Shown piece after piece: positions 1 to 41,273 of a DNA stretch of 41,273 nucleotides. Source of the DNA: a virus. The notes under the pieces were generated by a model that saw only the letters and a list, made by a program, of their open reading frames with translations, had not been told where the DNA came from and did no database searches. The stretch's first letter is position 1, and each line of letters starts with the position of its first letter. The stretch is taken from positions 1 through 41,273 of the IMG/VR virus record IMGVR_UViG_3300002120_000013. One strand, 5' to 3'. Position numbers and translations under genes: made by a program.

Positions 1-84
1 GGCAGTCGTCCCCGCCGGAGCCGGTGACAACTGATCGGCAGGCGGACTACGCCGGGCGCAAGGGCGGCTTGTTCCGCAAGGGCA
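1..84. repeat. Left copy of the end overlap (circular-genome junction)
   Basis: These 84 bases are repeated at 41190-41273 with a single difference (C at position 10, A at 41199). The repeat lies inside one continuous capsid reading frame, so it most simply marks the overlap left when a circular or circularly permuted genome was assembled as a line. A physical terminal repeat would be expected outside essential coding sequence. Confidence 0.9.
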
Positions 85-1421
85 CGCAGACGCTCCAGCC
101 CATCGAGATCCTGAACATGTCGCCTAACTCGCCGATGCTCCGTGGCACCGATTCCGAGTTGGTCAAGGACTTCCAGGACGCATGGGATGCTTGCGTGTTC
201 AAGGCCGCCATCGAGGTCTGCAAAGCCGGCGGCGCGCCCAACGCTTTCGAGGTGGCGGTCAACAAGACTGTCGTGGGCCCGGACTATAAGCGCGTAGTCG
301 ATTGCGTCAAGTACATGGGCTACGACAGTGAGAAGGCCATCCAGCCGCGGGGATATACCAAGCCCGAGGAGTTCGCCAAGCAGACCTTGATCCACCCCGA
401 GGCAGGTGGCATCGTCAATCCGCTGACGTTCACGGTTGTGAGCGCACAGATCATCGACCTAGTGCGCATCCGGCTGAACGTTGCGGACAAGGTCGTGCAG
501 ATTCCGCTGGTACATACGAACCAGAAGCTGCCGGTGAACCGTGGCGATGCAATTGGCGTACGCCTGGGTGCTGCGACGACCGATCCACCGCCCACAGCAA
601 ACATCACGACGAGCATCCCCAACGCGGCGTTGTTCGGCACCATCAGCTTTGGCACGGCTGATTTCGACTGCGAGAACGTCGGAGCCTTCCTATGGTGGAA
701 CGACCGGGCACCGATGGAATCGGCGGTACCGCTCGTGCCGTACCTGCGCGACATGATCTCATTTGCGCATGCACGCGCTGTGGACCGCTCGACGATGTCG
801 GGTGATATCCAGGGCCGGGCGACCGGCGTGGAGCACATGGACGACCACGCCAACAACTTCGGCGTGCGCGACGCGCGGCACCTCTGGAACGGCTTCCGCC
901 GCATTGGGGCCAACTACATGACGAGCGGCGGCGGTGGCACTTTGGATGCCGTAGAGATCAAGGACATGATCAAACGCATGAAGCACTTTGGACTGTCGGC
1001 CGACGATCTGCATCTATGGGTCAATACAGGGCCTCTGTTCGATCTGCTTGACGATCCGTACGTGCGCACTGTGGATGTTTTCGGCCCCCAGGCGGCAATT
1101 CAGACAGGGATGGTCGCCAAGGTCTGGAACATCCCCATCAGCCCGACCGAGTGGATTCCGAATGACCTGGACGCGACCACGGGATTCTCGACGGCCGCGG
1201 GGACCACGACGGCAGCAGTGCTGGCCAACGTGAAGCGCTTCGGGCTCGGACAACTCGGCATCGTAGGCATCGAGACGACACGCATTGCACCGATGCTCAC
1301 GACGATCATTCAAGCGGTGGGGTTCATGGACTTCGTGCCGTTCGAGGCCGTGGATGCGAACGAGATTTTCGCTGCGTCGTTGACGGTGCCGCTGGATATC
1401 CGGCGCAACCTCGCGGCCTAG
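3..1421 (+). CDS. Major capsid protein, HK97-like (C-terminal portion; gene begins at 40982)
   Basis: This is the main part of the HK97-fold major capsid protein that builds the icosahedral head. The frame is open from base 3 with no stop, and the same frame at the right end of the window starts at GTG 40982. Joined across the 84-base overlap it encodes 542 residues. The internal GTG at 24 is therefore a codon, not a start. The mature shell domain probably begins near the basic GRKGGLFRKG segment, a plausible cleavage zone for the protease encoded just upstream (inference). Gly/Pro-rich beta segments and a C-terminal stretch ending in PLDIRRNLAA follow. Position after the protease and before the connector genes fits. 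At codon 9-11 the left copy reads Ser (TCC) where the right copy reads Tyr (TAC). Confidence 0.9.
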   Translation, partial: QSSPPEPVTTDRQADYAGRKGGLFRKGTQTLQPIEILNMSPNSPMLRGTDSELVKDFQDAWDACVFKAAIEVCKAGGAPNAFEVAVNKTVVGPDYKRVVDCVKYMGYDSEKAIQPRGYTKPEEFAKQTLIHPEAGGIVNPLTFTVVSAQIIDLVRIRLNVADKVVQIPLVHTNQKLPVNRGDAIGVRLGAATTDPPPTANITTSIPNAALFGTISFGTADFDCENVGAFLWWNDRAPMESAVPLVPYLRDMISFAHARAVDRSTMSGDIQGRATGVEHMDDHANNFGVRDARHLWNGFRRIGANYMTSGGGGTLDAVEIKDMIKRMKHFGLSADDLHLWVNTGPLFDLLDDPYVRTVDVFGPQAAIQTGMVAKVWNIPISPTEWIPNDLDATTGFSTAAGTTTAAVLANVKRFGLGQLGIVGIETTRIAPMLTTIIQAVGFMDFVPFEAVDANEIFAASLTVPLDIRRNLAA

Positions 1422-1458
1422 GAGGCATTGCAAAATTCCGCCAGCAGCACGGCGGGTA

Positions 1459-1507
1459 CCCTGGGCAGCGGAGGCTCCCAAGTCTCTTCATCACCCGCTG
1501 CCCAGGG
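1459..1507 (+). promoter_or_regulatory. 13-bp perfect hairpin between the capsid gene and the next gene
   Basis: Bases 1459-1471 (CCCTGGGCAGCGG) pair exactly with 1495-1507, enclosing a 23-base loop, in the 110-base gap after the capsid stop codon. There is no U-run after it. It looks more like an mRNA-stabilising or processing hairpin, or a weak attenuator lowering transcription into the minor head genes, than a classical terminator (inference). Confidence 0.55.
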
Positions 1508-1531
1508 ACTTCATCCCCGGAGGTGGCAAGC

Positions 1532-1996
1532 GTGGCTGCACGAGCCAAGGACGACAAGGAGCCCGATGTGGCCCAGGAGTTGGCGGCTGCTCAAGACGTA
1601 AGCCAGCTTCGGGCGCTCGAGCTCATAGCAGAGAAAGCGCAACGCGAAGCCCAGAAGGTCGAGCAGGATCTTGAGGTGCGCCGCAAGAAGGCAGCTCAAG
1701 ATCGACGGGCCTTTGAGGAGGCCCAACGACACGCTGCCAACGCGCAAGCGGATACAGATAACCGGGACCGCGTAGTGCCGGTCATCGTACAGGCCTACAA
1801 GGACCGGCCCGTACGGTTACCAGGCAACTACCTTGTTCCCTCTCGCACACCAGTCAAGGTCACCCGGCGCGAGCTGCGCAAGCTGCAAGGCATGAGCAAT
1901 GCCGGATACGTGCAGCTCATTGTAGGTCAACTGGAATCCCCAGGCGAAGTGTACGCATGGGACAAGCACGCCAAGAGGCAGAAGGCCGAGGCGTAG
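1532..1996 (+). CDS. Hypothetical head-region protein with N-terminal coiled coil
   Basis: The product is 154 residues and not recognised. I choose GTG at 1532 because GGAGG at 1519-1523 sits 8 bases upstream; the earlier in-frame GTG at 1523 overlaps that ribosome site. The first ~75 residues are highly charged, Ala/Glu/Gln-rich and predicted helical or coiled-coil. The remainder (from about VVPVIVQAYKD) looks like a small mixed alpha/beta domain with a basic ending. Its place directly after the major capsid gene and before the connector genes suggests a head-associated role, such as decoration, minor scaffold or a recombinant-specific accessory, but nothing in the sequence proves it. Confidence 0.7.
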   Translation: MAARAKDDKEPDVAQELAAAQDVSQLRALELIAEKAQREAQKVEQDLEVRRKKAAQDRRAFEEAQRHAANAQADTDNRDRVVPVIVQAYKDRPVRLPGNYLVPSRTPVKVTRRELRKLQGMSNAGYVQLIVGQLESPGEVYAWDKHAKRQKAEA

Positions 1997-2572
1997 ATGC
2001 CCGGAAAATTCAGGATCGGCGACGCTTGGACAGGGCCATTTACCTGGACCACTGGTCAAACGACCAAGTTCCTGGTCGCCAGCAACCAAGTCACACGCAC
2101 AGTTGTAGCGCAGACGGGGTTCCCGACGCTCGTCACTGAACTGATCTTAAGCGAGGACCTGCGCCGGTGGAAGCGCCTGGGTGTGTGGCTCAAGTCAACC
2201 AAGAGCGTGAATGGACAGGCGCAGACGTTTGCGACGCGCACGTGTCATCTGTTCCCTTTGTTCGCGCAGGAGTATAGCCCTAGGATCGTGGATACAGCAT
2301 CGGTGTTCCCGATCTTTGCCGACATGGGCGCGAGCGGTGGCATCGATACGACGCTCCGCAATCAGCCGACATTCAACACGACCAACTCGCCCATCATCGA
2401 CAGCATGGGTTTGAATGCCGTGAGCCAGGCCATGATCCTGCTCAGCGCCTTTAACGGCGAGTGGGCCATGGGACCCGTAACGCGCGTGGGTATCGTGTTG
2501 GACTTCGTCTCGTCGGCCATCACGACGACCAATACCTACGACATGGAGATCCGCTTCATGTACGGAGACTGA
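1997..2572 (+). CDS. Hypothetical virion protein, head module
   Basis: The product is 191 residues. ATG follows the previous stop with no gap (TAGATG), implying coupled translation. It is rich in Thr, Ser, Phe and hydrophobic beta-strand-like segments, with no membrane segment or catalytic motif that I can see. The composition resembles phage beta-sandwich structural proteins. Its location between the capsid protein and the head-tail connector makes a capsid decoration or minor head protein the leading guess (inference). Function is not established from sequence. Confidence 0.7.
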   Translation: MPGKFRIGDAWTGPFTWTTGQTTKFLVASNQVTRTVVAQTGFPTLVTELILSEDLRRWKRLGVWLKSTKSVNGQAQTFATRTCHLFPLFAQEYSPRIVDTASVFPIFADMGASGGIDTTLRNQPTFNTTNSPIIDSMGLNAVSQAMILLSAFNGEWAMGPVTRVGIVLDFVSSAITTTNTYDMEIRFMYGD

Positions 2573-2573
2573 C

Positions 2574-3209
2574 ATGGGCGCCTATGTGGTGCGCATCGCG
2601 GGGCCGGCAGTCACGAAAGCGAACCTGGAGCTGGTGACCTTGAGCGAGCTCAAAATCTTCTTGGATAAGGAAGGCGAGACGGCCGACGACAATCGCATGC
2701 AGCAGGTCGTGGATGGCGTGAATCGCGCAGCCTACCACCGCATGCGCGAGCGCTTCATCAAGCACAACAGTACAAACTGGGATCTAGTGCTTGATGGCAG
2801 CTGGGACGGTTGGCTGCTGGCGTTACCATACAGGCCCATTGCTGCCTTCACGAGCATCGCCCGGGGTTACTACTCAGCTGGCGGCTGGGTGAGCGATTAC
2901 GTGTACCCGACGAGCGAGTACGTGCGGGACGATGAAGCCGCCTTGTTGCACAACGTGTATGACGGTTGGCCGTCAGGAAAGCAGACGCTTCGTGTCGTCT
3001 ACCAGGCCGGCTTCACGGCGGCCCCCGAGGACGTAAAGCATGCGCTCCTGCAGTGGATGTCGATTGAGTGGCGGCGCGCCGCAGGTGAGCGCCTGGACCA
3101 GACGAGCGAGAGCGATGAGTCTGGAGCCACGAGCTACACCTTTACGACCATCCCAGGATCAGCGGCGGCCGTGTTCGAGCGGTATGCCAACAAGGGGGGC
3201 CTGATCTAA
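2574..3209 (+). CDS. Head-tail connector (adaptor), HK97 gp6-like
   Basis: The 211-residue product resembles the phage head-tail connector (adaptor) family that stacks under the portal ring. The typical N-terminal pattern is visible: LVTLSELKIFLD, then DDNRMQQVVDGVNRAAYHRM, a helix that normally packs on the portal. A central Tyr/Trp-rich beta region follows, then VRVVYQAGF-type sequence (here LRVVYQAGFTAAPEDVKHAL), the classic connector signature before the C-terminal helix. It lies two genes past the capsid gene and directly before a gp10-like neck protein, the usual order. The starting ATG is one base after the previous stop codon. Confidence 0.75.
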   Translation: MGAYVVRIAGPAVTKANLELVTLSELKIFLDKEGETADDNRMQQVVDGVNRAAYHRMRERFIKHNSTNWDLVLDGSWDGWLLALPYRPIAAFTSIARGYYSAGGWVSDYVYPTSEYVRDDEAALLHNVYDGWPSGKQTLRVVYQAGFTAAPEDVKHALLQWMSIEWRRAAGERLDQTSESDESGATSYTFTTIPGSAAAVFERYANKGGLI

Positions 3210-3893
3210 GTGGCCCAAGCGGTCGAGATCACTGGCCTGCAGGAGATCACCCATAAGCTGGGGCTTTTCGTTGGCCGCTTGGGGCCGGAAACTGAGCAGG
3301 CGCTGTTCGAGGGCGCCGAGCTCGTGCGCACGCACATGGTGGAGACCTATTTGACTAGTGGACCGCTTTACGTAGGCAAAACTGGCCGTCTGCGCGGTGG
3401 CTGGCGACCGCAACGTGTACCGGGGACGCTGGATGCGGCTACGGTTATCTTGGGTACACGCGTCAAGTACGCCCGCGTGCACAACTACGGCTTCAGCGGC
3501 CCTGTATGGGTCAAGGAGCACCTGCGGCGACCAGGGCAGCGCCGGAGGCTGGCTCCGGTGCGTGGCACGCAGGCCAAGCTGCGCCGGCGTGGTGAGGTGC
3601 GACGCAAGCGCGAGGCCCACGAGAACAGGGAGCGCCGCTCACGTGCGGCCCATGGCGTGGGTGTCAGGAAGCAGCAGCAGCTCGCCCGCGCCGCCCGCCG
3701 CATGCGCGGCCTGCAGGGCAACATCGAGCCTTTGAGCGGCCGACTGGATGGTGGTGGAGGTCTCGTGCAGGTGCGCGCGCATGGGCGGTTCATGAAGATC
3801 AGGGGGCACCTGTACCTAGAGCGGAGCGTCAGGGACAAGACGCCAGCTGTGCTAGCGCTTCTGACCAAGCGCCTAGCTAGGGGGTTCCTGTGA
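3210..3893 (+). CDS. Neck/tail-completion protein, HK97 gp10-like, with Arg-rich insertion
   Basis: This 227-residue protein begins with GTG immediately after the previous stop. The first ~110 residues fit the HK97 gp10 family: a helical N-terminus, TSGPLYVGKTGRLRGGW, and VKYARVHNYGFSGPVW, the usual 'YA..HnyG' signature. Residues ~110-175 are an unusually basic insertion (RRR, RKR, RERR, RAARRMR runs), after which the family-like ending returns (GRFMKIRGHLYLERSV...LLTKRLARGFL). The product likely joins head and tail. The insertion may bind DNA at the neck, or may be a lineage-specific helix (inference). It overlaps the next gene by 4 bases (GTGA). Confidence 0.7.
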   Translation: MAQAVEITGLQEITHKLGLFVGRLGPETEQALFEGAELVRTHMVETYLTSGPLYVGKTGRLRGGWRPQRVPGTLDAATVILGTRVKYARVHNYGFSGPVWVKEHLRRPGQRRRLAPVRGTQAKLRRRGEVRRKREAHENRERRSRAAHGVGVRKQQQLARAARRMRGLQGNIEPLSGRLDGGGGLVQVRAHGRFMKIRGHLYLERSVRDKTPAVLALLTKRLARGFL

Positions 3894-4078
3894 CAGCCGA
3901 TGAGATTGCCAAGGTCTACGAGATCGCCGGGCGGCTGGCTGAGTGCGAGCACGTCCTGCACGGCATCGTGGAAGTGTACCACGGGAGCCGCGGCGATGCG
4001 CAGCAGTCTAGCCTAGTCCGCAAGCTGGCAGATCAGCTTCATGATGTGGCGGAAACGATGGAAGGGCGCAACACGTGA
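3890..4078 (+). CDS. Small hypothetical protein in the neck module
   Basis: The product is 62 residues, mostly helical and mildly acidic. The GTG start overlaps the preceding stop (GTGA), and its own stop overlaps the next GTG, so it is translationally coupled on both sides. I recognise no family. The tight packing between the gp10-like gene and the tail terminator candidate supports it being a real gene. Confidence 0.6.
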   Translation: MTADEIAKVYEIAGRLAECEHVLHGIVEVYHGSRGDAQQSSLVRKLADQLHDVAETMEGRNT

Positions 4079-4545
4079 GCATTCGGCAAGACGCGCTCGA
4101 CGCGCTCGTGACCATTCTGCAAGGCATTACGCCTGCCGCGGGATTCAGTTTCGATCTCTCGCCACCTGGAGCAGTGGATCAGGGCGTGCTGACGCGCAGC
4201 TTGCGGGTGGAATCCACGCAATCGGTGCACGTGCAGGTGCAGGAGGGCACCGAGGAGCACAAGGCAATTTTTGTATCGCCTGACACCGAACGCGAGGTGC
4301 TGCTGGAGCTAGTGCTGGACTTGATGCTCCGGGGCTCGCGCGACGAGCCCCCGCGGCAGCGTCTCAACCGGCTGATCGCGGACGTGAACAAACGCGTGGG
4401 ACAGACGCCCACGCTCAACAACAAGGTGCAGCGCGCACACATCGCACGTGTCGCGCAACCGGCCTATGATCCGGCTGGAGACGTGGCCTTCGTGGCGGTC
4501 CATGTGGTGGCCGATTACCACTACATGGCGGGAACGACTATCTAA
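4075..4545 (+). CDS. Putative tail terminator protein
   Basis: The product is 156 residues and starts with GTG overlapping the previous stop. It has an N-terminal helix (SIRQDALDALVTILQGI), beta-rich middle and a closing strand set (VAFVAVHVVADYHYMAG), the general build of tail terminator / neck proteins that cap the tail tube before head joining. The order gp10-like, terminator, tail tube is standard in siphophages and is the main support. Sequence motifs in this family are weak, so the assignment is mostly positional. A 54-base gap with a GGGGAGG ribosome site follows before the tube gene. Confidence 0.55.
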   Translation: MSIRQDALDALVTILQGITPAAGFSFDLSPPGAVDQGVLTRSLRVESTQSVHVQVQEGTEEHKAIFVSPDTEREVLLELVLDLMLRGSRDEPPRQRLNRLIADVNKRVGQTPTLNNKVQRAHIARVAQPAYDPAGDVAFVAVHVVADYHYMAGTTI

Positions 4546-4599
4546 CGTCGGCGCCTGGGACCTGGGGCGGCGGCTGTGGTGGTGGGGAGGTGGTAACAG

Positions 4600-5700
4600 G
4601 TGCCGACAATCGTACACGGCAATGATGCCTTTACCGGAGTCGAGATCCGGGACGAGAGCGCCTACCAGACGGGTACCGGCAGCTTCATCGGGGTGCCAGT
4701 CATCCGGGAGACGATGCACCTGGAATACGACCAGGTGCCCCCTAGCCCGGAGTTCGGCAGCATCGGCAGCCAGACGCTGGTCGAGGTGCTGAACAAGCGC
4801 GGTACTGGAGAGCTGGTCTTCAATCCACGCATCGACGGTAGCTGGTTCAACTTCTTGCTCGGCCATGTGTTCGGCGAGGAGCGCCGTGTGCTTAACACCT
4901 TCCTCGACGATACAGTTGCCACAGGCGGCAACTCGCACTGGTACTTGCCGAACAACGTAGGCCGCAGTATGGCCATACGTGTGTGGAAGTCAGGGCCGAG
5001 TGCTGCGGGCCGCTGGGCAGAGTTCCGCGGCTGTATTGTGACGAGCTTCCGATTCGAGCTGCCGCCGGATGGGTTGGCCACAGTTACCATCGCTTTCGTG
5101 GCAGCCACGGAAGTGGATACCGACGTAACGGGCTCGCCTGCGGCGCCAACGGGCGCCATCACGACCAAGGCACGGTGGTTGACCAACACGGGAGCCAACT
5201 TCCAGACCGGTGCGACACTGGCGAATCGTGATGTGCGTGGGTTCACGCTCAACGTGGACCGTCACGTGACAGCTGATCCTGCGTTCATGAACAGCATCGA
5301 CACGGCAAACCAGCCGGGGCCCACGGAGAACCGCACGGTGACGTGCGAGGTGCTGGGCTTGCTGACGCAAGACTTCGCAGCTAGCGGCCAACCAGCGACC
5401 GAGTACTTGAACCGCACGGCGAGCAAATGCCGCATTCGACTACGCGATACCGTAGTGGCGGCAGCCGGACAAGTGTACGCCATGGACCTGGATTTCCCTA
5501 GCGTCAGTTGGATCGCCGGCGATGATAGCGTCAAGGAGGCCGGCAACAACCCCGTGAGCCATACATTCCAGGCCATCGAGGGTGCGACTGCCACGCCCGC
5601 GCATGGCAACATGGACGCACGCATCGGCGTCTTTGTGGCTGACACAGTGGATCTAGACGATCACTTTACTGTGGACGCCGGCAACGTCGTCCAGTCGTAA
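4600..5700 (+). CDS. Major tail tube protein, copy 1
   Basis: The 366-residue product is a phage tail tube protein, the subunit of the hollow siphophage tail. GTG 4600 has GGGGAGG 9 bases upstream. The chain is beta-rich, Thr/Ala/Gly-heavy and opens with MPTIVHGNDAFTGVEI. The next gene opens almost identically and shares further blocks: SHWYLPNN / AHWYIPQS, RGCIVTSF / GARIVGCT, and DVRGFTLNVD / NLREFTLRFD. The two are tandem paralogues. This copy is the shorter and carries the more canonical inserts. It is probably the main tube protein, but which copy builds the tube cannot be told by reading alone. Confidence 0.75.
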   Translation: MPTIVHGNDAFTGVEIRDESAYQTGTGSFIGVPVIRETMHLEYDQVPPSPEFGSIGSQTLVEVLNKRGTGELVFNPRIDGSWFNFLLGHVFGEERRVLNTFLDDTVATGGNSHWYLPNNVGRSMAIRVWKSGPSAAGRWAEFRGCIVTSFRFELPPDGLATVTIAFVAATEVDTDVTGSPAAPTGAITTKARWLTNTGANFQTGATLANRDVRGFTLNVDRHVTADPAFMNSIDTANQPGPTENRTVTCEVLGLLTQDFAASGQPATEYLNRTASKCRIRLRDTVVAAAGQVYAMDLDFPSVSWIAGDDSVKEAGNNPVSHTFQAIEGATATPAHGNMDARIGVFVADTVDLDDHFTVDAGNVVQS

Positions 5701-5712
5701 GGGGGTGAACAA

Positions 5713-6978
5713 GTGCCGACTATCATCCATGGCAGCCAGACCTTCGTGGCGCTTGAGATCGCCGCGCGCATCTCGGCTGCAGACGATCCGTCGTATCCCA
5801 GCGCGTACTTCCGTGTGCCGTTTGCCGGCGAGACCATGCGGCTCGAGCGCGCACAGCTCGCGGCATCGTCCGAGATCGCGGCCGTAGGGGCCATCAAGAC
5901 GCTGGATTACGGCGCCGGTAGGTGGCGCGGGCAGTTCCGCACGCTCGTCTACTACAACGCAACGTTTTTCCACATTCTCTTGTGCCAGCTCATGGGTGGT
6001 CTTGAGGGCCGGACGGCAGACCGCCTATTGAATGGCGTGACAGCGCCTGGTGCGACACCAACGACCAGTGCGCACTGGTACATCCCGCAGAGCTACAAGA
6101 TGGACCTGGACGGGAGCAGGAGCGCATTGACCTATGGCCTTGCCCTACGGATCAGCAAGATGGGCCCCGATACCACCGCCGGGACCATTGAGAAGATCCT
6201 GGGCGCGCGCATCGTCGGTTGCACCATCCAGCAGGACGCAGATGGATGGCTGACAGCGCTCTGGGATGTGCTGGGGCCGGAGCCGACGCGGCTGTCCGGG
6301 GTGGGCGTGACGCCCATCGCCATGCAATCCAACAGGTACTTCGTCAAGCCGCTCGACTTGAGCAAGGACAACACGCACCCGGTGCTGGCCAGCATCAGCG
6401 AGGGTGGTGCGCTCGTCAATGTTCGCAACTTGCGCGAATTCACGCTGCGCTTCGATAACAAGATCGAGTTCCCGCCGCGTTACGCGACTAGCTTTGATAC
6501 GGACAACAACGTGGGCCACGTGGCGGCAGTAGAGGCTGGCAGCAACTACGTTTCGTTGCTGGAGCAGGAATCGCTAGATGTGTCAGGCGGACAGGTTTAC
6601 TGGGAATTCGTTGCGGGCGCTACGGTCTCAGGTATTCGCCGCTTGCGATGGATTAGCGCACCTACTGGTGCCACGCACTCACCTCTTACGCCATTGGCTG
6701 ACGCAGCCAACAATGTGCCCTATGCCTTTGAGATCGCAACTAATGCCGGTGTGGTCTCGGAAGCGCAGAATCCAATCGAGTCAGGCGCCGCGCTCACTTT
6801 CCGCTGGGCCGAGCGGTGGTTCCGCGGCAGCATCGGCGGCGCCACTTGGGCCCCGCCCACCGTCTACAAGGTGCCACTCCTCATCGCCGCGCAAGTGGCG
6901 GATGGAGATGACGGATCAGCGAAGTTCAACACGCCTGCCACGACAGGGGGCAATGAGCCGCACTCGACGTTGCTCTAG
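5713..6978 (+). CDS. Tail tube protein paralogue, copy 2
   Basis: This 421-residue protein starts with GTG at 5713 behind GGGGGTGA and lies 12 bases after copy 1. It shares the N-terminal MPTIIHG block, the HWY motif, the IVGCT strand and the FTLRFDN block with copy 1 but is about 55 residues longer, mostly at the C-terminus (extra AERWFRGSIGG-type domain). It may form part of the tube, a distal ring, or a decorated subunit with an added surface domain (inference). The stop codon is followed by a structured leader ahead of the chaperone gene. Confidence 0.7.
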   Translation: MPTIIHGSQTFVALEIAARISAADDPSYPSAYFRVPFAGETMRLERAQLAASSEIAAVGAIKTLDYGAGRWRGQFRTLVYYNATFFHILLCQLMGGLEGRTADRLLNGVTAPGATPTTSAHWYIPQSYKMDLDGSRSALTYGLALRISKMGPDTTAGTIEKILGARIVGCTIQQDADGWLTALWDVLGPEPTRLSGVGVTPIAMQSNRYFVKPLDLSKDNTHPVLASISEGGALVNVRNLREFTLRFDNKIEFPPRYATSFDTDNNVGHVAAVEAGSNYVSLLEQESLDVSGGQVYWEFVAGATVSGIRRLRWISAPTGATHSPLTPLADAANNVPYAFEIATNAGVVSEAQNPIESGAALTFRWAERWFRGSIGGATWAPPTVYKVPLLIAAQVADGDDGSAKFNTPATTGGNEPHSTLL

Positions 6979-7066
6979 ACGAGGGGTTAGAGCGACACCC
7001 ACGCGAGCCACCTGCCCACCGGCCGGAGACCCCTCGTGTTCGACCCGGGCGTGCAGTGTGGCTCGC
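6979..7066 (+). promoter_or_regulatory. Possible H-type RNA pseudoknot upstream of the tail chaperone gene
   Basis: Two perfect 9-bp complementary pairs interlock: 6979-6987 (ACGAGGGGT) with 7029-7037, and 7003-7011 (GCGAGCCAC) with 7058-7066. The order of arms (1, 2, 1', 2') is that of a pseudoknot. Only 24 bases separate it from the ATG at 7091. It could tune chaperone translation; alternatively only one of the two stems forms at a time, giving a switch. Confidence 0.4.
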
Positions 7067-7090
7067 TCTTTTAGCGCGAGGGGAAGAAAG

Positions 7091-7777
7091 ATGAGTGACG
7101 AGAACGGAACTGGCGACATCTTCACTGCCCTGGGCGTGCCCATGGTGGACGTGTGGTACCCCTGCGGGGCTTGCGAGCACGCTATCGAACTGCACGTAGT
7201 GGGTCAATGCGCAGAATCACAAGCGCGGTTTGCCAACGGAGCAGTTGGTCCCTGTCCCTGCAATGGATTCATAGGCGGTTACCCGGACGGTACACCTAGG
7301 GGTGTTCGCCTGCGCCAGCTGGCCAACCATGAGTGGTCGAGCTTCCTGGATGAACGGGGCTTACCCACGGGTTTGCCTGTGCTGCAAGCCGATAGCCCAT
7401 CACCTAGCCGTACGGAGCGCGAAGAGACGCACCGATGGGCCTGCCGATTGGTCCAGGCGACGCTGCAGGCGGTGCGCGTCTGGGATGCGGGGCTCGGAAA
7501 GACACGCTGGCAAGGTGTGCGGGTGCTGGATACAGGCGCCACGGCTGACAACGGCAAGTGGGAAATCACGCTGGACCAGCTCGACCGTTTGGGTTCTGGG
7601 CTCGTAGACGAGTGCGCAGCACGCCTGGTGCACGACTTGAACGAAGGGGCAGGCGCCTTTACTGGCGTGGTGCGCAAGTTTCGCGGTCCCCGAACTGGCG
7701 ATGTATCACCAGCTAGCAGTGAGCTACGGGAGGGCGCCGCACGAGTGGGCATGGAACCGGCTGGATCGGCCGGGTGA
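7091..7777 (+). CDS. Tail assembly chaperone, zero-frame product (gpG-like)
   Basis: The 228-residue zero-frame product lies between the tail tube and tape measure genes, where the tail assembly chaperones of siphophages sit. I use ATG 7091, with a GGGGAAG site just upstream; the frame is open further left, but that part is a shadow of the tube gene. The N-terminus has paired cysteines (WYPCGAC, later GPCPC) that could bind zinc. The middle to C-terminal part is helical (WEITLDQLDRLGSGLVDE). After the likely slip site at 7688-7691 the zero-frame tail becomes low-complexity (RTGDVSPASS...), typical of the unimportant end left after a programmed frameshift gene. Confidence 0.65.
   Translation: MSDENGTGDIFTALGVPMVDVWYPCGACEHAIELHVVGQCAESQARFANGAVGPCPCNGFIGGYPDGTPRGVRLRQLANHEWSSFLDERGLPTGLPVLQADSPSPSRTEREETHRWACRLVQATLQAVRVWDAGLGKTRWQGVRVLDTGATADNGKWEITLDQLDRLGSGLVDECAARLVHDLNEGAGAFTGVVRKFRGPRTGDVSPASSELREGAARVGMEPAGSAG
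7688..7693 (+). other. Probable +1 programmed frameshift site (CCC CGA)
   Basis: In the zero frame the mRNA reads GGT CCC CGA. A +1 slip of the prolyl-tRNA from CCC (7688-7690) to CCC (7689-7691) places GAA in the next codon and joins the chaperone to the open downstream frame. CGA is a slowly read codon in many bacteria, which would favour pausing. CCC-based +1 shifting is known from Listeria phage PSA. A -2 slip would reach the same frame. Confidence 0.55.
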
Positions 7778-7871
7778 ATGGGTGCCGGGGGATCGCATGG
7801 TGTTCGATATCCTGTGCATGCAGGCCTACGCCATGGAGCTCGAGAAGCTGAGGGCCGCGACGCGTGGCTGA
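7692..7871 (+). CDS. Tail assembly chaperone C-terminal extension (gpGT-like), reached by frameshift
   Basis: This frame is open from about 7639 and ends at TGA 7869-7871, overlapping the tape-measure start by 8 bases. It encodes a T-domain-like segment: ELAMYHQLAVSYGRAPHEW, then several tryptophans and a charged helix (AYAMELEKLRAATRG). The YGR.PHEW pattern is characteristic of tail chaperone extensions in many siphophages. It has no ribosome site of its own at ATG 7701. With a +1 slip at 7688-7691 the fused protein would be 259 residues. The fusion bridges the tube protein and the tape measure during tail assembly (family knowledge). Confidence 0.65.
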   Translation, partial: ELAMYHQLAVSYGRAPHEWAWNRLDRPGEWVPGDRMVFDILCMQAYAMELEKLRAATRG

Positions 7872-10800
7872 GAACGTCCTAGAGATCATCTTTCGCGCCC
7901 GGAACGCTGACCAGGTAGCACGGGCTACCGAGGAGCTGACGGCGGCGCTGCGCGAGCTGGGCCCTGCGGCAGCTGAGGGCTCCCAGGGCGTCGAGCGCCT
8001 GGAGGAAACGACCGGGCGGGTCACCCAGGCGATCAGCCAGGCAGCTGAGCAGGGCGGGCCTATCCCATTGGGCGTCACTGTGCCCGAAGGGCTACAGCAG
8101 GAGGTCGCCAAGCTACGGGAGGAGCTGGACAAGCTGCGGGGCGCAGCAGAGGCCGCCGGCAAGGGCACAGAGGAGGCTGCGCGGCGTTCCCGAGGCCTGG
8201 GCGGGCAATTGGGGCCAGCGGCGACCGCGGCGAAGGATCTCGGCGGTGCGTTGACTGGCCTTGCTCTGCGCGCGGCCGCCACCGTGGGTGGATTCCTCGC
8301 CATCGAGCGCACCGTGCGGAGTGTCATCCGGGCTGCCTCAGAAGCCGAGCAGGCCCAGACGCAGCTCGCCTTCAGCTTCCAGGCAGTCGGGCGGTTCTCT
8401 GGGGCTGCCGTTCAGGAGATGCAGCGCTTCGCTACCGCCCAGTCCGCTGTAACGCGCTTCTCAGACGAGCAGGTCCAGTCCACCGCTGCGCTCATCCAGC
8501 AGGTAGGGCGCCTCTCGGGTCCGGCGCTCCAGCAGGCCACCCAGGCGGCGCTCGATCTAGCCACGGGCCTGGGCCGCACAACTGACGCCATGGCGCTCCT
8601 CATCGCCCGCGCCGCCCAGGGAGAGACCGAGGGCTTTGGCCGCCTGGGAATCGTCATCGATCAGACGCTCCCCAAGAGCCAGCGGTTCCAGGCGGCCCTC
8701 GAGGGCATCAACCGCTCCTTCGGCGGCGCCTCGCAAGCCTCCGTGCGGACCTATGCGGGTGCCGTGGATCAACTGCGCAACACGATGGGCGAGCTGGGGG
8801 AGACCATCGGCGGCGTGGTCTTGCCCCGCCTCGCCCAGCTTGCCCGGAGTCTGACCGGCAGCGTGCAGGCCTTTCTAGGTCTCGGCACCTCTGGCAGCCG
8901 GGCCACACGCGACCTGGTGCGCGACTTGGAAGCCCTGGCGGTGGCAGCCGAGAAGAATAGCGGCACAGCGGCACGCATCTTCCGCGAGCGCTTCGCCAAC
9001 CTAGAGCAAGAGATCGTGACGCAGTTCCGTATCGAGGTGCTGCGCGGTGATCTGGACGAGACGCTACGCACGCTCGCTTTCCTGGATGAGGTAGTTAAGT
9101 CGAGCGGCGCAGCTGCAAGCCAGGAGTTCCTGCGCGTCATAGAACAGATGCGCGCCATCGCGGCCGAAGGCATCCCCGTCAAGGTGGCCGTGCAAGCAAC
9201 CCAGGCTGCCACGGCGCTACAGGATGCCATCCGGCAACTCAGGGGCGCCGAGACACTGGACGTGCTCGTCAAGGGCACGCCGGATTTCCAGCAGGCATTG
9301 CGGGACTTCCAAGCCTTCAAGGCTACGGTCGAGCAACCCGTACTGATCCAGGCCGACCGCTCACGCCTACAGGATCTTCAAGCTGAGTTGGCCACAGTAG
9401 AAGAGCAGCTGCTGGCCTTGCGAGACGCTGGAGAAGTCGGCATCGAGCTGGGAACGACGCTTGCCAGGGCCGAGGAGCTGCGCCGCGAGATTGCAGCAGT
9501 GCAGGCCCAGCTAGATGTGCTCAGCAGGAGCGGCTTGCTACAACAGACAGTCGCGCTACGCATCAACCGCGCCCAGACCGAGGAAGAGCTGGCGGAGATC
9601 CTGCGCATCCTGGAGGAGCAGTTTAAGGAAGCCAGCGACAAGGCCGTGGTGGATGTGTCGCTCGTGGCCAGCGCGGATTCCTTGCTGGCGACGCTTGCTC
9701 AGGCCCGGCAGTTGGTCGAGCAGCGCCGCGTGCAGATCAAGCTGCCGGACATCGAGGCCAATGTGCGCCTACAGACAGAGACCGCGCAGGCGGCGCTCGA
9801 CCGGCTGGCGGCGACAGTGCGGTCGCTCCAAGAACAAGCCGGGGCGCCGTCGGCGGTGATCCTGGACACGCAGGCGCTCCTGGCAAGCGGGCAGGCGGGA
9901 GAGCAGGCGCTCGACCGCCTGGGGGCGGCGCTCGACGCCGTAGCGGCCCGCCGCGAGCCGGCCGAGCTGGTGGCTGCCTATGATCAACTGGGCCAGGTGC
10001 TCCTCGCTGTTGGTCAAAGCGCACTCGTGCTGGATGTGACGCTTGGGGCGACCCTTGCCGCGCAGCGTCAGCGCCTGCTCGATCTCTTGCGTGAGCTGGG
10101 ACCGCTAGAGCAGGCGCGTAGCTTGCGCATCGAGGCCGAGGCGCACATCGAGTTGGGTCAGCTGCAGCTTGCCCGGCAGTTGCTGGAGGACATCAAGAAG
10201 CTTGCGGCTGAGACTCACGACGTGAAGATCCAGCTAGAGGTGCAGCGCCTAGAGAAAGATCTTAAGGGTGCCGAGGATGCGGCCGGTGTGGGCGCATCAA
10301 AGATCGCCGAGGTGTTCCGCACCAAACTGGAAGGCGCTACCACAGATGTGCTAGTTGCTGGGTTCAGACAAACTCTGGGCCTCATGGAACAGGATGCGCA
10401 AAACTTTTCCGGCAAGATACAATCGATTTTTAGCAACATGGTTGATGCACTTATAGCTAAACTGTCCGAGTTGGCAGTAGCGGGCTTTTTCAAGGCCATT
10501 GGTCGGCTCATCGGCACCATCGTGCCCGGCGAAGTGAAAGTGCCGCGCACTGGCTCGGCTGGCATACCAGCAACACCCCCACCGCTCCAGCCTGGAGAAA
10601 AAGGCAAGGCAGGGGTGGACACGCGGGCTCTGGATCTGGAACTGCGCAGCCTGGGTAGAGGCTTAGGTCAGCTTCGCAGTCAACTGCGGGCCGTCTCAGT
10701 CACGCGATTTTCTAGAGCCGAACCAGATGAGCCGAGCAGAGTGCAAGCATCCACACGGGCGCTCTCACTTGAGGTGCGCGGCCTGGGCCGAAGCCTGACG

Positions 10801-10998
10801 CAGCTCCGCAGTCAGGTGCGGCTGGTGGCGCCTGGACTCGGCAGCGACCTCGTGACGCAGTTCATTGCGCGCGGCATTACGAGCGAGCGCCGACTGGGCC
10901 CAGTGAGTATCCGGGCCCTCGACTCGGCAGACTTCGAGCGGTACATGCGAGACAAGGGGCAGCGGGCGATTGATGCCCTGACGCTGGCGGGTAGGTGA
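7864..10998 (+). CDS. Tail tape measure protein
   Basis: The 1044-residue protein sets tail length. GTG 7864 overlaps the frameshifted chaperone end. It opens with LEIIFRARNADQVARATEEL, a common tape measure beginning, followed by long Ala/Leu/Gln/Glu coiled-coil stretches (residues ~70-130, 480-810). A hydrophobic helix-rich region around residues 125-160 (ALTGLALRAAATVGGFLAIE) and another near 860-885 (VDALIAKLSELAVAGFFKAIG) are typical of membrane-interacting parts. Near the C-terminus a ~27-residue unit occurs twice (TRALDLELRSLGRGLGQLRS and TRALSLEVRGLGRSLTQLRS). I see no peptidase or lysozyme motif. By the usual 0.15 nm per residue, the tail would be about 150-160 nm. Confidence 0.9.
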   Translation: MAENVLEIIFRARNADQVARATEELTAALRELGPAAAEGSQGVERLEETTGRVTQAISQAAEQGGPIPLGVTVPEGLQQEVAKLREELDKLRGAAEAAGKGTEEAARRSRGLGGQLGPAATAAKDLGGALTGLALRAAATVGGFLAIERTVRSVIRAASEAEQAQTQLAFSFQAVGRFSGAAVQEMQRFATAQSAVTRFSDEQVQSTAALIQQVGRLSGPALQQATQAALDLATGLGRTTDAMALLIARAAQGETEGFGRLGIVIDQTLPKSQRFQAALEGINRSFGGASQASVRTYAGAVDQLRNTMGELGETIGGVVLPRLAQLARSLTGSVQAFLGLGTSGSRATRDLVRDLEALAVAAEKNSGTAARIFRERFANLEQEIVTQFRIEVLRGDLDETLRTLAFLDEVVKSSGAAASQEFLRVIEQMRAIAAEGIPVKVAVQATQAATALQDAIRQLRGAETLDVLVKGTPDFQQALRDFQAFKATVEQPVLIQADRSRLQDLQAELATVEEQLLALRDAGEVGIELGTTLARAEELRREIAAVQAQLDVLSRSGLLQQTVALRINRAQTEEELAEILRILEEQFKEASDKAVVDVSLVASADSLLATLAQARQLVEQRRVQIKLPDIEANVRLQTETAQAALDRLAATVRSLQEQAGAPSAVILDTQALLASGQAGEQALDRLGAALDAVAARREPAELVAAYDQLGQVLLAVGQSALVLDVTLGATLAAQRQRLLDLLRELGPLEQARSLRIEAEAHIELGQLQLARQLLEDIKKLAAETHDVKIQLEVQRLEKDLKGAEDAAGVGASKIAEVFRTKLEGATTDVLVAGFRQTLGLMEQDAQNFSGKIQSIFSNMVDALIAKLSELAVAGFFKAIGRLIGTIVPGEVKVPRTGSAGIPATPPPLQPGEKGKAGVDTRALDLELRSLGRGLGQLRSQLRAVSVTRFSRAEPDEPSRVQASTRALSLEVRGLGRSLTQLRSQVRLVAPGLGSDLVTQFIARGITSERRLGPVSIRALDSADFERYMRDKGQRAIDALTLAGR

Positions 10999-11001
10999 AC
11001 C

Positions 11002-11865
11002 ATGGCGACAACGATGTTGACGCAGACTCGCATGATGATCGCTTACGACAACTACTTGCTCGCGCCCAACATGGTAACGACTACGCCGATCACGCTGACC
11101 GGCGCAACAGTAGCTAGCGGCTCGAGCCTCAACAACCTGCTCTATGAAGATCCCTGGTTGACGCTGCGGACCAATGCACCAACGGCAGTGCCACGGCTGG
11201 TCTATCAACTGTTGAGCCCCAACCCCTCGGGCCGGATCGTCGGCATCGGGCTAGTCAACCAGAACGTGCTGCACAACTACGACCGATTCATCGTCGAAGT
11301 TTCCTCAAGCGCCGGTGGCCCCTGGACGAACTTCGGCGAGGCCGACCTGCGGAACGTCTCACCTGCCAACCAATACCTAGCTAACATGGACCTGCTGTTT
11401 GAGCTGAACACGGTCACTTCGGCCCAGTTCTGGCGTTTCAGCTTCGATCCGAACACCGGGGCGCCCATTGAGATCGGCAACATCGTAGGCATGCAGCTCT
11501 ACAAGGTCGCCAAGAACCCCACCGTGCAGCAGTTCTCGCACGACTACGAGCGGGAGATCCGGCAGCTGCGGGCCGCGGGCGGTGCGCTCCACGTCTGGCG
11601 CGGCGCGCGGCACGTCAACTACTCGGCCGACTACATCTTTACCCGCATAGACGATGCACAGGCGACGCAGTTGCACGATATCTTCCGGCTGTACGGCGAC
11701 CGACTTGTCGGATTCAAGGCGCCTAACCAGGCGGCTTACGTGCTGCCGTACGCCATGCCGCACTTCTATGGACGCATGGAGGGGTTCCATGTGATGCCCG
11801 AGCAGGGGGCGACCGCGACGACGCACTTGAACACCGTTACTACGCGATTCACGCATGGCTGGTAG
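11002..11865 (+). CDS. Distal tail-like minor tail protein
   Basis: This 287-residue protein lies directly after the tape measure, the position of the distal tail (Dit-like) hub protein. The first half is a probable beta-sandwich (RIVGIGLVNQNVLHNYDRF, then WTNFGEADLR and FWRFSFDPN) resembling discoidin-type modules. The second half has HDYEREIRQLRAAGG and mixed alpha/beta sequence like baseplate hub domains. No signal or membrane segment. ATG follows the tape-measure stop by 3 bases. The position is strong; the family match is by resemblance only. Confidence 0.6.
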   Translation: MATTMLTQTRMMIAYDNYLLAPNMVTTTPITLTGATVASGSSLNNLLYEDPWLTLRTNAPTAVPRLVYQLLSPNPSGRIVGIGLVNQNVLHNYDRFIVEVSSSAGGPWTNFGEADLRNVSPANQYLANMDLLFELNTVTSAQFWRFSFDPNTGAPIEIGNIVGMQLYKVAKNPTVQQFSHDYEREIRQLRAAGGALHVWRGARHVNYSADYIFTRIDDAQATQLHDIFRLYGDRLVGFKAPNQAAYVLPYAMPHFYGRMEGFHVMPEQGATATTHLNTVTTRFTHGW

Positions 11866-11877
11866 GAGGAGGAGGAT

Positions 11878-12318
11878 ATGCCGACCGCGAACGTTGTACC
11901 TAATGCAGACGTGACTACGCAGTGGGATACCATCGTCCCGGGGACGCCCACTACGCACTTCGACAAGATCGACGAAGGCACGGCCTCGCCCGACGATGCA
12001 GACTACATCGAGACGGTGACTGTCAACGATCAGGACCAATGGGCCCTGGGCGATTCGCCGGCGAACCTAAGCGAGCTGACACAAATCGCCGTGAACTTCC
12101 GAGCGCGCATCACGGACGTTTCGGCCACAGCCAAGATCCGCTTGGAGCTGTTCCACACGGGAAGCACCGCCGTTACGGGCAACCCGAAGGACGTGGTGGG
12201 GGCCGACCTGGGCGGCTATGGCGTGCTGGGCACGACCACGAAGACCTGGACGGGCTTGTCGCTGACCAAGGCGCAGGCAGACAGCCTGGAGCTGCGCGCC
12301 ACGTTCCTGGGGAGCTGA
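11878..12318 (+). CDS. Small beta-rich minor tail protein
   Basis: The product is 146 residues, with ATG behind a very strong GGAGGAGGAGGAT site. It is a single beta-sandwich-like domain: the TTQWDTIVPGTPTTHFDKID and DDADYIETVTVND blocks recur in many phage surface proteins, probably carbohydrate- or surface-binding. It lies between the distal tail candidate and the tip protein. A role as tail-tip or adsorption accessory is inferred; no catalytic residues are visible. Confidence 0.6.
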   Translation: MPTANVVPNADVTTQWDTIVPGTPTTHFDKIDEGTASPDDADYIETVTVNDQDQWALGDSPANLSELTQIAVNFRARITDVSATAKIRLELFHTGSTAVTGNPKDVVGADLGGYGVLGTTTKTWTGLSLTKAQADSLELRATFLGS

Positions 12319-12324
12319 GGGGCC

Positions 12325-12705
12325 ATGGCTTTACGCGTAACCAGATGGTCGCCGGATACCTGTCCATGCGTGATCGATTACGAGTGGGACGACGCTTTAC
12401 CGCAAGAGGCGCGCGTGCACGTGGCTAACGCGATTGTACAGGCCTGTGCTGCGCATGCGGCGGCCACGGCACCGGCGGCGCATCTCGTCTTGGTGCTGGA
12501 AGAAAATCAGCGTAAGAATCTCTTCGATACCGAGGTACAGGCGCGAGTCGTCTTGTCTGAAACGCGCCGAGTGGAGTACATCTACCCCGACTCCACGCGG
12601 GTGCTCAATGTGCGATTGACGGGCTTCACGACGGCGCAGCGCACCGCTCTACAGGGCGTGGTGAACACGGATGCGCGCTTTGTCGGCAAGGTAGTGCTGA
12701 TCTAG
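12325..12705 (+). CDS. Hypothetical tail-region protein
   Basis: The product is 126 residues. It begins MALRVTRWSPDTCPCVIDYEWDD and then forms an alpha/beta domain (helix HVANAIVQACAAHAAA, strands HLVLVLEEN and RRVEYIYPD). It has a CPC pair near the N-terminus. I do not recognise a named family. Its position immediately before the giant tip protein, with the stop followed directly by the next GTG, argues for a tail-tip assembly role. Confidence 0.6.
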   Translation: MALRVTRWSPDTCPCVIDYEWDDALPQEARVHVANAIVQACAAHAAATAPAAHLVLVLEENQRKNLFDTEVQARVVLSETRRVEYIYPDSTRVLNVRLTGFTTAQRTALQGVVNTDARFVGKVVLI

Positions 12706-15700
12706 GTGGCGAAGACCTTATGCATAGGAGGGTCTAGCGGTTCAACAGTCGGCGCCAATTCAACGCGTTATTCTTCACTCTCCGGTTATGTCCCCAATGA
12801 GACTAGCGAAACTTTTGTCCAGTTGACCTTTCGCAGTGCCGGCACACTGAGCAACCTATATGTAAAGGTCACAACGAATACCATTGACGGTTCAAGCACG
12901 TTTCGCACACGCAAGAACCTGGCGAATGGTAATCAATCGGTGTCCATTGGCACCTCTACAACGGGAGAGTTTGAGGACACCGCCAACAGTGACAGCATCG
13001 CCGCTGGTGATGAGGCCAACTATCAGCTGGTAACAGGCGGAACAACCGGCAACATACTCGTTTTTGCGCTTTCTAGCCTATTCAACGCAACTACCAACAC
13101 AGTCGCCAAGCTGAATACCAGAGAGAATGCTGTTACTGCCGCTGCTACTACTTTTTATCGCGCGCTCTGCAGCATGCGCAATGAGAGTTTAACGACTGAA
13201 CCCGAAACGCAATTCAAGATCGGTACGGCTGGAACACTCAAGAATCTCTATGTCTACGTTTCAACCAATTCAGTGACTGCGGCTAGCACAGTGCGTAGCC
13301 GTAAAAACGCGGCCAATGGCAACTTGTCGGTCAGCATCACCGCGAGCACTACCGGAGTTTTCGAGGACACGACAAACAGCGACACGGTTGCATCTGGAGA
13401 CAAACTGAATTGGCAGATAGTGACTGGCAGTACTGGCACCAGCATGACGGCCTACAACATATCCGGCGAGTTCGAAAGTACGAACGCGAGTTTCCCGGTT
13501 GTCTTCAATCGACTTGCGGGATTCGGGGTTGGGGCTGCAGATGGGTTCATGACAATTGCCGGAGGAGCGGAACCGAGTACAACGGAAAATCCTACGGATG
13601 CTAACATCGCAGGCACGGCGCGTAATCTCTGGTGCTACATCTCGGCAAATGGTCGCACCACCAACACCGACGTGGTCTTGCGCAAGAACTCGGCATCTAC
13701 CGCTCTGACGATTGCCATTGCCGGTGCCGCCACAGGCGAGTTTGAGGACGCGACCAACTCGGTCACCTTCGTCGCCACCGATGAGCTGAACTATGCGGTG
13801 ATCACTGGCACCGGATCCGGCACGTTCACCTTCCGCACCATCGGCTGCACGTTAGAGAACACTGAGGCGGGCATCGCAGGGCGCATCACGGCCAGCGATT
13901 CCACGCTTACTTACAGTGAAAAGGTGGGCCGTACTACTGCCAGCGACGCGACGCTGACCTACAGCGAGAAGACGGGGCGGGTCACTGCAAGCAGCGCCGA
14001 CTTGACCTATAGCGAAAAGCTCGGACGAGTCACAGCCTCGAGCGCCGACTTGACCTACGGCGAGAAGGTGGGCCGCACGACAGCCGCAGATGCCACACTG
14101 ACCTACAGCGAGAAAGTTGCACGCGCCACGGCCGCGAGCGCCGACCTGACATACAGCGAGAAGGTCGCGCGAATCACAGCCACCGATGCCACGTTGACCT
14201 ACACCGAAGCTGGCGCCGCCGTGGCGCGGATCACGGCTGCCGATGCCACCTTGACCTACAACGCTAAGACCGGACGCATTACAGAGGTGGATGCCGATGA
14301 GACCTACAACGCCAAGACACCGAGGATCACTGCCGCCAGCGTAGACCTGACGTACAACCTCGCCGAGGCCAGGATTGCTGCAACGGATGTGGAGCTGGAC
14401 TACTCCGTAGCGGCCGCCCCGCCGGGGCCGTGGGTGTTGGCCGATGCGCTCAAGATGCGCACTACACGGACGACACCGCTCATAGTCATCTCGTTGCCCG
14501 GCAACCTCTTCGTGCGCATGAGCACCGCTACGATTCGAGACATGTCCGGATTCACTGCCAGTCTTTTTGCTGACCTATACTCCCCCAGCGTCTTGTATGT
14601 CGAGGATGTGATCGACGACGGCGCCCCGGCCATCGATACGGCCACCAGTGAGGTGCGCTTCGGCATCGCCAACCAGGTCATCGCCACGAGCAGCGGCCCG
14701 ATGGACGCACCGGACATCATCCGCACGCGGGCCTGGTTCGGGGCCCGTGTGACCATCTTCCTGGCCGTCGAGGGCCCGGACCTGCAGGTGCTGTTCTTTG
14801 CCATCTTCAACGGCACGATCCGCTCGACCGAAGTGGATCAACAGGGGATCCATGTACGCGCAGCGCGATTGAGCCAGGAGCATCTGCAGACACCTGCACG
14901 ACAGGTACTGTCCGACAGTCTGGTATACACGAGCCAGGAGGGCGACGAGCCACAGGGCAACTTAGGTGCCGCAGTGCCCATCTTCTATGGGCGGTTCAAT
15001 GTCACTGCAGTAACTAGAGCCTGGGATGCGTTGGATTCCGCATGGGGCGACGAGCGCTCGGATATATTCCCGGCACTGCTGGGCGTCAAGTATCCCATGG
15101 TGCCGCTTGTTTTGCTGTCAGAAAACTACAGGTGGAAGAGCGGGGAAACCGCCCTGACCAGTCACCGTAACTTGCTCCTGGCTGTAGGGGACGTGGACAA
15201 CACCAACGGCACTAGGATCCTGCTGGCCAGACATGACAGCACTAGTTGGGAGTTCACCCCGCAACTCTTCAACCCACCGACTGGCAACACGGAGCGCATC
15301 CACTGGTCGCGCCTATACACCTGGAACAACGAGCTGGACCAGGCTACCGCCTTCTGCAAGGACCAATCGACCGACATGGATGTGGCGCCCAAGGCGGCAG
15401 AGAAAGCTTACGCAAGCTGTGGGGAGAAAGCTGTCGATGGGACGCACACGGCGACACCAAGCCTCCACCGGTTTGTGCATACCTTCTTCATCGCACGCAA
15501 GGATCCCGATTGGGGTGGCAGCGTACCCACCTTCTGGAGTGGCACGCTTCAGTGTATGGCTCTCATACCTGATCGCGTCTCCCAGCGCGGGGGGATTACC
15601 GATGGCGTCACCTTCGGAACCACGCTCAACGTGCAGAACCTGGAACATTTGTTTAAGCCCAACCTGGTACTAAACGTGGGGTCGGATGTAGGCTTTGCAA

Positions 15701-17307
15701 GCATCCCCTTGGGAGAGCGCATCTCGCTCCAGATGCCGGCCGTTGGGCCCAATCTGGGCGAGGTCATCGCGGTGCGCATCTGTTGGATAAGTGACCGCAC
15801 CCAGACGAGCACGCAGACCCGGGTGGCTGCCCGGTACTTCCCAGGCATCGGCGGGCTTGTGCTGAGCACAGCCCCGGGTGCGAACGAATGGTTTACGACA
15901 TACCTGTCGGGCAGCACGAGCATCATCACGCACAACCCCACAGCCGTAGGTGGAGGCCGACAGTTCGGCAGCTTCTACATCTGGGAACGCCTCGGCCGGA
16001 GCGGTGGTCCAGCCAGCCACCCGGTGCCTCAATGGGAGTTTGTGGAGATCGATGAGACCGATGGCCAGGGATACGCCTACGATGTGGTTTTCTGGCCTGG
16101 GAACGGCATCGTACGGCTCAATGCGGTATGGATGGAAGTGATCTACCGGCCCAGCTTTCTCAATCGAACAGCACGGCGCTTGCCAGGAACGAGTGCGCGA
16201 ATCGCTGCGGAGGGTGGATTTGATGTCCGTGGCCGGCCCCGCAGCCAAGAGCGGCGCATCTACTATGGCGAGAAGAGGGTCAGCATCCCGTACACCGGCA
16301 ACGTCCCAGACCCGCAGCAACAACCTCTTGGACAACAATCCGTCTGGGGAAGCGGCCAGGGACCGTTCCATAACGTGCGATGGGATTTCGATATCCCTAG
16401 TTACGTGTCTACTGTACTGCCGTTCGATAACCCCGCGTCCATCGCCTTGCACTACATCGACAAGTACCTAGGGGACTACGGCGCGTGCGCGATTGGGGTC
16501 GGTGAGTTGGGCAGTTTCCGTGACGCCATCACGTACTATGAATCCCTAGGCTCTTCACCTTTCTGGCGCTTGTCAGTACAGGCCTCAACACGCACGGGTG
16601 TGCAAGTCTTTTTAGATCGCTTGGCCGAGCACGGCAAATGCTTCATCCAACGGCAGACGCTCTCGGATGGTACTTACAAGTGGCGCATCTATGTAGATAC
16701 GCCTACCCCTGCAACAGACTTCCCCGCACGCAACTGGCGGGCAGGCGAGGCGCTATCCGTCCAAGACATCATGCCCGAGACGCTGCGCGTTGAGCTGACC
16801 GGCATCGACGCTATCCGTAATCGCTTCGTTCTCCGGTATGGCTTGCACGAACCTACTGGACGGTTTGCATACGAACGCACGCTCAACAAGGACAGCACCA
16901 ACTTGGCGACACAGGGGGCGCTCTACCGCACAGCCTGCTCGACGAGCGAAACACGGTACGCCGACCCGGTCACGGGGATCGGGTTCGTGCAAGAGGAGAT
17001 CATCGAGCTGCCCTGGCTCTGGTTCCCAGACACGGCGGACGAGATCCTGAAGTGGCATTGCAACCTGAAGCGCGAGCGCCGCGTGGGCGTGACGCTGACC
17101 GGGGGGCTGCTGTTGGCCGACATCCAACCGGGCCATGTGGTGACGCTGGCGGATGATGTGGCCAACATCGTCGGGAACTACCCAGGGCTATCGGCCGTCA
17201 GCTGGTCAAGCCGGCGGTTCAACGTCGTGCGCCGGACGATCCGTCTGGACGGCGGCCAAGTCCTGGTGGACTTGGTTTTGCTTGAGACATACTCGGTGCC
17301 GGTGTAA
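12706..17307 (+). CDS. Giant tail tip / fibre protein with internal repeats
   Basis: This 1533-residue protein is the likely host-contact tail tip component. GTG 12706 directly follows the previous stop. Residues ~20-390 hold three copies of a ~105-125-residue beta unit (each with LxNLYVxVxTN, an RKN-asparagine loop, then TGEFEDTxNSD). Residues ~392-570 are eleven copies of a 16-residue repeat (consensus GRITAxDATLTYSEKV). The remaining ~960 residues are a mixed beta-rich body with AEHGKCFIQRQTLSDGTYKW and a C-terminal segment (VSWSSRRFNVVRRTIRLDGG) similar in style to tail-tip/baseplate proteins. The N-terminal repeat region looks lower in GC than its surroundings, hinting at separate acquisition (by eye only). 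Confidence 0.7.
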   Translation: MAKTLCIGGSSGSTVGANSTRYSSLSGYVPNETSETFVQLTFRSAGTLSNLYVKVTTNTIDGSSTFRTRKNLANGNQSVSIGTSTTGEFEDTANSDSIAAGDEANYQLVTGGTTGNILVFALSSLFNATTNTVAKLNTRENAVTAAATTFYRALCSMRNESLTTEPETQFKIGTAGTLKNLYVYVSTNSVTAASTVRSRKNAANGNLSVSITASTTGVFEDTTNSDTVASGDKLNWQIVTGSTGTSMTAYNISGEFESTNASFPVVFNRLAGFGVGAADGFMTIAGGAEPSTTENPTDANIAGTARNLWCYISANGRTTNTDVVLRKNSASTALTIAIAGAATGEFEDATNSVTFVATDELNYAVITGTGSGTFTFRTIGCTLENTEAGIAGRITASDSTLTYSEKVGRTTASDATLTYSEKTGRVTASSADLTYSEKLGRVTASSADLTYGEKVGRTTAADATLTYSEKVARATAASADLTYSEKVARITATDATLTYTEAGAAVARITAADATLTYNAKTGRITEVDADETYNAKTPRITAASVDLTYNLAEARIAATDVELDYSVAAAPPGPWVLADALKMRTTRTTPLIVISLPGNLFVRMSTATIRDMSGFTASLFADLYSPSVLYVEDVIDDGAPAIDTATSEVRFGIANQVIATSSGPMDAPDIIRTRAWFGARVTIFLAVEGPDLQVLFFAIFNGTIRSTEVDQQGIHVRAARLSQEHLQTPARQVLSDSLVYTSQEGDEPQGNLGAAVPIFYGRFNVTAVTRAWDALDSAWGDERSDIFPALLGVKYPMVPLVLLSENYRWKSGETALTSHRNLLLAVGDVDNTNGTRILLARHDSTSWEFTPQLFNPPTGNTERIHWSRLYTWNNELDQATAFCKDQSTDMDVAPKAAEKAYASCGEKAVDGTHTATPSLHRFVHTFFIARKDPDWGGSVPTFWSGTLQCMALIPDRVSQRGGITDGVTFGTTLNVQNLEHLFKPNLVLNVGSDVGFASIPLGERISLQMPAVGPNLGEVIAVRICWISDRTQTSTQTRVAARYFPGIGGLVLSTAPGANEWFTTYLSGSTSIITHNPTAVGGGRQFGSFYIWERLGRSGGPASHPVPQWEFVEIDETDGQGYAYDVVFWPGNGIVRLNAVWMEVIYRPSFLNRTARRLPGTSARIAAEGGFDVRGRPRSQERRIYYGEKRVSIPYTGNVPDPQQQPLGQQSVWGSGQGPFHNVRWDFDIPSYVSTVLPFDNPASIALHYIDKYLGDYGACAIGVGELGSFRDAITYYESLGSSPFWRLSVQASTRTGVQVFLDRLAEHGKCFIQRQTLSDGTYKWRIYVDTPTPATDFPARNWRAGEALSVQDIMPETLRVELTGIDAIRNRFVLRYGLHEPTGRFAYERTLNKDSTNLATQGALYRTACSTSETRYADPVTGIGFVQEEIIELPWLWFPDTADEILKWHCNLKRERRVGVTLTGGLLLADIQPGHVVTLADDVANIVGNYPGLSAVSWSSRRFNVVRRTIRLDGGQVLVDLVLLETYSVPV
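13879..14415 (+). repeat. Eleven in-frame 48-bp repeats (16-residue unit) in the tip protein
   Basis: The coding sequence repeats a unit close to GRITASDATLTYSEKV eleven times, ten of them 16 codons and one 19 codons. Early copies are the most alike, later ones drift (ITEVDADETYNAK, IAATDVELDYSVA). Degenerate in-frame DNA repeats of this kind can change copy number by slippage or recombination and probably form an extended beta linker. Confidence 0.9.
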
Positions 17308-17320
17308 GAGGAGGGCGAGG

Positions 17321-17629
17321 GTGGGGAACAACGTCAGCGCCTTTGCGGGCACAGTCCGCACCTTCCTTGGTGGCAACCTGTTCGGGCTCCTGGCGACGCT
17401 CCTGGCGATCATCTTGGGCCTGTATACGAGCAACGTGCGCCGCGAGTTCGACATGCTGCGCCGGGAGATCGACGACCGTGACCAGCAGATCGCTGAGACG
17501 AAGATCGCGGTTGACCAAGTAGAGAACCGGCTCAACTTGGATCTCGTGCAGCGCTTGGTGCGCGTGGAGGAGAACCAGCAGACGTTACTGCACCGGTTCG
17601 ACCGCCTAGAGGCGAGACTCGTACGCTAA
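17321..17629 (+). CDS. Small membrane protein with coiled coil (holin/lysis candidate)
   Basis: The product is 102 residues. GTG 17321 follows a GAGGAGGGCGAGG site; the frame is open further upstream inside the tip gene, but that part is a shadow. One membrane helix at residues ~16-36 (LGGNLFGLLATLLAIILGLY) is followed by a charged coiled coil (DMLRREIDDRDQQIAETKI onward). The design resembles small phage membrane proteins found near holins. It sits 13 bases after the tail genes and 13 bases before a hydrophobic protein. Role in lysis is inferred from place and topology. Confidence 0.6.
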   Translation: MGNNVSAFAGTVRTFLGGNLFGLLATLLAIILGLYTSNVRREFDMLRREIDDRDQQIAETKIAVDQVENRLNLDLVQRLVRVEENQQTLLHRFDRLEARLVR

Positions 17630-17642
17630 AGTGGAGGGTTCC

Positions 17643-17996
17643 ATGGGCTTTTTGCCGATCCTGAGCTTCCTGCTGCCGTTCTTGGGTAAGGTGCTGTTGA
17701 CGATCCCCTATATCCCGAACAAGGCTATCCCGGTCATCCTGGGCAGCCTCAACATCGCACACAAGTATTGGCTGCTGCTGGGGTTCCCTGAATGGCGCTT
17801 GAACGTGATGGGCGATGCCGGCGAGCCGATACTGCTCGCAGGCATCGGGAGCTTCCTCGGCGCCAACGTGCTGCCGGTTATCTGGGGTTGCGCCGAGCAG
17901 TACCTGTTCCATCGTTTCTACGAGGGCAAGCGCGCCGAGGCCAGACTCGAGAACCGCGTCAGCTGGTGGGAAAAGGGCAAGGCCTCTCGCTGGTAA
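17643..17996 (+). CDS. Hydrophobic membrane protein (holin candidate)
   Basis: The product is 117 residues. I choose ATG 17643 with GGAGG at 17633-17637 rather than the upstream GTG that lies on that ribosome site. Hydrophobic segments lie at ~3-25 (FLPILSFLLPFLGKVLLTI) and near 60-80 (ILLAGIGSFLGANVLPVIWG), with a basic C-terminus (WEKGKASRW), a holin-like topology. It is the last gene of the late rightward run and ends 73 bases before convergent minus-strand genes. No endolysin is next to it. Confidence 0.55.
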   Translation: MGFLPILSFLLPFLGKVLLTIPYIPNKAIPVILGSLNIAHKYWLLLGFPEWRLNVMGDAGEPILLAGIGSFLGANVLPVIWGCAEQYLFHRFYEGKRAEARLENRVSWWEKGKASRW

Positions 17997-18069
17997 GCTG
18001 AGGCCCTAGGCGGGCATCTGGGGTATTGTAGGCCTCCCAGCCTCTTCGCTCTGGGTGCCCCCTTCGTCC

Positions 18070-18492
18070 TCACTGCTTGGCCTGCTTCTTGGCCAGTTCG
18101 CCCGCGACATAGTAGACCGTGCTCGTGACGCAGCCGATCTCGCGCGCAATGGCCGGCGGCCGCATGCCCTTAGCCAGCATGGCCAGCATCTTTGCTCGTT
18201 GCTCATCGCTCAACCTGGGGTAGCGTTTGTTTGGGCGGCGCAAGGTTCTTTGATTCGGATAGAAGTAACAAACCCGGGAGATCCAGGTATGCGCGGCCTT
18301 GAGGGAAGCAACCCAGTAAGGTGCTTCAACCAGTAGGCGCGCATACTTGATGTGGATTTCTTCCGGCGGATCGTAGGGGCTGAGCAGGTTTTGTATGATG
18401 CGGAGCCCATCGTACTCTTCCCAGCTCAGGTGCCCGAAGAGCTTGGCGAGCTCATCCCGTCCCTCTCCCAATCCGCCACCACCCCAAGGCAT
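18070..18492 (-). CDS. Helix-turn-helix protein (putative regulator)
   Basis: The product is 140 residues. The C-terminal ~45 residues are a clear helix-turn-helix (LSDEQRAKMLAMLAKGMRPP, AIAREIGCVTSTVYYVAGEL) ending in a basic KKQAKQ tail. The N-terminal half is helical with no recognised domain. It is the last gene of the minus-strand operon and overlaps the preceding zinc-finger-like gene by 67 bases, so the start at 18492 is uncertain. It may regulate the operon or late genes (inference). Confidence 0.6.
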   Translation of the reverse strand: MPWGGGGLGEGRDELAKLFGHLSWEEYDGLRIIQNLLSPYDPPEEIHIKYARLLVEAPYWVASLKAAHTWISRVCYFYPNQRTLRRPNKRYPRLSDEQRAKMLAMLAKGMRPPAIAREIGCVTSTVYYVAGELAKKQAKQ

Positions 18493-18662
18493 TCCGCGCA
18501 GGTAACGAGGTCCAGGTCAAGGTCCCATATCATGATGCAGGTGAGCGAGGCTCCACACAGCACTTCAGCTCCGGCCTCAGTCGAGTGCAGGATATGCGTG
18601 GGGCACCGCTGGCTGGGCCAGGCAGATAACGGTCCCAACTCATGCACCATGAGGTAATTCAT
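18426..18662 (-). CDS. Small Cys-rich (zinc-finger-like) protein
   Basis: The product is 78 residues, starting at ATG 18662 that overlaps the previous stop (ATGA), which fixes the start. The pattern CPTH...VLCGASLTC...VTCAECLG with metal-spaced cysteines and histidines is common in short phage proteins and suggests a zinc knuckle. The final 20 residues overlap the next gene and are low-complexity Ser. Function unknown. Confidence 0.55.
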   Translation of the reverse strand: MNYLMVHELGPLSAWPSQRCPTHILHSTEAGAEVLCGASLTCIMIWDLDLDLVTCAECLGVVADWERDGMSSPSSSGT

Positions 18663-18964
18663 GCTCCGCCATCCAAGTTGCGCGGCAAGAATACCGTCAC
18701 CAAGTAGCCCTGGCCTTCCAGGTGCCTCCGCCTGCTCTGCAGCCAGTCCATCGTGCATGGCCCCGTATACTTGCCAGCCAGCTTCCAGCCCCAGCTGTGC
18801 ACCGGGCCCAGCTTGGGCAAGCTATCCACCTTCTCCAGGCGCGTCGCCTTATCGTGCTTGACCGCGTACAGGACGGTGCGGCGGGACTCACCGTTGCCGT
18901 CGTCATCTTGCCACCGGCGCTCGGCGCGCAGCACCGTCAGGCCATGTTTGCTAATCGTTGCCAT
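18659..18964 (-). CDS. Hypothetical small protein
   Basis: The product is 101 residues: charged and basic with several tryptophans, no membrane segment, no recognised motif (SWGWKLAGKYTGPCTMDWLQ in the middle). ATG 18964 has a purine-rich GGGAGAAAGGG region upstream. It is coupled to the next gene by an ATGA overlap. The operon position behind the methyltransferase is the only clue to role. Confidence 0.55.
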   Translation of the reverse strand: MATISKHGLTVLRAERRWQDDDGNGESRRTVLYAVKHDKATRLEKVDSLPKLGPVHSWGWKLAGKYTGPCTMDWLQSRRRHLEGQGYLVTVFLPRNLDGGA

Positions 18965-19067
18965 GGTTCTTGTCTGCCCTTTCTCCCTGAGAGGCTGAGC
19001 TTTTTTTTCGGGCTTACGAGCCGATTCTTTTTCATTGCTACAGGCATGCGTTCTTCCATGACGGGAT
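18965..19067. other. Gap with T8 run and small stem, minus-strand operon
   Basis: This 103-base gap separates the methyltransferase stop from the next minus-strand gene. It holds T8 at 19001-19008 (A8 in the operon's mRNA) and a 4-bp GGCT/AGCC stem with a TACG loop near 19011. The A-run is on the wrong strand for stopping operon transcription, and the stem is short, so I call no terminator. Confidence 0.35.
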
Positions 19068-20036
19068 TCACTTCACGTCTAACTGGAGCCGGATTTGATC
19101 GTCCAGAGGCGCGGTCTTTGCTCCAGCGATGTTCCGCTTCGCTTGGTTGAAGTAGGTAGGCTTGAGCTCGACTCCGATGCCTTTTCGGCCCATTTGAACG
19201 GCAACGTAGACCGTTGACCCTACGCCCATGAATGGGGTCAGGACGGTTTCACCTGGATTAGACCAAAGCGTCAAGCATCGCTCGATCACGTCGAGAGCGA
19301 GCGGATGGACGTGTTTTTCGTCATCCTCCTCCTTCGCTTCTTTATACGCAAGCGTGCGATCGCGTCGTATATCATCCCAAAAGGCGGAAGCGTACTGTCT
19401 CCATATCCAGTGTGAAAAGCGATTCAGCTTCTGGTCCCCTGCCCAATTGCGGAACGGCAGGATATCGTATGGGATCTCGCGGGTGCCGGCATATTGCGTG
19501 AAGCCGTTGGGATGCGCGATGGGGATCGGATTCACACCCTTCTTGCGGAACATTATGAGGTAATCGGCATGCGCAACGGAACACCGACTCGAGTCATCGA
19601 CTACAGTCTTGTGGGCTAGGTTCTTGGCCATGGTGCGGTTGCGTACACCGAGCGGTTCCTTCCATACGCAGTATCGGCCGACGTAATGGAAGCCAAAGCG
19701 CTCATGGGCGCGGATTACATCACCAGGAAAGTCTACAAGCGTATCGCATCCCGTGTTGCCTGTCGGTACGTCCATGCAATGGACCCCAGTAAGCCGTCCG
19801 GGTAGGGTAATTCGCGCCAGTTCCTTTAACACATAATCGTAATGCTCAAAGAATTCTGCATAACTCCGGCAGTTTGAGAGATCTCTTTCAGACGAGGAGT
19901 AGTGATACAGGCCACCGAAGGGAGGCGAATATATCGACAGGTGGACGCTCCCATCCGGAATGGTCGGCAAGACTTCCATGCAATCCCCAAGATATATGGC
20001 GTAGTGCTCGTTCACTTCTTGGTCGGAAACAGCCAT
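19068..20036 (-). CDS. DNA methyltransferase (beta-class, N4-cytosine/N6-adenine)
   Basis: The 322-residue enzyme transfers a methyl group from S-adenosylmethionine to exocyclic amines of DNA bases. The catalytic motif IV is SPPFG (residues 37-41). The AdoMet motif I comes late (TPFMGVGSTVYVAVQMGRKG, ~267-286), with GIGVEL after it, giving the IV-before-I order of the beta class. SPPF favours N4-cytosine but does not exclude N6-adenine. ATG 20036 overlaps the helicase end by 25 bases with GAGG upstream, so the two are coupled. No restriction nuclease is seen next to it, which suggests self-modification against host restriction (inference). Confidence 0.85.
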   Translation of the reverse strand: MAVSDQEVNEHYAIYLGDCMEVLPTIPDGSVHLSIYSPPFGGLYHYSSSERDLSNCRSYAEFFEHYDYVLKELARITLPGRLTGVHCMDVPTGNTGCDTLVDFPGDVIRAHERFGFHYVGRYCVWKEPLGVRNRTMAKNLAHKTVVDDSSRCSVAHADYLIMFRKKGVNPIPIAHPNGFTQYAGTREIPYDILPFRNWAGDQKLNRFSHWIWRQYASAFWDDIRRDRTLAYKEAKEEDDEKHVHPLALDVIERCLTLWSNPGETVLTPFMGVGSTVYVAVQMGRKGIGVELKPTYFNQAKRNIAGAKTAPLDDQIRLQLDVK

Positions 20037-21418
20037 GCTGGAACCTCTTCTTTTTTGTCGAATCCATCTTTGGTTCTGCCGATCGCCACGGCGTTGTGCA
20101 TTTCGGCGATGAGAGCAGAGAACATGCGATCAGCCTGTTCGGCTTTCCTGCGCAGATTGGCAAGGACTGGACGTTCACCCTTTGTCGAGACCATATCCAC
20201 GAGGACAGGTCGCTTCTGTCCGAATCTCCAGCAACGCCGCACTCCCTGATAGAACTGTTCATAGCTATGAGATGGGAAGAAGGTTACATGCGCACAGTTT
20301 TGCAGATTCAAGCCCCAGGCGCCGATTTTCGGCTTAGTAACGAGGACGCGCAGTTCACCATCGGCGAAGGCGATGAGCCGCTCTTCTTTGACTTCATCCG
20401 GCATCGAACCCCGTATTTGCAACGCATCTGGAATGATCTCAGATAGGAGGTCACCTTCAGCATTCAGATGACACCACACGAGGCATTGCTCCTTGTGGTC
20501 GGCAAGTTGGGCGATCATGTCCGAGCGTTCGCGAAGAGTCCTGCGACGTTCTTCACGCTGTTCAGAGAGCCCGATAGCGGGAAGATCGAATAGCATACCA
20601 TCGCGGGGCTTGACTGCCTCAACCTCATGGTTACATTGGCGCAACGCTGGAAGGGCGAAGCGCCGATCATCGAATCCAAGATCCGACGGTGACCGCAATG
20701 CTCTAGCCCATGAAGCGATCCAGCGCCAGAAGGGCAGTTCAGCGTGCCCTTTGAATCGCCACATGCGTCCCAGTTCTGGTCTATTCCAGCGATAGCGCAC
20801 CATGCGGGCATTGCTTGTACCTTCCTGATTTACGAAGAAACGATGCAGCATATCCATATGCCCGAGTTCGCCGAGCGCCTCGCTGCTAGTGCCCAGTTCC
20901 ATGTAATCATTGGGTGCTGCGGTGGCTGTACACAGCAGACGATATGGGAGTTCTCGCATAAATTCAGTCGTCAGTCTGCGTCGTGCGCCGATGAAATTCT
21001 TCAGGATGCTCGATTCGTCGCAGACCATGCCGGCGAAGATATGGCTTGCGAAGTGATGAAGCTGCTCGTAGTTTGTGGTTACTATCGTCGGATTCGGCGG
21101 GACTGTTCCGTCGCGCGAGCGGTATACTTCCACGCCGAATTTTCCCGCTTCGCGCAGCAGTTGATGTCCGACGGCCAGCGGTGTAGCAATGAGGACATGC
21201 CGATTTGTTTTGCGCACCACATTCTCTGCCCATACGAGCTGCATGGGTGTCTTGCCTAGACCGCAATCGGCGAAGATTGCTGCCTTGCCTTTGCGAAGTG
21301 CCCAGTCCACGAGGTTGCGCTGGAAGTCGTAAAGGAAGTCCGGCATCCATATGGGCTCGAACCCTGCGTATATATCCGATTGTTGCTTGCGTGCCAAGAA
21401 TTCCGCGTAAGTCATCAT
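20012..21418 (-). CDS. SNF2/SF2-type DNA helicase or translocase
   Basis: The 468-residue protein is an ATP-dependent SF2 enzyme. Numbered from ATG 21418, it shows Walker A GLGKT (53-57), motif II DES (134-136, DEAH-box-like), motif III TATAAPND (164-171), and the C-terminal motif VI QGVRRCWRFGQ (391-401). The core is compact with no visible extra domain. I choose 21418 because AGGAGG lies about 10 bases upstream; the frame continues to GTG 21520 but without a better site. It overlaps the methyltransferase. Together they may form a DNA modification or anti-defence pair, or support replication (inference). The base composition looks lower in GC than the flanking genes. Confidence 0.8.
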   Translation of the reverse strand: MMTYAEFLARKQQSDIYAGFEPIWMPDFLYDFQRNLVDWALRKGKAAIFADCGLGKTPMQLVWAENVVRKTNRHVLIATPLAVGHQLLREAGKFGVEVYRSRDGTVPPNPTIVTTNYEQLHHFASHIFAGMVCDESSILKNFIGARRRLTTEFMRELPYRLLCTATAAPNDYMELGTSSEALGELGHMDMLHRFFVNQEGTSNARMVRYRWNRPELGRMWRFKGHAELPFWRWIASWARALRSPSDLGFDDRRFALPALRQCNHEVEAVKPRDGMLFDLPAIGLSEQREERRRTLRERSDMIAQLADHKEQCLVWCHLNAEGDLLSEIIPDALQIRGSMPDEVKEERLIAFADGELRVLVTKPKIGAWGLNLQNCAHVTFFPSHSYEQFYQGVRRCWRFGQKRPVLVDMVSTKGERPVLANLRRKAEQADRMFSALIAEMHNAVAIGRTKDGFDKKEEVPAWLFPTKK

Positions 21419-21523
21419 CGCGCATCTGCCTCCTTCTATCAGCGCCGCCAGCTGACCGGCGCTTGAGGCGGGCGGCTCAGCGTCGCGCCGCATCTCAAGC
21501 GCCTCCAGCTTCTCTCCCACAGT

Positions 21524-21543
21524 ACCACCGTGAGAGCGGTGGT
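21524..21543 (-). promoter_or_regulatory. 7-bp hairpin in the leader of the helicase gene
   Basis: ACCACCG (21524-21530) pairs with CGGTGGT (21537-21543) around a 6-base loop, between the small first gene of the minus operon and the helicase start. There is no U-run after it on the minus strand, so attenuation or mRNA stabilisation is possible, but weakly supported. Confidence 0.35.
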
Positions 21544-21574
21544 TTGTTCCTGCACCGGCGACTCTCCAGTCGGG

Positions 21575-21826
21575 TTATATCTCAGCGTCCGTTTCCATGT
21601 GGCGCCCCCGGCGATAGAGCAGATACAGGGGGCCGGCTGTGCCCAGGGCTAGGATGCCGCAGCGCTCGCACTCGGGGTGCTCGCCGTTCACCCCGGCCAG
21701 GGGGCGATGGTCCCAGTCCTCGATATCGAAGTGCCGCGCACAGAGACTGCGGAAGTTGGGGATGGGCATGCGATCCCACCGGGCCCGAATCGTCAGGGCC
21801 TCATTTTCCAGGGTTAGGTGCGTCAT
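21575..21826 (-). CDS. Small zinc-knuckle-like protein, first gene of the minus operon
   Basis: The product is 83 residues with an ECERCGILALG cysteine pair and an upstream HFDIEDWDHRPLAG segment, a pattern seen in short phage proteins of unknown role. ATG 21826 lies behind a GGCGG-type site and about 50 bases downstream of the divergent promoter. As the first gene expressed leftward it may be an early host-interaction protein (inference). Confidence 0.6.
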   Translation of the reverse strand: MTHLTLENEALTIRARWDRMPIPNFRSLCARHFDIEDWDHRPLAGVNGEHPECERCGILALGTAGPLYLLYRRGRHMETDAEI

Positions 21827-21839
21827 GTGATTTCCGCCT

Positions 21840-21889
21840 TTGCCTTATGGCCAGCCTGGCTGGCCCGGTATATTCTCAACATAAGGCAA
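21840..21889. promoter_or_regulatory. Nested operator-like palindromes in the divergent control region
   Basis: An outer 10-bp inverted repeat, TTGCCTTATG (21840-21849) with CATAAGGCAA (21880-21889), encloses a 17-bp palindrome GGCCAGCC-T-GGCTGGCC (21849-21865). The right arm covers the -10 region of the leftward promoter. The partial copy TGCCTTACG at 22011-22019 lies on the rightward -10. This is what a repressor acting on both promoters would need. Confidence 0.5.
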
Positions 21890-21907
21890 GGCCTAGTAGG
21901 CTGTCAA
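21878..21907 (-). promoter_or_regulatory. Leftward sigma70-type promoter
   Basis: Read on the minus strand: a perfect -35 TTGACA (21907-21902), 18 bases, then TATGTT (21883-21878) as -10, 4 of 6 consensus bases including the key first, second and last. It would drive the methyltransferase/helicase operon from about 21870. Confidence 0.6.
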
Positions 21908-21991
21908 GAGAAAAGCGACATACTGTAAGTCATTGTAATATAAACGGATACAGTGCTTGCCAGGCGAAGCCTCTGGCCATGCAGTTTGTGG

Positions 21992-22021
21992 TTGACACGT
22001 GGGCCTGTTCTGCCTTACGTT
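21992..22021 (+). promoter_or_regulatory. Rightward sigma70-type promoter
   Basis: TTGACA at 21992-21997 is a perfect -35. After 18 bases comes TACGTT (22016-22021), a weak -10 keeping the first, second and last consensus positions. The same spacing and near-identical -10 as the leftward promoter suggest a matched pair. It would drive the XRE regulator gene and the early rightward operon. Confidence 0.55.
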
Positions 22022-22057
22022 ATGTGTAAGCCGGTAGCCCCGGGAACGAGGAGGAGC

Positions 22058-22294
22058 ATGGGCAAGCTGTATGTGAGGGAATGGCGGGAGCGGCGGGTGC
22101 TGACGCAAACCGAGGCAGCACGCCGGGCCGGCTTGGCTTTGAACACGTGGAACCGGATCGAGCGCGGGCATACAGGCCGCCCCCATGGCCTCACCCTGCA
22201 GGCCATCGCCTACGTTGTGGGCGCCGTGGGGGGGCCTGTGGACCTGCTCGCACCGCCGCCGGGGCCACGAGGAGGAAAGAGAAATGGGAAGTGA
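22058..22294 (+). CDS. XRE/Cro-type helix-turn-helix regulator
   Basis: The product is 78 residues. ATG 22058 is chosen because GAGGAGGAG lies directly upstream; the open frame further left has no site. Residues ~13-37 form the XRE HTH (LTQTEAARRAGLALNTWNRI, then ERG), the DNA-reading unit of Cro/CI-like proteins. Lying just downstream of the divergent promoters with operator-like palindromes, it probably controls both operons. No integrase or second repressor is seen, so it need not mean lysogeny. It overlaps the next gene by 11 bases. Confidence 0.8.
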   Translation: MGKLYVREWRERRVLTQTEAARRAGLALNTWNRIERGHTGRPHGLTLQAIAYVVGAVGGPVDLLAPPPGPRGGKRNGK

Positions 22295-23399
22295 TGAACG
22301 GTTGCCAGTGGTGCATGAGCCTGTAGGCGAGGCGGTGGAGAGCCAAGCGCTGGTGCCGATTCAACCTGCTGCGCCGGCTTTGCTAGCTGAGCCTGACCGA
22401 TACCAAGGCATCGCCAGCAAGGCCTTCTCGGCCAAGCAGCAAAGGCTGCTCTTGGCCCCCACAGCACCAGAGATGGTGGAGTTCAAACCGAGCGCGCGCG
22501 GTGGGCCACCACGCATCGGCTCCGTGCCGCAGGTCGAGTACCGGCGGCGCCTGACGGAGACCTTTGGGTCTGGGGGTTGGGCATTGCGGCCGGGCAGCAA
22601 GCCGCAAGTGATCGGGACACGCGTGGTGTTCCATGGCTTGCTCTATGCCGAGGGGCGCTACTTGGCGGAAGCCTGGGGAGGGGCTGAGTACTACCCTAAC
22701 AACCCAGCCATGGGGTGGGACGATGCCCTCGAGTCGGCGCGGAGCGATGCGCTCAAGCGCTGCTGCAAGGATCTCGCCATGTTCAGCGAGCTTTGGGAAC
22801 CGGGCTGGTGTGACCAAGTGCTACACGAGCGTCCTGAGGCTCAAAAGGCCTCGGTGCGCAAGTTCCAGGCTTCGGTGGCACAGCTCGACCAAGAGGTGCT
22901 GCACTTCGTGCAGGCGCTCCTCGAGGGACGCTTGCCAGATGGTCGGCCGGTGTTCGAGGCAGCGAGGGTGCACACCTTGCGCACCAACCTGGAGAAGTTG
23001 CCCCAGGAGCCTGATGCGGCGCATGGTCTCTTGACTGGTGCACGTAAGCTGATGGCGCAATGGGATGAGCGCACCAAGGGGCTGGCGTACCCGCTACCCG
23101 TGCCTGCAGCTTTGCAACCACCAACCCCGCCGGCCAGCGCAGCGCCTGCGGCGCCAGCTGTGTCGCCAGCCAATCCTGCACCAGCGGGCGTGCCCGGTAC
23201 GGCGGAGCAGCAACGCGATTTGCGGCGGCTGTTCGCACTCAAGGACCTGAAAACAGGCAAGCGCCTGTTGACGGCCGAGGAGATCGTACAGACGACCGAG
23301 ACGCTGACAGCAGCTGGCAACACGCAGGAAGCCTACGCGGGGGCACTCAAGACGTTGCAGGGGCTCGTAGATGAGCGCCTGCGCGGTAGCTGGAGCTGA
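22284..23399 (+). CDS. Rad52/Mgm101-like single-strand annealing protein
   Basis: The 371-residue product resembles the Rad52/Mgm101 group of phage recombinases that anneal complementary single strands. ATG 22284 follows GGAGGAAAGAGAA; the longer upstream frame overlaps the regulator. The core (residues ~65-175) has YRRRLTETFGSGGWALRP, a VVFHGLLYAEGRYLAEAWGG beta-hairpin, and ALESARSDALKRCCKDLAMF, the family order. Residues ~275-310 are a Pro/Ala linker (PTPPASAAPAAPAVSP) leading to a helical C-terminus (LRRLFALKDLK) that may bind a partner such as host SSB or helicase (inference). It serves replication and recombination in the early operon. Confidence 0.75.
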   Translation: MGSDERLPVVHEPVGEAVESQALVPIQPAAPALLAEPDRYQGIASKAFSAKQQRLLLAPTAPEMVEFKPSARGGPPRIGSVPQVEYRRRLTETFGSGGWALRPGSKPQVIGTRVVFHGLLYAEGRYLAEAWGGAEYYPNNPAMGWDDALESARSDALKRCCKDLAMFSELWEPGWCDQVLHERPEAQKASVRKFQASVAQLDQEVLHFVQALLEGRLPDGRPVFEAARVHTLRTNLEKLPQEPDAAHGLLTGARKLMAQWDERTKGLAYPLPVPAALQPPTPPASAAPAAPAVSPANPAPAGVPGTAEQQRDLRRLFALKDLKTGKRLLTAEEIVQTTETLTAAGNTQEAYAGALKTLQGLVDERLRGSWS

Positions 23400-23400
23400 A

Positions 23401-23575
23401 GCGGTGCGGCAAGACAGCGTCCACGCCAGGTATCCGGGTGAAGGTTGGGCTGGGGTGCAAGCCTGACTGCCACGACGCTTGAGCCGCACCGCCTTATGAG
23501 TGGCGCACGGTGGCTAGTAGCCGGGGTCTTGCTGAGGTAACAGGACACGGGAAACGGCGACCGCTACCGTGCGCC
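23401..23575 (+). ncRNA. Structured non-coding RNA region (two long stems)
   Basis: The 197 bases after the annealing-protein gene hold two consecutive strong hairpins. Stem A: 23401-23410 with 23483-23492, perfect 10 bp, and an inner 6 bp, 23416-23421 with 23474-23479. Stem B: 23502-23514 with 23563-23575, 13 bp with one G-U. No plausible start/ribosome site fits inside. This could be an untranslated regulatory RNA, a long-leader switch for the next gene, or a replication structure. No tRNA, ribozyme or riboswitch consensus fits cleanly. Confidence 0.5.
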
Positions 23576-23596
23576 CAAGAATGCGAGAGGGCGAAC

Positions 23597-23959
23597 TTGA
23601 AACAACGATCCGGGAAAGAAGCGGGGGATGGTGTCGGGTACCCATTCTATGATGGCTTGCCACCACACCAGAAGCCGGAGACTTCTCTCGAGGCGGCCGC
23701 GCTAATCCTGCCATCGGCTCTAAGCCTGCGCGACAAGGTTTACGAATACTTACAGGCCTGCGGATCGCGCGGAGCGACTGACAGGGAAATCGAGGCGGCG
23801 CTGCATATGCTGGGATCGACCGTGAGGCCTAGGCGGCGCGAGTTGGAGATGGCAGGTAGGATCGAGCTCGCACGTGGACTGAAACGGCTAACCCCGAATG
23901 GGAGATGGGCAAGGGTCTGGAGAGTCAAACAAGAGCAGCTGAAGCTTGGGGAGTGGTGA
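23597..23959 (+). CDS. Small winged-helix DNA-binding protein
   Basis: The product is 120 residues. No ATG is available downstream of the RNA stems; TTG 23597 has GAGAGG about 6 bases upstream and begins right after stem B, so I use it. An earlier ATG-frame would run through the hairpins. Residues ~40-115 look like a winged helix (LRDKVYEYLQACGSRGATDR, then EIEAALHMLGSTVRPRRREL and a wing RWARVWRV). It probably binds DNA, but its target is unknown. Confidence 0.6.
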   Translation: MKQRSGKEAGDGVGYPFYDGLPPHQKPETSLEAAALILPSALSLRDKVYEYLQACGSRGATDREIEAALHMLGSTVRPRRRELEMAGRIELARGLKRLTPNGRWARVWRVKQEQLKLGEW

Positions 23960-23961
23960 CT

Positions 23962-24606
23962 ATGGCGACGTTGCAGGACACGGTATCAGCGATCCAGGGC
24001 GTGCTGGCGGTGGTGGCCGAACAAGAGGGCGAGCTGACGGACGACCTGGACCGTGAGCTGACGCAGCTCGAGGCGGACCTGGGGCAGAGATTGCGCGCCT
24101 GTGCGCGGGCCCGCGAACGCCTGGCGGCTGAGGTGCGCGAGGCCAGCTACTGGGTGGAGCGCCTGGTTACGCGGCTCAAACGGGCGCAGCGGCAACTGGA
24201 TGGCCTGGAAGCCTACATGATCGCCAATATGCTGCGGGCCGAGGTGCGGGAGTTCGAGACAACACGCCATGGTGATGCCGTGCTGGCCGAAGTGCGGCTG
24301 CTCCTGACGAAGTGCAAGCAGGATGCCTTGACCAAGCCGCTGACGAGCGCCGACCTGCTGGACACGGTGCAGCGGGCGCTCGAGGTGCTGGGCTCCGATG
24401 GCTTCCCGCCTGTCAGCGTGCGGGCGCGCCAGAACCCGGGGCGCACAGTGGTGCCGCCCGAGGCGCTGGCGGAGCTACCGGGTACGTGCTTTGTGCCGCA
24501 GGGGCCGAAGCTAGACCTGCGGATGGTGCGCGAGTTACTGGAGGCTGGGGCAGAGCTGCCGCCGGGTGTGACGGTGCAGCGTGACTGGCGGCTGGAGGTG
24601 CGATGA
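23962..24606 (+). CDS. Gp157-like coiled-coil protein (siphovirus Gp157 family)
   Basis: The product is 214 residues. ATG 23962 has GGGGAG 8 bases upstream; the two GTG codons just before it are less well placed. It is a long charged coiled coil (residues ~25-95) followed by a small domain ending in VTVQRDWRLEV. The build matches siphovirus Gp157-type proteins, which sit next to phage recombinases and are thought in some phages to resist host nucleases. It lies two genes after the annealing protein. Its stop overlaps the next ATG (ATGA). Confidence 0.65.
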   Translation: MATLQDTVSAIQGVLAVVAEQEGELTDDLDRELTQLEADLGQRLRACARARERLAAEVREASYWVERLVTRLKRAQRQLDGLEAYMIANMLRAEVREFETTRHGDAVLAEVRLLLTKCKQDALTKPLTSADLLDTVQRALEVLGSDGFPPVSVRARQNPGRTVVPPEALAELPGTCFVPQGPKLDLRMVRELLEAGAELPPGVTVQRDWRLEVR

Positions 24607-24899
24607 GCGCTGACGTTTGCCCAAAGTGCAGCGGCACGCATCTGGTGGTGAGTTGGTTACCTGATAGTGCAAGGCAAGGCGAGCCACCGGGCCGGGTCAA
24701 ATGTTTGCGATGTGGCTATACCTGGCGCCGTCCATGGGCGCCGATTCCAGGAGTGGGGGACGATGGGCAAGATGGATCCCTACCAGCCCAGGGCGGGCGA
24801 GCTGGTGGTGACGCGCAACTGGGGCCCGGCGCTCGTGTGCCAAGTGTTGGACCAGACTTACATGTTGCTCGTCGCAGACGCCGATACCGGCGAGTGTAG
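24603..24899 (+). CDS. Zinc-ribbon protein, possibly shortened by overlap
   Basis: ATG 24603 overlaps the preceding stop. The first ~45 residues are a zinc ribbon (CPKCSGTH and KCLRCGYTW). Beyond residue ~53 the frame runs 137 bases into the next gene and becomes Gly/Arg-rich with a poly-Arg tail, unlike real protein. The functional part is probably only the ribbon; the C-terminal run may be tolerated read-through, or mark a frameshift fusing the ribbon to the next protein. Confidence 0.5.
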   Translation: MSADVCPKCSGTHLVVSWLPDSARQGEPPGRVKCLRCGYTWRRPWAPIPGVGDDGQDGSLPAQGGRAGGDAQLGPGARVPSVGPDLHVARRRRRYRRV

Positions 24900-25008
24900 C
24901 TTCGTCATCGCTGTGCAGAGCATGGCGCTGGCGCCACTGCCGACGCACATTCCGCCGCGCCTGCTGGAGGCGCGCGAAGCACTCTTTGGAACACACAAGA
25001 AAGGCTAG
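24763..25008 (+). CDS. Hypothetical small protein
   Basis: The product is 81 residues. ATG 24763 has GGAGTGGGGG upstream. The sequence resembles a small beta-barrel (GELVVTRNWGPALVCQVLDQ, TYMLLVADADTGECSFVIAV) with a helical end. SH3-like barrels of this sort are common in phage accessory proteins. Function not recognised. It lies 3 bases before the DUF5675 gene. Confidence 0.6.
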   Translation: MGKMDPYQPRAGELVVTRNWGPALVCQVLDQTYMLLVADADTGECSFVIAVQSMALAPLPTHIPPRLLEAREALFGTHKKG

Positions 25009-25011
25009 GGC

Positions 25012-25470
25012 ATGGAGCTAGTTCTGATCCGTCACACGCTTACGCCCTGGGCGACCATGGGCAGCCTGTACATCGCTGCCGAGTTCCAGTGCTTCACGCT
25101 CGAGGATCCCGACCGGCTTGCTGTGGGTCTTCCGAAAATTGCGGGCGAGACGGCGATTCCTGCGGGACGATATCGCGTGGTTACCACATGGTCGCCAAAG
25201 TTCAAGCGCCCGCTACCGCTGCTGCTGGAGGTGCCCGACTTCAGCGGCGTACGCATCCACCCGGGCAACATACCCCGCGATACGGCAGGCTGCATCTTGC
25301 CTGGCTACGTGCTCAAGCGCGACGCCCTGGTGCCAGGTAGCAGCCTGCCGGCCTTCCGGGACTTGGCGAAACGCATCGTAGAGGGCGAGAAGGCCGGCGA
25401 GGTGTGGCTGCTTCTGGTGGATCAGCTCGACGCCGACATGGTGGAGCGGCTGCGCGCGGAGTGGGCATGA
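25012..25470 (+). CDS. DUF5675-family protein, peptidoglycan-active candidate
   Basis: The 152-residue protein fits DUF5675. The chain shows FQCFTLEDPDR, GETAIPAGRYRVVTTWSPKF, GVRIHPGNIPRDTAGCILPG, with His, Asn, Thr and Gly-Cys at the family's conserved places. These resemble an L,D-transpeptidase-type active site in spacing, so a cell-wall role such as lysis is possible, but not proven. No signal peptide or membrane segment. It is the best lysis-enzyme candidate in the genome, since no muramidase or amidase motif is seen elsewhere. Its stop overlaps the next ATG. Confidence 0.65.
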   Translation: MELVLIRHTLTPWATMGSLYIAAEFQCFTLEDPDRLAVGLPKIAGETAIPAGRYRVVTTWSPKFKRPLPLLLEVPDFSGVRIHPGNIPRDTAGCILPGYVLKRDALVPGSSLPAFRDLAKRIVEGEKAGEVWLLLVDQLDADMVERLRAEWA

Positions 25471-25727
25471 TGTCAGGGCGTGTGGTGCGGCGGTACCGTC
25501 TCTACCGCAACTCCCGGATCGACTTGTACTGGTGGCAGAACTGGCGGGTGCATGTGCAGCGCATCTGGTCGCAGCCTTTCGCCAGTCCGATGCCGCCGAT
25601 TCATCCGGGGGTCACGCTCCTGGGCATGGCGCCCATGGGGGAGATCGAGGCGGTGCGCTTGCGGTACTGGCGGCTGCGTCTGGGCTGGCTGGAAGTGCAC
25701 GTCCGGCCTAGGGCATCACGTGCTTGA
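25467..25727 (+). CDS. Hypothetical basic small protein
   Basis: The product is 86 residues. ATG 25467 overlaps the previous stop (ATGA). The protein is rich in Arg, Trp and Tyr (YRNSRIDLYWWQNWRVHVQR) with no membrane helix. It may be nucleic-acid or wall-associated; I recognise no family. It is the last gene before a hairpin-bearing gap. Confidence 0.55.
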   Translation: MMSGRVVRRYRLYRNSRIDLYWWQNWRVHVQRIWSQPFASPMPPIHPGVTLLGMAPMGEIEAVRLRYWRLRLGWLEVHVRPRASRA

Positions 25728-25779
25728 ACGGTGGGCCAGGGAGAGCGTAGGGTGAGCTGGCGAGGGGATCAAAGAAGCA

Positions 25780-25804
25780 GGGCCGGTTTGATGAGAACCG
25801 GCCC
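25780..25804 (+). terminator. GC-rich hairpin after the early gene block (possible weak terminator)
   Basis: GGGCCGGTT (25780-25788) pairs with AACCGGCCC (25796-25804) around a 7-base loop. It follows the small basic gene and precedes the initiator gene. Only a purine-rich CAGATT follows, no U-run, so intrinsic termination would be weak. Confidence 0.4.
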
Positions 25805-25810
25805 CAGATT

Positions 25811-25836
25811 AAACCCTCCGCAAGGCATGGAGGTTT
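25811..25836 (+). promoter_or_regulatory. Hairpin hiding the ribosome site of the initiator gene
   Basis: AAACCCTCC (25811-25819) pairs with GGAGGTTT (25829-25836), one C bulged, around a 9-base loop. The GGAGG is the ribosome site of ATG 25843. A self-closed ribosome site would dampen initiator translation (inference). Confidence 0.45.
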
Positions 25837-25842
25837 CCAGCG

Positions 25843-26364
25843 ATGCAAGCCTATCGCAACCCCCCGCTCGGTGCAAGCCCCAACGGTACCCCGGCGGGCT
25901 ACCTACCGCCCGAGGGTTGGGCCTACCTGCCACATGTCGGCGCCAGGGCGCTGCTCCTGTACCAGCAGCTCCGCGGGCTGTACTGCTGGCACAACGGCAA
26001 GACCGGGGCGACTTGCTGCCGCTGGGAAGCCAGCCTAGAGGCCATGGCGGAACGCGTAGGCCTGCCAGTCAGGAGCTTGAAATGGTACCTAGCGCGGTTG
26101 ATTCGTTCCGGGTTACTGGCGGTTGAGCCACGAGGAGGACGCCGGCGAGATGGCAGCCTGTACCGGATGGTGAACAGCTACAGGCTGGAGATGTTCGCAG
26201 GGAAACAGGCAAGAACTTGCCCCATACCCGTGGAGGTGCCGACTGTGGATAACTTGCCAGCCGAGGGGCAAGAACTTGCCCCATTCCCTGATGTTCGGGG
26301 AAACGGGCAAGAACTTGCCTGTATCTCTGAATCCGGAGGATCGGATTCTGAGACTCTTTCCTAG
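25843..26364 (+). CDS. Replication initiator candidate, winged-helix type
   Basis: The product is 173 residues. A central winged-helix segment (ASLEAMAERVGLPVRSLKWY, LARLIRSGLLAVEPRGG) resembles phage replication initiators of the DnaD/lambda-O style. The N-terminus has the ALLLYQQLRGLYCW helix common before such domains. The last third is encoded by the GGCAAG-AA-CTTGCC repeats, giving GQELAPFP, GNGQELACI and ARTCPIP. A gene carrying its own iterons is the lambda-O arrangement. Therefore this is the likely origin-binding protein, with host helicase and polymerase doing the rest (inference; no polymerase or helicase loader recognised). Confidence 0.6.
   Translation: MQAYRNPPLGASPNGTPAGYLPPEGWAYLPHVGARALLLYQQLRGLYCWHNGKTGATCCRWEASLEAMAERVGLPVRSLKWYLARLIRSGLLAVEPRGGRRRDGSLYRMVNSYRLEMFAGKQARTCPIPVEVPTVDNLPAEGQELAPFPDVRGNGQELACISESGGSDSETLS
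26208..26319. repeat. Iteron cluster inside the initiator gene (candidate replication origin)
   Basis: The 14-base palindromic site GGCAAGAACTTGCC occurs at 26208-26221, 26267-26280 and 26306-26319. The middle copy extends to 8-base arms (26265-26282). A half-site AACTTGCC lies at 26251-26258. Around copies 1 and 3 the flanks also match (ATGTTCG...GGGAAAC...). A somewhat AT-richer stretch follows at 26320-26400. Repeats in the initiator gene are typical of phage origins. Confidence 0.6.
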
Positions 26365-26377
26365 GCTTGGTATTCAG

Positions 26378-27076
26378 ATGGTAAACGACCCTACCTACAA
26401 GCTGGGTTCGGTGCAGAACGAAGACCCCCCTTCCCCCCATCCGGAAACTTCGCCCACGGAGGCGCCCGACATGCGCGAGGCCATGGCCGTTTCAGAGCCG
26501 AGACCCAGCCAGACCCACACCAAGCCACAGCCCTGGGTGCCTGAAACCCCGCTCCCTCGCGTAGAGATCCCGGGGGCGTTCGGCGCGGTCGTGGCAGCTG
26601 CTATGCGAGATGCCGCTGCCCGCATGCAGGCCACGCCAACGCCCCCGGAAGAGCCACCCAGCGCCAACGGCCGCCTAGCGGTGCACCTGCACGGCAAGAT
26701 CCGCACTAGGCTCCTTGCCCTAGGTTGCCCAGAGGCCGAGATGCCCAGGGAGGCTACCCTGGCGCTCCTGTCCACGCGTCTGGCCGAGGCGAACGTTGAC
26801 CAAGTCCTCGAGGGCACCCAGGCCTACCTGGACAAGCGGCGGGCGGACCGCGGCAAGCTCGAGCCCCATGCCGTCTGCCAGGTGTTCCTGGGCGTCGTGG
26901 CTCACATGGAGCGCCTGGGACGAATCCCCGCAACGGGCATCCCCTGGCGACGCAAAGGCCCTGCCGGCCCGCCCCCCTCGGTGCCTGGCAGCAACGGGGG
27001 AATCGCTCGGGCGGCGGCAGGGCCCCACAAGACACCTGGAAGGAGTCAAAATGCCTATGCTCTGGAGAATCCGTGA
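26378..27076 (+). CDS. Hypothetical protein after the initiator gene
   Basis: From ATG 26378 the product is 232 residues; the start is uncertain. No ribosome site precedes that ATG, whereas GGAGG at 26335-26339 would suit an ATT/CTG start near 26345-26348, and the frame is open to ATG 26276 inside the initiator gene. The N-terminal ~70 residues are Pro/Thr-rich and disordered-looking. A helical core (ATLALLSTRLAEANVDQVLE, VCQVFLGVVAHMERLG) follows and a Gly/Ala-rich tail. Helicase loaders often occupy this place; I cannot confirm that here. Confidence 0.55.
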   Translation: MVNDPTYKLGSVQNEDPPSPHPETSPTEAPDMREAMAVSEPRPSQTHTKPQPWVPETPLPRVEIPGAFGAVVAAAMRDAAARMQATPTPPEEPPSANGRLAVHLHGKIRTRLLALGCPEAEMPREATLALLSTRLAEANVDQVLEGTQAYLDKRRADRGKLEPHAVCQVFLGVVAHMERLGRIPATGIPWRRKGPAGPPPSVPGSNGGIARAAAGPHKTPGRSQNAYALENP

Positions 27077-27338
27077 GTACCGCCTGAAGAGGCTGCGCAA
27101 GGGCGCGTGTGCGCCTGGGAGACTCGATACGGCATGGGTCCTGGAGGCCTGCAGAGTAGGGTATTCAGGGGTTCCCAAGCCTTGGCAAGGGGTAAAGTAC
27201 TTCCTCCTCGAAAAAGACGCGCAGGCAGCCCTAGGGCGCCTGGCGCCACTTATCCCGGCCCTCGCGGGCGAGCCCAGCGGGGCAAGCACCAACGCACAGG
27301 GGCATGCGGTCGAGGAGGTGCAGCGTGGGAAGCGGTAA
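27051..27338 (+). CDS. Hypothetical small basic protein
   Basis: The product is 95 residues. ATG 27051 has AAGGAG just upstream and overlaps the previous gene by 26 bases. It begins with a basic helix (WRIREYRLKRLRKG). A short alpha/beta region follows (AWVLEACRVGYSGVPKPWQG). No recognised family. Confidence 0.5.
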   Translation: MPMLWRIREYRLKRLRKGACAPGRLDTAWVLEACRVGYSGVPKPWQGVKYFLLEKDAQAALGRLAPLIPALAGEPSGASTNAQGHAVEEVQRGKR

Positions 27339-27516
27339 GGGCAGCATACCAAGGCGAACCGGCGTGCGTCGGGAGTCCATCTTCCTGTACGAAAGGCTGG
27401 ACAAGCAGGGCGATTTCGCCTGGATTGCCTCTCTTCGGGCACAGAAACGGCGGCATCTTTGGCGCAAGAACGACCACCACGACTACACGAGACGGCGCAG
27501 AAACCTATGGCCATGA
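27325..27516 (+). CDS. Hypothetical small basic protein
   Basis: The product is 63 residues. GTG 27325 sits 6 bases after GAGGAGG and overlaps the previous gene by 14 bases. Highly basic, with a QGDFAWIASLRAQKRRH core. It is probably nucleic-acid binding, family unknown. Confidence 0.45.
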   Translation: MGSGKGSIPRRTGVRRESIFLYERLDKQGDFAWIASLRAQKRRHLWRKNDHHDYTRRRRNLWP

Positions 27517-27695
27517 GCCAGCTACACATCACCTGGGGCCCAAGTGAATGGCGGCGCCGGCGGCTTGTCCGCTGGCGGTTCTGTTCGCACTGCCGCAAGT
27601 GGCGTAGGCATCGCCTGGTGTGGGGGTATCAGGACTGGTACGACCCGATGCCGCGCGCGGAATGCTTGCGGTGTGGGCACCGGCGAGCGTGGTGA
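27513..27695 (+). CDS. Zinc-ribbon small protein
   Basis: The product is 60 residues. ATG 27513 overlaps the previous stop (ATGA), preferred to ATG 27507. Two cysteine pairs (CSHCRKW and CLRCGH), Arg- and Trp-rich, indicate a zinc ribbon. Role unknown; possibly nucleic-acid binding. Confidence 0.5.
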   Translation: MSQLHITWGPSEWRRRRLVRWRFCSHCRKWRRHRLVWGYQDWYDPMPRAECLRCGHRRAW

Positions 27696-27822
27696 ATCTG
27701 CGCTTGACTTGGCTGCCACGGATGCGGCACATAGGCGCCAGCATGGGCTTGGGCGGGTTGCCTTGCATCTGGAGCCGGAGGGCTAAGGGTTACCGCTCGC
27801 AAGGACCCGCCCATGCATAGGG

Positions 27823-27879
27823 GCCGGCGCGGTTCTTGATACCCTGTGTCCAGGCAAGCGCGATCTGGACCGCGCCGGC
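27823..27879 (+). promoter_or_regulatory. Strong hairpin in a 200-base non-coding gap upstream of the terminase block
   Basis: GCCGGCGCGGT (27823-27833) pairs perfectly with ACCGCGCCGGC (27869-27879), two further base pairs inside, ahead of an AAGGAG site for the gene at 27896. The rest of the gap 27696-27895 has no convincing gene; TTGACT at 27704-27710 lacks a good -10. It may be a leader structure or part of a packaging site, given that terS follows 400 bases later (inference). Confidence 0.4.
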
Positions 27880-27895
27880 TGAGCAAGGAGTCCCG

Positions 27896-28126
27896 ATGAT
27901 CCAAGACACCATCAGCAATGATCCCGAGGGGCGGCGCACAGTTGTCGAGATTCTTGTGGGGGACAGCGCCAACGGGTTAGCGAAAGCGGTTAATGAGGCT
28001 CTAGGAGAGGGTTTGGACATCCTCCCAAACACTTACCATGTGGTCAACCTAGGCACCGAGCTTGTGCACTTTGTATGGCTGGTCCGTTACGTGGAGTGGG
28101 AACAAGATGCCGAACCGCCCCGATAG
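27896..28126 (+). CDS. Hypothetical small protein
   Basis: The product is 76 residues. ATG 27896 with AAGGAG 5 bases upstream. A compact alpha/beta chain (RRTVVEILVGDSANGLAKAV; VVNLGTELVHFVWLVRYVEW). No known family recognised. It overlaps the next gene by 20 bases. Confidence 0.55.
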   Translation: MIQDTISNDPEGRRTVVEILVGDSANGLAKAVNEALGEGLDILPNTYHVVNLGTELVHFVWLVRYVEWEQDAEPPR

Positions 28127-28295
28127 GCCGCGCATCCTTACACCGCGCGAGCACAAGTGCCCCGAGTGCGACGAGTTGTGCACCTGCATGCGCGGCAACC
28201 ACTGGGGCGAGCAGAACTGCGAATGCGACTGCACGGACCAGCTACATACCGATCCAGGCTACGAGGGCCACCACGACAACCCCTACACGGAGTAG
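28107..28295 (+). CDS. Small Cys-rich protein
   Basis: The product is 62 residues, starting at ATG 28107. Dense cysteines (KCPECDELCTC, NCECDC) and His suggest one or two metal sites. Acidic C-terminus. It lies 3 bases before terS. Function unknown. Confidence 0.5.
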   Translation: MPNRPDRPRILTPREHKCPECDELCTCMRGNHWGEQNCECDCTDQLHTDPGYEGHHDNPYTE

Positions 28296-28298
28296 CCC

Positions 28299-28883
28299 GT
28301 GCCGCGCCAAAGGAAGAAGAAGCCCACCGCTGACGACCCAGCGCTCCGCCGCTCGTACCTGGAGACCTACGCGGCGCGCGATGTGCGCAAGCGCCTCTCT
28401 CGCCTCAACCGCTCGCTTGGCATTCGGCAGGAGACCGTTGACCGCTGGTTGAGCGATCCCGACTTTGTGTCCGAGCTCCGGCGCATCGACGAGCGCCGCA
28501 TGGAGTCGGCCTTGATGGCGGCCACGACGCTTTGGCCGCGTATCCTCGAGGAGCAGGCAGCCATCGCTGCCGGCCAGCTCGAGGAGCTGCCCGACATGAC
28601 CGATTGCACGCCCGCGCAAGTCCAGTTCCTGCGCCAGTCCTACGTGGCCCGTGCCGCCAAGCGCGTCGTCATGAGCACGCGCGCCGCTGAGCTTGTGGCC
28701 AAGGTCATTGGCGCCATCAAGCCGCAGCCTTACGTGCAGCTCTACACCGAGAACGTCGAGCGCTTCGGCGGGCTGCCCACCGACCCCGAGGAGCTGGTCA
28801 AGGAGAACGACCGCATGGACGAGGTGCTGCGCCGTGCGCGCGAGCGGTACGCCAAGAAACAGCCGGAAACGACAACGCAATGA
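28299..28883 (+). CDS. Terminase small subunit candidate
   Basis: The product is 194 residues starting with GTG 28299. The N-terminus is basic (PRQRKKKPTADDP), and the first third contains a helix-turn-helix-like region (LNRSLGIRQETVDRWLSDPD) typical of TerS DNA recognition. Helices for oligomerisation (VAKVIGAIKPQPYVQLYTEN onward) follow. It is 1.1 kb upstream of terL in the same direction. TerS families diverge strongly, so the call rests on the HTH, size and position. The ending overlaps the next gene (ATGA). Confidence 0.6.
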   Translation: MPRQRKKKPTADDPALRRSYLETYAARDVRKRLSRLNRSLGIRQETVDRWLSDPDFVSELRRIDERRMESALMAATTLWPRILEEQAAIAAGQLEELPDMTDCTPAQVQFLRQSYVARAAKRVVMSTRAAELVAKVIGAIKPQPYVQLYTENVERFGGLPTDPEELVKENDRMDEVLRRARERYAKKQPETTTQ

Positions 28884-29245
28884 GTACACCGGTTCCACAG
28901 ATAGATCCCGTATCCTCTTTCTTGTATTGCCCACGTTGCGGAAACGATTGGGGCTGCTGTTTACACCACGGACGCGTTACTATCATAAATCGCATCCAAG
29001 AGGATGGGGATGGCTGGAAGATCACAGTTATAGGCGGTTTGTCAAAATGCGAGCGCGTATCCTCTGAGGAGATTGATGGACGCCGCGATGTGATGTATAT
29101 TGAGTTCCGTTGCGAAAACTGTTCAGGGTCGAGCCTAGAGCCAACTTGCAAGCTGCGAATCATGCAGCACAAGGGGGCAACGTACTTAGAATGGCAACTT
29201 CTGGAGTTGCCTGCATTGCAACAGGAAGACGAAGTGCCGCAATGA
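28880..29245 (+). CDS. Zinc-binding hypothetical protein
   Basis: The product is 121 residues, ATG 28880 overlapping terS. Two cysteine pairs (YCPRCGNDWGCC and RCENCSG) frame a beta-rich core (ITVIGGLSKCERV). Its DNA looks more AT-rich than its neighbours, so it may be a later insertion between the terminase genes. Function not recognised. Confidence 0.55.
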   Translation: MSTPVPQIDPVSSFLYCPRCGNDWGCCLHHGRVTIINRIQEDGDGWKITVIGGLSKCERVSSEEIDGRRDVMYIEFRCENCSGSSLEPTCKLRIMQHKGATYLEWQLLELPALQQEDEVPQ

Positions 29246-29424
29246 TCCCACAGCTGGGCATGACACTTACTGGGAAGGTCGTCCACGCCATGAAACCGGG
29301 CTGGGGCGGCCGAACCTATTGCGGCGTCAGAATCGTCGACATTCCTGGAGAGAGCCATGCCTCGAGCCAAGCCGAATTGTCTGCGGTATCTCTACGGGAT
29401 GGCGTGGTCGTCAATGCCGCATAG
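29242..29424 (+). CDS. Small hypothetical protein
   Basis: The product is 60 residues, coupled by ATGA to the previous gene. TGKVVHAMKPGWGGRTYCGV is a short beta-type segment. A second frame with a better ribosome site overlaps it (29357-29500), so only one of the two may be used. Confidence 0.4.
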   Translation: MIPQLGMTLTGKVVHAMKPGWGGRTYCGVRIVDIPGESHASSQAELSAVSLRDGVVVNAA

Positions 29425-29500
29425 CCAGCCAAGGGCAAGCACTGCATGGAGGAGTTGGGTGCGGGATGCGGGCAAACGCTACGCCAGGCGGCAACCATGA
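29357..29500 (+). CDS. Alternative overlapping small ORF
   Basis: ATG 29357 lies directly after GGAGAGAGCC and gives 47 basic residues (AKPNCLRYLYG; WRSWVRDAGKRYARRQ), ending at a TGA that overlaps ATG 29497 of the next frame. The ribosome site and coupling favour it; its length and overlap with the 29242 gene weaken it. Confidence 0.3.
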   Translation: MPRAKPNCLRYLYGMAWSSMPHSQPRASTAWRSWVRDAGKRYARRQP

Positions 29501-29808
29501 TAGCCAGCGCGCAACAAGTCTTTCTGCAGCTGCTCGACAAACGGCCCAGCATGACCCTGGACCAGTGGCTGTTGCTTGGAGTCGTAGTCTCCGCGGGGCT
29601 CATTGCCCTGGTTGGGATTGCCTGGTCCCGCCAGCATGAGCGTTGGCAGCGCGAGACCGAATTAGAGCTCAAGAGCCTAAGCCGCTTGGTGGAGTTCATC
29701 GAGATGGAGTGCAGAGCACTCAAGAACGCCATGCTGCACCAGGGCATCATGCCGGGCATGCGGTTTACGCCGCGCAACAAGACCGAGGACAAGAAGGAGC
29801 ACTGCTGA
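29446..29808 (+). CDS. Single-pass membrane protein with coiled coil
   Basis: The product is 120 residues from ATG 29446 (103 from ATG 29497, which has AGGCGG upstream). One membrane helix (LLLGVVVSAGLIALVGIAWS) is followed by a charged coiled coil (WQRETELELKSLSRLVEFIE). The layout is that of the membrane protein at 17321, but without sequence likeness. It could be lysis-related or a host-membrane protein; no family match. Confidence 0.5.
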   Translation: MEELGAGCGQTLRQAATMIASAQQVFLQLLDKRPSMTLDQWLLLGVVVSAGLIALVGIAWSRQHERWQRETELELKSLSRLVEFIEMECRALKNAMLHQGIMPGMRFTPRNKTEDKKEHC

Positions 29809-30023
29809 TGTATGCCGGCCCCGAACAGCTCCGCCAATGCCCGAAGTGCCAGAGTCGGCAGGTCAACGTGACATATCATGTGGACTTAAGATGTGAATGC
29901 CCACCACCCGCCAGAGAGGCTGGCACATTACCGGAACATCTTGCCATCCGCTGTGAGTGTGGTTACCGCTGGGCACGCGCTACTCTTGACAGTTCTGGCA
30001 CATGGCAGAAATCATCCCCATAG
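29808..30023 (+). CDS. Zinc-ribbon small protein before terL
   Basis: The product is 71 residues. ATG 29808 shares a base with the previous stop and has AAGGAG upstream. CPKCQS, RCECPPP and RCECGYRW give two metal-binding pairs. It overlaps terL by 22 bases. Function unknown. Confidence 0.5.
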   Translation: MYAGPEQLRQCPKCQSRQVNVTYHVDLRCECPPPAREAGTLPEHLAIRCECGYRWARATLDSSGTWQKSSP

Positions 30024-31573
30024 ACGACTTCCGCACTGCAGCCATGCAAGAGTACGATACGCTGCGCCGGCGTGGGCGCATGCATCGCTACGCGATCTCC
30101 GAGCTGGCACAAGCCGATGTGAACGTCTTCGCCGAGCACTGTTTCGCCATTCATCAACAGCCTATCCACGTGCGGTGGCACGAGGAATGTGACGCGCATC
30201 CGTTCCTGGTCTTTTGGTCTCCGCCCGAGCATGGCAAGACCTTCCAGCTAGGCTTTGTGCGCCTCATGTGGGAACTCGGCAACTATCCCACACGCAGCTT
30301 TGCGCACCTTGGATCCGGCCCGGATATCCCCGAAGCGAGCCTGCAGCAGGTTGCACAACACATCGTCAAGAACGACCGCGTGCGTGAGGTCTTCCCCAGC
30401 CTGCGCGTGGCGCGTGTGGGCCGCACCCCCACGCACATCTTCGGCATCTGGATCGAGCGCCCCGCAGGGCACATTGACCGCGACCCGACAGTGATCGCTA
30501 CCGGCATTCTCAAACAGATCGTGGGCCGGCGCCTCGATGGCGTGTTGCTTGACGACATACACGACACGGACAACACCTACACGCGTGCAGCGCGCGAGAA
30601 GGTCAAGCAGCGCATAGACGATGAGGTTCTATCCCGCGTCAGTGCTGAGGGTTGGATCCGGTCCATTGGCCACCCATGGACGAAGGACGACGCAGGCCAC
30701 TGGCTAGCGGCGAAGGAAGGCTGGCAACACAGGCGCTACGATGTGGAGTGCGACCTGGAAGGGCGGCCGGGGCCGCCAGCGGCGTTGTGGCCCGAGGCTT
30801 GGCGCGACCCGCGCAGCGGTGTGCTACGCGGCTGGCCCTGGGAGCGCATACAGGCCAAGAAGGCCTCGACCGACCACCTAACTTGGTGGCGCATGTGGAA
30901 GTGCCGGACGCCCCAGGAAGAGATGGAGCTTTTCCCGCTGTCGCTCATCCGGCGCGCCCTCGAGCGCGGCAAGGGCTTGCAGCTTGCGCGTCCCTGTCCA
31001 GAAGGCCAGCTCGCGGCCAGTGGTATCGACCTGGCCACTGGCGATGGCCATGACCTGACCGTCATCACAACGGGCTACATGGCTGGCGGGGTACGCCACG
31101 TGCTCGATATACGCGGCGGCCTGTGGGACGATGCCAAGATGTACCACGAGCTGCGCGAGCTGGTGCGGCTGTATCCCCGTCATGGAGGGTTCCTGATCGA
31201 GGACAATGGCATGCAGAGACTGGTCGTCCGCACGCTCAGGCGCGCGGAAGTCATGCGTGCCTATGGCTGGACGGACGAGGACTTGAACCGCACACGTGTA
31301 CTAGGGTTCACGACGACCGCCAAGCGCAAGATCGACCCGCACCTGGGCATCAAGAGCCTGGTGCTGGACCTCCAGACAGACCAGCTGGCTCTGCCCAGCG
31401 ATGAGAGGGCCCATGCTTGGCGCCAGGTCGATCAGCTGGTCCAGGGCATGCAAGCCTATGACCCGAACGAGCCGACAAAGCACACGAGCGACTACCTGAT
31501 GAGTTACTGGCTGGCCTGCGAGATGATGCGCCGACTGGGTCAGGAGGGCGCGAAACGCCTTGGCCTCAGTTGA
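30002..31573 (+). CDS. terL: Terminase large subunit
   Basis: The 523-residue motor-nuclease packages DNA. The ATPase half has a deviant Walker A SPPEHGKT (73-80) and Walker B GVLLDDIHD (D184/D185). The nuclease half has three acidic residues in the RNase H-like arrangement: D343 in GIDLATGDG, D401 in FLIEDNGMQ and D497 in HTSDYLMSY. It is full length for the family. It lies after terS and overlaps a zinc-ribbon gene. The portal is unusually far away (~5.8 kb), with an accessory cassette between. Confidence 0.9.
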   Translation: MAEIIPIDDFRTAAMQEYDTLRRRGRMHRYAISELAQADVNVFAEHCFAIHQQPIHVRWHEECDAHPFLVFWSPPEHGKTFQLGFVRLMWELGNYPTRSFAHLGSGPDIPEASLQQVAQHIVKNDRVREVFPSLRVARVGRTPTHIFGIWIERPAGHIDRDPTVIATGILKQIVGRRLDGVLLDDIHDTDNTYTRAAREKVKQRIDDEVLSRVSAEGWIRSIGHPWTKDDAGHWLAAKEGWQHRRYDVECDLEGRPGPPAALWPEAWRDPRSGVLRGWPWERIQAKKASTDHLTWWRMWKCRTPQEEMELFPLSLIRRALERGKGLQLARPCPEGQLAASGIDLATGDGHDLTVITTGYMAGGVRHVLDIRGGLWDDAKMYHELRELVRLYPRHGGFLIEDNGMQRLVVRTLRRAEVMRAYGWTDEDLNRTRVLGFTTTAKRKIDPHLGIKSLVLDLQTDQLALPSDERAHAWRQVDQLVQGMQAYDPNEPTKHTSDYLMSYWLACEMMRRLGQEGAKRLGLS

Positions 31574-31707
31574 GGATATGCAGTAGGGTGCCCCGCATGT
31601 GGTCGGTCGTCGTCGTCCTGACTGCTGCCACATTGGCCTGTATGTTGCCGATGCTCTGGCATGGTGCCGCGAGGGGTGGGAGTGTGAGGAGACAGGAGGA
31701 GGCAGCC

Positions 31708-31923
31708 ATGCGAACCTGCAAGCGCTGCAGCCGGCCCCAGGGCGAGCCGCCGCGCGTGCTCAATCACAAGCAAGCCTTGGTGCTCTTGCTCTGCACGTGC
31801 CACTACGACGAGGCCCGCGCAGTAGACCTGCTCTTGCTGCAGGTCGTCGGCAACCCCATCCATCGCGGATGCGATTCTCCCGAGTGCAGGCTCTGCAAAG
31901 AGGACTTGCGCTATGTCACATGA
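31708..31923 (+). CDS. Small Cys-rich protein (start ambiguous)
   Basis: From ATG 31708, behind AGGAGGAGG, the product is 71 residues with CKRCSRP, CTCHYDE and CDSPECRLC, metal-binding spacing. The frame is also open upstream to ATG 31597 (AGGGTG site), which would add a hydrophobic, signal-like N-terminus (VVVVLTAATLACMLPMLW). The stronger site favours the short form; both may be used. It opens the accessory cassette. Function unknown. Confidence 0.5.
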   Translation: MRTCKRCSRPQGEPPRVLNHKQALVLLLCTCHYDEARAVDLLLLQVVGNPIHRGCDSPECRLCKEDLRYVT

Positions 31924-32800
31924 AGTGTTTGGGGAATACGAATGGAACGAGCCGCAATGGCGCCTGTGGGCCACGCCGCCGGAGATTTTCCGCAGCGAAA
32001 TGACGAGCGTCGTGAACTATGGCGGTACCGTGCATGGCAGCACTTTCCTCCTGCGCAGCGATTTCCCTGTGCTCGTGTACTTCAGCGACAAGCTGGTGGC
32101 GGGAGCCGGTGGCCCATACTTCCCCCCGGTGTACCGGTTCAACTACGGCAAGCAAGCCCGCACCCACAACGTCGTGTTCAAGTTGCCCATCGGTTGGGGC
32201 GGCAACCCCGCCGAAACTGATGTGAAGCGCATTGCTCCTGTTGGCAACTTGGTGCAAAGCGAGATCCTGAAACGCCACGGAACGTGCTTGCTCGAGGCGG
32301 CATGGACACCCAACCAAGAGCCGCAAATCACGATCCCGTCGCTCTTGCCTGTGCATAGCTATCAGCTCTCCACCAACGTGTTGGCCGCATCCCGCCTCAA
32401 CCCGTACTGGACCACTTTTTTGCTGGAAAGTGTTTTCCACATCAATGGCAAACTCCCGAACGAGCTGTACGCCTTCGGCCAGAGTTTCAGCCTCGAATTG
32501 GGCTCATTGGCTCCGGTGCCGTCCAGCGAAGGCTGGCTATACGAGGGCTACCTAGAAAAGGAAGACGTGCCAGCAGGGGATACCTATGTGCCGCTGTATA
32601 CGCTGCCACTCGTCTCAGATGGTTACAGCGGACAAGCGCTATTCAACACCTATCCCTGGGTCAAGATCCCGTTACGGTCGCTGTACAAGCCGTACGCAGG
32701 AGAGACGCCGCGGACACGTAGCGTCGCGTGGGGGCACCCTGTCCTCGGGCTACTCACTGCAATCGGCATTCACCGTCTGTACTGTGGCTACTTGATGTGA
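31913..32800 (+). CDS. Hypothetical virion or surface protein
   Basis: The product is 295 residues and overlaps the previous gene by 11 bases. Beta-rich with many aromatics (FPVLVYFSDKLVAGAGGPYF; LPNELYAFGQSFSLELGSLA) and no signal, membrane segment or catalytic motif visible. It could be a virion accessory protein. I do not recognise a family. Confidence 0.6.
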   Translation: MSHEVFGEYEWNEPQWRLWATPPEIFRSEMTSVVNYGGTVHGSTFLLRSDFPVLVYFSDKLVAGAGGPYFPPVYRFNYGKQARTHNVVFKLPIGWGGNPAETDVKRIAPVGNLVQSEILKRHGTCLLEAAWTPNQEPQITIPSLLPVHSYQLSTNVLAASRLNPYWTTFLLESVFHINGKLPNELYAFGQSFSLELGSLAPVPSSEGWLYEGYLEKEDVPAGDTYVPLYTLPLVSDGYSGQALFNTYPWVKIPLRSLYKPYAGETPRTRSVAWGHPVLGLLTAIGIHRLYCGYLM

Positions 32801-32807
32801 GGGCGAT

Positions 32808-33131
32808 ATGAGCGGCGTGCTACCCACAACCCCATTCAAAGTCACGGCCTTCGGCACAGCGCAGACCATCGTGTCATCGGGCGTCATCCCGGTGGATGTG
32901 CTCAGCATCACCGTGTGGAACACCGGTACGGCGGGTGTACCTGGGGTGATCGAGATACGCGATGGGTCGATCGGTGGAACGCTGCGTCACGAGGTACCTG
33001 GAGTTGCGGACGCCAACACCATCCAGCACTACATCTTCCCCGGTGGCGTACATGCTAATGGCTTGCGCATCGAGTTTACCGGTTCGCCTACCAACCAGCG
33101 CATGACGGGTACGATGTTCAAGATGGGCTAG
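32808..33131 (+). CDS. Small beta-sandwich protein
   Basis: The product is 107 residues. ATG 32808 follows the previous stop by 7 bases. The sequence (VLSITVWNTGTAGVPGVIEI, GLRIEFTGSPTNQRMTG) looks like a small jelly-roll/beta-sandwich found in phage decoration and head-fibre proteins. The role is inferred from fold style only. Confidence 0.55.
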   Translation: MSGVLPTTPFKVTAFGTAQTIVSSGVIPVDVLSITVWNTGTAGVPGVIEIRDGSIGGTLRHEVPGVADANTIQHYIFPGGVHANGLRIEFTGSPTNQRMTGTMFKMG

Positions 33132-33140
33132 GAGGTTAGG

Positions 33141-33596
33141 ATGGGTGACTTGCTGGACATGAACGGCAGGCGCGCGCGCGGCAATGGAGCGACAACCGAA
33201 CGCCCTAAGACGGCGGCCCCAGGAGAGACACGCATGCAGATGCTCGCCCAATTGGCGGGCGTATGCGTACAGGCCGAACGCGAGGCCTGGGGTCGGCATG
33301 GTCCGGAGGGCGTGCTGCGTGCCAAGTTCAACATCCGCGTAACCGGCTTGCCGCCCAACGCCGGCCCCTTTGTCGAGGTCTGCCCCGGCCTGCAAGGGCT
33401 GCTTGTTTTCAGCGGTCCCGAGGGCCTGCTGGAAGTGAGCTGCCAGGCGGTGCGTAAACTGATGCTTCACGAGGGGCGCAGCGGCCTACCCACTCCTGAC
33501 ATGGGCTGGGATCCCTGCCAGGTCATCGTGGCCACACGCCTGCATGACGAGAAGAAGCGGAAGGAGGCGGCATGTACGCCCGATGGCTCGGCCTAG
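33141..33596 (+). CDS. Hypothetical protein
   Basis: The product is 151 residues, ATG 33141 behind TAGGAGGTTAGG. A helix (MLAQLAGVCVQAEREAWGRH) precedes a beta-rich part (LLVFSGPEGLLEVSCQAVRK). No family recognised. Its end overlaps the cytochrome gene by 25 bases, so the cytochrome is expressed in the same phage operon. Confidence 0.55.
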   Translation: MGDLLDMNGRRARGNGATTERPKTAAPGETRMQMLAQLAGVCVQAEREAWGRHGPEGVLRAKFNIRVTGLPPNAGPFVEVCPGLQGLLVFSGPEGLLEVSCQAVRKLMLHEGRSGLPTPDMGWDPCQVIVATRLHDEKKRKEAACTPDGSA

Positions 33597-34510
33597 TCCT
33601 GCTTGTGATCGGTTGCTCGCCTATGCAGCCGCAGCCCAACCCGCGAGGGCGCGAGCTGTTTGAGCAGGAATTCACCATGGCGACTGGCCTGGGACCATTC
33701 TTCAACCGCCGATCCTGTGCCAACTGCCACATGCCGCCAGGTGTAGGTCCTGGCGACGAGACCGAGCGCCACGCGGCGTTTGTGGAGGTACCCTGCCGCC
33801 CCGTGCTCGGCGGGCCCGTCCTGCAGGACAGCTCATTGGCAGGACCGGGCGTGCCGGCGCCGGCCGGGGCGGTAGTGGCCATTCGCACGAGCCCGGATCT
33901 CTTCGGTAACGGCATCATGGACCTGGTAACCGATACCGAGATCGTCGCACGCAACGACCTGTGGCGGCGCTTCACTGGTGGTCGCCCGCATGTCCTGCCT
34001 AATGGCCGCCTGGGCAAGTTCGGCCGCAAGGCCCAAGTCGCCAGCCTGCGCGAGTTCACTGCCGACGCCTTCGAGGTCGAGCAGGGCATAGAGGTGCCCG
34101 AGGAGTTGAGCGAACAGGACAGCGATGCCGTGGCGGCTTTCATCGCTGCACAGGAGCTCCGGCCACAGGGCGACGTGAAGAAGAACATCCTGGGCGGGCT
34201 CATCTTCGCTGCCATTGGCTGTGCCGGGTGCCATGCGCCCGAGTGGGGGTACACGGACTTGGTGCTCCATGACATAGGCACGGGCCAGGCGGACATCTGC
34301 CTGCTGGATGCCAAGCCCGGGGAGTTCCGCACCGAGCCGCTTCTGGGGCTTCGATTCGCTACGCAGTTCCTGCACGATGGCCGCGCCCAGAGCATCGAAC
34401 AAGCGGTGCTCTTGCATGGTGGCGGATATGCCACGCGCACACGGCTCGCGTTTCAAGCCTTACCGCAAGAACTCCGCAAACTGGTGCTGGAGTTTCTGCG
34501 CAACCTGTAG
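33572..34510 (+). CDS. Di-haem c-type cytochrome, MauG/DUF1111-like oxidoreductase, lipoprotein
   Basis: The 312-residue product has two haem c sites, CANCH (49-53) and CAGCH (217-221). It also carries DUF1111 hallmarks: GLGPFFNRRSCANCH, GRLGKFGRKAQVASLREF, YTDLVLHDIG (227-236), EFRTEPLLGLR, and FLHDGRAQSIEQAVLLHGGG. This family is related to bacterial di-haem peroxidases and MauG. The N-terminus is a lipoprotein signal with a VIGC lipobox (Cys15), so the protein would be anchored outside the inner membrane and matured by the host cytochrome c machinery. ATG 33572 has AAGGAGG and overlaps the upstream phage gene. It is shorter than many relatives but has both haem motifs intact. Its action during infection, such as redox change or peroxide handling, is unknown. 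Confidence 0.85.
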   Translation: MYARWLGLVLLVIGCSPMQPQPNPRGRELFEQEFTMATGLGPFFNRRSCANCHMPPGVGPGDETERHAAFVEVPCRPVLGGPVLQDSSLAGPGVPAPAGAVVAIRTSPDLFGNGIMDLVTDTEIVARNDLWRRFTGGRPHVLPNGRLGKFGRKAQVASLREFTADAFEVEQGIEVPEELSEQDSDAVAAFIAAQELRPQGDVKKNILGGLIFAAIGCAGCHAPEWGYTDLVLHDIGTGQADICLLDAKPGEFRTEPLLGLRFATQFLHDGRAQSIEQAVLLHGGGYATRTRLAFQALPQELRKLVLEFLRNL

Positions 34511-34519
34511 AGGGATGGC

Positions 34520-34918
34520 ATGACGAAACAGTTGCTCCTTGCCTCTTGCTTGGCGCTGGCTTGTGACGGTAGTCCGCCCTATGCGCCGGCCTCGAGGGAT
34601 GGGGTCTGGCTCGTGCAGGACAACCTGGACAGCGTCTATGGGTTTCTCATCGTTGAGGGATCGCAAGCCTATGCTGAGCTGTTCATAAAAGACTTTGGCC
34701 CTGCTTGCTGCCAGGAGATAGCGGTTTGCCCATATTTCTGGGGCCCTGCTTCCATCGTAGACGGCAGGATCCAGGGGGAATATGCGCAGTACATGATAAT
34801 GGCCGCCTGGGACGCTGATGTCCTGTTAGGCTTGCTTGCAGTCAACCCTGGCCTGGCAGGTTGCGAGAGCAGACCGCCAGCAGAGTGGACTGCGATACGC
34901 TCGTCGCATAACCAGTAG
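34520..34918 (+). CDS. Small lipoprotein paired with the cytochrome
   Basis: The product is 132 residues. A short hydrophobic leader (KQLLLASCLALAC) holds a lipobox-like ALAC at Cys15; Asp follows, an inner-membrane retention residue by the Lol rule in E. coli. The mature part has several cysteines (PACCQEIAVC, GLAGCES) that could form disulfides. It starts 9 bases after the cytochrome stop, behind an AGAGGGATGG site, so the two are probably made together and could be partners. Family not recognised. Confidence 0.65.
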   Translation: MTKQLLLASCLALACDGSPPYAPASRDGVWLVQDNLDSVYGFLIVEGSQAYAELFIKDFGPACCQEIAVCPYFWGPASIVDGRIQGEYAQYMIMAAWDADVLLGLLAVNPGLAGCESRPPAEWTAIRSSHNQ

Positions 34919-34931
34919 AGAAGGAGGAGCC

Positions 34932-35144
34932 ATGTTGTATAGCCCGACCCTGTTCCGCGTGCTGACCGTCGTCGGCATCTTGCTCTTTGGCGTAGGCCTG
35001 ACTGTGACGCTCGTCACTGACCAGGCCGTGGTGGGCCAGGAGCTGCGCTTGATCGGCGCCCTGTACTACCTGGGCTCGAGCTGTCTGTACTTGCTGGCGC
35101 AGGCGGTCATCTACCTGCAGTGGCTCAACAACAAGAAGCCGTAG
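34932..35144 (+). CDS. Two-helix membrane protein (holin-like)
   Basis: The product is 70 residues. ATG 34932 behind AGAAGGAGGAGCC. Two hydrophobic helices (~8-27, FRVLTVVGILLFGVGLTVTL; ~40-62, LRLIGALYYLGSSCLYLLAQ) with a short loop and basic end fit a small class II holin-like or membrane-anchor protein. It follows the two lipoprotein genes, so a link with the cytochrome module is as likely as lysis. Confidence 0.55.
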   Translation: MLYSPTLFRVLTVVGILLFGVGLTVTLVTDQAVVGQELRLIGALYYLGSSCLYLLAQAVIYLQWLNNKKP

Positions 35145-35148
35145 GGTT

Positions 35149-35392
35149 ATGGCCGAACCACTGCGGGCGGCTGAGCTAGGCTTGACCGTGGAGTACGTAC
35201 CACGCAGCCAGTTGCGGCCGGCTGAGGTGAACCCGCGCAAGATGTCGTCGGCGCAGGAGGAGGAGCTTCCGAGCTGTCTGCGAGCATAGACGGCAGCAGG
35301 GGGCTGCACAGGAGCGGCAGCAGCAAGCCCAGAGCGAGTTGCTGCTGACCAAGGAGCACGCACGCAAGACATGGGATGATGAGGAGGGCTGA
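35149..35392 (+). pseudogene. Remnant of a ParB-like (Spo0J nuclease-domain) gene
   Basis: ATG 35149 gives 46 residues ending at TAG 35287-35289. The start resembles the ParB N-terminal domain (VEYVPRSQLRPAEVNPRKMS). The conserved continuation reappears in other frames: ELSASIDGS in the -1 frame at ~35270, then a charged C-terminal end (QERQQQAQSELLLTKEHARK) in the third frame to TGA 35390-35392. The pieces read as one protein broken by frameshifts and an internal loss. A short 46-residue product might still be made. Such proteins can act as DNA-binding or methyltransferase-linked factors in phages. Confidence 0.5.
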
Positions 35393-35394
35393 GG

Positions 35395-35703
35395 ATGCCA
35401 GCACGCCTAGAGTACCTGTATACGGCCACTTCCCGGTGGCCGCACCGCAACAGCGTCGAGATCGAAGTGACCAAGAAGCTGCCAGGCGGGCAGAAGCGCG
35501 ACAGCTATCAACAAGATGTCCAGCGCCAGCTAGACGAGTGGCTGCCGCAACTTGGGTTGCCTGAGCTCACGCCTACAGCCAAGCTATGGGACATCGCGGA
35601 CGCAGTCTATCGCACCGCCCAGCAGATCGGTGGCGCTGTGGCCTGGGTTCGCATCATCGAGGGCACGCAAGCGATCACGGTTGAGCTCGTGCAGGAGAGC
35701 TGA
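35395..35703 (+). CDS. Hypothetical small protein
   Basis: The product is 102 residues, ATG 35395 with GGAGGG upstream, sharing a base with the next ATG (TGATG). Alpha/beta: LEYLYTATSRWPHRNSVEIE, helix QQDVQRQLDEWLPQLG, then AVAWVRIIEGTQAITVELVQ. No named family. Its end couples to the large unknown protein. Confidence 0.5.
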   Translation: MPARLEYLYTATSRWPHRNSVEIEVTKKLPGGQKRDSYQQDVQRQLDEWLPQLGLPELTPTAKLWDIADAVYRTAQQIGGAVAWVRIIEGTQAITVELVQES

Positions 35704-37073
35704 TGCCGCAACGTCTCATACCAAGGACGCCGCCGCCTTATGTGGACCGCAGGCGCCCGCTTGCGGTGCACCTGCGCCAGCCGACGCTCCACCCCAACGT
35801 GCCGCGCCCAGGCGAGCTGCTGGGTCTCATGGGGCTCGTCTGGGCTACCTACGACTTCAACCAGCCCAGCAACTTCACGACCCTCGCCAGCTCGCCGGCG
35901 CTCAAGGGTCGCAACTGGGCGCTGTGGGAGGACGCACTCACCCGGCGCATCCTGGCCCGTGGCGGCAACCCAGCGACCGAGATCGTGCATGCGGGTGCCA
36001 GCGTGTCGCTCATGGGCGAGGCGGTGCTGGACCTCTGCAGCATGCTGGACGTGGTCTTTCTCGGGCATTGGTTCTCGAAGCCCATGGTGGAAGCGATCAG
36101 GGACCGGAGCACAGCACCGCACGGCACGCGCGTCTACTTCTGGACGGACTTCGAGTCCTTGCCCATGGAGCACTACTACATCCCCCAGGCCGAAGAGGCC
36201 ACGGGGCAGATAGCCACCGGGAGCAACATGGCTTTGCTCAGCAAGAATGGCGTGCTCAATTCGTACGGCGAGCCCTTAATAGACAAATTCGAGTCGAACC
36301 CGGTGGACCAGTCGCCGCCGGATCACAACGTCGCCTGCCCACACATCCCGCCCCACGGCTTGCCTCCCTTTGCTGCCCTGGCTGGGCACAGCTACGATGT
36401 GGACGTGTACCGCGCCACGGGAAATGGCAATCCAGAATCCGCGCAGACGCTCAGCACGCTGGGGCTCGATCCCACTGCGCCTTTCGGCTGGACGATCTCA
36501 ACCAATCCTTGGCTGGATGCTGCCGGGCATTACACCTACCAGGGCTTCGCCTTTGACAACCTGTTGCATGAACCCTTCAAGGGCGCCGCGGTAACAGACT
36601 ACCCGGACGGCTGGACAGCACAATATCGCGCTGGCTGGCAGGCCTTCCTGCTCGCCTGGCGCAACTTCGCCGGCAGCGATGCACGTGTCCTAACGCCCAG
36701 CCAGTGGCTTTGGGCCAACAGCCACATAGCGCTCGATGTGTTCACGACCGAGCATTGCAGCCAGCGGTACCTCGAGCACTTCTTCCGTACGGATGCGCTG
36801 CAGCCCAAGCTATGGACAGAGATAGACACAGACCTGGGCTTGTTAGCGAACAGTGGCATGCTAGCTGTGCTCGCGTTCAATGGCACCATGGGCCAGCAAG
36901 ATAGCTGGGCGACGACAACGGGCGGGCCGAACCCAGCGACGAATGGAACTTGGGGCCAACTGGTGGCGCGTGCCAAGCAGCTGGGCATGGCTGATAGGCT
37001 ATACGTAGCAGCGTGGCAGATGATCGACGGCGCCTACGCGTTCTGGCAAGAGGGCTTCCGAGTTCCGAGGTGA
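35703..37073 (+). CDS. Large protein of unknown function
   Basis: The product is 456 residues. ATG 35703 is coupled to the previous stop. The sequence is aromatic- and acidic-rich with barrel-like alternation: YFWTDFESLPMEHYYIP, TISTNPWLDAAGHYTYQGFA, VARAKQLGMADRLYVAAWQM, and Asp/Glu placed as in glycosidases (WTDFE). That suggests a TIM-barrel-type enzyme, but this is only resemblance. No signal peptide, no membrane segment. It could be a virion hydrolase or tailspike part displaced from the tail module. Confidence 0.55.
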   Translation: MPQRLIPRTPPPYVDRRRPLAVHLRQPTLHPNVPRPGELLGLMGLVWATYDFNQPSNFTTLASSPALKGRNWALWEDALTRRILARGGNPATEIVHAGASVSLMGEAVLDLCSMLDVVFLGHWFSKPMVEAIRDRSTAPHGTRVYFWTDFESLPMEHYYIPQAEEATGQIATGSNMALLSKNGVLNSYGEPLIDKFESNPVDQSPPDHNVACPHIPPHGLPPFAALAGHSYDVDVYRATGNGNPESAQTLSTLGLDPTAPFGWTISTNPWLDAAGHYTYQGFAFDNLLHEPFKGAAVTDYPDGWTAQYRAGWQAFLLAWRNFAGSDARVLTPSQWLWANSHIALDVFTTEHCSQRYLEHFFRTDALQPKLWTEIDTDLGLLANSGMLAVLAFNGTMGQQDSWATTTGGPNPATNGTWGQLVARAKQLGMADRLYVAAWQMIDGAYAFWQEGFRVPR

Positions 37074-37093
37074 CGTAGAGAAGGGAATGAGCC

Positions 37094-37333
37094 ATGCTCT
37101 TTGCACGGTATGGCGAGTACAAGCAGTTCGATGTGACCTTGCGTGTCCTGCAGCTTCCAGACGGGCAGGGCTCGCAAGTGGTGGTCTTTTATCAGGACAG
37201 ATACGCAGCAGAGTTCAACTTCGGCCCTAGCGGCGCAGAGATTCCGGCGGCGGCCCCAGTGGAAAAACTGGCAAGCGAACCTCTAGAACAACCGGAAGCA
37301 GACAAGGAGGAGAAGCGGGGCCGCCGCCGGTAG
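37094..37333 (+). CDS. Small protein with acidic, charged tail
   Basis: The product is 79 residues. ATG 37094 is preceded by GAGAAGGGAATGA. The first half is beta-rich (KQFDVTLRVLQLPDGQGSQV), the rest is Pro/Glu/Lys-rich and ends in RGRRR, probably disordered. No family recognised. Confidence 0.5.
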   Translation: MLFARYGEYKQFDVTLRVLQLPDGQGSQVVVFYQDRYAAEFNFGPSGAEIPAAAPVEKLASEPLEQPEADKEEKRGRRR

Positions 37334-37405
37334 TTACTTTGCCCCTTGCCAGGGGGCACAGTCCGTGCATAGTCTGGCAGCGTTCGGACTCCGGCGCAAG
37401 GTGTT

Positions 37406-39739
37406 GTGGTGGGGTTGGGCGGTGGGGTGGCACAAGCACTCGTCAAGCGGCTAGTTTCCGACGTACGGTCGACCGCCTGGTTCTTCAGGCAGGCCACGGC
37501 CTACACTGGCGCGCGGATCCTCAAAGCTCTCAACCCTAGGGCCATCGAGGCCCAGCGGCTCGCCTTCCTCTCGTTCTTCCATCCAGTCAACCGCCCCCCG
37601 CCCGATCTCCGGGCGTTGATGGAGGTTGAGCTCAACCAGGTGAGCGTCGGCCGCTGCCTGGATGTGATCTCCGAAGATGCCGGCGGCGTGCCGCTCCATC
37701 TCTTCTCCGGCACCCCCGAGAACCGTGGCGACGAGATAACCAGCCACCCCCTGCTCGATCTCCTGGCCCAGCCATCGCCTGACGTACCGCGGCGCGCCTG
37801 GTGGCAGTACGTCTACGCCGACGCCCATGGCGCAGGCGACCACTTCAGTTACGTACACGTGGACGCCCGAGCCAGGCCGGCTTCCTTCTCTAGGCTACGC
37901 CCCGATGAGGTGACCGTTAATCCAGACCCCACTGGCCAGCACAACATAGGGTCGTACGACTGGGACACGATGGAGGGTCAAAGCACGCTCATCCAGGGCG
38001 TCGGCGCGAGCGTCCGCGCGGCCGGTATCCAGAACATTCCCAGGGAGCGGATGTTTCACGTGAAACGCCGGCATCCGTTCACCGTCTTGCGCGGTTATGG
38101 GCAAGTGGCCCGCCTGCGGCATTACCTGCTGCTCGATCAGGCCATCCAGGACTGGGACTGGAATCGCTGGGCGCAGGGCATCCCCACCGAGTACATCATG
38201 TTTTTCAACGGGCAGTTTCAGCCGGGGCAGAGGGAAGAGATAGAGGCGCGCCTGCAGCGCAAGATGGTCGGCCCCAAGGGCGACAACTACATGTTGCTCG
38301 AGGCGAACGATTCGGGTGAACGACAATGGGAAGTGACGACCTTCCCGCGGGCCACCGAGAAGGAACTGGCGACGCTCGACAAGGAGCAGCGCATCCAGTA
38401 CCGCATAGCCGAGGCCATGGGCGTCCCGCCTAGCAAGCTGCAGGACTTCAGCCAATCGACCCGCATCGCCAACGCCGATGCCATGGAGCGAGCCTATTGG
38501 GAAGACACCATTATGGGCCTGCACACGCTCGTGCTGGATTTCATGAACAGCATCTTTATTCCCATGTACTACGGGCGTGGGCTGTTCCTTGAGTACGACT
38601 ACGCGGGTGTGCGGGCGTTGCAGCAGTCGGCGCTCGAGCGCGCGCAGATCCATCAGGTCTACCTGAGCCAAGGAGTCATGTCGCGCAACGAGGCCCGCGA
38701 GCAGATCGGCATGGAGCGCGTAACCGACCCATTGATGGATGCCTTCCTACACAACGGCCAGCCGCTGGGCGCGAACCCGCTGGCAGGTTTCCTGCCCGGC
38801 GGCAATGGCCGTGAGCCCATGGAGCCCGACGAGGAGCCCGAGATCGCTGAGCGCGCTCGGGCGAAGGTCGTGCCTTTGCGGCGCAAGACGGCGGTGCTCC
38901 AGGCGCCACTGCTACAGCTCGACGAGGAGAAGGAGATTTTCGACAAGCTGGTGCGGGCGAAGCTCAGGTTGATGGTCCTCCGTGCAGCTGAGCAGCACCT
39001 CGAGCTGGCTGGCATCGCCGGGGCCTTCGATCTACAGGATCCGCAGGTGCTCCAATTCGTGGACACAATGGTCGTGCGCTTGGCCGAGGAGGTCGTCACC
39101 AACACCGACAACATGGTGCGCGCGCGGGTGGCCGAAGCCATTGCCGATGGCCTCTCGGTCACCGAGATGCGCGCCATGCTGCAGGACGCCTTTACCGTAC
39201 GCCGGCAGCCCTGGCAGCTCGACCGCATCGCGCGCACCGAGACGCACCAGGCGCAGGAGGGCGGCAGCTGGCATGCCTCCAGGCAGAACGGTGTCGAGTT
39301 CAAGCGCTGGATCACGGCCCGCGATAGTCGTGTGCGGGGTCTTGAGCCCGACGACGATGCCGACCATGCCAGCATGGAAGAGATGGGGCCACTGCCGCTT
39401 AGTGTGCCATTCGTGGATACGCGGAGCGGTGCCCGGCTCATGTTCCCCGGCGACCGTGGTGGGGCCGTCTCAGGTGCCGACACGATCAACTGTAGGTGTA
39501 CTTGGGCCTCTGACTTCTCGCACCTGGACCTCGCTGCGCGCCCCGCGCGGCAGAAGATGGCTCGCAGCCTAGACGATGTCTGGATGGCTAAGGCCGAGCG
39601 GCGCGCCACGCTGGAACTGGACTTGCTCCGTACGCTCCGGCGGTACTTCCTGGGCATGGAGCGCCGCGCGCTCGAGGCCTATGACGCGCAGACCGGCGCG
39701 GCAGGGCCAGAGCGAGCCCAGACGGGAGGGCAAGTCTGA
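37406..39739 (+). CDS. Portal protein fused to a MuF-like head morphogenesis domain
   Basis: The 777-residue product contains an HK97-type portal (residues ~60-470: MEVELNQVSVGRCLDVISED, MFHVKRRHPF, LDKEQRIQYRIAEAMGVPPS) and a C-terminal MuF domain (residues ~600-700: QLDRIARTETHQAQ, RDSRVRGLEPDDDADHASME, ADTINCRC). Normally these are two adjacent genes. The GTG start at 37406 is uncertain because GTG 37409 and 37427 are in frame and no clear ribosome site decides. The portal forms the DNA-entry ring; MuF proteins are packaged with it or injected. The stop overlaps the next ATG. Confidence 0.85.
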   Translation: MVGLGGGVAQALVKRLVSDVRSTAWFFRQATAYTGARILKALNPRAIEAQRLAFLSFFHPVNRPPPDLRALMEVELNQVSVGRCLDVISEDAGGVPLHLFSGTPENRGDEITSHPLLDLLAQPSPDVPRRAWWQYVYADAHGAGDHFSYVHVDARARPASFSRLRPDEVTVNPDPTGQHNIGSYDWDTMEGQSTLIQGVGASVRAAGIQNIPRERMFHVKRRHPFTVLRGYGQVARLRHYLLLDQAIQDWDWNRWAQGIPTEYIMFFNGQFQPGQREEIEARLQRKMVGPKGDNYMLLEANDSGERQWEVTTFPRATEKELATLDKEQRIQYRIAEAMGVPPSKLQDFSQSTRIANADAMERAYWEDTIMGLHTLVLDFMNSIFIPMYYGRGLFLEYDYAGVRALQQSALERAQIHQVYLSQGVMSRNEAREQIGMERVTDPLMDAFLHNGQPLGANPLAGFLPGGNGREPMEPDEEPEIAERARAKVVPLRRKTAVLQAPLLQLDEEKEIFDKLVRAKLRLMVLRAAEQHLELAGIAGAFDLQDPQVLQFVDTMVVRLAEEVVTNTDNMVRARVAEAIADGLSVTEMRAMLQDAFTVRRQPWQLDRIARTETHQAQEGGSWHASRQNGVEFKRWITARDSRVRGLEPDDDADHASMEEMGPLPLSVPFVDTRSGARLMFPGDRGGAVSGADTINCRCTWASDFSHLDLAARPARQKMARSLDDVWMAKAERRATLELDLLRTLRRYFLGMERRALEAYDAQTGAAGPERAQTGGQV
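38052..38067. promoter_or_regulatory. parS-like palindrome inside the portal gene
   Basis: TGTTTCACGTGAAACG matches the bacterial chromosomal parS form TGTTTCACGTGAAACA at 15 of 16 bases; the central 14 bases (38053-38066) are a perfect palindrome. It encodes MFHVKR, in a portal region where a similar motif is common, so codon coincidence is possible. A degraded ParB-like gene lies 2.7 kb upstream. Confidence 0.55.
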
Positions 39740-39993
39740 TGCGTGCATTCGTCTATGTGGGTTTGTTCGCGGCCTTCATCCTGGGCGGCTACATGCTCCT
39801 AAGCCGCGGCTGTGTGTACGAGGGCGAGGAACCGCCACCGGTTGTGGCGCCGCCGGTAGATGAGCCACCGGACTGGGCGCCCGGGCCTGTGGATAGCGTG
39901 CCGCCGTTCGATGCACCACCAGATTCGGTGCCGCCCCCACATCCAGATCGGCCACGAGGAGAAGGGAAAGGCCCGCCCAAGGAGCCGAAGTAG
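39739..39993 (+). CDS. Membrane-anchored Pro-rich protein
   Basis: The product is 84 residues. ATG 39739 overlaps the portal stop. An N-terminal hydrophobic helix (AFVYVGLFAAFILGGYMLLS) is followed by a Pro/Asp-rich extension (DEPPDWAPGPVDSVPPFDAP). It may cross the periplasm like a spanin or sit as a membrane anchor; such a gene between portal and protease is unusual. Function unknown. Confidence 0.5.
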   Translation: MRAFVYVGLFAAFILGGYMLLSRGCVYEGEEPPPVVAPPVDEPPDWAPGPVDSVPPFDAPPDSVPPPHPDRPRGEGKGPPKEPK

Positions 39994-40000
39994 GTTCAGG

Positions 40001-40975
40001 ATGCCACTGCCCAAGCCGCATACGGATGAGGACAAGGACGAGTTCATCGGCCGGTGCATGGCGAATCCGACCATGCGGGACGAGTTCCCTGACGGCGCGC
40101 AGCGGCGAGCTGTGTGTGAGCGCCAGTGGGATGAGGATGGGAAGGCGATGGAACCGGACGAAGCAGATGGACTCGGCCGCCCTGTAGCGGCGATCAAGGA
40201 CTACCACAAGCTTTGCGCCAGCGTGCACGTAGTGAAGGGCGAGGGCGGCGATGATCGCCGCTTGACCGTGGGGCTCATGACGGTCGGCAGCGTAGACAGC
40301 GACATGGAGATCGTGGACCAAAAGACCGCCTTTAAGTCCATGGGCGGGTTTGTCGCCGCCGGCGGCCCGGTGCTCTTGAACCACGACCACGGGGGCGCCT
40401 GTGGCCGCTGCATCGCTTACCAGGGCATGCAGCGCCATAGTGATGGCGGCTGGGCCAAGACTGACGACACGAACCGCATGCAGGCTATCCAGGTGACGAC
40501 CGAGGTGGGCCGTGGGTACAAGTTCGCCACCTTCTGGCACGGCAGCGTAAGCGTAGATGATGTCTGGGAGCAGGTCCGGCAGCGCATGATGCCGGCACAT
40601 AGCATCGGCTTCCAGGGCTTCACGTCGGACAAGTCCACCGAGGACTTCACCGACGCGGTGACAGGTGAGACTCGACAGGCGCGGCGCATCTTCGTGCGCC
40701 GCACCATGGAGTACAGCTTCGTCACCATCCCGACGCAGCAAGAGGCTGCGCTCGCGGTACAGCTCATGAAAGCGGCAGGTTTGCCGCAATGTGATACGTG
40801 CCGCGGGGCTTTAGCCCAGCGGATGCAAGACTGGGCACAGCGGCTCCCGCGTGCACAGGGCCAGGAGATCGTCGAGCATGCCCGCCGGTTGGCTAACCAG
40901 CCGGCACCGGGCGTCTTGACGGACATGGCCCGGGCGATACGCGAGGCCGCACAGGTGTGGGAAGGGAAGGGGTGA
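40001..40975 (+). CDS. Prohead protease, HK97/S78-like
   Basis: The product is 324 residues. I use ATG 40001 (MPLPKPHTDEDKDEFIGRCM, a common start in this group); the longer frame upstream overlaps the Pro-rich gene. Likely catalytic His is H128 in VLLNHDHG and Ser is S201 in AHSIGFQGF, as in HK97-type prohead proteases; an acidic partner cannot be fixed by eye. The N-terminal ~45 residues form a small Cys-bearing head (RCMANPTMRDEFPDGAQRRA). It cleaves the capsid's scaffolding region during head maturation (family knowledge). The capsid gene starts 6 bases later. Confidence 0.8.
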   Translation: MPLPKPHTDEDKDEFIGRCMANPTMRDEFPDGAQRRAVCERQWDEDGKAMEPDEADGLGRPVAAIKDYHKLCASVHVVKGEGGDDRRLTVGLMTVGSVDSDMEIVDQKTAFKSMGGFVAAGGPVLLNHDHGGACGRCIAYQGMQRHSDGGWAKTDDTNRMQAIQVTTEVGRGYKFATFWHGSVSVDDVWEQVRQRMMPAHSIGFQGFTSDKSTEDFTDAVTGETRQARRIFVRRTMEYSFVTIPTQQEAALAVQLMKAAGLPQCDTCRGALAQRMQDWAQRLPRAQGQEIVEHARRLANQPAPGVLTDMARAIREAAQVWEGKG

Positions 40976-40981
40976 GGGGTT

Positions 40982-41273
40982 GTGCCGGATCTTTTGAGCA
41001 AGGAACCCTTGACGGAAGAGCAGATTAAGAGCGCCTCTATGGAGGACCTAACCAAAGGCCTACATGGGCTCGTACAGCTCGCCCGCAAGGACAAAGAAGA
41101 CGTGGACAAGGGCCAGAAGACGCTTCGTGAATGCCACGAGGATCTGGAGAAGCGCCTCAACAACATCGGGCAAGCTGTCGAGAAGCTGCGGCAGTCGTAC
41201 CCGCCGGAGCCGGTGACAACTGATCGGCAGGCGGACTACGCCGGGCGCAAGGGCGGCTTGTTCCGCAAGGGCA
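40982..41273 (+). CDS. Major capsid protein, N-terminal scaffolding (delta-like) region
   Basis: GTG 40982 has GAGGGG a few bases upstream. The ~75 residues before the shell domain are a charged coiled coil (MEDLTKGLHGLVQLARKDKE onward), the fused scaffold of HK97-type capsids, which the upstream protease would remove. The frame leaves the window at its right end and continues in-frame at base 85 (41273 equals base 84). With the left-end part it makes a 542-residue precursor. The window break hides the true start of the gene at the left end. Confidence 0.85.
   Translation, partial: MPDLLSKEPLTEEQIKSASMEDLTKGLHGLVQLARKDKEDVDKGQKTLRECHEDLEKRLNNIGQAVEKLRQSYPPEPVTTDRQADYAGRKGGLFRKG
41190..41273. 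repeat. Right copy of the end overlap
   Basis: This matches bases 1-84 at 83 of 84 positions. The difference at 41199 (A against C at base 10) changes a Tyr codon to Ser in the capsid protein. It may be a population variant or an assembly-edge error. Confidence 0.9.

Follow-up and report, generated by a model that had tools for sequence, protein, structure and literature searches.

The gene for a single-strand annealing protein in the viral record IMGVR_UViG_3300002120_000013 is followed by a gap that holds two hairpins, and this raises the question of whether the gap encodes an RNA of its own, forms part of the message of the surrounding genes, acts as DNA, or folds by chance. The window, i.e. 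the whole stretch of DNA analysed, comprises 41,273 bases. Its ends overlap by 84 bases (98.8% identity), and matches to known families identify genes for a terminase, a portal and a tail tube, which indicates that the window probably represents the whole circular genome of an uncultivated tailed phage. The hairpin gap sits within a run of plus-strand genes, and both flanking genes lie on the same strand. A minus-strand gene island (methyltransferase-like, helicase-like) occupies 18070-21826, and the rest of the genome is plus-strand. Between the terminase and portal genes, 33572-34510 matches PF06537 (di-haem oxidoreductase/peroxidase, E 4.5e-16) and is possibly a host-derived metabolic gene, as judged by this match. 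The features of the two hairpin gaps are listed in Table 1.

Table 1. Coordinates of the two hairpin gaps, their hairpins and neighbouring genes in the window.
Feature	Position	Strand	Basis or detail
Window (IMGVR_UViG_3300002120_000013)	41,273 bases		IMG/VR record
Upstream gene, Mgm101/Rad52-type single-strand annealing protein	22185..23399	+	PF06420, MGM101 9yi6, codon score
First gap, non-coding, with both hairpins (197 nt)	23400..23596	+	Stops in + frames, codon scores, fold z -2.8
Hairpin H1	23401..23492	+	10-bp perfect outer stem, nested 6-bp stem, inner three-way junction
Hairpin H2	23502..23575	+	13-bp stem with one G-U, inner stem-loops
Ribosome-binding-like purine-rich GAGAGGG and spacer ahead of TTG 23597	23585..23596	+	Sequence
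Downstream gene, phrog_1123	23597..23959	+	phrog_1123, E 1.2e-10
gp157/Gam-like gene	23962-24606	+	Family match
Second gap, same paired-hairpin architecture (200 nt)	27696..27895	+	Architecture scan, fold
Hairpin H1'	27750..27813	+	10 bp with one G-U, nested 6-bp CCTTGC/GCAAGG
Hairpin H2'	27823..27879	+	13 bp with one G-U, 16 nt before ATG 27896

The upstream gene was identified by its matches to Pfam family PF06420 (E 2e-27) and to MGM101 in the PDB (9yi6, E 3e-19). Position 22185 is uncertain as its start, and the true start may be further downstream; its stop codon occupies 23397-23399, in agreement with the location after an annealing-protein gene given in a preliminary description of this DNA. 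The same description had reported a gene-free stretch of 197 bases, and this length is exact. The gap (65% G+C) contains stop codons in all three plus-strand frames, and codon scores within it are negative or close to zero, versus about 0.2-0.4 in most clear genes. A coding gene spanning both stems was ruled out by these scores. A coding ORF over the stems had been named as a point to check, and the in-frame GTG at 23510, from which a frame would run across stem 2, was rejected as a start because the extended frame has a non-coding score (-0.18). Four gaps in the window that appear low in coding signal, each of about 555 nt, were also compared and are not homologous.

The TTG start that had been placed just after the second stem is a plausible start of the downstream gene, and the GAGAGG ahead of it has an unpaired probability of about 0.6-0.9. 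The downstream gene has a codon score of 0.005 and atypical codon usage, and its product, read by eye, appears winged-helix-like. Further downstream, the small protein encoded at 24603-24899 shows a weak match, under the cut-off, to a TFIIS/transcription-factor-S zinc ribbon.

Both stems proposed for the gap were borne out. The perfect 10-bp stem of H1 is formed by 23401-23410 and 23483-23492 and its nested 6-bp stem by 23416-23421 and 23474-23479, and the 13-bp stem of H2 is formed by 23502-23514 and 23563-23575, with its single G-U pair at 23512-23565. H1 begins 1 nt after the stop codon, the linker between the hairpins is 9 nt, and H2 ends 21 nt before the start codon. When folded in a 400-nt context, the outer stems of H1 and H2 have pair probabilities of 0.89-1.00. 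The minimum free energy of the gap is -91.0 kcal/mol (z -2.8), with 8 of 1000 shuffles as good, and the z values of the elements are -3.0 and -3.5. Stems like stem 1 arose in 1.6% of shuffles of the gap and stems like stem 2 in 0.15%, and both together in none of 4000 dinucleotide shuffles. Both stems are genuine and far exceed what chance would give. They are broken by internal loops (10+6 base pairs, and 13 plus the inner base pairs), and the energy of the whole gap is less extreme than that of the stems, several other sites in the window scoring lower in a 110-nt scan. As inverted repeats fold on either strand, the minus strand folds about equally significantly (z -3.0), and therefore fold energy alone cannot assign the strand. 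The plus-strand fold includes six G-U pairs, which are weaker on the other strand.

A scan of the plus strand of the window for the architecture of this pair (a 10-bp hairpin, a 9-nt linker, a 13-bp hairpin with one G-U pair, then 16-21 nt and a start codon) returned exactly two loci, the first pair and 27750-27879. The second pair has the same linker length as the first, and its gap is flanked upstream by a small ORF of zinc-finger-like type (27513-27695) and downstream by one that starts at ATG 27896. The architecture was present in none of 160 whole-window shuffles, and was seen once in 1,186 kb (1.19 Mb) of other contigs, which had been chance matches of a too-short search pattern and differ from the window in base composition. 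That single match, in contig L026, is an array of AAACGGAAT repeats and was discarded as unrelated. The second pair is one extra match where few or none are expected, its significance being partly post hoc because the first pair had served to define the criterion. Taken whole, the second gap folds only modestly better than its shuffles (z -0.9 to -1.0). No sequence similarity was found when the two gaps and their pairs were compared. A shape common to both pairs without a common sequence argues for recognition of shape rather than sequence, and points to a structure-read RNA element, which might serve in RNase III-type processing, stabilisation or the uncoupling of adjacent genes.

Rfam 15 gave no match at the gathering cut-off in the whole window, nothing for the first gap even at E up to 10, and only chance-level mir-H3 matches for the second gap. 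The view of the first gap as structured, non-coding and resembling no known family therefore stands, given the confirmed stems and the low codon scores. The further suggestion of a new phage RNA was not supported in the sense of a discrete transcript. A scan for promoter-like sites, covering the sigma-70-like type, found none in 21900-26500 and none at either hairpin gap, and no U-tract terminator-like site was found by scan at the first gap. Thus, a discrete non-coding RNA is unsupported, and the stop-to-start layout is instead the one expected of an intercistronic mRNA element. A better fit is a stretch of operon mRNA that folds between two cistrons, and a separate non-coding RNA or a site acting as DNA is less probable.

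We give about an even chance to the paired hairpins being cis-acting intercistronic folds of a phage operon mRNA, with RNase III-type cutting and/or stabilisation as their likeliest use. This reading follows from the position between stop and start codons, the strand agreement, the absence of promoter-like and terminator-like sites, and the repetition of shape without sequence. Transcription would read through from the annealing-protein gene into the first gap, where H1 and then H2 would fold once the last ribosome has left the stop codon. One hairpin would then shield the 3' end of the upstream message, and another would closely precede the ribosome-binding site of the downstream message. RNase III-type cutting and/or stabilisation would most likely separate the expression of the two neighbouring genes; the same architecture would be used by the phage at the second junction. 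The mechanism is modelled on what is known of phage messages, in particular the T7 early region; transcription through the gap, processing by RNase III or otherwise and any influence on the genes on either side are likewise inferred. The interrupted stems, which are not ideal long RNase III duplexes, count against it, as do the comparably significant minus-strand folds and the modest z of the second gap.

RNase III processing sites are double-stranded stems of roughly two helical turns in which irregular pairing is allowed. Those of phage T7 are irregular hairpins in early intergenic gaps, several per genome, and are recognised by shape. The hairpins described here likewise lie between phage genes that would be co-transcribed, shortly before the next ribosome-binding site, but there are two per gap, with large internal loops, and RNase III cleavage would here be assumed by analogy. 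Intercistronic stabilising hairpins of bacterial mRNAs are REP/BIME-like. The first pair resembles them in being a palindromic structure immediately after a stop codon, and differs in that its sequence is not repeated, the first gap being present as one copy in the record.

A trans-acting small RNA, transcribed from the gap or cut out of it, is unlikely. The first gap is compact, strongly folded and non-coding, with a suitable length of about 197 nt, and by eye a TTGACT lies about 18 nt ahead of CACATA at 27705-27734, before the second pair; against this, the scan found a promoter-like match at neither gap, there is no intrinsic terminator, and the first pair fits flush between stop and start codons. 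We regard it as equally doubtful that the annealing-protein gene ends in a terminator or attenuator lacking a U-tract, a reading for which the strong hairpin immediately 3' of the stop codon and a long hairpin after a gene in another gap (1459-1507) would speak. Intrinsic (Rho-independent) terminators are compact G+C-rich hairpins followed by a run of U, whereas the arms here enclose 48-72 nt, far more than in such terminators, no U-tract follows, and the first gap has no terminator-like site. Readthrough would moreover be needed, since the genes that follow lack a promoter-like site.

It is similarly improbable that the pairs represent a new class of phage RNA, defined by shape (about 10 bp, a 9-nt linker, 13 bp, gaps of about 200 nt between genes, at least two in each genome) and recognised by a factor of phage or host, such as a novel kind of signal for processing or for antitermination on nascent RNA. 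Slightly less probable is an antitermination or RNA-polymerase-modifying site like put of phage HK022, at which a hairpin pair makes the polymerase read through later terminators. The put sites lie near early promoters, in two copies similar in sequence, with a linker of about 1 nt. Two adjacent stem-loops in what would be phage operon RNA, at two loci along a long operon and on its coding strand, recall this arrangement, but both pairs here are mid-operon and share no sequence, their stems are longer, their linker is 9 nt, and Rfam gave no match. The put-like reading is a rival on the mode of action, and the pairs fall short of put membership in sharing no sequence.

A DNA-level element (cruciform, replication origin, recombination or packaging site) is highly unlikely: the inverted repeats fold on either strand and the adjoining gene encodes a recombination protein, but the two copies are alike in shape and not in sequence, the six G-U pairs of the plus-strand fold are weaker on the other strand, and the three exact palindromes at 26208-26319 make a better candidate for an origin. 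Chance secondary structure is just as implausible, because the 65% G+C of the spacer, a whole-gap z of about -2.8 that is not extreme, and lower scores in some other phage windows are set against both stems in 0 of 4000 shuffles and two pairs in the window versus none in 160 window shuffles.

If the repetition of shape is functional, this phage repeats an RNA architecture at operon junctions without repeating a sequence, and such elements would escape Rfam and sequence-similarity searches. If the folds serve ordinary mRNA processing, their recognition aids the annotation of an otherwise unclassified phage.

Relatives were sought with the gap, its two neighbour genes and the phage core genes as queries, and no homologous gap was found in DNA and protein searches of phages and plasmids or in eight viral-contig and two genome-contig scans. 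The one close relative found, IMGVR_UViG_3300025174_000101 (97% identity), extends over 26208-41273 and the beginning of the window, so that 23.4 kb lies outside its coverage; the second gap is identical in it and thus yields no covariation. In distant Mgm101 relatives (26-34% identity) the next gene may start at -20 to +59 nt, which leaves no comparable gap; one of them, L132, ends too early for its next start to be judged. The single-sequence models R1 and R2, which reach near copies only, had no match in the distant Mgm101 loci or the records searched, and a hit in contig L126 was dismissed as chance.

Divergence from the close relative is limited to patches (32250-33500, 35750-37250, and from 39750 over the ends to 500), with near identity elsewhere, the mark of mosaic recombination. 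Relative L121 carries about 380 extra bases at window position 37073-37076 (L121 10872-11249), apparently a small gene missing from the window.

Other structured sites were noted in the window. The palindrome GGCAAGAACTTGCC is present in three exact copies starting at 26208, 26267 and 26306, within the 3' part of a gene (25843-26364) weakly matching replication-initiation proteins, and the related contig breaks off at 26208. In phage lambda, the origin iterons lie inside the initiator gene O, and the palindromes look like an origin with iterons inside an initiator gene or, alternatively, a set of operators. The hairpin at 1459-1507, a perfect 13-bp stem in a 101-nt gap (1422-1522; z -2.9 to -3.2), is identical in relative L122. 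A 12-bp stem with one G-U pair is present at 21838-21891, in the gap (21827-22057) that separates the minus-strand block from the plus-strand operon.
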